Source of the DNA: Apostichopus japonicus
Taxonomy: Eukaryota > Echinodermata > Holothuroidea > Aspidochirotida > Stichopodidae
Assembly: GCF_037975245.1 (NCBI RefSeq)
Contig: NC_092562.1
Coordinates: forward strand, 18,622,554 to 18,686,553
Direction: 5' to 3'
DNA length: 64,000 nucleotides
The position numbers and the translations under genes are program-made. The notes below the pieces were generated by a model. The model was given only the letters and a program-made list of their open reading frames with translations. It was not told the DNA's origin and did no database searches. Of the stretch, positions 1 to 64,000 are shown in pieces; position 1 is the first letter of the stretch, and each line of letters starts with the position of its first letter.

Positions 1-297
1 GGCCGTGATGCTGAGACCATGTGCCTGGAAAATCTTGACTAGCTCTTTGCGGGTGCGGTCTGCCTGTCTGCCGGAGTAACCTCGCATGACGGCAAGGCCG
101 TCATCTCTGTAAAGACCGACGCTGGCCACCTCTAACTTCGCTTCTAGTTGGTGTAGTATGTGGAGGCCTACCAACTCACATATTTCTGCGCCGTCGTAAG
201 CCCCCATCGTTACGTCAAATTCCTTTGTGGTGTCTCTCTTCACCCAGGGTTTGCCATCATGGTCGTACAGTACTGATCTTCTCGCATGGATTATCGT
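1..297 (-). pseudogene. Penelope-like element reverse transcriptase fragment
   Basis: Read on the minus strand, about 98 codons are open and run off the left edge. They carry the Penelope-like RT core: a KPWVKRDTTKEFDVTMGAYD stretch, then GAEICELVG, then the catalytic block GLYRDDGLAV, then a conserved stretch ending KIFQAHGL. The protein would copy the element's RNA into DNA at the insertion site. Only the middle of the RT is inside the window. It stops at about 297 and is replaced by endonuclease sequence of the same element class in the opposite orientation, so the element is rearranged. Motifs are seen directly; the family assignment rests on their combination. Confidence 0.85.
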
Positions 298-302
298 TTC
301 GC

Positions 303-629
303 GGTCATACGTTGGGCTCACCGGGGGTGACTTCAAATCTAGGTACCGCAACCACACGAAGTCGTTTCGCAACAAAAACTATGAAAAAGGAGACAGAACT
401 ATCCAAGCATATCTGGGCACTGAAAAGCAAGGGGAGAGACTACACTATTGAATGGAACATATTGAAGAAATCCGACACACACCAACGCGAATCAGGATCA
501 TGCAATCTATGCATGGAAGAGAAGCTGGCCATAATACAATCGAATGACAGATGCATCAACAAAAGAACCGAGCTGTTATCGCACTGTCGCCATGGCAACC
601 GTAAACACACACGCCTGAAGCCGAGATAG
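303..629 (+). pseudogene. Penelope-like element GIY-YIG endonuclease domain, frameshifted
   Basis: The plus strand encodes the C-terminal GIY-YIG nuclease of a Penelope-like retroelement: SYVGLTGGDFKSRYRNHTKS, then ETELSKHIWALKSKG, then CNLCMEEKLAIIQ and an NKRTELLSHCRH ending. The domain nicks the target DNA for insertion. The reading frame changes near 385, where one extra base in an A/G run separates the N-terminal part from the rest, so the copy is dead. It lies head-to-head with the minus-strand RT fragment at 1-297, whereas an intact element has both on one strand. The first GIY motif is missing at the junction. Confidence 0.85.
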
Positions 630-789
630 CCTATGTTGTTCAGTTGCCTGATGATCGGTGCGCGAGCCGCACACGTGAAACTCCGAGTAGCAGTATGATG
701 ATAGTTTAGTTAAGTATATTATGTGATATTCTAGCTCTGCCTTGGCATAGAGCACTCTTTGTGAATATTGACCAACATTCTATGTGATA

Positions 790-826
<37 letters not shown>

Positions 827-2613
827 CCTTGTTGAATAATTGAAGTCAGCAATGCAAAAACAACTCCAGAGATCAAAATGATCCAATGAAAAATGAAGAT
901 TGACATTAGGTCATATCATTACAATAAATCAATACAATTCAATATAATATAATAATTCATATTTAAGAATGAAGACAACTATACTGGGGATAATTAGCTT
1001 CAGTGAAAAGAGACTCAACATAACACATGCAGACACTTATGATTAACAAACAAAAGCCAAAATAAGTGTACAATAGGGTATCGATTATTATTGGTTTTAT
1101 CGAGTTGACAGATTTGGTTTCTCGCCGTTAATAGAGCAAATTCCAATGAAATCTGTTTCAACCTGTTGTGACTTAAATGATAAACACAGCAGGAGCCTTT
1201 TCTGCTTTCTATTGTATAAACTTGTTAGTATCTTGTTGAATGTTGTGACTTATAACAGTCAATTGTGTTGACTGTTATTCAACAACTTGCTAAACCTTTT
1301 TTTCTTGTTTACTTCTTTTTAAAGTCTATTTTCTTATATTCCAATGTGGCATATTCATTCCACTATTAAGAAGGGAAATAAACAAAACTCTCCAAGAAAA
1401 ATATGTTGTGTGAATATTGTGTGTTGAAAAATAAGTCAATTTTAATAAATAATTTGAAAAATTTCAATGAACAGTCACATAGCAACAAGAGAACAGCTAG
1501 AGTAAAAAGGATTTATTCGCTGAAAGAAGGAAGATTGTCCTGATGATCAGATATACACATTTTAATGAATCACCCATGGTACAATGTTTGCAATGTGCAT
1601 CGTATAACAACAATGTATCATGATGATATATTGATCTAAAACTAAGCTGATTAGTAAAGCCTGTGAATTTGACTTTAACTATTATTTGAGTTTCATCCAA
1701 ATGAGCATCACATTAAAAGTAGACTGTCAATTTTGCTTTTATTAAACATGAAAGTTTGTACTGATAAGAAATTAAATTTCACATTAATGAATCAATGGAG
1801 GTAAAGTGATAGAAATGAACAGTGTATCCAAGGTATGCTCTAGTGGCCCCAAATATGCAATATATTCAAATATGGTCACCTTTGGTCAAAATTTTTAATG
1901 GAAATTGTTCTTGATTTATTTTTGTCGAGAAAGCTGAGATCCAGCCAAGGTCTTTGAACAGAATGGGCACTGTGACAATCTCTGTGGACCTCCTTGTCTT
2001 TGCTGAAGCGGTTTATGAGCTGTAAACTAGAAGTAAAAGAAATTTCGAATTGCACTTAAACCAGGGTTGCAAATGTATTGGTTATACCCACGGTCACCAC
2101 AAACTGCCAAATTACATTCACTGTACACAGAGCCAATCATTACTTTATAGACATCGATGTCATATATATTTCAATAAATTCAGACGAAGACACTTTCACA
2201 ACTTTCACGAAGTGTTCCCAGAACATTCTTCTTTCATCAGATTCTGGAGTAAATTTTCCTGTGGTGTAGATGAGAACAGCTTAAATTACTTATGAACTCT
2301 GGTTGGATTATTCATCAACATTAGCCATATTGTGGTTCAGAATGATTTAAGGGACAAGAAGTTTCACAGTGTAGTTAGTCCAAGCTTTTCCATTGTGTGT
2401 TTCATCACTTGATTTCACATTGCAAGTAAACCAATATGACATGTGAGTGACAGATTAGCAATGTTGTGTAGCAACGGTAAGTAACGATAAAGTGTATGAA
2501 TAATTCAGGCTTCTACATTTTAAAGGAAAAACAAAATACTTAATTTCTGTTTTACTACACTAAGCTTTTTTAAACTTTTATTCTTGCTGACCCAAAACAA
2601 ACTCGAATGGCAA
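630..2613. other. AT-rich stretch without recognisable gene
   Basis: No coding signal, tRNA or known repeat was recognised apart from a short (TA)n run at about 789-824. Open frames here are short, AT-rich and lack any family motif. Confidence 0.5.
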
Positions 2614-2617
2614 TTAA

Positions 2618-2981
2618 AGGGTGTGAAGACTCGCGCAAAAAGAAACGTATAATGCTGGTAATCTGACCTAGTTTCGAATGGGGTGTAACAGAAGTGTTAG
2701 ACACCACCATCGATGCCAGAAAATGCACAGACACAGACAGCTTGCTACCGTCGGTAATAAGACGCTAGTGTACACTCAGTATATACAGCTGCGGTCAATA
2801 CCCAAGGCACAGTGTATAAACGATACAGCGATGGACATCTCAGGTCCAGCTAAAGATAACAAGGTATCACGTTTCATTACTGTCGGCATTTTGCAGCGAC
2901 ACGAAAAAAACTTCACTTGCAAGCAACAGAAAGTAATTTTTTCAGATGGCCGCACGTGGTTTGGGCGAGTCTTCAATGCCT
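2618..2981. mobile_element. TTAA-flanked MITE, copy 1
   Basis: 364-bp non-autonomous element between two TTAA tetranucleotides (2614-2617 and 2982-2985). The left end reads AGGGTGTGAAGACTCGCGC and the right end, reversed, AGGCATTGAAGACTCGCCC, an imperfect terminal inverted repeat. Two more copies are at 8177-8536 (inverted) and 36597-36945. TTAA duplication is typical of piggyBac and Kolobok transposons, and a TTAAAGG start recalls the T2/Kolobok-like MITEs; there is no transposase to decide. Confidence 0.8.
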
Positions 2982-3314
2982 TTAATCTGAAGTAACATAG
3001 ACATATAAACGATGGGCTCTGAGCTTCCTGGTTGACTATGGCTTTACTTCTTGACATTTCCAAAAGCAAAGCAAGCTTTTTACAGTCAATATGGTGCATG
3101 AACACATAAATGAGTTTAATCGAACTTCGATTCTTGTATGAGACATAGCTTGGAAGTTAAAGAGGGGATAAAATTGTGGATTTTCATGTCTTAAAAATAT
3201 TTATCTACATTACTTCAACACCACCCACTCACTACTTTCCGTAAATGCAGCTGCCAAAACCAGAAATTCGCTGTCGAAGTATTCCCTTGAGAACTCCCGA
3301 GCAGACACTCGTGA

Positions 3315-3695
3315 AAAAAAACCTGCAGTTCATATGACGTCAGTAAAGAGACCATTTCAGCCAAAGCCGACTCCCCGATATTTACTGTTACGGCGTCATT
3401 CAGTTTACTACGTACAGGTAACTACAACACACTCTACTCATCAACTGAAAAAGTCATCTCCCGAATCTTTCGATTCCGAGGAAATGGGCCTTTACCTCTC
3501 AGAACATTCAAAAGCTTTGACAACAATTATTTTCTTGAGGAAGAAGAGGAGGAAATAGTTTTCGAGGGTGATGAAGATATCGGTGTTTTATCCTATCACA
3601 TGAGCCCCTTGCAGAAGACTTGTAATACGTTCCCGATGGCCGAGACGCGTTGCTGCCGATGGAAGTCCCCGAGCAGAACGGTTGGTCTATCCTGA
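3315..3695 (+). other. Unidentified open frame without start codon
   Basis: The frame is open for 126 codons from the codon after TGA 3312-3314 to TGA 3693-3695, with no early ATG. It includes an acidic run (six Glu, then IVFEGDEDIG) at about 3538-3577. A second plausible frame overlaps its end (3632-3739) and contains LPMEVPEQNGWSILNRNW. No family was recognised. It may be a decayed exon or transposon fragment with a frameshift, or chance. Flanks show no clear splice pair. Confidence 0.2.
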
Positions 3696-3699
3696 ACCG

Positions 3700-4340
3700 A
3701 AATTGGACGGTTGAGCATAAACAAAACCACCATTATTAAGACCATAATATGAGTTAAATTTACTCGAATGACGATGATCCTGCTACTTAACATCAGCAAT
3801 TCTTCTAGAAATTGTGTAACTTACAGTGCAAGTGCAACCCTATAGTACTAGTAGTAGTAACATTGGGTCTAGACCTAACTAATAGACGTTGTATAACAGG
3901 CTAGCCTGTGTAAGTTGTATCATCCAAGTGAAACGTTAAAATCATAACACAACGTCAGTTTTTACCACAAAAGAAGAATTGCAGATCTAATATTGACTGT
4001 TCTAAATCCAACTGGCCTTAAGTTTTGTGCGAAATACCAGGTAACCAATAAACAAAATTGTCATTTGCTACATTAAGGAGGCCTAGTCTGTGGTCATAAC
4101 AAGTAATTTGGCAGTAGTTTATGCCCAATGGCACTCGTAGCATTGTCTATGTCTAGTGTTTTGATCGCATCATGTCCAATTTCTTCGGTTTCCGTCATCT
4201 TTTGGAAAAGCGTTAAGGTGAAATCCGTCTTTACTTGTTTCGGAGCAGCCTGCAACCACACATCGGCTCGGGCATTATTAACAGTTACGAGATAAATTTA
4301 CGTAAAAACAAAACTCCAAACACCTAATCTCCAAACACCT
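3700..4340. other. Intergenic, nothing recognised
   Basis: No gene, RNA or repeat could be supported between the open frame and the SINE that follows. Confidence 0.4.
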
Positions 4341-4346
4341 AATCAC

Positions 4347-4600
4347 TCGGCGGAGTGTATAGCCTAGTGGTTAACGCCGGCGTCTCCCAGTCATGAGATC
4401 CCCGGTTCGATTCCCGCCGACAGCAATGTGTGTCGTCTGGCAAGGGTGTTGTTCAATAACAACTTCCCGACATGGACGTTAAATGGATGTGTGCCGAGAG
4501 ATTGGCTTCGGTCAGCTTGCGAGTCTATAAGCCTCCATGGCTTCTTTCGCGAGTTCCTGCTTGCGGGAAGATCACATATACATACATACATACAATTACT
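4347..4600 (+). mobile_element. tRNA-derived SINE, family 1
   Basis: A tRNA-like head shows an A box (TAGCCTAGTGGTTAACGC, about 4360-4377) and a B box (GGTTCGATTCC, about 4403-4413) at tRNA spacing. A body of about 180 bp follows and ends in a CATA-repeat tail (about 4575-4593). The head gives internal RNA polymerase III promoter elements; movement would depend on a LINE. It is not annotated as a functional tRNA because the 3' side does not close a normal acceptor stem. Confidence 0.75.
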
Positions 4601-4739
4601 ATAGAGCACTGCAACAGTGTAATGTTGGGTGTACTCAGTACTCATTTAAAAATGTAAAAATAGTGTCCCGGAAGTGCGCTGGGTTCATCGACTGACGTCA
4701 TGCGGTAAGTAAGTATATAGGAATACCACCTTTGACATT

Positions 4740-5480
4740 AATTTATCAGGAAGGGGAAGGGTAGGGGGCAGAGGCAGAACATCCCCAGGTGTAGTTGGAG
4801 GCAACATCAGGACCACCAGCAAAACTACCCTTAGCTTCCAGATGGAAGCCAGCAGGTTTGTTTAACATTCCAGCCCACTCCCCAATGATTCACAAGGGAC
4901 CAGTCCAAATAGGATAAAATGGGGTCAATGCAACCTCTACACATTGACTTTCATCAGATCTAACAAAATGAGGCACTCCATGAGGCAGATGTCAATGAAA
5001 GTCTGCATTGGTTCTTTGATAGGGGTGGAGGAGGGGTCAGGGTAGAGATGTTCTGAACAGAAAGGAGAAGTTTGGAAGGGGGCTACAAAAACAACATGAA
5101 ATATGTACCCAGGACTACTACCTAATTGGAAAAGTCATTTGATTGTACAAGTCAGGCAGAGAAAATGGTAGGTTGTGGCAAACCCTTTAGCTTAGCCAGA
5201 GGGGTAGGTAAATGCAGAATGTCCCTTCCCCCCCCCCCCCAACCCAAAAGACAACAACGTGGTAATAAAAGCAGGACCGCTAAGAAGTCATCCCCTAGCT
5301 TCCAGATGGAAGCCCCCAATGATTCCCTGAATTGCAAATATGGATAAGAGGGGTCAATGTCAACCCCTACACATCGAGTATATCAGTATCAAGACTAGAG
5401 AATCAATACAGGATGCACCTCCCAATTTTATTTTGCACTGTTTCACAGTTTATCAGGGCTGGAGGAGTGGTAAGGGTATA
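4740..5480. repeat. Degenerate tandem duplication, unit about 0.46 kb
   Basis: Two diverged units share the word AGCTTCCAGATGGAAGCC, then a CCCCAATGATTC stretch, then GGGGTCAATG..AACC.CTACACAT, at 4830-4960 and again at 5297-5375. G-rich ggaggagtgg/ggaggggtcagg stretches follow both. No gene was seen in either unit. Confidence 0.5.
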
Positions 5481-5597
5481 GATTGAAGAAAAAAACGTGG
5501 CAAAGATATTATGTAGTGGGGTAACCTTATTAGATAAAATGTATAAGAGAAGTATCTAGAATACAACAATGAAATTCATCAGGTAGAACTAAAGTAG

Positions 5598-5886
<289 letters not shown>

Positions 5887-5969
5887 TCAGCCTCCACCCG
5901 GATTCCAACCACGGGCCTCCCGCTCTGTACGCGGACACCCTAACCACTAGGCTATGGACGCTGATTGTA
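5887..5969 (-). mobile_element. tRNA-derived SINE, family 2, 3' side of interrupted copy
   Basis: On the minus strand this holds a tRNA-like head with an A-box-like TAGCCTAGTGGTTAGGGTG and a B-box-like GTGGTTGGAATCC. It matches the intact plus-strand copies at 23804-23880 and 58101-58177. The copy is cut at the TA dinucleotide 5968-5969 by the 4.5-kb element that follows; the other half resumes at 10509. Confidence 0.8.
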
Positions 5970-6299
5970 CTCTCTTAAAATGAGAGACTGAAATTTCAGT
6001 CTAAACGACTGAAATTTCAGTCTAATGATGGATGGGATAAGGGATCAGACTACTTAGACTGAATTCCAGTCTGAAATGTAAAGACTGAAGGTCAGTCTTA
6101 ATTAGACTAAATACTCTTCAGTCTAATAGACTGAAAATCAAACCACTTTAGACTGAACAGTCAGCAGTTTAGACTGATTTATTGCAGCACCAGTCTTAAT
6201 AAGATTGAATACTTTCAGTCTATAAGACTGATATCAGACTGAACAGTCGGTCCTTTAGACTGAATTATTACACATCACAGCTATACTGTCAATTTTATA

Positions 6300-8170
6300 A
6301 ATTGCAAATTCTGGATTGAACAAGCTTTTCTATAGATCCTCCGTGTTGGCTAAGTGCTGGAATTCTTCAATAAAGATGCAGTTAAGGTCATCAAGACAAC
6401 ATTCAATGATCTGTTAATGCAGGGGAATTTACTGAAAGGTGCTACTTCATGGAGTGACTTCACCTTCACATCCAATCATGTTAGGCTATAAAGACCAGAA
6501 AATCATTGTGACAGTCACACACAAAGTACATTAAAAATGGTATTCCATCAAGAAATATAATTGTCAATATCCACCGAACAGTAATTTTATTCCCACTAAC
6601 CCACTTATATATTCTTATATAATTTTTAATATATTAAAAAAAAACAGAAATCAAAACTACAATATTCTGAGGGATGTTCAACAAAACATGTTATCTTTGC
6701 AACAAACGTTCAAATTATAAAGATACTTTACATAACAGTGACATATTTTCAGTTCAATATTAATCTGTCAAATTTCTGCTTGAATTGGGCCTGGATCTAA
6801 AATGTTCTTTAATTTTTTTGGAAAGGATTAGGTGAGCTGAGAACAGATCAGTGGTGTCGCCAATGGGTGGCCTGGGGAACCCCTCCCCCGAGAAGGAATT
6901 CACAAATAGACATATCACCAACCAAGATTCAAATGTCTGGCAACACCACTGTAACAGAAAGCACTTTAAATTTCTTTGTATGTCACCACCAGGTGGTAAT
7001 ACCCTGGAATTCATTGACAACACAGCTGTAAATTGAGTGGTTATATACCCAGCTGATCCCATCTCCCGATCTCACTGAACTTTAAATTTTCCACTGTAAA
7101 GGATATAGTAACTATACGATCCTGCCTTTACAAAAGGGATATGATGGAAACACGACCATAGTACAATGGATCTGGTACATTGCCTTTTTTCCAGTTGTGA
7201 ATCATTAATGTATAGTAGCAACAATTTTCTTAGAATGATTTCAAAATGGGGAAAACATATGACAAATTTTCAGCAGGTTATTTATAAAATATTAGGAATG
7301 GTCAAACTATATATCAGTGCGGTGAACATTTAATACTTTGTGTTTCAATGATATAGATTGGCGATTGCTGAAAGTCATTATCCAGCACACACAAAACAAC
7401 ATATTACAAGCAGTTAACAGAATGGCACAAACTTCATAATGGCTATTAGATAAACATGAACTATTATATACTGCATTCACGATTTCATGATATGGCATTC
7501 ATATAAAGCAAATTTGTATGCAAAAACAGTACATGTGACTATTATACCACCCTCAATTATTTCTTAACTTTCTGATAGTAATCATATATAGTGATTTTGA
7601 TTGGGATTTCAATCAAATTTTAAAGTTTTATAAATTATCTCACGTGAATCCTTTAATGTCGGCCTCTAGCTGAAAAAGAAATGTCACTCGAGAGTCGACT
7701 AAAAAATTGAAAACAGTTTTGACTCATTACATCACTAAAATTTTAAAAAAATGGGGGGGGGAATAATGAGGAAAGGATATTCTCAAATGGAATTTTCTAC
7801 AGTTACTGACTTTATAATAATCAGGTTACTTGCTTTTCATGGAACAAATTATGGAATATTGTGCACAATAAATAATATTAGCTTAATTAATTGCTTAATT
7901 AAATAAACCTTCAACATAGTGAGTGCAGTGAAATGTAGGAACATTAAAGTAAACATTAAAATAACATGCTCGAAAAATCATACAACAAAGTTTTTTTGGC
8001 AACTAGGTGTTTGTTTAATTACATTCATAATTAGATCAGTATCATTAAAAAACATTTTTAAAAACCAAAAATCAATTAAATATTTATTTCTGGAGCCCTC
8101 CCTATTCATATAAAACTGTTTGTAAACTCCGGGTAATCAATTTAACGTTTTAGGGTATGTGTTAGTTACT
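6300..8170. other. Interior of the 4.5-kb element, no gene recognised
   Basis: AT-rich sequence without transposase motifs. The minus-strand open frame 6760-7062 (100 codons) is low in coding character and has no recognised domain. Confidence 0.4.
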
Positions 8171-8176
8171 CCTTAA

Positions 8177-8536
8177 AGGCATTGAAGATTTGTCCCAAAC
8201 AGCATGCAGCCATCTGAAAAAGTTAACTTTCTGTTGCTTGCAAGTGATGTTTGTTCGTGTCGCTAAAAAAAGACAGACAGTAATGAAACGTGATACCTTG
8301 ATATCTTTAGCTGGACCTGAGATGTTCATCGCTGTATCGTTCATACACTGTAATGTGGGTATTGACCGTAGCTGTATGTACTGACTGTACACTAGTGTCT
8401 AATTACCGACGGTAGCAAGCTGTGTTTGTATTTTCTGGGATCGATGGCAGTGTCTAACACTTCTGTTACACCTCATTCGAAACTAGGTCAGATTACCGGC
8501 ATTAGACGTTCTTTTTGGGCGAGTCTTCACACCCTT
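8177..8536. mobile_element. TTAA-flanked MITE, copy 2 (inverted)
   Basis: About 360 bp between TTAA 8173-8176 and TTAA 8537-8540, in the opposite orientation to the copies at 2618-2981 and 36597-36945. The left end is AGGCATTGAAGA and the right end, reversed, is a GGGTGTGAAGACTCGCCC form. It lies inside the 4.5-kb transposon and so inserted after that element existed. Confidence 0.8.
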
Positions 8537-8599
8537 TTAAAGCTACTCCATGCTGACACACGTGGTTCCGGACTACAGAGCAATAAAAAAGTAACATTC

Positions 8600-9683
8600 A
8601 CTCCTTGAAGTAACTCCATGCTGGCTGCCCTTATAGATGTGGCATGGATACGGACGAGAGACTTCACTTCTGTTGGTTGCAAAATTCCATACACCATGGA
8701 AGCATGGAACTCACAAAACTAGTGTTGTAGAGGGGGAGCATAGTCTATGTTAAATGTATGTTCTACGCCTCTGTCCCAGCTGGAATGGCCAGTTTATCTG
8801 CCACAATGAAGAATTGTTTGGGGTTCAATTCTGGTCCGAGAGATAGGATGAAAGGCTGTCAATATTGTCCTTGTCTGCCCTGTGCTGCACTCTCAATATC
8901 TGTGCCCTCCTGTTTGGTGAAGATAAAAATAAATGTGATAAAGGACAAGCAATATGGTATAAATCAAAACATTCTTAAAAAAAGATATGTTGAGAGGTAG
9001 AGAGACTAGACTAGAATAATATTTAGGAGAGAATGGAGAAACAAGAACATGACTGGCATTGTACAAAGGAGATATATCAATTCACGATAGGCAGCAATAT
9101 GTCATCCATGGCGGGTGAGATGTGTTATGTGAAGGTGGATTCAAATTCAACCTAACATTTATGGGTTATCATGTTGATTTTGGCAGGTACATGGTTACCA
9201 AGCAAGGTTTGTTGTTAGTTGTTTTCAGAAATTTCTCTTTTTAAGGATAAATTGTTCATGACATCTCCTGATTCCATTACATCAGCATAGAAAACCAGTG
9301 AACAAGGAATATGATTTACATTTTAGCCTACTGATTTCACTAATATGTCTATCTGCTTGTAAAAGAAACTGATTTCATAACATTAGTGAATGGTAATATT
9401 ACTGTAAAATCTTATAATAAAGACTGATGGCCCACTATATGTTTAATAAAATAACAAAAGCATACCAATTTTTTTCCAGTTTCCACATGATTTAAATACA
9501 ATGGTAATGGTTTAACAGAATCGTGTTAGCTTCATGCTGTAATGGCTGTAGAAGTCACTACATTTTTTCAAATAATTAAGGGTGCTTACAATCTATGCAT
9601 AATAGTACTGTGTTTTGCAATTTCTTGAGCATTATTATGTTCAAGTATTTGTTATGAGGTTAACCTAGCCTAGATTCATTTGG
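8600..9683. other. Interior of the 4.5-kb element, no gene recognised
   Basis: No supported gene. The plus-strand frame 8758-9000 has no recognisable domain. Confidence 0.4.
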
Positions 9684-9825
9684 GACGATCGAGTACATAT
9701 TGCAGTCCTGACAAGCGTGCTTATTCGCCCGACGATTGGGTTCATATGCAGGACAGGCGGGCTGATTTGCCCGACGATCGGGTACATATGCAGGACCGGC
9801 GTGCTTATTCGCCCGACGATCGTGT
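9684..9825. repeat. 42-bp GC-rich minisatellite, about 3 units
   Basis: The word GACGATCGGG (or GACGATTGGG) recurs at 9684, 9731, 9773 and 9815. The last two intervals are exactly 42 bp. Each unit continues with CATATGCAGGAC and TTCGCCC. It is much richer in GC than its surroundings. Confidence 0.8.
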
Positions 9826-9991
9826 TAATAGGCCCCACCAATTATAACAACAGCCTAGGCCTAGGCCCTATTTGCTATAGTACAGCCTAGCTAGGCCTAC
9901 CTCGCGCACAAGCCTAGAATAACTAACGTTACGAACTGCCAAGCTTTTATTCTGTATTAATTGGAAAACAACAAAAAACATACATACATAC

Positions 9992-10061
9992 CCTCGAACA
10001 CTGTTATCACTTCTTCGTGGAAACCTTTATTTGTAAGAAAAGTTCTTAAAGACTCAGCCAT
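9992..10061 (-). other. Possible first coding exon (SAM-like start) inside the transposon
   Basis: On the minus strand an ATG at 10061 opens 23 codons plus one base, reading MAESLRTFLTNKGFHEEVIT then VFE, followed directly by a GTATGTATGTA donor (9981-9991). The LxxFLxxxGFxxxVIxxFE spacing resembles the first helices of SAM domains. It lies about 450 bp inside the element's right end, where the first exon of an element-borne gene would sit. I could not find a convincing second exon, so this may be a relic or chance. Confidence 0.3.
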
Positions 10062-10508
10062 TGCTAATTTATAACCTTTACTCTAGCTTAGACATACGGT
10101 CGTCTGTCTCGTTCATGCCTAGCTGTGTGTACGGCGTGCGTACGTACAGTACAGCGAGTACCTGGCTAAGCGAAGAATATAGTAGTATATATGTACACAA
10201 GTTGTAGCGCTCGTTGTCACACTTATTTTTGTGCAGCGTATTTGCAAGTTTTCGGATGACGTAGGCGCATTTCTGTTCTCTGATTGGATACATTTTTCAG
10301 TGGAATACAGAGACTGAAAATGGTAAGATGACATGCCACATGTGATTAGCTGATTGGTTAATAAAGTCAGTCCAAAACAGCGACTGAACGGTGTAACTGA
10401 TAATACAGTCTAAGTAGAGTGTTTCTCAGTCTAAACTCAGTGTATAACACTGAAAAAAATTTCAGTCTCAAAGAAGACTGAATTCTTCAGTCTAACATTT
10501 TAAGAGAG

Positions 10509-10640
10509 TATGTCCAGAGGTTCGAAACCGGTAAGGAAGGTCGTAATTCCACTGTAGGCGTTTGTCACCTGTATCGAACAATACTAGTTCTGTTTTTGGT
10601 GTCTTACTCTAGAGATCAAACATGATGCTAACCAACTCGA
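10509..10640 (-). mobile_element. SINE family 2, remainder of interrupted copy
   Basis: It continues the repeat interrupted at 5969. The TGTCCAGAGGTTCGAAACCG start and the CACCTGTATCGAACAATACT stretch are the reverse complement of the intact copy at 23655-23800. An AT run follows (about 10648-10695). Confidence 0.8.
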
Positions 10641-10648
10641 AAATCATC

Positions 10649-10700
<52 letters not shown>

Positions 10701-10850
10701 ATAAAAACGACTTGTGGGAGTTTAATAAAACGAGGAGGTGGAGATCCCTGTTCTCGTTGCTCCACCGTACCAGGACTCTGCTAAACACTAATAACAAAGT
10801 CTCTAATAGCCGGCATGTTGAGGATCGATTTTTCGTCTACGTTTATTTAC

Positions 10851-10955
10851 CTTGTCATAGTCTATGTTGGCGGTGTATCCGTCATCCACATTCTCTAAGG
10901 TCGGAATATTTCCCTCAGCCATCAGTTTCTCTTTTCGTGGTATACCAGCCAAATC
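10851..10955 (-). pseudogene. Solitary relic exon 3 of a BRICHOS-type paralogue (P1)
   Basis: Between an acceptor (TTTACAG, ending 10956) and a donor (GTAAATA, from 10850) lie 35 codons. They include EKLMAEGNI, then LENVDDGYTA and NIDYDK. They align with exon 3 of gene A (EKMMVEGNILIIENLNDGYT, then FDHDK), except that five codons are missing near the start. No partner exons were found; leftward sequence ends at the duplication edge and repeats. It is probably what remains of another array member, though the intact splice sites leave a small chance that it is still used. Confidence 0.75.
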
Positions 10956-10959
10956 CTGT

Positions 10960-13900
10960 AAAGGATAGCATTTTTATATATACTTATTTAATACACGTTG
11001 GATTGCTATCTACATGTTTTGGCACGAAATAACCCATGCCTTGTACCGTACATTCCCACATCCCTACAACCGAATTGAATTCTTCGATCGATTTTGTAAA
11101 GGCAACTGTTGTATAAATTTTCACACAGCAAATGTACAAAGGCCTCCATTGCGTTTTGACTTTGTTATTTGTTTTCATCGAATTTGCCAAAGCTACCGTT
11201 TATGGAGCATATTTAAGTATATATAATGAAGAAGATGTATGATTTTATACTTTCCAGTGGCGATAAGAGACATCATTTTGGACGAACGCACAACACAACG
11301 TACTTAAGGCTCAAATTATGGATACTAAAACTTGATCGTGCTTCCTAACCACCCAACAGTCCATTATATTTCTAATCTGTCGAAACTTCCTTCATGGATC
11401 TCAGCAGTGCTATATTTTCACACTCTGTAGAATTGCTCTGCTGTACCACAGGCTAGTTAATCGGACTTATATTATTGTTTCTAAATATACTCCTTGCACT
11501 GTAATAGTAGTCTTCTTATTGAGCTGCTTCTCCATATCAGGGATGTCACAACATAGTTGATATCTCTCAACAATTTGCAGTCAGTAAGAATGCTAAGTCA
11601 AGATTTATCATCACACGGAATAAGACCCTACAAAATAATAAGACTCTAAATAGAGGCCCCAGTGACTAACAGTTGTTCATGTTACCCCATTTTAATCGCG
11701 ATGTTTATGACATTTCATACCAGCATTCATTCTCATACGAATTTGAACAACATTTTCGTGGGATCATTAGACCTATCAATGAATGTGTATAGTATACTTT
11801 ACCCTGCTGCTCGCTCCTTGTTTGGTGTATGTCATTGTGGTGATGTATTGCTATATTCAATATCATGAAATTCTCGTCAATGTATTGTTCGTGCATTGCA
11901 CCTATGCAGTTTCCAGTACAGTATGCATATGTTCAACTGTTTTACATAATATATGACATACTATTGTTGGTCTTTTTGCTTGTATTCTCCATTCATTTAC
12001 ATTTAAAGATACCGCCATCACCAGTATACGCTTATTGTATTGTATACGTTTAACCGTATTTACCTGAATCCACGTGTCATGATAACTGATGTCTCTTTTC
12101 AATCGACCCTTAATTCAGTTTAGTCCAGTTTATTTGTTGGTGTTGCATTTTCACATAATACATAACAAACACAGCTTAGGAAAGACAAAGAAAGTATGAA
12201 ATTAATGACAAGAAACACAACCGCATCCTAGAACAGTTAGATCATTATTATATATTTATAATATTTATTGCGTGTTTCGTTACTTTTATGGCTACATATC
12301 GAAACAGCTAAGCAGAGACGAGATCCTTCCCCAAAATCACCCTAATATGTTGTTTTTATTCACGTTTTTATGAGGAAACCCTGTGTTACCCAGAAGATAG
12401 CCATCGTTTTGACGAGGGATTATTCGATTGCTTAACCGACTAAACAATTTCAATTCGTTACCATGGTTTGTTTTAATGTAAACGGCTCTATACTTGAACA
12501 GAACAGTGCGGGATGATTCATAGCTAAATTACTAGGTTTACCTAAAGTTTGACAAAACATAGCGTTAACCAAGACTTCCCAAGCTGCAAAAAAAGCAATA
12601 GAAGGCGGACTCACAGTATAAAGGAGCTCTAACCGCTAACACAAAAGCCGTTGCGGCCAAATTGGGAGCAGTTTGCGATTTACACATTGAGCGCGTATGT
12701 GTGTGCCAGCTGTATGACCTAAGCTAGCTTAAACAAAGTTTGTGGGTATTACTTACCACGTTTTTCCATGTAAAAGCCAAAATAAGTAGGAGAAATGATT
12801 CCGAGCCTTCATAAATTAAAAATTATCTTCATATCACCAAATACGTGCAAATTTCCTCATGAATTTCATTCGGTATGGAAATGGTGACAGGTACGTTAAA
12901 TTTATTTTAAATAAATTGCCTAACATCTTGCCGGATAATCTACTTTTGCAAGAAATTGATTCTCATAGAAATTATCAGGGATAATTAATTACATGCTACA
13001 GTTAAGATCTTCCATTTTCTTAAAAAAAATCATCCATATGAAAATAGCGACTTTTTCTTGCTCCATAAAACAGACTATAACTCCGCGACTGGTTTATTCA
13101 CATTTCGCGAAATGATATTCCACATGAAATTATTAGTCGTGTACTTTTCACAATCAAAATCTCTTATTTTCTGGACAATTTTGATAAGTATGAAGATATG
13201 ATGATACTTTCCTTTAGATTATGATCCTTAATAAAATGCAACACGGATAATCCACAAGTTCAATGACACAATTGGTTGTGTACTTTCACCGTCAAGATCA
13301 ATTTCATTCTTTTGAAAGAGTTTAATTCGTTTCACCAATAGTGCAAATTAAATCTATGTTATTCACTTCAGGGGCTTAGTCAGCTGTTGGGCTCGAGGTG
13401 AGGGGCAGCCAACTTTTCATCCCCATTTTACGGCCCACACTAAAAGCCACCGCCGATCGGGCAACATATTTTCCCTTATTTCGGAGGAGGGAGGGGGCAG
13501 AAAACGTTTATTATTCACCCTTACTAGAACTGACGTTAGGATAGGCCTAGCCTATAGGCCCTAGGCATTGACCCAAACAATTTCTTTGTTTTTTGTTTTT
13601 GTTTTAACGAGACTTTGCATATGACAACATCTTAAGATCCTTCAATACCATTTCCTTTCTTTCTCCGGTTGATGCAACCGAATGCGAGGCAGGATGTTTT
13701 CATGTTTCTGCACACGACATTACGACAGTTTGGTAAGTTGGTGTTAATATTACTGTGTTGAACGTAAACAGTGAGCAGACGACGGTCATATCTTTCGCCA
13801 TTTGCCCGATTTGGTAATGGCGCCCAAATCTTAATGCTGGCAAAGCTATTTTGGGGCAGTCCGCCCTCTTGTTCTTATATCCTGTTCTATGAATACGAAC

Positions 13901-16900
13901 GACTCCGTGACATTACTATTTGATGGCGTCCTCCTTTTTAATCCGTAGACCCTGCATACTCCGAACGGTGTGGGTTGGACAGTCAACCGAGGTTTAAATA
14001 GAGGGCGGGTTGGTAGATATTTGAGATCATGAGTATATACTGAAAACAGATACCCGCGGTCTTGAACAAGATGTACCGAACACGGTTGACATTCATAATG
14101 GGAAAAAAAATTACCCCCTCGCTCAGTCGTTATAAATACGTATACAAGAGCACACGTACCATGCTATTCAGCGGCAGGTGATATGTTTTGCCTTTGTGCT
14201 GGAAGAGGGAGACATACAATTATTGACAATATTTATAAGCCTTTTTATTGATATTTGGTTGGCAAGGTATCCTTAGTAAGTGGAAGTATACCTGAAGCAG
14301 TATGGTGATGCTATTCCATAAATGCATAAATGAAGTCTCCAATTACACCAGGAAGTTTACAACTCCCGTTTTGTATTTATACATATATGTTTTGATCAGT
14401 GATTAATGCCTAACGCAGCCATCAGTGTTATTGTCTGTCACAATCACTTGGTGATATCACGTTATATAGTAGTTAAAGTGTTCAAAGGAGATAGAAACCC
14501 AACTGTAGTTATTGGACCATGTCATGGGCAATTCCACACACAACTAGGAAAAAAATATTATTCCATTTGGGAGATATAAAAGAATGAAATGATCCTGCAC
14601 ATTCCAGGTCGAAGACTTGATCAAGTCTAAATATAACAATATAACGCCCTCTATTTTATCCAACTTCTGATTCCTACATACAACATTTGACTACAAAAAC
14701 AAAGAGAAAGCCAAATGTGTCAGATTACGGTGAAGTTTGACATCACAGATTCAGATAATGATAGCCCGCAGACACGATGTTTGAAACTACGATATCTCCT
14801 CAAGGTAATAATATGATTTCTAGCTTCTTGGGGGATTTTTCTTCGCAAAAATCTATGTCAATTAAGACAAAGTTAATTATTCCAATTAAGTAATAAGTCT
14901 GCTGACTTTGTTTTGGCATGTTTTCCTAATTCTTCTATATTGTAGATGGGAGATGTGAGGGGGAAAATTGTTGGTCTTTGTCCCTGCTCTACCACTCCAA
15001 GCCAGCCTCCCCCCGCCCCCACTGATTACGTCTCTGGCGGATGGTGGGATAATAATTGCGTTGTTTGAATTGCGTTATACACCCCTATAGATGGAGTCAT
15101 TCTTATTTTTGACAACAACAGCAAAAACAACTTCGTGCTTGCAATAAATATCCAAAGTGGTAGCATATTCACTGGAACTACAGTTAGTAATCTGAGAAAA
15201 CATGCGTGATGTTTTACTTTACCAATATTTAACAGTGGCATTGCAAAAGACGTTGAAACATCTGGTTTAGTTTAGTGGAAACAAGATCAGGAGGAACATT
15301 ATAATGCCTATTACGGACCCTACGAAAGAAACTAAACAAAGAAACAGCAAATCCTAATGGAATTCTAAAAAGTAACCCTCCAAAGCATTCTAAAATACCG
15401 TTAAAACGGTACTGCGTCTTCTTCCTACGATAGGTCACTGCTGTTTTGAGCAACAGAGCGAGAACACCGATAGTCCTGGTCAAGACGTTTGTAATGTTCG
15501 TTTTTCTTGCGTATTTTTACCTCTCACGAAGCTTCTTCAATACCGTTACATGTTAGCACGATCGGGGCGCTCGTCTGCTCCATCGCAGCAGCTTATTTCC
15601 ATACACAGCTGTAGTCTCTATGCATTGTATGGTTTATCTACACAGCTCTGGGTTAACGTATGTTGCGAGGGCGCTTGTCCACTAAATTAAACTTGCCCGA
15701 GGATCTGTCCGTAACACACTAGTATCGAAAAGAAAACGAGCAAACTTGGGGGCGCACTATCAGCATACACCACAGAGCCAACAAAACGGTGCTTTCGGTC
15801 TATACTGAAGTAGTTGCTTAAAGTATACTAGGGTATTGACAAGGCTAGAACACGCAGTACACAAGGACTTAACGATTATCAATTTTGTTGTGTACCAACT
15901 TCACGTTAAAAAGTATACGGGTCATTCATCAGCACTACACTATGTCAATCCACCCGGATGTTCTCCTTCAGGAAAATGGCCAAAATGAAATAGGAGAACA
16001 TTTTTTTGACACGATATCAATCGGGATTTTTGGTGGTTGCATGTTGAAGTGCATGAATGGAAGTACCTGTGGGTTAGTTGAAGCAATTTTAGACCCACTT
16101 TAGGCCTCCCACGGGCAGCGTATGAAAACTGTTTACTACTGAGTGAAGAGGTTTGTTTACAAAGTGACGAAAACTTCCGGCTCTGATAGCAAACAATCTT
16201 CACGGTCATGATACGGAATATTGATGGTGCCCTGAAAGGCCAACTTGTCAGCTATCCAGTGATGGGTATAGCGTTTAGCTAGTGAGAACTTCTATCTAGA
16301 CTTAGAGATGCACATTTAGTTTGAAAATCAATGGGGCTGTAAATGGGCGTATGCTACCAGATACATAACTGCAAATAAATTGGGATAATATTTGTAATTG
16401 AATTGTGACTCCCCTGGGATCTGGGAGATCGTGGAGGTGGGAAGTTCCGCCTTAAAGAAAGGTATGTATGTATACAGGTAACATACAGACTGAAGCTGTG
16501 AAATTGTTACCATCCAGAATGTGCCGTATTCATCCTTCAACAAGATTTCATGTAAGACAGTGGTGTAAGAGGTTTTTTTTACAACAATTAAGCGCTAAAA
16601 TGTACTACCTGGTGTCTACCCTCCTAACGCGTAATCTCAACATGAATCACTTGTTAGGCTAGTATTATGACCATTTCTTTCCCCTCAAAAGGTAAGCGAG
16701 CTACAGGGCCACCTAAAAGCTAGCTTAACGTAGGGATGGGTCAGAGGGGGTCTTCAGCCACCACGAGGACCGGGGTCAAGTAGGGGGCCCGGGAAATAAG
16801 GAGGGCCCTGAGGAATATCAAATGAAGAATAAGGTATTCTGAAATTCAAAATGTAAGTGTGGTTCAGGTGACACAACTGCCCACGTGGCTCGATCTGGCT

Positions 16901-17890
16901 CACAAGTCCTTTGCCTATAAGTGTTAATAATGTAGCGCTACTACTGCACAAGGGGAATGAAAATAAATGCGTACACATGTGAGTTGAAAAATCTAAGGAA
17001 AATATATTCATTCAAACGGTAGTAAAATATTCATTGTGCATTGGTACATGAAAGTAAGTATGCACATGATCGAGAAAAAACCCACAACCCGTTAGACTCC
17101 ATTATTAATGGCGATAATGATATGTAAAATACACTGAATATTCACTATTTTCCCCATAATGATAACCCACTAGTTATTCTTCATGAAAACTACATCTTAG
17201 CAAATAAGTTTAAGAGATCAGAAATTAATCATCAAACATACATACTTACATACACACAGAGAGATGGATGAGTTTTAAGAATATAGGTTAGAAAATATTA
17301 TGCTTCCGTTAAGTTTTCAGTTAGTTCGAACAATTTCGCTATGCACTATGATATGTACTCTCAAAATACGCTTCAGGGCACTTGTAATGACAGCATTAAC
17401 AGGTCCTATAACCTTTATCTGCTAGAAACCGGATTCATACTTATCATACGTCGATACAATTGCTTTGAAGCATGACATGTAAACTCACTATATAATAATT
17501 GTCTACAATTTCCTCCCTCATTACTGTGAGGAAGTGAAAAGAATTCTGAGAAAAGTAAATGTTATCAAAAGTCCATTAGGGTGGCAACGACTGTGGTACT
17601 TCGTGGCATCAACTTAAAAATAATTTAACAGTTACAAGGGCTGGCAATATTTGTTATATGGAGATGTAACAGGTCAACACAGCAATAAGAATTCTGACTT
17701 TTAGTAACGTCACTATTTTAGTTTACGTATAGTACAGAAAGGAGTTATAAACAACCTGTAACTAAACTTTATTGTAAGAAGCCCCAATACACACCGATTC
17801 CTGTTAGTTGTAAGACAACACTATTATAAATTTTAAACAGGGATTACAATGGTATTGTTTTAAAATAATTTTACATATGATTTCAACGAG
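10960..17890. other. Intergenic part of duplication copy 1, no supported gene
   Basis: About 6.9 kb without a recognised gene. Open frames such as 15229-15483 (-, 84 codons), 15885-16103 (+, 72) and 15940-16209 (-, 89) have counterparts in copy 2 at 49945, 50599 and 50654. The whole block 13960-16400 is unusually similar between copies, so that conservation does not show coding. There are CpG-bearing, less AT-rich patches around 13400-14200 and 15480-15800. Other exons of the relic gene may be hidden here. Confidence 0.4.
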
Positions 17891-17892
17891 CT

Positions 17893-17898
17893 TTTATT
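17893..17898 (-). terminator. Poly(A) signal of gene A1
   Basis: AATAAA on the minus strand, starting 15 nt after the stop codon. The same hexamer sits at 52559-52564 in copy 2. It implies a very short 3' UTR. Confidence 0.6.
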
Positions 17899-17912
17899 GT
17901 TAACTCCTCCGA

Positions 17913-20900
17913 TTAACAAACAGTAATAAAGTATGTTTCGCAATCTGTTACTACCACCCAAAGTTCACATGGTACTACTGGTTCTACATTCGCTTGTTGT
18001 CTTACTGCCGCTCGCACAATCCGTGTATCTTGGTTGTTCATTGGCTCAATCCAGAAGGATAAACTATCAATACATTGATCAGCTGCATTGATTAACTTGA
18101 GGAAACCAGCTGGTATCGGTTCTAATTGTTCTGCATACATCCTTGCATTGGAATGATTCAGTACCTACATCGAAAACAAAAATTCATATCAAAGTTATAT
18201 CGATTAAAGGCAGTCGCCTGTTCAAAGGTTTAGAAACCTAAGAAATAAAAACATGTAAATACTGTCCAAATTAACATTCCTATCAGAAAACAAGATGAAC
18301 AATGTATTAACTTGAAATGATACATAGTAAAATTATTGCCTATGCAAGTTTCTAAAGTACAATTGACAATGATGAAATATTTCTGCTTTTAAGTTGACAT
18401 CAACATATTGAGATCATCTCACAACAGTTTTGCTTTTCCTGCAGGGAGAGGGGTATTTATTGAGATACTTGATTATCAGACGATCAAGGCATAAAGAGTA
18501 GAAAATTTAAATAATGAGATAAGTTAGCATATATTACAATAAACGCCAATATTTTAAAATAATCTTACGTGTTCAAATAGTAATACAAGACTGTAATTTA
18601 TACATATCAGTTAGTAAAAGGTGTTTGGTTTTCTCTTCTAACTTGACATTCGGGACAGTTAAAATATGAAGATATTCGTGTTTCAATCCACATCATCTAT
18701 TTATATATAGGGTCAGTCAATATAGACTATAGATGAGATGTTTCATCTTTTCGCATTTAGATTGGCCTCAAAGTTATAGTTTTGACAAACAAAGAAGGTG
18801 AGCTTTATAACAGATAGTTCTTTAGAGTCACTGCATATGATGACGAATCACAATGACCAGCCTAGATAATTCGCATGAGTGCAAGAGAGGAGTGATATCG
18901 GACTGTCCGTAGCTTTAATACGTTTGTGGCATATGGAGCGATAGACTGGGACCATATGAGTAAACTGTATGATAACATATATGCAGTTACCTATTTAGGA
19001 AAAGGATTTTTAAAATGTTTTCCATCCTCATAATAGCAATGATCATATCATTCGAACAATGGAAAGACGAAACCAGTTACTTTTGTTCTTCACCACCCCC
19101 ACCCTCCCTCTCCAACCAGCTTGGTGAGGGGAAATGCAAACACTTCATGATGATGGTGGTTTGATTAGTCTCAGTCTCTTGTTTTCGTAACAAAGAAATG
19201 GTGGCATATTTCTAATTTATCATTTTTTAAGCGTCAGCAACAACTGGTTTAGTTTTACAAACAAACGAAGGTCCTTATCATAAATTAAATATATATCAAC
19301 ATCCCACCCTCTCTCACCCTCACCATCTCTCCCCCTCCACCTCTCTCCACCTCGCACGCTCTCTGTCTCTCCACCCACCACGCCCTCCTCCCGATCCCCT
19401 CCTTAACGAAAAGGATATCTTTCTTACCTTATCGGATGATGAATCAGCCTCTCGAAAGAAGAAGGGGAGAATATTGTCTAAATTACCCACAGACATATCT
19501 CCAGGGTAGTCTTCGAGTGGAGTGAAGTAGCAATTGTTGTTTTTCAGATCTTTAATCATGATGATGTTCTAAATCAAAACGTGAAAGACAAAAGTAGAAA
19601 GAAAGAATTCATAAAAGCTCTTGCGTTTCAGTCCTTAAAAGTAGCTGGATACCATGGAAACTCTACGCTCCCTATTCCCTCCCCATGAAAAAACGCGAAA
19701 TATCTGTGATAAATGCTTCAAGCTGATATTGATGCTTTAGTATGTCTTATGGTTTGTTAAATTGTGTGGTAAGTTTGAGTCTTTAAATTTGATAATTTTG
19801 ATAAAATGTTGCTACATGAAAAAAGAAACCATAATAAAAAAAGTTTTAAGTATTACCTTGTCATGGTCAAATGTGGCAGTATATCCGTCGTTCAAATTCT
19901 CTATGATCAGAATATTTCCCTCGACCATCATTTTTTCGTTTCTTGGAACGCCATCGAACATTTCAAAAGCCACTTCCTGTAAACAGAATAAGACAACATT
20001 CTTGTCAGTTTTCATTCATTAATTTACACCGAGGTAACAACTGCATACATCGACACTTAATAAATGTGCAAACAATGCATCCATTCTCCCTCACCACATC
20101 CAGTCCCACGATGTATCGCTGCCTACTCTTTTTCATCCTTCGTGCACCCTTGCCCACCCATATTCATCCTTCTTCACCCCAAGCCCCACCCTAACTCTGT
20201 CATCGTAATATTTTGATAGTAAAACTCATATCGGTTTATGGTAATAATCAATCTTTCAATCGAAATTGTAGTCTTTCATCTGTGTGAAGTTTATTTTAAT
20301 ATCCGAAGTATGCATGGATTTCCTTTACCTTTCATATTGTTTTGAACTTAATTGTCGATAGGTTACTTTAGTTTTACTTACCCTGATTATAACTACTTGA
20401 TCTCCATCTCCCGTCGTCAAGTTGTTCACAACCTTTGGATTCCCAGAAAACACGAGGTAGAACACACCAAACGATAACACCAACAGTGTGACAATTGTCA
20501 CTGTTACGGCGATAACATAGAGTTTCGTCTTACTCGGCTGCTGAGACTATATACAGTGAAAAGACATGAAAATCATTCAATACATGCAATTGACCGTTTA
20601 TGTGTATTTTCGCAATATGCTTGACTTTGTGACTTTCGCTTGACTTTGTGACAATATGCTTGTGATTGTGACTTTCGCAATATGCAATTCAATTTCTCGA
20701 AGTTTTCTCTCACAATTTTTGGTAGGATTACCCGCAGGGTCACACATTTCTTAAATTAAATCTGATTAAGGAAGGGTTCTGGGTTTGTTTGTTTTTTTGG
20801 TAGTTTAATAACTCCCTCATTTTATTTATACTTTTTCGATTAAAAACTTTTATTGCGTCGTAAACAATCATTTTCGGTTGGATTACCCTCAGGGTCACGC

Positions 20901-21619
20901 ACTAGTAAAATTAAATCTGATTTAAGAAGCGGTCTGGGGGTTTTTTGTGGTAGTTTAATAAATCCCTCTTTTTATTTATACTTCTTCGATTAAAACTTGT
21001 ATTGCGAAGTAATCTAACAGTATCAAGGATTTGAACCTGCCACTTTTAGTGGGAATTCATAAAGCTTTCGATTCGAAGGTTTATAGCCTCACATACAGTA
21101 AAGAAAATGGCAAGTGCTAGTCATTTACACACATGCCATGGTATTCTACATCCATATATGACGTCAGCTATATCAGACATCCAAAATAATTTCAAACTAT
21201 ATGTAAACTGGTTTACTTTCAAACCTAAGCAACCGTCTGTACTTAATGAGTTGCAATGAAGCTGTTTGATAACGTTATGCCAGCCTAATGGTAGACTGAA
21301 ATCACATAAGATTGTAGTTAATTAGATTGAGACTATATACAAGTTTTAAATAAAATAATGGGGTAAAATGCCGAACATCAAGCTCTTGATTTTACAATAC
21401 GTAGTTTATATGTTAACGACTTTAACTATACAACACCCTCATAGGTTACAGACTATAAATTTAGTAAAATTTTTGATGATAAGGAAGAGTAACTTTGATC
21501 TAATACCGAGCAGCAGAAATAACGAAAAAGCTATTTGTTAAGCATTAACTTACCGTATATGCAGGAGGTGGGCTCATGGCCACTGGAATATCACCTTTAA
21601 CTTGCATTTCTTGAGCCAT
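17913..21619 (-). CDS. BRICHOS-type single-pass membrane protein, gene A1
   Basis: Five exons, all phase 0: 21554-21619, 20382-20546, 19857-19976, 19428-19568 and 17913-18164, giving 247 aa. All introns are GT-AG. Residues 1-30 are a Pro-rich cytoplasmic tail (MAQEM start, PPPAYT) ending in a basic stretch. Residues 31-55 are one membrane helix. About 75-200 is BRICHOS-like, with the GYTATFDHDK-NIIMIKD core and Cys130 and Cys195 as the expected disulfide pair. The tail ends PCELWVVVTDCETYFITVC, with Cys230, 239 and 247. BRICHOS domains act as folding chaperones for a beta-prone segment of the same precursor; that role is inferred. There is no dibasic cleavage site before the tail, unlike gene B1. 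Neighbour B1 is on the same strand with the same exon plan. The start is set by MAQEM, shared with B1, and by the promoter spacing. BRICHOS assignment is by pattern and could be refined to a relative. Confidence 0.88.
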
Positions 21620-21725
21620 CTTGATGAAACTTGCGGTCGAATTCTTGCAGAAGAACTGTAACTTTGGTGAGATAGAACGTCAGATGTCGTTTTCGAAATT
21701 GTCTTGAAGAGTCCGTTTCGTGGCC

Positions 21726-21734
21726 CTTTTTATG
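21726..21734 (-). promoter_or_regulatory. TATA-like box of gene A1
   Basis: Minus-strand CATAAAAAG lies about 107-115 bp upstream of the ATG. Gene B1 has GGATAAAAGG at 104-113 bp upstream and A2 has the same box at 56418-56426. Confidence 0.6.
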
Positions 21735-21780
21735 CAATTTTTTCCGGTCTGAACACAGTACCCTAAACCTCAAAAATGCT

Positions 21781-21818
21781 GCTGACGTAGTTAACGCTAT
21801 CAAAGGGCTGGATCTTTT
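21781..21818 (-). promoter_or_regulatory. Conserved upstream module of gene A1 (TACGTCA core)
   Basis: The plus-strand reading is CTGACGTA, then TTAAC, then CAAAGGGCTGGATC. On the gene's strand the core is TACGTCA, like a CRE/ATF or AP-1-related site. It begins 164 bp upstream of the ATG. The corresponding module of B1 (33282-33316) begins 163 bp upstream. Orphan copies occur at 24237-24270 and 24443-24476. Confidence 0.6.
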
Positions 21819-22577
21819 TATTTCTTAATAATATAACGGATAGTAGAAAGGCTTATTAAGAGTTTGGTTACCTGGGAATTTAAAACAATGGTCATTGACG
21901 TAAACTACGATAATTACGATAATTTGCTATAGAAAAAGGTCATTTTTTGTGTGTTTTTATTATATTTTTGGCCTTGGTTTGTTGTATTTGCTTCATCCTT
22001 GAACCGTAACGAAATTACGGTACTCAGGCAACGCGTTTATGACTGTACGGAAGTGTAGAAAGGCCATCATTGTGATTAGTGTCACTGTCGTTTTAATGAG
22101 ACACAAAAGATTCTTCAAGTTCAATTTCTTCATAACATTTATTGTATGAATAATGTCATGTTGAAGTTTGACCATTTGACCTTCGCCCCCCCCCCCCCCA
22201 CACCCACGTCTTTGTCAGCCTACTGCCTAGAATATGCCCCTTGAACATCCCTGAACCCAGGCAACTTACAGTGGTGGCCCAGGATGTTTGTGTTTAAGTC
22301 TGTTAGCGTCACTGCAGTAAAGTAAATCACACCCCTCAATGTCCTAAACTCTTTGAAACAACCCTTACTGCAGGATTTTATCTTTGATTTTTTTTAAAGA
22401 GTTTGTCTCTGATTTACATAGAGCTAAGACAGCCAAGTAGAACCACTCAATTCCCTGTATACTGAATAATCATCCAAACAACATTTTGTTTGATTTCACA
22501 GGTTTAAGACGGCCAATTCAACCAACTCCCATTATTAGTTCATCGCTGCTATATGGGGAGGATGCTATACTAGTTGG

Positions 22578-22944
22578 CAAGGGCGTAGGAACCGGGGGGC
22601 TGGGGGGGGGCGCCAGCCCCCACAGTGAAAAATGTGGAGGGGCGGAAGTATCATTCCGCCCCCCCGCTCCGCAAGTCAGAAAACCCCTTTTTCATTTCCA
22701 AATGAGAAAAAAAAATCTCATTTGGAGCACCAAATTGCATCTAAGGCCAGGTGAAAATACAAAATTAAGTTTACAAAAAGGAGTGGGTGTTGAAGTGTGC
22801 TATATTGCACCAAATTGCATCTGAGGCCACCTGGAAATGCAAAAAATTCCAAAGGGGAGGGGGACACCCCTCCCCTTAGACCCCTCCCCCAGGCCGGCCA
22901 TCAGTCTTCAGCCCCCCACTCAAAAGTACCTTCCTACGCCACTG
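22578..22944. mobile_element. hAT-like MITE present only in copy 1
   Basis: 367-bp element with ends CAAGGGCGTAGGAA and, reversed, CAGTGGCGTAGGAA, flanked by the 8-bp duplication CTAGTTGG (22570-22577 and 22945-22952). Copy 2 carries the empty site with one CTAGTTGG at about 57279-57286. The 8-bp duplication and CAG-type end are typical of hAT elements. It is GC-rich with C and G runs. It inserted after the segmental duplication, or was lost from copy 2. Confidence 0.9.
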
Positions 22945-23504
22945 CTAGTTGGTCAGTTGAGCCTACAATGGCATGTTAATTCCGTTGCCATGGCAAATGT
23001 GATCATGGTAATATTTAACGACCCCAAGTAGCTAGTTTCAGGGATGCATCGGCGATAGGGTGACCAAGAGTGGTAGGGGTAAAACGTGTCAATGTGTGTG
23101 TGTGTGTGTCTGTTACATCTGCCATCTAAACGACTTTCTTCAAACTTGGTAGGAAGTAACCAATGAAGGGAACTTGTTTCAAATGTCAAAGGATAAAGGC
23201 CAAATTAATTGAAGAGGATTTTGCCCTATATTTCCAAGGGGGAACATTGAATTTACTTGCAACCTTCACATCTAGGTGAGTCAATATAAACGGTAAACCA
23301 TTGCAACAATGTCCTGCAGACGGCTTTACATTTCTATATAATTGTTGATTCAACCTTGTAAGGTGATTCAGTTGAAATGCTTGCTTCGTTATCAATGTTT
23401 TCTTTAATATATGCTACATGTTTGTAAAATTTATTATTTTCCTCATGCAGTGGATCAATAAATTGCTCAGTCATATAACTGACAGCGTATTATGCATGTA
23501 TATA

Positions 23505-23945
23505 TATATTTTTTCACTGTTCTTGATTTTCCAACTCATTACGATTTTCATTTATATATATATTCATTTGCCTTTGTCGTTTACCTCCATTTCATTAACA
23601 TAAAGTATGTTCAAAGTAACTCTTTCGAGATCCGGCTTTAGGAATCACAAATGATTTTCGAGTTGGTTAGCATCATGTTTGATCTCTAGAGTAAGGCAAA
23701 ATATGTCACAAAAAACAGAACTAGTATTGTTCGATACAGGTGACAAAGGCCTACAGTGGAATTACGACCTTCCTTACCGGTTTAGAACTTCTGGACATAC
23801 AATCAGCGTACATGGCCTAGTTGGTTAGGGTGTCCACGTACAAAGCGGGAGGCCCGGGTTCAAATCCCGGCGGAGGCTGGAAGTTTTTTCACTGTTCTTG
23901 ATTTTCCAACTCATTACGATTTTCATATTCATATATATATATATA
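23505..23945 (+). mobile_element. SINE family 2, copy with intact tRNA-like head
   Basis: The tRNA-like head at 23804-23880 has an A box (TGGCCTAGTTGGTTAGGGTG) and a B box (GGGTTCAAATCCCGG) ending CGGAGGCTGG. The whole is bordered by two direct copies of a TTTTTCACTGTTCTTGATTT word plus TA run (23509-23560 and 23884-23942). The same unit is in copy 2 (57806-58240) and, interrupted, at 5887-10640. A genuine tRNA gene is unlikely because the copies sit inside a longer repeat. Confidence 0.8.
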
Positions 23946-24220
23946 ATTTGGAGAAAAGCTCCAGAAAGCCAGATTTACTACTGTGAATAATATTATATGA
24001 TTAAAAAAAAATAAAAACCTATATTGGACGACGAATCATCTTAACCGAAATATCCCATTAACGTTTACAGCTAAATAACCTTCATGCGCTAGTGAGAAAA
24101 TATTTAAGTTTTTTTTTTAAATTATCGATTGCAACAAATCTTATTTTTGGTACTAAATTCAGACAACTGGCAAGCATCCATTTATCCCCTACCCCCCCCC
24201 CCCCACACACATACATAAGA

Positions 24221-24597
24221 AATGTATAACCTTGTCGCTGACGTAAGTAAATGACAAAAGAACGGATCTCTTTTACCGTTTATTTTCAATATTTTACAGG
24301 GGTAGTTGAACTTTTCGTGACGCAAGGTTAGTGCCTGGGACCTAAACCAAAAAGTTATCGTAAATCTAATAATAGCCGAGTTAGTATAATAAAAGAGTGA
24401 AATGTAATGCCTTACTGCTTTTTAGCAATTTATAACCTTGTCACTGGCGTAGGTTATTGACAAAAGAACAAATCTCTTTTACCGTTTATTTTCAATATTT
24501 TACAGGGTTAGTTAAAATTTTCGTGAGTCAAGGTTAGTACCTGGGACCTAAAACAAAACGTTATCGTAAATTTAATATTAGCCGAGCTGGTATTTAA
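24221..24597. repeat. Tandem pair carrying orphan gene-B-like promoter modules
   Basis: Two units of about 170 bp (24221-24392 and 24428-24597) share TATAACCTTGTC, CTGACGTA-type, GACAAAAGAAC, TTTACCGTTTATTTTCAATA and CCTGGGACCTAAA words. The first 60 bp resemble the upstream region of gene B1 (33275-33340). No start codon exon follows on the gene side. The pair is kept in copy 2 (58642-59020). Confidence 0.7.
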
Positions 24598-25924
24598 AAA
24601 AAAGGAACATAATTTCCTATACCGTTCAATGCTACGTATTCCATGCTAGAATACGAACGAGTATGGACTCACAATTAACACACGTCTGTTTAAAACATAT
24701 ATATCTCATTTATCCACAGTGGTACGAAATAAACATGTTTAATGACATACGCATGTTGTTGAAGCCTTGTAATCAAAGTACGAGTAACCAGATGGTTGTT
24801 ACTTCAAGTACGAGTAACCATAAGCCGCCGCACACAATATAAGACAGAGCCCGACGCGACTCAATTCGACCCTGTCGTAAAATATTTAGTCGTGATGATT
24901 TATAGTATAGAACATTGGTACCATACCACAATTATAGTAGTGTACATCCGCCGGAATAAATATAGTCCTAAATTGACATACTGTAGTTACTTCTTAAATT
25001 GAGGGCACTTTCTGATTCATCATCATTCTTTTTAATGCTTGGATGTTGAAGAGGATGAATAAACTACTGATGGTCTTAAAATCTGGAGGATTGAAGGTGA
25101 TGTATCGCATTTTAGGAAATCCTGGGTGATAGAAGCGAGAGCTGTCAGATGGGTTGGGGTAACTTTGCTAACCGTTGACCTCTTCTGGCTCAAGATCTGA
25201 ACGGTCATCATGGTGGCAAAAAAATGAATGTGTTGTAAAAGCCGAAGCTATAGGCTTTCATATGGTGAGTTGAAGACTTCTATCTATGCTCTAGCGGCCT
25301 AGTCGGAAAGTGACGAATTTGCGTCGGTTTGTGATCAGTCGTATAGTGTACGGTGGGCTGTTTAAAATGATAACACAAATTGTATGGTAATGAGACCAAG
25401 TACTGTGACTTGCAGTGACAGCAATATATTACGTTGCACCTTGTACAAATAATGATGCCACAATGCCATCTTGAACTGATGTCATAATTCTAATTTTAAC
25501 TTTCGTCTCGATTGACTGAACATTAAAAGCTACCACGGAACCGCATACGTATTTTTTACACTAAATTTTAAGTCATTGTGTGGCTAATACCACGGCTTGA
25601 AGTTTTTTATAGCGTAATTAACAATGATAAGTTCCATTGACGTAAGAGGTTGCTCAATTGTACACAGGCAAGAATACCTGTGAGATTCTTGGAAGTTGGC
25701 GATGATATTTAAGATGTGGTGTAAAGTACAACTTGGGTGGACTTTGTAACCTATCGTGACCCCACTGCTTCAGAAAAATATCACCTAAGCTAAAATCGAA
25801 TATTACTACAATAAAGTAAACAGCGATAGGCTACAAATGAAAAAAAAAGTGTCCAATGTGTGTTTGAAGGAAGTCAAAGCTCTTAAAAGTGAGTCCTTTC
25901 CACATATTTGCAGAAGTAACATAT

Positions 25925-26560
25925 TTATAATGGGAATTGGATATTGTTGATTGACGTGGCTGCTTTAACTCTTACTACAATCAGACAAATATTCTGCTTT
26001 ATGTGTAATTCATGTAGAGTAGGATATTAAGTGCTTTCCCTTGGCTACTTTAACAAAAGCATAAATCTTGGTTCAAACATTAATCTTATTGCAGGTTTCC
26101 TTCTTCAATCCAAATACGAAAAGGGTGTGATTGTTTGAATTAATCTCTACGAAAATCAAACACCAAATCCCGGTTTTACTGTGTTATTCTTGAAGTAGGA
26201 TATTGAGTGGTATGACATGGCTGCGTTAACTCTATCAGAGATACAAAACGACTGCGAAGCGACTATTGATTTTGCGAGTGCAAAACGAATATAACCAAAA
26301 GGACACAGTAGGTTTCCATCTTTTCAGACAGGTCTTTGAGATTGTACGATGAGTCCCTCCTCAGTAATGGCATGACGGCTGGTTTAACGCTCAAAGAACC
26401 AACATATGTCCTACTACAGGTTTCCATTTTCAGTTCTTGGAGCTGGAGGTTATGGAAATCAACAAGAAAAATCCTGCTTTGTGCGTGTTATACTAAGAGC
26501 AGGATATTGAGTGCTTTGTACTTTTACCTTGTTATGGCCTGGGTGAATGGGTATGCCAAT
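25925..26560. repeat. Degenerate repeats of an AGGATATTGAGTG word, about 4 units
   Basis: Similar blocks recur near 25935-25985, 26010-26060, 26170-26235 and 26465-26530. Each has CTGCTTT.TGTGT, GTAGG/GCAGGATATTGAGTG and GGCTGC.TTAAC-like words at irregular 120-290 bp spacing. The same set is in copy 2 at 60785-61375. No function is evident. Confidence 0.55.
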
Positions 26561-27656
26561 ATGGGGGAGAAGGTGAAGGGCTTGAAGGTTACTCATGATT
26601 AAAACTTCAACATTCATACAAAAGACATTATTCCTCACAAAGTTACTTATAATTGTATAATTGAAGACTTATCAAGTGTCCGGAGGAATACTTGATCAGA
26701 ACATGGTCAGAAACATGCACAAGGCAAATGATTTTGTTTTGTTTATGTCCCATTGAGACGGAACCTTTGTACGTTATTATTTTTAAGCGGTGAATATGAT
26801 GTCCATTCTTCACTTCCCTAAATACATGAACACGTTGGTTCAGCATTCGTGTGTTTCATTAATGGGCAAAATATAAATTAAACAAGTTGTTGAGAAGTTT
26901 GCTGGGAGACGAGAACAGCAGGGCCTTAAACTTTGACCACTTCTGAATTTGATATTCTTGGAATTTTTCACCTTGATGCAAATTACATCAAAGTTGATTA
27001 TCAAGAAAATTTATAATAATTTAACATAGTCATGACCGAATTTCCAAAACTTCAGCAGCTTAAGTTATATTCGATGCAGAAGAAATGTAAAGACTCAAAT
27101 TTTCTGAGTCGTTTTGTTGTTTTATATCTTCTTCTTTTTTTTCTTTTTCTTTTTTTTTTTAATTGTTGTTGTTTATATATCCTTCTTTTGCCTGCGAAAC
27201 CGACACTTGCCTTGAATTGGCTTTCACTAACTGAACACATACAGACTGCAGATGGAAGAAACTAACGTATGCAACACAGATCGGGAGCCTTTTCTACGTC
27301 ATTGGCCTCTTTATGGGATCTTGTTCTGTCCTTGTAAATCAACCAGAGGTGGTGGTGGTACGTATGGGGGGAAGGGGGTGTTACCTGTAACTGTAATGGA
27401 CAGGGGTGGGGCAATCAAAGATAGGATCCTGACCCGAGTGACAACATCTGACGATAAGGACGATACATTGTGACGGAGGTGAGGTATACTGACATTGACC
27501 AGGAGTGCAAGAGCCGACAAGGGGCAAGCCTCTCTTGATCTAGGACCCAAGGGATATTTATTGTTCTCTCCTAGTGATTTCCAAGTACAAATATATATAT
27601 GTTACTAGGAGGAATTACTCTGAAATGACTTTTGTTCGCCAATCTAAGAGCCGTGG

Positions 27657-27905
27657 TCATTCCTCAGGCTCAGGACCTGCATGGAATTCTCTGATGGGGG
27701 CTTCTTCGCTGTCACAACATTTAGAATTGTGAAGTGTGAAAAAAGTCTGGCTTGTGTATACACGGGAATTGTTAGCATAGTTTACTACAAAGGGTGAATG
27801 GAATCGTGCGCAATGTGAACAGATTTTGCCGCTGTAATGTCTCTTAAAATAAAACTTTAGCTTGGATGCAAACTCAAGAAAGACATATATAACAACAGAT
27901 ATCAA
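27657..27905 (-). other. 82-codon open frame kept in both duplication copies
   Basis: The frame ends CCDSEEAP..EFHAGPEPEE and has CSHCARFHSPFV in the middle. The copy-2 counterpart is 62361-62609, same length, with about nine changed residues. Conservation of length could simply reflect recent duplication. No domain or splice context was recognised. Confidence 0.2.
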
Positions 27906-28743
27906 TGAAAATGTTTTTTGGGGAATGTATTATTTTAAGTAGACTCCACCACCTCTTACTATTATCAATTTGATGTTAGACCTAAACCCGCTCATAATTA
28001 TCACTGATTAGATCTTACAAATTTCAAAATTGGGACAAACTTTTCTAAATTAAAGCATATCGAAATTCGTAACTTACCATAAAATTGTGGTTAAAGTTGA
28101 CACGAGTGCAAGAATTTGTGTGTCTTTTGTGATATTTGTGATTGATTGATGATCTAAAGTTAACTTGAGCGAACATTAATTTTCTGAAAATCCAAACACG
28201 CAAAAAGTACAATAACTCATTGTTGATGAACGTATAGTACACAATATGCTCCTTCTGAATATAAGATGTGCACGATCGAAAATTTGATGTTAGAGATGGT
28301 AAAACTAAAATACTCTTTTTACCATTTTCTTTGAGACTTTTGTTCTTTATATTTCACAGCCTAAGATAATAGTTTTAAAGACTTAAAACAACAGCTCTTT
28401 CATTTAGCAGAGTACATGTTCCCATATGTCCACATATGAAAATAAAAGCAGAAAACTTAAGTAAATGTATCATATTCCATCTTATTAGTTACCACCGTTT
28501 TAAGATGTATGAATTTATCATATGTGTTAATCTTATATGAGTCGAAATTCAAGTTTTAGAAATGTTGGCTGGTTAGGTGACAAGAAATATAAATGTTCCT
28601 TCAAAATAGCTAATGTGACTAATAAATCTTAACCACTAATAAATGCTGATATAACTACAAATTAACTAGATATTAACCAAAATTTTAATATAATCGAAAG
28701 ATATGTGGATGTTTTAGGTGCGCTATTACATTCACACTCATCA

Positions 28744-31700
28744 CTAAAATGTTATTTTAATATGAATACAGACAGTTATCTTTGGCCACCATCCTCGTTT
28801 CGCCAATCCGCTCTCTTGTGGTGTCAGCCAATAGGAATCGCCGTTGGAACACTGGCTTGACACAGCAGGGCTGTTAGTCAACTTGATGTAATCCGCAGGG
28901 ATGAGATCTGATTGGCTAAAGTCGATGAGGTCAACGGTTTCATCAACTGGCACCTACGGGAGACATAGAGAACGCGTTAAATGTCGTTGTGAATTAATCA
29001 TCAGAAAAATACATAAAGAATCGAAGTACATTGTTTAAAAACATTCTTAAATATACGCGTCACACTTGGCCGAATGGAAATTTTATTACATTTTGATGCG
29101 ATTGGTTGAAGATGTAAGCGTATTTTGTCTCAAATTTCTGATAACGTTTTGCTTCTGTTCTTTTCTTTCTACTTTGCTACGTTGTTTTACTCACCAGGTC
29201 TGATCCGGGTTGTATTTCTTGGAAGTAGAAGGGATGAACGTTATCCATATCTTCCATTCCCATGTCAGGAATTTCTTGCAATCGGGTGAAGTAGCAGGTC
29301 GAAGAAGTCTGGTTTTTAATCATCACAATTTCCTGAAATATAAAATAATTCATAAAATGTCATTTAAAGTATGAAGCAGATGTGTGACGCATAAATACAA
29401 TAAAACACATTTTTCCATTGTTGCTTAGTAAATAATATGATAGCCTTTAATCGCCATACAGAGAAATGGAACTTTCTTATTATATATGGCTGGTTTACCG
29501 GAAAAGAACAAAAAGGACGGACATCATATAAATCCGATGACATTAACTGAACGAGTCTCTTAATTCAGGGTCGAGGAGGGGGTAAGGGCAGTCGCTGGCA
29601 TAGAGACCTTGCTAACAAATAATTAAATAACGAAATAAATCATGTTTTGCTGTCAAATATTTCGCCTCTTCTGTTATAATATGTTGAAGTATGGCGTGGC
29701 CAATTCTCTTCATTCTTCAGTAATTGCTTTGGGAAGGTTGGAAGGGAAGTGTGTTATTATAAGACCAAGGTAAAATTGCTCTTCATAATTGGGCTTACCC
29801 TTCCATGATCAAAGATGGCCACAAAACCATCGCCGATACTCTTAATGGTGAGAACGTCACCCTTGGCCGTCATGACTTCGTGATGTTGCACGCCATCACC
29901 CATTTCGAAGGATACACTCTACAAAGAATAAAATACACCATTTGACAACTATCTGCAGAATGTTGCGTTGAATTATATTTTGGGAATCAAATGACTAAAA
30001 TAGAATCCTCATAATTACTGTGACATTTACAACTAACAAGATTCGTCTTCAAGTGTGGAAATATCAAAGTTTAAAAGTTCCTTAATCCATTTTTGTTCAT
30101 TACGTGAATAAACTTTGTTTGTATTTCTGCGATAAAAACATTTTCTCAGTCGTGTGGTATGAAAAGGCATTGAAGGAATAACACTTTTGCTTCTTAGTAC
30201 TTTACATTAGATATGTTACTTAAGAACGACTTAATGCACACAAAAAACAATTATAGTAGCATGTTATAACTCATTGTCCTTATAGATTTCAGATCCATTA
30301 TGATATAAATAGCTGAATAACTTGCAGCTTACATGAAGCGGCCGAATTTTCCAGGTCCGCATAATAATTCAAATAATCAATGGGAAACTATCAGTCTTGT
30401 GATCTCAAGTAACAGACAAACTCGTCACATCCAAAATGATGCTGGATTTGGTAGGCTTCTGTACCCTATTATAATATCGCGTCGAAGGGTAATTATCTTA
30501 CGACGCTAAACAGCCACATGTTCATATTGAAGAAACTGAATGGCTTATTACTCATACTTCACGTCTGATAGCTATCCAGTTCAAAGTGTAAGCTCGCTGT
30601 GCTCTCTTACAAGTTAGAAGACATTTTCAGATGGCAAAAACTGTTTCTGGTACGAGCCGGAAATAATTATGCAGTGCCCACTAAACTATTAAATAATATC
30701 AACTATATGACAACCATTATCGCTTCAGCTTGTACTTACCCGAGTAATGACGATCGGATCTTCTGCTTCGACTTCGTTTGATAAGTTGTTTACAATCGTT
30801 GGTTCTGGTGCTGACAACAACATAAAAAAGACACCAAAGAATCCCACCAGGATGGTCACAACAATGACTGATATGGCCACCACGTACAGCTTGGTCCTAT
30901 CCTTACCCTATCGGATCAAGAAATTTTAAAGCAAATTAACAGCTAAAATAAAAAAAAATGAGTATTTGACAAAGTGACCAACGGAGGTATGAACTATTGA
31001 CAAGCCCTGCTGAAGATTTCTTGATTATTGCAGTATTGTAGTGCGAGTCACAAGTCATAGAAAGTTGCATAATGTATGACGTCATATCAGGATACCCGTT
31101 TCCAACTCGGCAAAATGCAGAGAAGGAAATCGAAGAAACATATTTTAAAAGCATATATAAAACTGTTGACTTCGTTTCGTTAGTATAACCAACACGATTA
31201 ATATCTCCACTGGCGTTTACAATATAAATTCGTCACTTTCAGAGCTTGCCATTATAGAAATTATTCAACTATGGATGCTACCCACCATAACATAGCTGAG
31301 GACTTGCACTATCATTTGATACTTGCTAATTGCCATACCATGACCGTTAAAATGTTGACCTAGAAGAAGAAACGGTTTAGAATGGTCTGTTCATTCAACC
31401 ATATGTCTAAGCAGTCCTCTCCCACGAGTACGAGTAAAATTCCCCTTGATATCAGTATAGGCAGGTTGAGATACGAGTACCTAATCTCGACTAGATTCCG
31501 AGTACGAGTAAAAAATCCACACGAATACAGGTCTCTATGCTAAATTACGAGTACACCATCTCTGCAAAATAGACAACACTTTTGATCTCGTTTGCATTTC
31601 TGTATTTCGTCCCCGCTCCCCAATATTATACATGAATAGCAGCATATTGTCATGGATTCAGTACATTCGATGTTTTTACCTGTTCTGCGAGTAGCTTTAG

Positions 31701-33121
31701 ACAGGAGCGTAATGCTATTTCTCTACTGGATCGGTGTAACAGTGTAGGTGCATTTACTTAGAGCTATTAAAATGAGGAAACAGTTGTTGTAAGTCAGGTT
31801 ATGTTGGCCGTGCATGGATATATCTATCATTAGTCTACCTCCAGTCTCCATTTTAAAATATGTAGAAATGTTTTCAAATATAACATCTCCCTAATAAAAT
31901 ACAGTTTCTCATAGCTGCTGGCGGCGTTTCTCAAGCTTTATGTAACGCCAAAAGGGCAAATGTTGTCGAAGATGACAACTATCTTGATGAAAATGACCAC
32001 TTTCTTGATGATGGACACAAATATTTCGATGATGACTGCTATTATTTTGACACGGATAGCCACTATCTTGATGATGACGACAACCATAACTAAGATCGAT
32101 GTTAACTTGAAGTCGAATTTCTAAATGACAGTATGCAATTCGAATACCGTGCAAATGGAAGGCACATACATATTTGAAAATTTGGAAACTGAGTTTAATG
32201 TATTTTCGAAATTGTAATTCGTACGGACGCCAGAACGGGGAAGAATTATGGTATATCAATACAGTATCATCCATACCATTGTTCTGTTTATTTCCTAAGT
32301 TTCGTCAAATTGGGTAACATTACTCTAAGACCTTTTTGGTCTATTGTAAAATACCCTTTCTACATTAATTTATTAGTAAGAAAATGTGTTGTTGTTATCA
32401 ACAGAACAAAACGAAATGAAGGGGAAAATGTCGCTATCAGTTTAGGACCTGCAGCTCGGATGAACCGCATGCCTCTCAACTAACTAACGATGTTTCTCAG
32501 ATTACTACTCAATTATTTGCTTTAATCTAGTCGCCTGAAAAGACACAATCAGATGATATAATATGATCCCCTAATGACAAGAACAATGAGATACATTTAG
32601 GCATAAGCAAAGTACTAACACTTTGTCATAACATAATATTAATCATTCAAGCTGTATAGCAAATACCGACTTTCTGTGGCTGTGAGTTTAATAGCATTTC
32701 CATGACGGGAATGAAGGATTCGACAAACTGACCTGACAAGGAAATACCTAAATAATGCAATTCATTAACTTTACTTGTCAAGTTGTATGTTAAATATTGA
32801 GTAAACTTGTAACTATTCCAGATTTGAATTTGCATGTGTTGAATATGACACGGATGTCTGAACGACGAAACGTTTCTTAATCGAAAAACATTTATTACTC
32901 GTTATATTTAACGTTCATCCGAGTGGTGGACAAAACAATCTAGAACAGGCTGTGAGTTGGCTTGATCGATTGAATCAAATTTTGAATGAGCGTTGAAATA
33001 GTTATTTGCAATTGAAAACAACAAGAAAATAAGACAAAAGCTTAAGTGATTTCCTTACCTGATACGCAGGAGGTGAATCCATCACCATGGAAAGATCTTT
33101 TCCTCGCATCTCTTGAGCCAT
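28744..33121 (-). CDS. BRICHOS-type membrane precursor with dibasic-released tail, gene B1
   Basis: Five phase-0 exons with GT-AG introns: 33059-33121, 30740-30907, 29799-29918, 29195-29332 and 28744-28953, giving 232 aa. The N-tail MAQEMRGKDL..DSPPAYQ matches gene A. Residues 28-52 form one membrane helix. The BRICHOS-like part spans about 75-200, with SFEMGDGV, GDGFVAIFDHGR-EIVMIK, Cys130 and Cys198. After SGLAKR (K215-R216) comes a 16-residue tail, GWWPKITVCIHIKITF: aromatic, with two Lys, one His, one Cys, no acidic residue, and alternating beta-strand character. This is the order found in BRICHOS precursors of annelid beta-hairpin antimicrobial peptides (arenicin type), but the tail has one Cys, not a pair, so that function is a hypothesis. 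P4 is not Arg, so cleavage by a dibasic protease rather than classic furin is inferred. Intron 1 is 2.15 kb. Confidence 0.85.
30908..33058 (-). other. Intron 1 of gene B1
   Basis: 2.15-kb intron (donor GTAAGG, acceptor CCGATAG). It contains GAGTACGAGTA words near 31427-31555 and a short degenerate CTTGATGAT/TTTCGATGATGA run near 31975-32090. No other gene was recognised; the minus-strand frame 31909-32274 lies in this low-complexity part. Confidence 0.6.
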
Positions 33122-33224
33122 AGCGATGAAATAACTTGCAGCGGTGTTTGGCACAACTGTATCTCAGTCGAAGAACTGAGTAAGTGTAGCTGGCGCTTAT
33201 TGGGTTCTAGTCACCATCCCAGCT

Positions 33225-33234
33225 CCTTTTATCC
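33225..33234 (-). promoter_or_regulatory. TATA-like box of gene B1
   Basis: Minus-strand GGATAAAAGG, 104-113 bp upstream of the ATG at 33121, matching the position of the box in genes A1 and A2. Confidence 0.6.
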
Positions 33235-33281
33235 TTTCTGGGAAGCTTACTTTTCTCTTAAAATCCTAGTTACATGTGTCA

Positions 33282-33316
33282 CTGACGTAAGTGATTAACA
33301 AAGGACCGGATCCGTG
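33282..33316 (-). promoter_or_regulatory. Conserved upstream module of gene B1
   Basis: The plus-strand reading is CTGACGTAAGTGATTAACAA then AGGACCGGATCC. Gene A1 has the same order (TGACGTA, TTAAC, CAAAGG, GGATC). The TTACGTCA core is CRE/ATF-like. It begins 163 bp from the ATG. Confidence 0.6.
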
Positions 33317-33718
33317 TTACAATTAGTTTTCAAGATTTTGAAGGTTTTAGTAAGGTTTGATGACGCTGGCCGGGTACCAATATAAACACATTCTATAATA
33401 AAATAAATAATATCAAAATAGCCAGTCTTGTATGTTTGTATCCGACCCTGGTATCTTTATACCATATACTTCTCGGGATGCCCCTGGAAAATTTTCAGGC
33501 AAAAGATCAACCAAAGGTCACCGGTACTATAGACATACAAAACATCTTGTTACTAAATACAGCTGTTATCCGCTACACAAATGGGGGCGTAAACTAGTTT
33601 AAACCGCTTGTCCTTTTGTCGATATGACACCATAAATGAGATATATATAAGAGACATAAATATATTATTATTGATAGCGATTGTGCAAAGGGTTATCGTT
33701 AGAATACGGTAAGAAATT

Positions 33719-33780
33719 GTAAGCGTAGGTGGCATTTATTATGTCCGAGTCACCATCCCAGCTTCTTTTATACTTTCCAT
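33719..33780 (-). promoter_or_regulatory. Orphan copy of the gene B1 core promoter and 5' UTR
   Basis: The TCACCATCCCAGCTTCTTTT stretch followed by ATACTTTCC matches the B1 promoter at 33211-33237 (CACCATCCCAGCTCCTTTTA), and the flanking GTAAGCGTAGGTGGC matches GTAAGTGTAGCTGGC at 33180-33194. No MAQEM exon follows on the gene side; instead B1's own promoter lies about 540 bp further along. It is probably a relic of a lost paralogue or a local duplication. Confidence 0.6.
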
Positions 33781-33799
33781 TGGAAATTTATTTTTTCCC

Positions 33800-34380
33800 T
33801 TTCTAAAGACCCCAAACATTCCCTTTCCCCTTTCTTCAAGTGAAGGTCTGTTTAATCGACCCCAAGGCCACATCGCCTTATTCATCAAACCAGGGTCTGC
33901 CTCTTTGCACCGTACTGTAATGTATTCCTGCTAACCTTCTATTGTTCTATTGCCAACATCAGTGACCTCACTCTAGAACCTATAGAAACTTTAACGTGGA
34001 AGCTTTTATCTTACATCACGAGTCAATTACACGTGTTAAAGCTCGACTGACGATATGCATACATTAGGAAGGATATATTAGCTACAAAGGCTATCAATGC
34101 CATTCATAGTGCAAATATGAATCTTATATGAACCAGGAAACCTGAACTCAGTTCAAAATCAGAGCACTTTATTTAAACATACTGAAGACGGAAGTATTTT
34201 TCATCTATCAGGGGAGCTGTATCTCATACCGCATAATACATATTTTAATGATTCTTCACACGCAAGCCTGAAGATTTGATCAAGTCTAAATATGACATCA
34301 TCGAGCCACATGTGTTTCAATTTGTTAATCTATTCTTACTTTTTGCAATGTTTATTTTTTATAATGTAGATGGGTTTTGC
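33800..34380. other. Intergenic between gene B1 and transposon block
   Basis: No gene. A stretch at about 34075-34165 (GCTACAAAGGCTATCAATGC, then ACCAGGAAACCTGAACTCAG) recurs at 36207-36290. A GATTTGATCAAGTCTAAATA word at about 34273 resembles GACTTGATCAAGTCTAAATA at 14613 and 49329. Confidence 0.5.
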
Positions 34381-34410
34381 AAATTCTGAATCTAAAATAT
34401 TGAAGCTAGG

Positions 34411-35030
34411 TTGGTTCACTCAAAACAACCCACGAACAAGCACAACTACCTTTTACCAATCAGTTGCCATCCACGTCACTGTACCAGAAATAGTTCGTAC
34501 AGTCAAGCGTTGCGCATTCGACGCATTTGCTCCTCTGAAGTCGATTTTGATTCCCGCACCAAAGAACTGTCACAACACCTCATAAACAGACAGTATTTTC
34601 GGGGTACTATTGAAAATGCCATCAAGAAGGCTAAAAGCAAACCCCGTACCGAAACATTGACTTACAAAACTCGTTAAACCAGTTCCAAAAGGGTACCATT
34701 GGTTACTGAATCCCACCCTGGTCTCCCACCACTGTGGCTAATATCATTCAGAAGAATTTTTACCTACTTCAAAGCACCGAACGCCTGAAATCAGTTTTCT
34801 CAGAACTACCTGTCATCGCATTTCGGGCATCCTTTCAGGATGACACCCCATTAGGGGAAAACAAAACAGAAACTACAGGATCATCGCCCTGTACACAAAA
34901 TTGCAAAACGTGCTTATTGTCGATTCGACTGGGGCCTTTCGGAGCAACCAAACCAAACGCACGTTCCAAATTCGGCATACAATAAACTGCCTATCCAAAA
35001 ATGTCATTTACCTCATCTACTGCATCTACT
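34411..35030 (+). pseudogene. Penelope-like element, RT C-terminus and linker, broken
   Basis: Three frames in succession give family motifs: LLPISCHPRHCTRN, then LRIRRICSSEVDFDSRTKEL (34411-34677); VPLVTESHPGLPPLW (about 34691-34735); then a Cys motif CTQNCKTC (about 34893-34916) and INCLSKNVIYLIYC (34985-35026). These are the region after the RT core, the CCHH-like linker and the first strand of the GIY-YIG domain. Frame changes at about 34680 and 34900 show that it is dead. The nuclease is cut off where LINE sequence begins, near 35030. Confidence 0.8.
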
Positions 35031-36110
35031 CATCTACTTTTGACAAAATGTGCGACTATGATATTAACTGTAATCTGACGAAGTGGGTGTTGGACTTTCT
35101 AACAAACAGGATCCAGTGTCTGTAGATTTTCAAGTGACATTGTTACAAACACTGGCGCCCCGCAAGTTTGTGTTATATCACCTGTTCTATTCAACCTTTA
35201 TACTTCTAGCTGTCGTAGCACACAACCTAACACGCATATTGTTAAATTTGCCGACGACACATGCATCTTAGGTCTTATTGGTAAGAATGGTGACGAGGCC
35301 GGGTATAGGCAAGAAATATCCACCTTCAAAAACTGGTGTGATGAAAACAGATTACAACTGTATGTGTCTAAAACAAAGGAGCTCGTCATTGGTTTTCGAC
35401 GTAGTAGGCACCGACTTGAGGGAATGGAGATTGGAAATGAATCAGTAGAACAAGTGCAATCTTATAAATACCTGGGAGTAACCATCACTGATAAATTGGA
35501 GTGGGATGAACATGTAAAAACTGTTCTAGCAAAAACCTAATCAGCGTATGTTCCTATTAAGGAAGCTTAATTCATTCAGACTAGTCACGACTCTCATTTC
35601 TCTGTTCTATAAAGCGGCAATCGAGACCATCATTACATTCTGTTTAGCCGCCTGGGGTGGAAAATACTACTGCTAGAGACATGACCGAGTTAAATAGACT
35701 AGTTTCTAAAGCAAGGAATGTTTGTCGGTCACAGCACCGCAGTTCAATAGATGAGTTGCTTGTCACAGTATCACAGAGAAATATGAAGTCAATCATGTCA
35801 TCCCAACATCCTCTGGGGCATCGGGTAGATTACAGCAATCGAACGGGCAGACCCATTGTCATGAGATGCCGAACTGAGAGATACAGGCGTTCGTTCTTGC
35901 CAAGGGCTATTCTCAATCTTGCCAATGAATTCTGTAGGAAATAGGCCAATTTTATGTGTCAGTACATGGACGTAGAAGTCTTAATTTTCCTTTTTAGGAA
36001 TCAGATTTGTATGTATTTTCGATGTATTTATGATTGTTTTATTGTCTATTTTTACTGAGATGTTTTACTTTTATGGTCAATGAAGATTCTTATATCTCTT
36101 TATATTGTAT
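35031..36110 (+). pseudogene. 5'-truncated LINE (Rex1/CR1-like RT 3' half), broken
   Basis: It starts in the RT domain (LTKWVLDFLTNRIQ), continues with a degraded PQG-VLSPVLF region (about 35150-35200), the catalytic FADD box in KFADDTCILG (35244-35274), then SKTKELVIGF, YKYLGVTITDKLEWDEHVK and a C-terminal HPLGHRVDY..RTERYRRSFLPRAI ending at 35944. Frame shifts occur near 35100, 35540 and 35660. An AT-rich 3' UTR leads into a TA run. The HPL..RYRRSFLPRAI ending is typical of Rex1/CR1-group LINEs. The join to the Penelope-like part fits insertion of a truncated LINE into that element. Confidence 0.8.
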
Positions 36111-36112
<2 letters not shown>

Positions 36113-36163
<51 letters not shown>

Positions 36164-36171
36164 CTTTGTAG

Positions 36172-36207
<36 letters not shown>

Positions 36208-36215
36208 CTACAAAG
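36113..36215. repeat. (TA)n run with a small inverted repeat
   Basis: Two TA runs surround TAGCTTTGTAGCTTA (about 36161-36175), whose reverse complement TAAGCTACAAAGG begins at about 36204. The structure can fold into a hairpin. Confidence 0.75.
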
Positions 36216-36596
36216 GCTTCCAATACCATTGATGGTGGAAATATGAACCTTATTTGAACCAGGAAACCTGAACTCAGTTCACTGAAAATAAACAACTTGT
36301 GAGTGTTTAACCAAACGAGAGGGGGTCTCAAGTAGTAAAGAAGTTTAACCCCTGATCGACCTCGCGAGAGGTCATGCGGGGGATAATAGATTTGTTATCA
36401 AAGAAAAGACACCTTTTTTTTTTGATAGTCAGTTGTCTTCGTTGAGCCAGGGAATGTTTGATAAGTGAAGTACTGTTACAATAGCATTGAATAGAAAGCC
36501 ATGGGTGTATGAAGGAAAGAACCCGAAGTAAAGGAACAAAGGAGACAAAGAGCCAGTGAGGGAGAGATTTCTATTGAATGGGGTTTCAGTTCTTAA

Positions 36597-36945
36597 AGGG
36601 TGTGAAGACTCCACAAAAGAAACGTCTAATCTGACCTAGTTTCGATTGAGTTGTAACAGATTTGTTAGACACCACCATCGATCCCAGAAAATATTCACTC
36701 AGCTTGCTGCCTTCGGTAATTAAACACTAATGTACAGTCGGTACATACAGCTGCGGTCAATACCCACAGCACAGTGTACAAACGTTACAGCGATGGACAT
36801 CTCAGGTCCAGCTAAAGATAACAGGGTATCACGTTTCATTACTGTCTGCATTTTGTAGCGACAAGTAGAAATCTTTACTTGGAAGCAACGGAAAGTTAAC
36901 TTTTTCAGAGCGCGGCACGCGGTTTGGGGCAAGGCTTCAATGCCT
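36597..36945. mobile_element. TTAA-flanked MITE, copy 3
   Basis: About 349 bp between TTAA 36593-36596 and TTAA 36946-36949, same orientation as the copy at 2618-2981. Ends are AGGGTGTGAAGACTCC and, reversed, AGGCATTGAAG. No coding capacity. Confidence 0.8.
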
Positions 36946-37172
36946 TTAAAGAGATCATGACACGGGCATATGTCACTCATTGAAATGAAATATTTGGACA
37001 ATTTGATAGACAAATATAAAACTTTTTTTGTTAAAAAAACTTATTTTCGTGTAGAAAATATCAAATGAAAAAAAAACGTCCCACCGTTGCTCGAAAAATA
37101 AGCAGTTTAACCTTCAGACTCAATGACGTCATTGCATGAACGATGTTTAGTATGACATACACTGTCTGTACA

Positions 37173-38807
37173 TATGGCAAGCCGTTTTAACATTTACCTC
37201 GCAATTAGACTTAAGTCGAATACATTTCACTTAAGTGGAATACATTCTACTTAAGTGAGATGGAATTCCACTTAAGTAAAATATATTCCACCTAAGTGGA
37301 ATTCAATTTCACTTAAGTGGAAATGGACATTTCTATTTCACTTAAGTGGAAATGAATTCCACTTAAGTGGAATTGTATTCCACTTAAGTGGAAATGCATT
37401 CCACTTAAGTGGAATTGTATTTCACTTAAGTGGAATGCATTTCCACTTAAGTGGAATACAATTCCACTTAAGCTAAATAGCCCATCTATTTCACTTAAGT
37501 GGAATACAATTCCACTTAAGTGAAATGCATTTCCACTTAAGTGAAATACAATTCCACTTAAGTGGAATGCATTTCCACTTAAGTGGAATTGTATTCCACT
37601 TAAGTGGAATACAATTTCACTTAAGTGGAATCATATCTTTTGGGCGTCAATTTCACTTAAGTGGAATTCTATTCTGCTTAAGTAAAGTACAATTCCACTT
37701 AAGTGGAATTGTTGATATGTGGCTTATATATAAATATAATTTAGGGTAATGTTCGTCGTAACGCATTCAATTGCTCATCACATATGATGATGTAGTCGAT
37801 CCTCGTTGCACGTGTATATCATGACTATGGCTAATCATTCACATCTAACATTGCTGTAATGCGATCAAAAAATTGTTGTTGTTAGAGACACAATTCGAAG
37901 TGATGTTTCCTCACTTGCACAGGGGATTAATCAGTATGATGCACAACAGAGGCGACTTACATCTTAAGTAACATAGGCAGAATTCGTAACTTTTTAGAGA
38001 GTGAAACTTTTGATAAATAAAAGATTCCATCCAAAACCCCAAATCCACAAAAAGTTAAACGTTCTCTTGCCCTTGTCAATGCGTTTTCGGCTGTAGCTCC
38101 AACCACTTATTATGTATTGGCTTTATTTTGGTAATGGTATTCGTCAGGTACCAGGTCAGGTACGTAGGTACACACCTTGCACGGATGTTTAGTGCTAGCT
38201 GGATCCCGATGGACAGCCGATATTCATTGTGCACATATCGACACCACGTACGTACTTACACGTATCGCGGCAAGTTGTTTATAATGGCGCGCAAAGGCAT
38301 GGGCAAAGTTTGGCGGTGAATGCACTAGCCAATCACATTCCACTTAAGTGGAATAGACAAGCCAATCACATTCCACTTAAGTGAAATAGATTATCCAATC
38401 ACATTTCACTTAAGTGGAATGCATTACCACTTAAGTGGAATTGTATTCCACTTAAGTAAAATAGACAGGACATTCCACTTAAGTGGAATTGTATTCCACT
38501 TAAGTAGAATACAATTCCACTTAAGTGAAATGCATTTCCACTTAAGTGGAATACAATTCCACTTAAGTGGAATGCAATTCCACTTAAGTGAAATAGAATT
38601 TAGCTTAAGTGAAATGCAGTGACAAGTTGATGAATTCAGCTTAAGTAAAATACAATTAAGCTTAAGTGGAATGGTATTCCACTTAAGTGAAATAGAATTC
38701 CACTTAAGTTAAATAGTATTCTGCTTAAGTGAAATTGAATTCCACTTAAGTGAAATGTATTCGACTTAAGTCGAATTGCGAGGTAAATGTTAAAACGGCT
38801 TGCCATA
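37173..38807. mobile_element. Palindrome-array foldback element 1
   Basis: 1635 bp with ends TATGGCAAGCCGTTTTAAC and the exact complement, flanked by the 6-bp duplication TGTACA (37167-37172 and 38808-38813). Long arrays of TTCCACTTAAGTGGAA variants fill both sides (about 37205-37720 and 38335-38770), with a CTTAAG every 21 bp in the regular parts. The centre (37740-38335) is unique sequence also found, inverted, in element 3. No transposase was recognised. Confidence 0.92.
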
Positions 38808-39968
38808 TGTACACGGCGTCGGGACGTATGGCAAGCCGTTTTAACATTTACCTCGCAATTAGACTTGAAGTCGAATACATTTCACTTAAGTGGAAATGGA
38901 CATTTCTATTTCACTTAAGTGGAAATGCATTCCACTTAAGTGGAATTGTATTTCACTTAAGTGGAATAGCATTTAAATTAAGTGGAATAACATTTCACTT
39001 AAGCTAAATAGCCCATCTATTTCACTTAAGTGAAATACAATTCCACTTAAGTGAAATGCATTTCCACTTAAGTGAAATATAATTCCACTTAAGTGGAATG
39101 CATTCCAATTAAGTGAAATTGTATTCCACTTAAGTAAAATACAATTCCACTTAAGTGGAATAATATCTTTTGGGCGTCAATTTCACTTAAGTGGAATTCT
39201 ATTCTGCTAAAGTAAAATACAATTCCACTTAAATGGAAATGTTTATTTGTGGCTTATATATAAATACAATTTAGGGTAATGTTCGTCGTACCGCATTCAA
39301 TTGCTCATCACATATGATGATGTAGTCGATCCTCGTTGCACGTATGGCAAGCCGTTTTAACATTTACCTCGCAATTCGACTTAAGTCGAAGTCGAATACA
39401 TTTCACTTAAGTGGAATTCAATTTCACTTAAGCAGAATACTATTTAACTTAAGTGGAATTCTATTTCACTTAAGTGGAATACCATTCCACTTAAGCTTAA
39501 TTGTATTTTACTTAAGCTGAATTCATCAACTTGTCACTGCATTTTACTTAAGCTAAATTCTATTTCACTTAAGTGGAATTGCATTCCACTTAAGTGGAAT
39601 TGTATTCCACTTAAGTGGAAATGCATTTCACTTAAGTGGAATTGTATTCTACTTAAGTGGAATACAATTCCACTTAAGTGGAATGTCCTGTCTATTTCAC
39701 TTAAGTGGAATGCAATTCCACTTAAGTGGAAATGCATTCCACTTAAATGAAATGTGATTGGATAGTCTATTTCACTTAAGTGGAATGTGATTGGCTAGTG
39801 CATTCCACTTAAGTGGAATGTGATTGGCTAGTACATTCAACGCCAAACTTTGCCCATGCCTTTGCGCGCCATTATAAACAACTTGCCGCGATACGTGTAC
39901 GTACGTACGTGGTGTCGATATGTGCACAATGAATATCGGCTGTCCATCGGGATCCAGCTAGCACTTAA

Positions 39969-40767
39969 AGCAGCATTTTGCGTTGGGTCGCTTTTTTCCA
40001 CCTTTTTAACATGTGCATCGATTTTTTTACATGTATCAATCATAAAACAGCAAACTAAGATACCATCCAATTTTCATCCTGCCAAGAGCGTTAATTAGCG
40101 AGTAATTAACGATTAATATATATCGATAACGAGTAAAAGTGTCCTCGACAAAGTTTTCATATCTCCAAATCCACTAGTTTGAATTCCACCAATCAGTGAA
40201 TAGTATGTTTATTCATGAGCATTTTGCGTTTGGTCGCCGTTTTCTACTTTTTTGACATGTCCATCGAGTTTTTTACATACATCAAATCACAAAACAGCAA
40301 ATTAAGATATTAGCCAAGTTTTTCCCTGCCAAAAACGTTAATTAGCGAGTATTCCACATACAAAATTAAATCGCATTCAGTTCCCAAACCTACTAGTTTG
40401 AATTCAACCAATCAGAGATGCAGGTTTAGTTATGAGCCGTTGCTAAAAATAGATTCAAGACTTTGCGTTGGTACAACTCCCTGGTACAACTGCCGTATAG
40501 ACTGTACACAAATCAAGCGTGGTGTTATATTACGTATCTGTCAATGACGTTCGTAGTGTTTAAATATTCATATTATGGGCGAGGTTTATTGGGTTCCCAA
40601 CGGAAAATATCTTGGAGAACAACACAGTTGAAAGTTGCAATTTTTTCGACTTTTATGCCACCATTTGAAGTAAAATATAAATAGATAAGCTAGTTATGTA
40701 TGTCGTTATGGCATAGTGGAGTCAGTGAGGTTGAGAAATACCATAGTCGAGGACGCAAAATGCTGCT
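39969..40767. mobile_element. TTAA-flanked element inside foldback element 3
   Basis: 799 bp with ends AGCAGCATTTTGCG and CGCAAAATGCTGCT, flanked by TTAA (39965-39968 and 40768-40771). The empty site, reverse-complemented, is in element 2 (CGGATGTTAAGTGCTAGCTG, about 41926-41942). It holds two diverged direct repeats (about 39972-40115 and 40220-40350) sharing GCATTTTGCGTT.GGTCGC and CGTTAATTAGCGAGTA. The only long plus-strand frame (40463-40684) has no recognised domain. Confidence 0.88.
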
Positions 40768-40824
40768 TTAACATCCGTGCAAGGTGTGTACGTATGTACC
40801 TGACCTGGTACCTGACGAATACCA

Positions 40825-41163
40825 TTACCAAAATAAAGCCATGGCAAATACATTACAAGTGGTTGGAGCTACAGCCGAAAACGCATTGACAAGGGCAAAA
40901 GAACGTATTACTTTTTTGGATTTTGGGTTTTGGATGGAATCTTTTATTTCGTCAAAAGTTTCACTCTCTAAAAAGTTACGAATTCTGCCTATGTTACTTA
41001 AACAAGATGTAAGTCGCCTCTGTTGTGCATCATACTGATTGTTGCCCTGTGCAAGTGAGGAAACAACACTTTGAATTGTGTCTCTAACAACAACAATTAT
41101 TTGATCGCATTCCAGCAATGTTAGATGTAAATGATTAGCCATAGCAATGGTGTACACGTGCAA
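40825..41163 (-). other. 112-codon open frame in foldback element 3, unidentified
   Basis: The likely start is the internal MANHLHLTLLECDQ; the protein looks helical and amphipathic (VVRDTIQSVVSSLAQ, RRLTSCLSNIGRIRNFLESE). The matching region of element 1 on the plus strand (about 37826-38130) begins the same way but has stop codons and deletions, and element 2 keeps only the first part (41787-41910). A frame intact in one copy and broken in others suggests a once-coding remnant. It is not recognised as a transposase. Confidence 0.4.
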
Positions 41164-42549
41164 CGAGGATCGACTACATCATCATATGTGATGAGCAATT
41201 GAATGCGTTACGACGAACATTACCCTAAATTGTATTTATATATAAGCCACATATCAACATTTCCACTTAAGTGGAATTGTATTTTACTTAAGCAGAATAG
41301 GATTCCACTTAAGTGAAATTGACGCCCAAAAGATATTATTCCACTTAAGTGAAATTGTATTCCACTTAAGTGGAATACAATTCCATTTAAGTGGAAATGC
41401 ATTCCACTAAAGTGGAATTGTATTTCACTTAAGTGGAAATGCATTTCACTTAAGTGGAATTGTATTCCACTTAAGTGAAATAGATGGGCTATTAAGCTTA
41501 AGTGAAATGTTATTCCACTTAAGTGGAAATGTATTCCACTTAAGTGAAATACAGTTCCACTTAAGTGGAATGCATTTCCCCTTAAGTGAAATAGAAATGT
41601 CCATTTCCACTTAAGTGAAATGGAATTCTACTTAAGTGAAATTGAATTCCACTTAAGTGGAATACATTTTACTTAAGCGGAATAACATTTCACTTAAGTA
41701 GAATGTATTCCACTTAAGTGAAATGTATTCGACTTAAGTCTAATTGCGAGGTAAATATTAAAACGGCTTGCCATATGCACGTGTGGCTATGGCTAATCAT
41801 TCACATCTAAAATTGCTGAAATGCGATCAAGTAAATGTTGTTGTTAGAGACACAATTCGAAGTGTTGTTTCCTCACTTGCACAGGGGAACAATCAGTATG
41901 ATGCACAACGTACGTAACTTGCACGGATGTTAAGTGCTAGCTGGATCCCGATGGACAGCCGATATTCATTGTGCACATATCGACACCACGTACGTACGTA
42001 CACGTATCGCAGCAAGTTGTTTATAATGGCGCGCAAAGGCATGGGCAAAGCTTGGCGTTGAATGTACTAGCCATCACTTAAGTGGAATAGACTATTCAAT
42101 CACATTCCACTTAAGTGAAATAGACTATCCAATCACATTTCACTGAAGTGAAATAGAATTCTACTTAAGTGAAATACAATTTCACTTAAGTGAAATAGGC
42201 AGGACATTCCACTTAAGTGGAATTGTATTCCACTTAAGTAGAATGCAATTCAACTTAAGTGAAATTGAATTTAGCTTAAGTAAAATACAATTCCACTTAA
42301 GTAGAATGCAATTCCACTTAAGTGAAAAAGAATTTAGCTTAAGTAAAATGCAGTGACATGTTAATGAATTCAGCTTAAGTAAAATACAATTAAGCTTAAG
42401 TGGAATGGTATTCCACTTAAGTGAAATAGAATTCCACTTAAGTTAAATAGTATTCTGCTTAAGTGAAATTGAATTCCACTTTAGTGAAATGTATTCGACT
42501 TAAGTCGAATTGCGAGGTAAATGTTAAAACGGCTTGCCATAGGGACGCG

Positions 42550-42850
42550 GTACATAAGCCTAAGGAATGAGAAGACAGATTGGTTTGTTTATTGGGAAGT
42601 GTGTGGTTACGACTTGGTCTTTCAGGAGGAGATCTTTAATTAATGGGTCTTTCTCGAGGTTCTTTTTGAATAGGTTAAATTAATGTTAAATTTTTCAAGA
42701 AGTTTAAAAATAGGGCTTGTGTTGCCCGCATGAAGAACATGCGAGGTTCCGATTATAAGAAGGGATTTTGAGTGCAAAGCGCTGGGCTGTTGTATGGATT
42801 CTGTTTAAAACTTGTTTGTTGGAATTAGAGATGGTAAGCAGGGGGGTGGG
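42550..42850. other. Spacer before duplication copy 2
   Basis: No gene or repeat recognised. Homology to copy 1 begins at about 42855-42877. Confidence 0.4.
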
Positions 42851-42968
42851 TGGGTGGAGTCCCCTGTTACCCTTGCTCCACCGTACCAGGACTCTGCTTA
42901 ACTATGATAACAAATTCACTAATCGCCGGCATGTTCTGAGGATCGATTTTCCGTCAACGTTTATTTAC

Positions 42969-43064
42969 CTTGTCATAGTCTATGTTGGCGGTGTGTCCGT
43001 CATTCACATTCTCTATGGTCAGTATATTTCCCTCAGCCATCATTTTCACTTTTCGTGCCAGATA
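42969..43064 (-). pseudogene. Relic exon 3 of BRICHOS paralogue, copy 2 (P2)
   Basis: Counterpart of P1 at 10851-10955: KMMAEGNILTIENVNDGHTA then NIDYDK before a GTAAATA donor. The acceptor and first codons seen in P1 are deleted here, the sequence running on into GTTATCTGGCACGAAAAG. This copy cannot be spliced as an internal exon, which supports calling the pair a relic. Confidence 0.75.
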
Positions 43065-43425
43065 ACAATTTCTTATATATATTTTTTATTCACATTGGCT
43101 TGTTATTTACATGTTTTTGCACGAAATAACCCATGCCTTGTATCGTACATTCCCACATCCCTTCAACCGAATTGTATTCATCGATCAATATTGTTAAGGC
43201 AACTGTTTACTAAATTTTCACACAGCAAATGTACAAAGGCCTCCATTGCGTTTGTCTTTGTAATTTGTTTTCAACGAATTTGCCAAAGCTACCGTTTCTG
43301 GAGCATATTTTAGTATATATAATGACGAAGATGTATGATTTTACCTTCCAGTGGCGATATAAGACATCATATTGGACGAACGCACAATACAACGTATACT
43401 AATGGCTCAAATTGTGGATACTAAT

Positions 43426-46019
43426 CAGGCGCGTATCCAGGGGGGCGTTGGGGGCGCGCGCCCCCCGGGTAAGAAAAAAGAGGAGAGAAAAAAAGAGAGA
43501 AGAAAAAAAGGGAAAAAGGAGAGGGGAAGAAAAGAGGAGGAAGGAGAGGAAGGAAGGAAGGGAAAAGAAAAAGAAGAAAGAGAGAAAAAGGAGAAAAGGA
43601 GGGAGGAGAAGAACAACGCCAAGACACCGGGAAGAGAAAGAGGAGCATTGACATAATTACAGCGCTGATCCCTATAATATACACAGGGTAGCCAGTGACG
43701 GATCGAGGATTTCGGAAGGGGCGTGCGCCTTACCCTACCCCTTACACCGAAAACTCCATTTTTGAGGTTTCCATTTTTCCTCTCTCACTAATGTATCTAT
43801 ATGGTCTATCATGACGCGTGTGTGTGTATGGACGCCTTAAACAATTGCACAATTGTGATATGAAACCAACTGTGGCTGACCGAATCGTCGGGGAACATGA
43901 CGCATTTCGGTGATAGACCAGGATCTAAATGCGAACTGTACTACATCTGTGTCCTTCGATGCAACACTTCCATCCAGAGATAAAATGTTATAAACTCCGA
44001 CCTGAATGCTAATTGATACCCCAAACCTAGTACCGCAACTCGTACAATGAATCTAAAATAAATTCCGCATGCGATTGTTTAATTGAGCACATCTGCAGTG
44101 AATATCATGTAGTGGATCCAAGGGCGTATATCATGGGCAGGGGGAGGGGCGGATGCACCAATCACTTCTCTAGATTGTTCCCATCTGCATGAAAACGCGC
44201 GCCCCACAACCCTACGCCACACCCCTCTAATCGCTTCCTGATGAGTTACGAAACTTAATTAATGACCTTCGCCCGTAGTACCAAGACCTTGACAAAATCC
44301 GGCAACACACCACTTCATCGATAACAAGTGATCGGGTTGTGTATTAGTGACGTCTAGAGGTCGTGCACTGACCTACATGGAGTGTGACCACTCCCGATTT
44401 TTTGCAATTTCCCAAGATCAGGCGCCGAAAAATCCCAAGAAATCTCACAGACACTGTACTGTATGGATATCTAGCAATATCTAGCGATATCTATAGGAAT
44501 GAAAATCCAAAGATCTCCCCTAAACTGAAGGCAAATATAGAATCGAAGCCTACAGTGTGTAATGATCTTAAAACTGTGCGTCTTTCGAAATGAAAAGAAT
44601 TTGGGGCATTGCCAATAAACAGATAAAAGTTATTTATTTCAGTCTCATTCCAATTATTCGAATTTGTAAAGCATACAGCAGATACCACATCATATCAGTG
44701 AGCATGAAAATGGCGTTCCATGATGAACAGCCTCCAAACTGTCTATGTGTGTAGTGTTCGGTTTTGGAAATATCTGGTATATTTTCATTTCCTTCAACGA
44801 AGTTTTAGTAGCCGTTATAAGAGGTTTTAATATTTGTACACAATACATGGGCGCAGATCCTGGCGGGGACAGCGGGACGCGTCCCCACCAACTTTTTCAG
44901 TGGTGGGGACATGATATACCGTGTCCCCACCAATTTGCCTTGATCAAACGTTGCATTTCAAATTCCCCTGTATTGAATTTGGCGCAGTTTGATCCAGCAT
45001 TGTGCAAATGACATGCTATAAAAGACGAGAATTATTAACAACTTACACTGTGTGTTGCCAATTTGAGCTAGCTTCACGTCCAGTTCTCATTTTATTATAT
45101 TTATCCACAGTTGTTAAATATAGGACGGAAATCGCATTTGCGGCAGTCTATAATTGTTTTCTGGGAGAGGACTCCAGACCCATCGTATACAAAAGTCTTC
45201 TTGGATTCATGATTATCCCCTGACTTTTTTTGGCAGACGCCAATGTATTTCCCCAAACTTAATTTCTAAGCCATGAGATCTAAAACTTAAGGAGGTTTTG
45301 GAGCATCATTGGGTCTGGGAAGTGTTATTTCCGGCGATCTGGGAGGTATATTTGCCAAAAGTTTCTTGACAGCTACGCGCGAACCCATAGTCGCGCTCCG
45401 CTTAGATAGTATCACAGAACAGACACGTGTCCCCACCATTATCCAAGACAGATCTGCACCAATAAATTAACTGTGTCTGATTTTTCGAATATTCCCCCAA
45501 CATTCTTAAACGTACTTCCCCTCTATTCGTGCAATTTTGACCGGTCTGTTAGGGGTTGAAGGAGGTTTATCTGTATTTGTTGTCCATAGATGAAATTTTG
45601 AGCAACATTATGGGTATGTTTTGAAGTGAATTTATTTCACGAGAAATGTGAATTCTGAATAAATAATGGGCTTAAAACCTTGAAAAGTGGGGCTGACGGG
45701 TATTGTGGGCCGCGACGTAGAATCACCTACAAAAACAATGATCCACAGGACATGCGATGAGGCTGAACATGATGTGTGACTGGTGACAAACTTCAAACAG
45801 GTTATGGATGGAAAAAAAGTATTGGGAAATACTTGGTTCTCAGGCAAAAAGTGTACATCTGGTTGGTCATTTCAAGCCCAAGATGTGCCATTTCCGGTGA
45901 TCTGGGAATATCAAAACCAGATATTTTCTTGTACGCTGCACGCCAACTGATGGTGGCGCTCCGCTTTGTTAGTAATTCGCGCCCCCCCCCCGGGTTAGAA
46001 AATCCTGGATATGCCACAG
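43426..46019. mobile_element. 2.6-kb hAT-like insertion with nested MITE, copy 2 only
   Basis: Ends CAGGCGCGTATCCAGG and, reversed, CTGTGGCATATCCAGG, flanked by CTAAT (43421-43425 and 46020-46024); copy 1 continues without it at about 11328. It contains a 180-bp purine tract and GC-rich G/C runs. A second MITE-like unit at about 44847-45460 has ends TGGGCGCAGATCCTGG and, reversed, TTGGTGCAGATCTG, and GTCCCCACCA words. No transposase frame was found. The 5-bp duplication is short for hAT, so family assignment is tentative. Confidence 0.65.
43471..43650 (+). repeat. Polypurine tract, about 180 bp
   Basis: Almost uninterrupted A/G on the plus strand (AAGAAAAAAGAGGAGAG type), which produces spurious Lys/Glu/Arg-rich frames. 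It lies within the hAT-like insertion. Confidence 0.9.
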
Positions 46020-46029
46020 CTAATACCCT

Positions 46030-49000
46030 TCCATAACCAACCAACAGACCAAGTTATTTCATATCTGTCCAAACTTCCTTCACGGATCTCAGCAGTGCAA
46101 TATTTTCACACTCTATTGAATTGCTCTGCTGTCCCACAGGCTAGTTCATCGGACTTATATTATTGTTTCTAAATATACTCCTTGTACTGTAATAGGGTAA
46201 GGGATAGAACATATAAAGGGAGTCTTCTTATTGAGCTGCTTCTCCATATCAGGGATGTCACAACATATAGTTGATATCTCTCAACAATTTGCAGTCAATA
46301 AGGATGCTATACCAAGATTTATCATCACACGGAATAAGACTGAAATTACCCTAAAAGAGGCCCAAGTGACTAACAGTTGTTCATGTTACCCCGCGATAAT
46401 CGCGATGTACATGATATTTCATACCAGTATGCATTCTCATACGAATTTGAACTACATTTTCGTGAGATCATAAGCCATATCAATGAATTTGTAGTATACT
46501 TAATCCTGCTGCTCGCTCCTTGTTTGGTGTATGTCATTGTGGTGATATATTGCTATATTTAATATCGATGAAATTCTCGTCATTGGAGTGTTCGTACATG
46601 CAGTTTTCAGTTTTCAGTACAGTATGCATATGTTCAACTGTTTTTCATAATATATGATATAATATTATTGGTCTTTTTGCTTTATTCTCCAGTCATTTAT
46701 ATTTAAATTTACCGCCATCACCAGTATATGCTTATTATATTGTATACGTTTAACCGTATTTTCCTGGGTATCCGTGTAATGAGAGCTGATGCCTCTTTCA
46801 ATCGACTCTTAATTCAGTTTAGTCCAGGGACCAGTTTATTAGTTGGTGTTGCATATTCACATAATACATAACAAACACAGCTTAGGAAAGACAAAGAAAG
46901 CAAACAAAGTATTAAATTAAAGATAGAATCCCAACCCCATACTTGAACAGTCAGAGAATTTATTGCCTGATACATGTTTCGTGACGTTTAAAGCTACATA
47001 TCAAAACAGCTAAGCTGAGACGAGATCCTTCCCCAAAATCACCCTAATATGTTTTGTTTTTTTCACGTTTGCATATAAGGAAACCCTGTGTTTCCCAGAA
47101 AATTGCCATCGTTTTGACGAGGGATTATTCGATTGCTTAACCGACCAGCGTAATGTTGGAAGCCATAGAAACAATTTCAATTTGTTACCATGGATTGTTT
47201 TAATCTAAACGGCTCTATACTTGAACAGAACAGTGCGTGATGATTCATAGCTAAATTAGTAGGTATACGTAACTTTAAAGTTTGACCGAACATAGCGTCA
47301 ATCAAGACTTCCCAAGCTGCATAAAACGGCCATAGAGTGCGGACTCATAGTATAAAGGAGCTCTAACCGCTAACACAAAGCCGCGTACTTAAGTGTGTGC
47401 CAGCTGTTTGACCTATAAGCTAACTTAAACAAAACTTTTGGGGGTTACTTATCACGTTTTTCCCCTGTAAAAGCCAAAATAAGTAAGCGAAATGATTCCA
47501 AGCCTTCATAAATTTAACCAATGACATTTATCTTATCTTCATATCACCAATTCCATGCAAATTTTCCTCAAGAAGTTCATTCGGTATGGAAATGGTGACA
47601 GGTACGTTAAATTTATTTTAAACAAATTCCTAACATATTGCCGGATAATCCACTTTTGCAAGAAAATGATCCCCATAGAAATTATCAGGGATAATTAATT
47701 ACATGCTACAGTCAAGATTTTCTTTTCATTTTCTTAAAAAAAAGTCATCCATATGAAAATAGCGACTTTTCCTTGCTCCATAAAACAGACTATAACTCCG
47801 CGACTGGTTTATTCACATATCGCGAAATGTTATTCCACATGAAGTTATTAGTCGTGTACTTTTCACAATAAAAATCTTTTATTTGACAATTAAAATAAAT
47901 ATGAAGATATGATGATACTTTCGTTTAGATTTTGATCCATCATAAAATACAACACAGATAATCCCCAAGTTCAATGACACAATTAGTTGTGTACTTTCAC
48001 CATCAAGATCATTCATTCTTCTGAAAGACTTTAATCCGTTTCACCCATAGCGCAATTATATCTATGTTATTCACTTCAGGGGCTTAGCCAGCTGTTGGGC
48101 TCGAGGTGAGGAGCAGCCAACTTTTCATCCTCATTTTACGGCCCACATTAAGAGCCACCGCGGATCGGGCAAAATATTTCGTCTTATTTCGAAGGAGGGA
48201 GGGGGCAGAAACGTTTATTATTCACCCTTACTAGAACTGACGTTGGGATAGGCCTAGTCTATAGGCCCTAGGCATTGACCCAAACTTATTGAAAACAATT
48301 TCTTTGTTTTTTGTTTTTGTTTTAACTAGACTTTGCATATGACAACATCCTAAGATCCTTCAATACCATTTCCTTTCTTTCTCCGGTTGATGCAACCGAA
48401 AGCCAGGCAGGATGTTTCCATGTTTCTGCACACGACATTACGACAGTTTGGTAAGTTGGTATTAACATTACTGTCTTTAACATAAACATTGAGCAGACGA
48501 CGGTCATGTCTTCCGCCATTTGCCCGGTTTGGTAATGGCGCCCAAATCTTAATGCTGGCAAAGCTATTTTGGGGCAGTCCGCCCTCTTGTTCTTATATCC
48601 TGCTCTATGAATACGAACGACTCCGTGACATTACTATTTGATGGCGTCCTCCTTTTAATCCCTAGACCCTGCATACTCCGAACGGTGTGGGTTGGACAGT
48701 CAACCGAGGTTTAAATAGAGGGCGGGTTGGTAGATATTTGAGATCATGAGTATATACTGAAAACAGATACCCGCGGTCTTGAACAAGATGTACCGAACAC
48801 GGTTGACATTCATAATGGGAAAAAAAATTACCCCCTCGCTCAGTCGTTATAAATACGTATACAAGAGCACACGTACCATGCTATTCAGCGGCAGGTGATA
48901 TGCTTTGCCTTTGTGCTGGAAGAGGGAGACATACAATTATTGACAATATTTATAAGCCTTTCTATTGATATTTGGTTGGCAAGGTATCCTTAGTAAGTGG

Positions 49001-52000
49001 AAGTATACCTGAAGCAGTATGGTGATGCTATTCCATAAATGCATAAATGAATTCTCCAATTACACCAGGAAGTTTACAACTCCCGTTTTGTATTTATACA
49101 TATTTGTTTTGATCAGTGATTAATGCCTAACGCCGCCATCAGTGTTATTGTCTGTCACAATCACTTGGTGATATCACGTTATATAGTAGTTAAAGTGTTC
49201 AAAGGAGATAGAAACCCAACTGTAGTTATTGGACTATGTCATGGGCAATTCCACACACAACTAGGAAAAAAATATTATTCCATTTGGGAGTTATAAAAGA
49301 ATGAAATGATCCTGCACATTCCAGGTCGAAGACTTGATCAAGTCTAAATATAACAATATAATGCCCTCTATTTTATCCAACTTCTGATTCCTACATACAA
49401 CATTTGACTACAAAAACAAAGAGAAAGCCAAATGTGTCAGATTACGGTGAAGTTTGACATCACAGATTCAGAAAATGATAGCTCGCAGACACGATGTTTG
49501 AAACTACGATATCTCCTCAAGGTAATAATATGATTTCTAGCTTCTTGGGGGATTTTTCTTCGCAAAAATCTATGTCAATTAAGACAAAGTTAATTATTCC
49601 AATTAAGTAATAAGTCTGCTGACTTTGTTTTGGCATGTTTTCCTAATTCTTCTATATTGTAGATGGGAGATGTGAGGGGGGAAATTGTTGGTCCTTGTCC
49701 CTGCTCTACCACTCCAAGCCAGCCTCCCCCCGCCCCACTGATTACGTCTCTGGCGGATGGTGGGATAATAATTGCGTTGTTTGAATTGCGTTATACACCC
49801 CTATAGATGGAGTAATTCTTATTTTTGACAACAACAGCAAAAACAACTTCGTGCTTGCAGTAAATATCCAAAGTGGTAGCATATTCACTGAAACTACAGT
49901 TAGTAATCTGAGAAAACATGCGTGATGTTTTACTTTACCAATATTTAACAGTGGCATTGCAAAAGACGTTGAACCATCTGGTTTAGTTTAGTGGAAACAA
50001 GATCAGGAGGAACATTATAATGCCTATTACGGACCCTACGAAAGAAACTAAACAAAGAAACAGCAAATCCTAATGGAATTCTAAAAAATAACCCTCCAAA
50101 GCATTCTAAAATACCGTTAAAACGGTACTGTGTCTTCTCCCTACGATAGGTCTCTGCTGTTTTGAGCAACAGAGCGAGGACACCGATAGTCCTGGTCAAG
50201 ACGTTTGTAATGTTCGTTTTTCTTGCGTATTTTTATCTCTCACGAAGCTTCTTCAATACCGTTACATGTTAGCACGATCGGGGCGCTCGTCTGCTCCATC
50301 GCAACAGCTTATTTCCATACACAGCTGTAGTCTCTATGCATTGTATGGTTTATCTACACAGCTCTGGGTTAACGTATGTTACGAGGGCGCTTGTCCACAA
50401 TTAAACTTGCCCGAGGATCTGTCCGTAACACACTAGTATCGAAAAGAAAACGAGTAAAATTGGGGGCGCACTATCAGCATACACCACGGAGCCAACAAAA
50501 CGGTGCTTTCGGTCTATACTGAAGTAGTTGCTTAAAGTATACTAGGGTACTGACAAGGCTAGAACACGCAGTACACAAGGACTTAACGATTATCAATTTT
50601 GTTGTGTACCAACTTCACGTTAAAAAGTATACGGGTCATTCATCAGCACTACACTATGTCAATCCGCCCGGATGTTCTCCTTCAGGAAAAGTGCCAAAAT
50701 GAAATAGGAGAACATTTTTTTGACACGATATCAATCGGGATTTTTGGTGGTTGCATGTTGAAGTGCATGAATGGAAGTACCTGTGGGTCAGTTGAAGCAA
50801 TTTTAGACCCACTTTAGGCCTCCCACGGGCAGCGTATGAAAACTGTTTACTACTGAGTGAAGAGGTTTGTTTACAAAGTGACGAAAACTTCAGGCTCTGA
50901 TAGCAAACAATCTTCACGGTCATGATACGGAATATTGATGGTGCCCTGAAAGGCCAACTTGTCAGCTATCCAGTGATGGGTATAGCGTTTAGCTGGTGAG
51001 AACTATCTAGACTTAGAGATGCACATTTAGTTTGAAAATCAATGGGGCTGTAAATGGGCGTATGCTACCAGATACATAACTGCAAATAAATTGGGATAAT
51101 ATTTGTAATTGAATTGTGACTCCCCTGGACTCTGGGAGATCGTGGAGGTGGGAAGTTCCGCCTTAAAGAAAGATGAGTATGTCTACAGGTAACATACAGA
51201 CTGAAACTGTGAAATTGTTATCATCCAGAATGTCCCGTATTCCTCCTTCAACAAGATTTCATGTAAGACAGTGGTGTAAGAGGTTTTTTTACAACTCTAA
51301 AATGTACTACCTGGTGTCTACCCTCCTAACGCGTAATCTCAACATGAATCACTTGTTAGGCTAGTATTATGACCATTTTTCCCCTCAAAAAGTAAGCGAG
51401 CTAAAGGGCCACCTAAAAGCTAGCTGGACGTAGGGATGGGTCAGAGGGGGTCTTCAGCCACCACGAGGACCGGGGTCAAGTAGGGGGCCCAGGGAAATAC
51501 AGAGGGCACTGGGGAATATCAATGAAGAATAAGGTATTCTGACATTCACAATGTAAGAGAGGGTCAGGTGACATAACTGCCCACCTATAAGTGTTAATAA
51601 TGTAGAGCTACTACTGCACAAGCAGAATGAAGATAAATGCGTACACATCTGAGTTGAAAATATATTCATTCAAACGGCAGTAAAGTATTCATTGTGCATT
51701 GGTACATGAAAGTAAGTACGCACATTTATAAATCGAGAAAAACCCCACAACCCGTTAGACTCCATTATTAATGGCGATAGTGATATGTAAAATACACTGA
51801 ATATTCATTATTTTCCCCATAATGATAACCCACTAGTTATTCTTCATGAAAACTACATCTTAGCAAATAAGTGTTAAGAGATCAAGAAATTAATAATCAA
51901 ACATACATACATACACACACACACACCCACATAGAGAGATGGATGAATTCTAAGAATATAGGTTAGAAACTATTATGCTTCCGTTAAGTCTTCAATCAGT

Positions 52001-52550
52001 TCGAACAATTTCGCTACGCACTAAAGTATGTCCTCTCATATTACGCTTCAAAGCACTTGTACTGACAGCATTAGCAGGTCCTATAACTTTTATTTACTAG
52101 AAACCGAATTCATACTTATCATACGTCGATACAATTGCTTTGAAGCATGACATGAAAACTCACTAATTTCCTCCCTCATTACTGTGAGGAAGAGAAAAGA
52201 ATTATGAGAAAAGTAAATGTTATCAAAAGTCCATTAGGGTGGCAATGACTATGGTACTTAAAAATTACTAAAAAGTTACAAGGGATGGCAATATTTGTTA
52301 TATGTAGATGTAACAGGTCAACGCAGTAATTAACTAAACAAAAATTAAGAATTCTGACTTAGCAACGTCACTATTTTAGTATACGTACAATACAGAAAGG
52401 AGTTATAAACAACCTGTAACTTAACTTTATAGCAAGACTGCAAGAGGCCTTAATACACACCGATTCCTGCGATTTGGAAGACAACACTATTGTACATTTT
52501 AAAAGGGGATTACAATGGTATTGTTTTAAAATAATTCTACATATGATTTC
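46030..52550. other. Intergenic part of duplication copy 2, no supported gene
   Basis: Matches 11340-17890. The block 48660-51100 is nearly identical to 13960-16400. Open frames here, such as 48322-48561 (-), 49945-50199 (-) and 50654-50923 (-), have no recognised domain. Confidence 0.4.
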
Positions 52551-52558
52551 AAAGAGTT

Positions 52559-52564
52559 TTTATT
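52559..52564 (-). terminator. Poly(A) signal of gene A2
   Basis: AATAAA on the minus strand, 15 nt after the stop codon, as in gene A1. Confidence 0.6.
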
Positions 52565-52578
52565 GTTAACTCCTCCGA

Positions 52579-55500
52579 TTAACAAAGAGTAAGAAAATAT
52601 GTTTCGCAATCTGTTACTACCACCCAAAGTTCACATGGTACTACTGGTTCTACATTCGCTTGTTGTCTTACTGCCGCTCGCACAATCCGTGTATCTTGGT
52701 TGTTCATTGGCTCAATCCAGAAGGATAAACTATCAATACATTGATCAGCTGCATTGATTAACTTGAGGAAACCAGCTGGTATCGGTTGTAATTGTTCTGC
52801 ATACATCCTTGCATTGGAATGATTCAGTACCTACATCGAAAACAAAAATTCATATCAAAGTTATATCGATTAAAGGCAGTCGCCTGTTCAAAGGTTTAGA
52901 AACCTAAGAAATAAAAACATGTAAATACTGTCCAAATTAACATTCCTATCAGAAAACAAGATGACCAATGTATTAACTTGAAATGATACATAGTAAAATT
53001 ATTACCTATGCAAGTTTCTAAAGTACAATTGACAATGATGAAATATTTCTGATTTTAAGTTGACATCAACATATTGAGGTCATCTCACAAAAGTTTTGCT
53101 TTTCCTTCAGGGAGAGGGGTATTTATTGAGATAATTCATCATCGGACTATCAAGGCATAAAGAGAAGAAAATTTAAACAATGAGTTAAATTAGCAATTAT
53201 TACAATAAATACAAATATCTTAAAGTAATCTTACGTGTTCAAATATTAATACATGACTGTAATTTATACATATCAGTTATTTAAAGGTGTTTTATTTTCT
53301 CTACTAACTTGACATTCGGGACAGTTGAAATCTGGAGATATTCGATACTGGGATAACTCCAATTAGTCTCTCTACATGTATGGGGTCTGACACAAGATCA
53401 TTAAGACACACCGTCCTCGGGAATTTCCCTAGTGGGATGTTTCAATCCACATCACCTATATATATAGGGTCAGTCAATATACATTATAGGTGAGATATTT
53501 CATCTTAACGCGTTTTGATTGGTCTCAAAGTTATTGTTTCGACAAACAAAGAAGATGAGCTTTATTAAAAATAGTTCTTTGGGGTCGCTGCATATGATGA
53601 CGAATTATGATGACCAGCCTAGATAATTCGCATGAGCGAAGAGAGACCTGTGTGATAACATATATGCATATACCTATTTAGGAAAATGATTTTTAAAATG
53701 TTTTCCATCCTCATAATAGCAATGATCATATCATTCGAACAACCGAAAGACGAAACCAGTTACCTTCCCCCCCCCTCCCTCCCTCCCTCCCTCCCTCTCC
53801 AACCAGCTTGGTGAGGGGAAATGCAAACACCTCCTGATGATGTTGGTTTGATTAGTCTCTGACCCAGTCTCTTGTTTTCGTAACAAAGAAATGGTGGCAT
53901 ATTTCTAATTTATCACTTTTTCGCGTCAGCAACAACTGGTTTAGTTTTACGAACAAACGAAGGTCGTCATCATGAATATATCAACATCCCACCCTCTCTC
54001 ACTCTAAACCTCTCTCTACCTACACCTCTCTCTCCATCTATCTCTCTATCGCACGCTCTCTGTCTCTCCACCCACCACGCCCTCCTCCCTGATCCCCTCC
54101 TTAACGAAAAGGATATCTTTCTTACCTTATCGGAAGATGAATCAGCCTCTCGAAAGAAGAAGGGGAGAATATTGTCTAAATTATCCACAGTCATATCTCC
54201 AGGGTAGTCTTCAAGTGGAGTGAAGTAGCAATTGTTGTTTTTCAGATCTTTAATCATGATGATGTTCTAAATCAAAAAGAGAAAGACAAAAGTAGAAAGA
54301 AAGAATTCATAAAAGCTCTTGCGTTAAAGTCCTTAAAAGTAGCTGGATACCATGGAAACTCTACGCCCCCTATCCCTTCCCATGACAAAAAGCGAGACAT
54401 CTGCAATAAATGCTTCAAGCTGATATTGATGCTTTAGTATGTCTTATGGTTTGCACAATTGTAATGTAAGTTTGAGTCTTTAAATTTGATAATTTTGATA
54501 AAATGTTGCTACATGAAAAAAGAAACCATAATAAAAAAGTTTTAAGTATTACCTTGTCATGGTCAAATGTGGCAGTATATCCGTCGTTCAAATTCTCTAT
54601 GATCAGAATATTTCCCTCGACCATCATTTTTTCGTTTCTTGGAACGCCATCGAACATTTCAAAAGCCACTTCCTGTAAACAGAATAAGACAACATTCTTG
54701 TCAGTTTTCATTCATTAATTTACACCGAGGTAACAACTGCATACATCGACACTTAATAAATGTGCAAACAATGCATTCATTCTCCCTCACCACATCCAGT
54801 CCCACCATGGCTCATTGCCCACTCTTTTTTATCCTTCGCACACTTGCCCACCCATATTCATCCTTCATCACCCAAGCCCCACCCTAACTCTGCCATCGTA
54901 ATATTTTGATAGTAAAACTCATATCGGTTTATGGTAATAATCAATCTTTCAATCAAAATTGTAGTCTTTCATCTGTGTGAAGTTTATTTTAATATCCGAA
55001 GTATGCATGGATTTCCTTTACCTTTCATATTGTTTTGAACTTAATTGTCGATAGGTTACTTTAGTTTTACTTACCCTGATTATAACTACTTGATCTCCAT
55101 CTCCCGTCGTCAAGTTGTTCACAACCTTTGGATTCCCAGAAAACACGAGGTAGAACACACCAAACGATAACACCAACAGTGTGACAATTGTCACTGTTAC
55201 GGCGATAACATAGAGTTTCGTCTTACTCGGCTGCTGAGACTATATACAGTGAAAAGACATGAAAATCATTCAATACATGCAATTGACCGTTTATGTGTAT
55301 TTTCGCAATATGCTTGACTTTGTGACTTTCGCTTGACTTTGTGACAATATGCTTGTGATTGTGACTTTCGCAATATGCAATTCAATTTCTCGAAGTTTTC
55401 TCTCACAATTTTTGGTAGGATTACCCGCAGGGTCACACATTTCTTAAATTAAATCTGATTAAGGAAGGGTTCTGGGTTTGTTTGTTTTTTTGGTAGTTTA

Positions 55501-56311
55501 ATAACTCCCTCATTTTATTTATACTTTTTCGATTAAAAACTTTTATTGCGTCGTAAACAATCATTTTCGGTTGGATTACCCTCAGGGTCACGCACTAGTA
55601 AAATTAAATCTGATTTAAGAAGCGGTCTGGGGGTTTTTTGTGGTAGTTTAATAAATCCCTCTTTTTATTTATACTTCTTCGATTAAAACTTGTATTGCGA
55701 AGTAATCTAACAGTATCAAGGATTTGAACCTGCCACTTTTAGTGGGAATTCATAAAGCTTTCGATTCGAAGGTTTATAGCCTCACATACAGTAAAGAAAA
55801 TGGCAAGTGCTAGTCATTTACACACATGCATGGTATTCTACATCCATATATGACGTCAGCTATATCAGACATCCAAAATAATTTCAAACTATATGTAAAC
55901 TGGTTTACTTTCAAACCTAAGCAACCGTCTGTACTTAATGAGTTGCAATGAAGCTGTTTGATAACGTTATGCCAGCCTAATGGTAGACTGAAATCACATA
56001 AGATTGTAGTTAATTAGATTGAGACTATATACAAGTTTTAAATAAAATAATGGGGTAAAATACAGAACTTCAAGCTCTTGATTTTACAATACGTAGTTTA
56101 TATATTAACGATTTTAATTTTACAAAACCCTCATAGGTTACAGACTATAAATTTAGTAAAAGTTTTGATGATAAGGAAGAGTAACGCTGATCTAATACCG
56201 AGCAGCAGAAATAACGAAAAAGCTATTTGTTAAGCATTAACTTACCGTATATGCAGGAGGTGGGCTCATGGCCACTGGAATATCACCTTTAACTTGCATT
56301 TCTTGAGCCAT
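52579..56311 (-). CDS. BRICHOS-type single-pass membrane protein, gene A2
   Basis: Five phase-0 exons at 56246-56311, 55075-55239, 54553-54672, 54126-54266 and 52579-52830 encode 247 aa. Exons 1-3 give exactly the A1 protein. There are five differences: MSVGN becomes MTVDN in exon 4, LEPIP becomes LQPIP, and the C-terminus YFITVC becomes YFLTLC. The membrane helix (31-55), Cys130/Cys195 and tail Cys230/239/247 are all kept, as are splice sites, TATA box and upstream module. An intact frame after duplication argues that the copy is functional. Same chaperone-like BRICHOS role inferred as for A1; the substrate would be its own C-terminal tail. Confidence 0.88.
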
Positions 56312-56417
56312 CTTGATGCAACTTGCGGTCGAGTTCTTGCAGAAGAACTGTAACTTTGGTGAGATGGAACGTCAGATGTCGTTTTCGAAATTGTCTTGAA
56401 GAGTCCATTTCGTGGCC

Positions 56418-56426
56418 CTTTTTATG
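56418..56426 (-). promoter_or_regulatory. TATA-like box of gene A2
   Basis: Minus-strand CATAAAAAG about 107-115 bp upstream of the ATG at 56311, identical to gene A1. Confidence 0.6.
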
Positions 56427-56472
56427 CAATTTTTCCCGGTCTGAACACAGTACCCTAAACCTCAAAAATGCT

Positions 56473-56510
56473 GCTGACGTAGGTAACGCTATCAAAGGGC
56501 TGGATCTTTT
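56473..56510 (-). promoter_or_regulatory. Conserved upstream module of gene A2
   Basis: Same TGACGTA, TAAC, CAAAGGGCTGGATC order as in A1. One base differs in the middle (GTAGGTAAC instead of GTAGTTAAC). Confidence 0.6.
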
Positions 56511-57805
56511 TATTTCTTAATAATATAACGGATAGTAGAAAGGCTTATTAAGAGTTTGGTTACCTGGGAATTTAGAACAATGGTTATTGACGTAAACTAC
56601 GATAATTACGATAATTTGCTATAGGAAAAGGTCATTTTTTGTGTGTTTTTATTATATCTTTGGTCTTGGTTTGTTGTATTTGCTCTATCCTTGAACCGTA
56701 ACGGAATTACGGTACTCAGGCAACGCGTTTATGACTGTACGGAAGTGTAGAAAGGCCATCATTGTGATCAGTATCACTGTCGTTTTAATGAGACACAAAA
56801 GGTTCTTAAAGTTCAATTTCTTCATAACATTTATTGTATGAATAATGTCATGTTGAAGTTTGACCATTTGAACTTCGCCCCGCCCCCCCCCCCCGGCCGG
56901 CCGGCCCACCCACGCCTTTGTCAGCCTACTCCCTAGAATATGCTCCTTGAACATCCCTGATCCCAGACAACTTACAGTGGTGGCCCAGGATGTTTGTGTT
57001 TAAGTCTGTTAGCGTCACTGCAGTCAATTAAGTCAAACCCCTCAATGTCCTATACTCTTTGAAACAACCCTTACAGCAGGATATTATCTTTGATTTTTGT
57101 TTCAAAGAGTTTGTCTCTGATTTACATAGAGCTAAGACAGCCAAGTAGAACCACTCAATTCCCTGTATTCTGAATAATTATCCAAACAACATTTTGTTTG
57201 ATTTCACAGGTTTAAGACGGCCAATTCAACCAACTCCCATTATTAGTTCATCGCTGCTATATGGGGAGGATGCTATACTAGTTGGTCAGTTGAGCCTACT
57301 ATGGCATGTTAATTCCGTTGTCATGGCAAATGTGATCATGGTAATATTTAATGTCCCCAAGTAGCTAGTTTCAGGGATGCATCGGTGATAGGGTGACCAA
57401 GAGTGGTACATCTGCCATCTAAACGACTTTCTTTTACTTGGTAGGAAGTAACCAATGAAGGGAACTTGTTTCAAAGGTCAAAGGATAAAGGCCAAATTAA
57501 TTGAAGAGGATTTTGCCCTATATTTCCAAGGGGGAACATTGAATTTGCTTGCAACCTTCACAGCTAGGTGAGTCAATGTAAACGGTATAACCATTGCAAC
57601 AATGTCCTGCAGACGGATTTACATTTCTATATTATTGTTGATTTAACCTTGTAAGGTGATTCAGTTGAAATGCTTGCTTCGTTATCAATGTTTTCTTCAA
57701 TATATGCTACATGTTTGTAAAATTTATTATTTTCCTCATGCAGTGGATCAATAAATTGCTCAGTCATATAACCGACAGCGTATTATGCATGTATATATAT
57801 ATTTT

Positions 57806-58375
57806 TTCACTGTTCTTGATTTTCCAACTCATTACGATTTTCATTTATATATATATATATTCATTTGCCTTTGTCGTTTACCTCCATTTCATTAACATAA
57901 AGTATGTTCAAAGTAACTCTTTCGAGACCCGGCTTTAGGAATCACAAATGATTTTCGAGTTGGTTAGCATCATGTTTGATCTCTAGAGTAAGGCAAAATA
58001 TGTCACAAAAAACAGAACTAGTATTGTTCGATACAGGTGACAAAGGCCTACAGTGGAATTACGACCTTCCTTACCGGTTTAGAACTTCTGGACATACAAT
58101 CAGCGTACATGGCCTAGTTGGTTAGGGTGTCCACGTACAAAGCGGGAGGCCCGGGTTCGAATCCCGGCGGAGGCTGGAAGTTTTTTCACTGTTCTTGATT
58201 TTCCAACTCATTACGATTGTCATTTATATATATATATATTCATTTGCCTTTGTCGTTTACCTCCATTTCATTAACATAATATATATATATATATATAATT
58301 ATATAATTAAAAATCAAAATTATATAATATATATATATATAATGTATATATATATATATATATATATATAATTTG
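57806..58375 (+). mobile_element. SINE family 2 in copy 2, expanded border repeats
   Basis: tRNA-like head at 58101-58177 with A box and B box (GGGTTCGAATCCCGG, closer to the tRNA consensus than in copy 1). The bordering TTTTTCACTGTTCTTGATTT plus CATTTGCCTTTGTCGTTTAC block occurs twice (57806-57895 and 58184-58275). TA runs and a TATAATTATATAATT palindromic stretch fill 58276-58372. Copy 1 has a shorter second border. Confidence 0.75.
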
Positions 58376-58641
58376 GAGAAAAGCTTCAGAAAGCCAGATT
58401 TACTACTGTGAATAATATTATATGATTAAAAAAATAAAAACCTATATTGGACGACGAATCATCTTAACCGAAATATCCCATTAACGTTTACAGCTAAATA
58501 ACCTTCATGCGCTAGTGAGAAAATATTTAATTTTTTTTTTTAAATAATCGATTGCAACAAATCTTATTTTTGGTACTAATTCAGACAACTGGCAAGCATC
58601 CATTTATCCCCTACCCGCCCCCCCCCCCACACATACATAAG

Positions 58642-59020
58642 AAATGTATAACCTTGTCGCTGACGTAAGTAAATGACAAAAGAACGGATCTCTTTTACCG
58701 TTTATTTTCAATATTTTACAGGGGTAGTTAAACTTTTCGTGACGCAAGGTCAGTACCTGGGACCTAAAACAAAAAGTTATCGTAAATCTAATAATAGCCG
58801 AGTTAGTATAAAAAAAAAGATTAAATTTAATGCCATACTGCTTTTAAGCAATTTATAACCTTGTCACTGACGTAGGTTATTGACAAAAGAACGGATCTCT
58901 TTTACCGTTTATTTTCAATATTTTACAGGGGTAGTTTAACTTTTCGTGACGCAAAGTTAGTACCTGGGACCCAAAACAAAAAGTTATCGAAAATCTAATA
59001 ATAGCCGAGCTGGTATTAAA
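58642..59020. repeat. Tandem pair with orphan promoter modules, copy 2
   Basis: Counterpart of 24221-24597. Both units here keep the full form (CTGACGTAAGTAAATGACAA and CTGACGTAGGTTATTGACAA, each followed by AAGAACGGATCTC), so the second unit is closer to the consensus than its copy-1 partner. Confidence 0.7.
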
Positions 59021-59643
59021 AAAAAAGTTAAAACAATTTCCTATACCGTTGTATTCAATGCTAGAATACGAACGAGTACGGACTCACATTAACACACGTC
59101 TTTTAAAAACATATCTAACTCATTTATCCACAGTGGTACGAAATAGGCATGTTTAATGAAATGCACATGTTGTTGAAGCATTGTAATCAAAGTACGAGTA
59201 TAACCAGATGGATAACTTCAAGTACGAATAACCATAAGCCCGCCGCACACAATATACTACAGAGCCCGACGCGACTCAATTCGACCCGGCCGTAAAATAC
59301 TTAGTCGTGATGACTAATAGTCCAACGACTAGCCCCCCCCCCGACCCCCGCACAATGATCGACTGAACAGCGCACACAACGAATTTTGGTACCATACCAC
59401 AATTATAGTAGTGTACGTCCGCCGGAATATTAGTCCTTAATTGACCTACTGTAGTTACTTCTTAATTGGGGGCACTTTCTGATTCATCATCATTCTTTTT
59501 AATGCTTGGATGTTGAAGAGGATGAATAAACTACTGATGGTCTTAAAATCTGGAGGATTGAAGGTGATGTATCGCATTTTAGGAAATCCTGGGTGAAAGA
59601 AGCGAGAGCTGTCAGATGGGTTGGGGCAACTTTGCTAACCGTT

Positions 59644-60078
59644 TATGGCAAGCCATGTGGGACAAACACCGCATAATATATCCGCGTATTAATTCGAATA
59701 TATACGCGTATTAATTCAAATATACATGTGTTGTACATGTATAAAGTTTCGCTTTTTGAAGCGAGCCCGCCGAAACATTTATCCTTGGTAAATGTATACA
59801 GCAAGAGCGGAAATGTTTTTTTCGTGTATATTCTAATTAATCCGTGCATATATTGGATTTAATCCCCATGTATTTTATTTAATACGTGTATATATTCGAA
59901 TTAATACGTGTATATATTCGAATTAATACGTGTATATATTCGAATTAATACGCGGATATATTTAAGCCATATGATTGGCTCATAATATATACGCGTATAT
60001 ATTCCAATTAATACGCGTATAAATTCCAATTAATACCCGGATATATTATGCAGTGTTTGTCCCACATGGCTTGCCATA
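59644..60078. mobile_element. Palindrome-array foldback element 4 (small, different array)
   Basis: 435 bp with ends TATGGCAAGCCATGTGGGAC and complement, flanked by ACCGTT (59638-59643 and 60079-60084). Copy 1 has the empty site with one ACCGTT at 25171-25176. The terminal TATGGCAAGCC and 6-bp duplication equal those of elements 1-3, but the interior is a 22-bp AATTAATACGTGTATATATT-type array with ATTCGAAT and ACGCGT palindromes. No coding capacity: the minus-strand frame 59643-59849 is part of the repeat. Confidence 0.92.
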
Positions 60079-60784
60079 ACCGTTGACCTCTTCTGGCTCA
60101 AGATCTGAATCATGGTGGCAAAAATTGAATGTGTTGTAAAAGCCGAAGCTATCAGCTATCATATGGTGAGTTGAAAACTCTGATCTATGCTCTAGCGGCC
60201 TTGGAAAGTGACGAATTTGCGTCGGTTTGTGATCAGTCGTATAGTGTACGGTTGCATTGACAGCAATATATCACGTTGCACCTTGTACAAATTATTATGC
60301 CAAAATGCCATATTAAACTGATGTCATAATTCTAATTTTAACTTTCGTCTCGATTGACTGAACATTAAAAGCTACCACGGTACCGCATTCGTATTTTTTC
60401 ACTAACTTTTAAGTCATTGTGTGGCTAATACCACGGCTTGAAGCTTTTTATAGCGTAATTAACAATGATAACTTCCATTGACGTAAGAGGTTGCTCAATT
60501 GTACACAGGCAAGAATACCTGTGGGATTCTTGGTTGACGATGATATTTAAGATGTGGTGTAAAGTACAACTTGGGTGGATTTTGTAACCTATCGTGACCC
60601 CACTGCTTCAGAAAAATATCACCTAAGCTAAAATCGAATATTACTACAATAAAGTATACAGCGATAGGCTACAAATGAAAAAAAAGTGTCCAATGTGTGT
60701 TTGAAGGAAGTCAAAGCTCTTAAAAGTGAGTCCTTTCCACATATTTGCAGAAGTAACATATTTATAATGGGAATTGGATATTGT

Positions 60785-61375
60785 TGATTGACGTGGCTGC
60801 TTTAACTCTTACTAAAATCAGACAAAAATCCTGCTTTATGTGTAATTCTTGTAGAGTAAGATATTGAGTGCTTTCACTTGGCTATTTTAACAAAAGCATA
60901 AATCCTGAATCAAACATAAATGTTATTGCAGGATTCATGCTTCAGTTCTTGTACGAGAAGTGTGATTATTTGATTTGGCTGAATTAATCTCTACGAAAAT
61001 CAAGCACCAAATCCCGGTTTTACTGTGTTATTCTTTAAGTAGGATACTGAGTGGTATGACATGGCTGCGTTAACTCTATCAGAGATACAAAACGACTGCG
61101 AAGCGACTATTGATTTTGCGAGTGCAGAACGAATATAACCCAAAGGACACAATAGGTTTTCAACTTTTCAGACAGGTCTTTGAGTTTGTACGATGAGTCC
61201 CTCCTCAGTAAAGGCATGAAGGCTGGTTTAACGGTCAAAGAACCAAACATAATTCCTACTGCAGGTTTCCATTTTCAGTTCTTGGAGCGGGAGGTTATGG
61301 AAATCAACAAGAAAAATCCTGCTTTGTGCGTACTATAATAAGAGCAGGATATTGAGTGGTTTATACTTTTACCTT
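60785..61375. repeat. Degenerate repeats, copy 2 counterpart of 25925-26560
   Basis: Same AGGATATTGAGTG-centred blocks at similar spacing. No function evident. Confidence 0.55.
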
Positions 61376-62360
61376 GATATGGCCTGGGTGAATGGGTATG
61401 CCAAGGGGGTGGGGGGGGGCTTGGAGGTTACTCATGGTTAAACTTCAACATTCATAGAAAAGATATTATTCCTCACAAAGTTACTTATAATTGTCAAATT
61501 GAACACTTATCAAGTGTCCGAGGAATTATTAATGTCCTGTTGAGACGCGGGCAGCTTTGTACGCTATTATAGTGTTGACTATTTCCGATAAGCGGTGAAT
61601 ATGATGCCCCTTCTACACTTCCCTAAATACATGAACACGTTGGCTCGCCATTCGTGTGGTTCATTATTGGGCAAAATTATAATTAAACAAGTTGTTGAGA
61701 AGTTGGTTGGGAGACAAGAACAGCGGGCCCACAACATTTTGACCACTTCTGAATTTGATATTTTTGGAATTTCTCACCTTGGTGCAAATTACATCAAAGC
61801 TGATTATTCAAGAACATTTATAATAATTTAACATTACCATGACTGAATTTCCAAAACGTCAGTAAATGAAATTATATTCAATTCAAAAGAACTTTAAAGA
61901 CTCAAATTTCAGAGTCGTTTTGTCGTTTAATTTTCTTCTTTTGTTTTCTTTTTCTTATTATTGTAGTTGTTTATAAATCACTTGCCTTGAATAAGCTACC
62001 ACTGCTTGAACACAAACAGTCTGCAGACAGAAGAGACTAAAGTATGCAACACATATCGGTAGCCTTTTCTACGTCGTTGGCCTCTGTATGGGATCTTGTT
62101 CTGTCCTTGTAAATCAACCAGAGGTGGGGCAATTAAAGATGGGATCTTGACCCGAGTGACGACATCTGAAGATTAGAACGCTACATTCTGACGGCGGTGA
62201 GGTATACTGCCATTGACCAGGAGTGCAAAAGCCGACAAGAAGCAAGCCTCTCTTGAGGACCCAGGGGATATTGTTCTCTCGTAGTGGTTTCCAAGCACAA
62301 ATATGTTACAAGGAGGAATTACTCTGAAATGACTTTTGTTCGCCAATCTCAGAGCCGTGG

Positions 62361-62609
62361 TCATTCCTCGGGCTCAGGACCTGCATGGGATTCTCTGGTG
62401 GGGGCTTCTTCACTGTCACAACATTTAGAATTGTGAAGTGTGAAAAAAGTCTGGCTTGTGTATACACGGGAATTGTTAGCATAGTTTACTACAAAGGGTG
62501 AATGGAATCGTGCGCAATATGCACAGATTTCGCCGCTGTTATGTCTCTTAAGATAAAACTTTAGCTTGGATACAAACTCAAGAAAGACATGTATAACAAC
62601 AAATATCAA
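62361..62609 (-). other. 82-codon open frame, copy 2
   Basis: Counterpart of 27657-27905, same length and end (AGPEPEE). Unidentified; see that entry for the reasons for doubt. Confidence 0.2.
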
Positions 62610-63463
62610 TGAAGAATGTATTATTTTAAGTAGACTCCACCACCTCTTACTATTATCAATTTCATGTCAGACCTAAACCCGCTCAATATTATCTACAAAT
62701 TTCAGCATTGGGATAAACGTTTTTAAATTAAAGCATATCAAAATTCGTAACTTACCATAAAATTGACATTAAAGTTTACACGAGTGCAAGAATTTGTTAG
62801 TCTTTTGTGATATTTGTGATTGATTGATGATCTAAAGTTAACTTGATCGAACATTCATTTCTGCAAATCCCAAAACGCAAGAACTACAAGAACCCATTGT
62901 TGATGAACGTATAGTACACAATGTGCTCCTTCTGAATATAAGATGTGCACGATCGAAATTTTACGTTAGAGATGCTATTTATTAGGAGATTCTTTTAAAC
63001 ATTTTCTTTGAGGCTTTTGTTCTTTATATTTCACAGCCTAAGTTTTTAAGACTTAAAACAATTCCTCTTTCATTGTCTTCATTATACACTGTTTACTGGG
63101 CGTCATAGAGCCACTTTAGCAGAGGACATGTTTCTATATGTCCTCATATGAAAATAACAACAGAAAAGAAAATGAAGTAAATGTAAAACAGTTCTTCAAT
63201 CAATCACAAACATTAGTTACCACCGTTTTAAGATATATGAATTATCATATGTGTTAATGTTATTTGAGTCGAAATTCAAGTTTTTGGAAATGTTGGCTGG
63301 ATAGGTGACAAGAAATATAAATGTTTCTTTGAAATAGCTAATGTGACTAATTAATCTTAACCACTCTTAAATGCTGATAAAACTAAATATAACCAGATAT
63401 TAACCAACTTTTTTAGATAATCAAAAGATATGTGGTTGTCTTATGTACGCTATCCTATAAAAC

Positions 63464-64000
63464 TCACCACGTAAATGTTACTTTAACAAGAATCAAAAAT
63501 ATTTTGAAATTTATATCAAAAGATCCTCGTCTCGCCAATCCGCTCTCTTGTGATGTCGACCAGTACGAATCGCCATTGGAACACTGATTTGACACAGCAG
63601 GGCTGTTAGTCAACTTGATGTAATCAGCAGGGATGGGATATGATTGGCTAAAGACGATGACGTCAACGGTTTCATCAACTGGCACCTACAGGAGACACAG
63701 GGCGAAAGTTAAATGTCGTTGTGAATTAATCTTCAGAAAAATGTAAAAGATGAACAGCAATAATATATTCCTTGTCATGAATAAGGACAAAGAATTTAAG
63801 TACATTGTTTAAGCACTTTCTTATACAGTATATCCACGTCGTGCTTGGCAGAATGGAAATTTTATGTTGACCATGAGGTAAAGGAAAGGCTCTTTAGGTG
63901 CTGCGGATGGCTGGAGATGGTAGGGTGTTTTTTTCTAAAACTCTGATAACGTTTTGCTCCTGTTTTTTCTATCTGCTTTGCTACAATTTCCTGAAATGTA
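63464..64000 (-). pseudogene. Gene B2, partial: exon 5 present, exon 4 deleted
   Basis: Exon 5 is 63464-63685 (acceptor CTGTAG, 73 codons plus stop). It keeps VPVDETVDVIVFSQS, IPADYIKLTNSPAVSNQCS and SGLARR, then ends in a new 20-residue tail, GSFDINFKIFLILVKVTFTW, unlike the B1 tail. About 300 bp upstream, where exon 4 should be, the sequence goes from TTTGCTAC straight to AATTTCCTGAAAT: compared with B1, about 29181-29325 is missing, which removes all but six bases of exon 4 with its BRICHOS Cys and its donor. As exon 4 is 138 nt in phase 0, an exon 3-5 splice would stay in frame, but the BRICHOS core would be incomplete. Exons 1-3 lie beyond the window. Probably a decaying gene; a functional short form is possible. 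Confidence 0.7.

Follow-up and report, generated by a model that had tools for sequence, protein, structure and literature searches.

Four transposon insertions lie in the window, which here means the whole stretch of 64,000 nucleotides of Apostichopus japonicus DNA that was analysed. As seen in Table 1, three of them are clustered and the fourth stands apart. All four have the termini TATGGCAAGCC..GGCTTGCCATA, and each is flanked on both sides by an exact 6-bp target site duplication (TSD): TGTACA, GGGACG, TGCACG, and ACCGTT for elements 1 to 4, respectively. A search for TATGGCAAGCC that allowed up to one mismatch gave 8 occurrences in the window, every one of them exact, and these form four inverted pairs; in 100 shuffles of the window, the mean was 0.75 and the maximum 5. 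The four pairs of complementary ends and the four duplications had been described in the original prediction, and both are confirmed here.

The terminal inverted repeats (TIRs) match without interruption for 34 bp in both element 1 and element 2; the first mismatch comes after 18 bp in element 3 and after 26 bp in element 4. The single mismatch of element 3 is at position 19, after which matching resumes to 34, and pairing in element 4 continues beyond one mismatch at 27. Past approximately 70-80 bp, the sides of the window elements are without long perfect inverted repeats. Element 2 is an older copy hosting element 3. An empty site is available for element 4 in the second copy of a segmental duplication, and for element 3 within element 1, near 37801-37815, where a single TGCACG is present. 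The window elements are short and without genes. It can be seen from the ends, the TSDs, and the empty sites that a real transposon family is present, and that it is non-autonomous in the window, as had been claimed.

Table 1. Elements of the window, their parts and empty site, and large transposase-bearing copies elsewhere in the genome
Feature	Position	Strand	Description
Element 1 (W1)	37173..38807	.	1,635 bp; family a (CTTAAG palindromes); 34-bp TIR; similar genome copies
W1 TSD TGTACA	left 37167..37172, right 38808-38813	.	Flank comparison
W1 left array	37207..37715	.	CTTAAG cores mostly 20-21 bp apart; first centre 40 bp from end
W1 right array	38337..38772 (approximate limits)	.	Palindromes and sequence reading
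Element 2 (W2)	38827..42541	.	Family a, split by element 3; TSD GGGACG at 38821-38826 and 42542-42547
Element 3 (W3)	39343..41775	.	Family a, inside W2; TSD TGCACG at 39337-39342 and 41776-41781
Small unrelated element with TTAA duplications	39969..40767	.	Inserted in W3, outside the family; uninterrupted TTAA in W2
W3 open stretch	40828..41178	-	117 codons stop to stop; remnant resembling the N-terminal exon of the rva_4 transposase
Element 4 (W4)	59644..60078	.	435 bp; family b (ACGCGT-type repeats, 22-bp period)
W4 TSD ACCGTT	59638-59643 and 60079-60084
Element 4 empty site	24915..25542	+	Second copy of segmental duplication; single ACCGTT at 25171-25176
Large copy on C1	C1:12260970-12283636		22,667 bp; TSD CGGCCG; brackets rva_4 gene; ends of the family of elements 1-3
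Large copy on C16	C16:5792413-5813831		21,419 bp; TSD CGAACC; brackets rva_4 gene; ends of this transposon family
Large copies on C3 and C6			About 18 kb each; TSDs GCCGTC and ATAGTA; other rva_4 lineage, related ends TATGGTTGGCC

Ends and target sites across the genome

The exact 11-bp ends occur 1,144 and 1,134 times in the genome, compared with 25 and 28 times for the reversed-sequence control. Among 27 end pairs, taken from the window and 24 further genome stretches and paired by simple nesting, 18 have an exact 6-bp TSD and none reaches 7 bp. At 20 shifted offsets, no such duplication was seen; two random 6-mers of the window match by chance with a probability of 0.00045. Exact 6-bp TSDs were also found in 36 of 46, 8 of 10, 9 of 10, and 2 of 2 pairs of further samples. 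A genome search of this kind had been suggested in the original prediction. The end sequence is also contained in published primers for the scallop HSP70 promoter.

CpG is preferred at the edge of the target in family a (17 of 23 in the first sample, weaker in the second with 3 of 8), and its preferred position in the target differs among families. This family-dependent position of CpG within the target is new. Since the palindromes and target preferences of element 4 differ from those of elements 1-3 despite the common 11 bp, both groups probably represent distinct families within one superfamily, and the single family originally proposed is too narrow a description.

Transposase-bearing relatives and classification

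The profile PF24764 (rva_4) was chosen as a likely integrase-like transposase family. It gave 143 matches in the A. japonicus genome (best 4e-74), and 0 of 14 control genomes had a match, which bears out the choice. Four elements bracketing an rva_4 transposase were identified, all with an exact 6-bp TSD. The search for a transposase-bearing copy, another suggestion of the original prediction, was thereby successful, as the C1 and C16 copies have the ends of this transposon family. In a Pfam scan, the transposase exons matched rva_4 (3.1e-75) and HTH_7 (3e-5), and the general rve profile only at E=0.042; no zinc-binding integrase domain was matched in the three exons scanned, which are part of the gene. 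An integrase-like DDE core that lacks the HHCC zinc motif characterises IS3EU. The second catalytic D is present in 20 of 20 aligned rva_4 loci and the E in 19, with a stop codon at that place in the remaining one. The gap between the second D and the E is 34 residues in the C1 protein. When the core exon was searched against PDB sequences, there was one match only, at E=0.94.

Sequence resembling this enzyme is also present in the small copies. The family-a remnant ORF, taken for this purpose from genome copies with the ORF matching that of W3, has 32% identity to the C1 transposase exon over 65 aa (E=3e-8, a single comparison). Pfam matches to the remnant ORF were weak and below the cut-off, and were set aside. 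Element 4 would presumably be moved by such an enzyme as well, although no transposase-bearing copy with family-b ends was found: among the first 100 of 534 such ends, none of those on C1-C5 is within 30 kb of an rva_4 match. Other candidates for an autonomous copy were rejected. L009 and L010 (3.1 kb), which represent a third family with GATATC arrays, have no transposase-like ORF (stop to stop, at least 90 codons, judged by eye), and a 90-residue ORF of L009 matched no Pfam family. The contents of L029, an 8.1-kb bracketed copy (TSD CCCGTA), resemble pieces of an LTR retrotransposon by eye.

Polinton/Maverick elements have AG..CT-type ends and carry polymerase, ATPase, and capsid genes, and the ends of the window elements are unlike theirs. 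The superfamily is probably one already known, IS3EU, because TATGG..CCATA ends and 6-bp duplications are its published marks in the available parts of two accounts (PMC10045372, PMC12730594). According to the same parts, IS3EU/GingerRoot elements have TA..TA termini, 6-bp TSDs, TIRs of >30 bp, and an integrase-like DDE transposase, and fungal TET-bearing IS3EU elements have TAYGG..CCRTA ends with TIRs of >30 bp. All of these terminal features are found here: TATGG..CCATA in 4 of 4 window elements and TATGGTTGGCC in the second rva_4 lineage, 6-bp TSDs in the pair samples and at two empty sites, and TIRs that reach 34 bp without a mismatch in the first two elements, those of elements 3 and 4 being interrupted once and matching on. 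IS3EU, which was among the candidates originally named, is matched in ends and duplication length. Assignment to another group making 6-bp duplications (Dada, Polinton/Maverick, Ginger-like, or a new superfamily) is improbable; the Pfam name of the transposase is rva_4 rather than IS3EU, and the literature search yielded no paper linking rva_4/PF24764 with IS3EU, but the ends, duplications, and TIRs agree with the published IS3EU, and the general rve profile matches far less well than rva_4 (0.042 versus 3.1e-75). The claim of an undescribed family overstates the distance, because the ends and TSD length are those of IS3EU and transposase-bearing copies with similar ends exist in the genome. 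In contrast, neither palindrome arrays phased at 20-22 bp nor transposase-bearing copies of 18-23 kb appear in the available parts of the published accounts; the terms palindrom, foldback, and subterminal do not occur in that of PMC10045372.

Palindrome arrays and their possible role

Array units of approximately 21 bp are found at both element ends. Element 1 contains 13 palindromes with arms of at least 7, where Markov sequences give 0.2, and element 3 contains 11, where they give 0.14. In element 4, a single such perfect palindrome occurs (Markov 0.34), and the repeats are imperfect, with a 22-bp period; the original description of the family as built from palindrome arrays therefore applies clearly to elements 1-3 but less so to element 4. 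Of the two large copies with the ends of this family, the one on C1 was read for arrays and has CTTAAG arrays at both ends. The sequence of the palindromes differs between families, and their phasing is approximately 20-22 bp. In family a, 45 of 46 ends have the first centre 40 bp from the terminus, as do 4 of 4 ends in family c. In family b it is at 41 bp in 15 of 24 ends, with 6 others starting at 63, and in the large C3 element it is at 39 bp. These phased, family-specific palindromes with a near-constant start register (mostly 39-41 bp) are new.

Taken together, elements 1-4 are best read as IS3EU-type non-autonomous transposons moved in trans by large rva_4 relatives, with the arrays most likely serving as rows of transposase binding sites (probability about 0.78). 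The elements, which lack a transposase gene, would be cut-and-paste DNA transposons mobilised by rare relatives of approximately 18-23 kb in the same genome. The transposase encoded by these relatives would be integrase-like (Pfam rva_4), of the D,D34E type, and would include a helix-turn-helix domain. It would join the TATGG..CCATA termini to cuts made 6 bp apart in the target, producing the 6-bp duplication, and would favour CpG in the target. Its DNA-binding part, presumably dimeric, would find the sites lined up along one helix face, two turns apart, beginning approximately 40 bp inside the end. The arrays would strengthen end recognition and would also hold the families apart, because the tip is common and the palindrome different.

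Two other readings of the arrays must be weighed against binding rows. It is unlikely that the arrays are passive, that is, one palindrome tandemly duplicated by replication slippage or gene conversion in old elements and playing no part in movement. The units are very similar within a copy and their number varies (33-75 CTTAAG in 20 genome copies, 75 being a dimer), as such a process would leave them, but equal spacing and start register across families with different palindromes, transposase-bearing copies included, argue against it. It is also unlikely that the arrays work as folded single strands of DNA or RNA, whether as hairpins, cruciforms, or a small-RNA source, with the fold kept by selection or by the mode of copying. 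As a single strand, the left array of element 1 would fold strongly, at -187.8 kcal/mol (z -33), shuffled sequences averaging -44.2, and 1 of 7 mirrored palindrome positions matches from arm to arm above independence (0.74 versus 0.62 expected). However, another of the 7 lies below it (0.39 versus 0.53 expected), the remaining 5 are about as expected, and folding has no need of the fixed 20-22-bp phasing and 39-41-bp register seen across four families with different palindromes. The arm-to-arm comparison by itself favours neither folding nor protein half-sites.

Among known systems, Foldback (FB/TU) elements also have ends of short repeats able to fold back, a likeness in working and not in filing. 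Their TSDs are longer, whereas those here are 6 bp, and the long arms here are not perfect inverted repeats. Galileo also combines a tip conserved across families with family-specific, repeat-bearing ends. In the available part of its description (PMC3688188), approximately 40 bp of terminal sequence is conserved between families, and the long family-specific TIRs hold several transposase (THAP) sites, the first approximately 70 bp from the end. Unlike the integrase-like rva_4 enzyme, its transposase is of the THAP/P type, and the palindromes here are spaced by two turns from 40 bp.

A modular end code in the IS3EU-type transposons of this genome may tentatively be proposed, although we hold it to be somewhat doubtful. 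The common 11-bp tip would be read by the catalytic part of the transposase, and the family-specific two-turn palindrome row from approximately 40 bp by a fast-changing DNA-binding part. The CpG register would shift along with it, from an edge position in the 6-bp site of one lineage to a central position in another, giving transposases that share tips in one genome without cross-reacting.

The four large bracketed copies, together with the small ones, connect a family of integrase-like transposases with its ends and its target preference. For Galileo, the role of long repeat-bearing ends was left uncertain in the available part of the authors' account (PMC3688188). If the arrays described here are docking strips, they would show how related transposases that share a tip stay specific.

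Ends, target duplications and empty sites

Four elements of the window (see the table) are bounded by exact inverted pairs of the 11-bp end TATGGCAAGCC, for which 0.75 matches are expected there by chance with one mismatch tolerated. The four flanking duplications named in the original prediction were recovered with the same sequences. The window and 24 fetched stretches gave 27 end pairs, matched by simple nesting and in part mispaired within the nested cluster L018; 18 of them displayed an exact 6-bp duplication. None of the 27 had an exact 6-bp match at 20 other offsets, and none had a duplication reaching 7 bp.

Window elements and large transposase-bearing copies, with their flanking 6-bp duplications
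Feature	Position	Length (bp)	Duplication
Element 1	window 37173-38807		TGTACA
Element 2	window 38827-42541		GGGACG
Element 3	window 39343-41775		TGCACG
Element 4	window 59644-60078		ACCGTT
C1 large copy	C1 12260970-12283636	22,667	CGGCCG
C16 large copy	C16 5792413-5813831	21,419	CGAACC
Second rva_4 lineage, two copies with paired ends		18,357 and 18,675	GCCGTC and ATAGTA

Element 4 is present in just one copy of a segmental duplication within the window (approximately 11341-29010 and 46028-63742, about 34.7 kb apart, with pieces 83-95% identical); its flanks, when joined, align uninterrupted across 24915-25542 in the other copy, where one ACCGTT is found. Element 3 is nested within element 2, and element 1 is unbroken at the internal site corresponding to this insertion, with one TGCACG. 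Therefore, the two empty sites ground the boundaries and the duplication length beyond the repeats alone. Element 3 also contains a small element (39965-40771) with TTAA duplications and AGCAGCATTTTGCG ends; element 2 keeps an unbroken TTAA at this site, and in one fetched stretch (L013) similar sequence adjoins the right end. Elsewhere in the window, open stretches at 34396-35941 resemble reverse transcriptase by eye.

Across the genome, the exact end occurs 1,144 times in forward and 1,134 times in reverse orientation, compared to 25 and 28 for a reversed-pattern control. Using longer end sequences, these occurrences can be divided into family a (elements 1-3, CTTAAG palindromes; 92 + 102 ends), a subfamily named a-prime here (46 + 59), family b, which includes element 4 (264 + 270), and family c, with GATATC palindromes, from stretches L009 and L010; further end types were each met singly. 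The 20 fetched family-a copies are mostly 1.4-1.7 kb, approximately 84-99% identical in the pairwise comparisons shown, and carry the duplication exactly in 16 cases and with one mismatch in 4. The 6-bp duplications proposed originally recur in sampled genome copies: they are exact in 36 of 46 re-paired copies (a 23/27, b 9/13, c 2/2, others 2/4), a set in which three L018 pairs were picked for matching and unpaired ends excluded, and in fresh samples of a-prime (8/10, the large C16 copy being among the 10; one of the two failures resembles a 5-bp duplication) and of family b (9/10).

Several single loci were also recorded. L064 is a head-to-tail family-a dimer with ends trimmed where the units join, and the flanks of one L018 copy resemble inverted copies of target sequence, perhaps from aberrant transposition. 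An 8.1-kb family-b element with duplication CCCGTA, in stretch L029 (C1:20279312-20288415), has internal pieces resembling an LTR retrotransposon. Five places on C4, within about 10.51-10.89 and 29.25-29.49 Mb, have a reverse family-b end and, 20.0-20.5 kb further on, a forward family-a end, as though a unit of this length were repeated. The sequence AACGGCTTGCCATA, which resembles an end of the window family, is included in primers for the HSP70 promoter of the bay scallop (PMC4100766, primer table).

Large copies carrying a transposase

A search for rva_4, an integrase-like transposase family of Pfam, in which 150 of 224 candidates were scored, gave at least 143 matches in the genome, the strongest at 4e-74, many of them on contig C17; the 14 control genomes had none. 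The C1 match lies within a minus-strand gene, stretches of which include, besides the rva_4 core (3.1e-75), an HTH_7 domain (3e-5), a WH-DG exon and an N-terminal region. Upstream of the match, an a-prime end at 12283636 bears 21 CTTAAG cores spaced mostly 20-21 bp apart, and the opposite end at 12260970 has a CTTAAG array of its own. The C16 copy is 97.7% identical to the C1 copy over 4.3 kb. The search for a copy with a transposase that the original prediction had suggested yielded large rva_4 copies bracketed by a-prime ends and exact 6-bp duplications. Among 20 rva_4 loci aligned without motif preselection, the second catalytic D is kept in all and the E in 19, L100 having a stop instead; these residues are separated by 34 others in the C1 protein. 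A 161-bp tandem repeat occurs inside the large elements (L104 3304-4101, L105); judged from alignment extent, the C1 copy has 5 or more units and the C16 copy roughly 17. A second rva_4 lineage with ends TATGGTTGGCC comprises three copies approximately 99% identical over 3.5 kb; both ends were paired in the copies on C3 and C6, and one end was located for the third, on C12.

Apart from a single mismatch at the C1 copy's left end, the a-prime and window family-a ends agree over their first 28 bp; both carry CTTAAG arrays. Similarity between an ORF of a family-a genome copy and the C1 gene's N-terminal exon reaches 32% over 65 residues (E=3e-8, a single comparison), and tblastn with this exon retrieves family-a copies. 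The family-c ORF is weakly similar to that of family a (25% over 57 residues, E=0.008). For family b, none of the ends listed on C1-C5, from the first 100 of 534, lies within 30 kb of an rva_4 match, and no partner with a transposase emerged.

In family a, CpG is located at the edge of 17/23 target sites and at the centre of 0/23, against a window background of 5.3% and 2.7%, respectively. In a-prime the values are 3/8 and 1/8, indicating a weaker edge preference; the large C1 and C16 copies both have edge CpG, C16 already being counted among these 8. Family b has central CpG in 8/9 sites and in 7/9 of a fresh sample, with no edge CpG in either. The two duplications of the second rva_4 lineage differ: CpG is central in GCCGTC and absent from ATAGTA.

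Palindrome arrays

The cores are regularly phased, CTTAAG mostly at 20-21 bp and GATATC at 20-21 bp, with a 22-bp period for repeats of the element-4 type. Palindromes, TTTACGCGTAAA, are also present at the end of the second rva_4 lineage, with ACGCGT cores 19, 23 and 19 bp apart. Counted from the end, the centre of the first core lies at 40 bp in 45/46 family-a and 4/4 family-c ends, at 39 bp in the C3 large element, and in family b at 41 bp (15/24) or one unit further, at 63 bp (6/24). Because copies within a family share descent, the weight of this register lies in its agreement across families with different palindromes.

The palindromes are probably docking sites for a dimeric DNA-binding part of the enzyme, an idea modelled on the multi-site TIR of Galileo, for which PMC3688188 places THAP sites within family-specific long TIRs, behind a shared tip of about 40 bp. 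An array strand would also fold strongly, and the arrays could work by folding rather than through protein half-sites, which we consider unlikely. Arm-to-arm matching over 975 non-independent palindrome units is mixed: it exceeds independence at the second position outward (0.74 vs 0.62), falls below it at the third (0.39 vs 0.53) and is about as predicted at five positions, and so it does not distinguish half-site binding from folding.

Affiliation and proposed movement

IS3EU termini are described as always TA..TA with duplications usually of 6 bp (PMC10045372), and for TET-bearing fungal IS3EU the TIRs exceed 30 bp and the ends are TAYGG..CCRTA (PMC12730594). Both descriptions suit the window family, which is therefore filed as probably IS3EU-type, by ends and duplication. 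The original suggestion of an undescribed family is retained only in part: the ends and duplication fit a known superfamily, and the arrays appear to be new. Phased palindrome arrays do not appear in the IS3EU passages of PMC10045372, PMC12730594 and PMC8268682, which is short of proof of their absence.

The enzyme of the large elements would also mobilise their small relatives: it would cut at TATGG/CCATA and join the ends to target cuts 6 bp apart. Taken at a probability of roughly 0.8, the window elements are non-autonomous IS3EU-type transposons moved in trans by their large relatives, and the palindrome arrays, which appear to be new relative to described IS3EU, would serve as docking sites.
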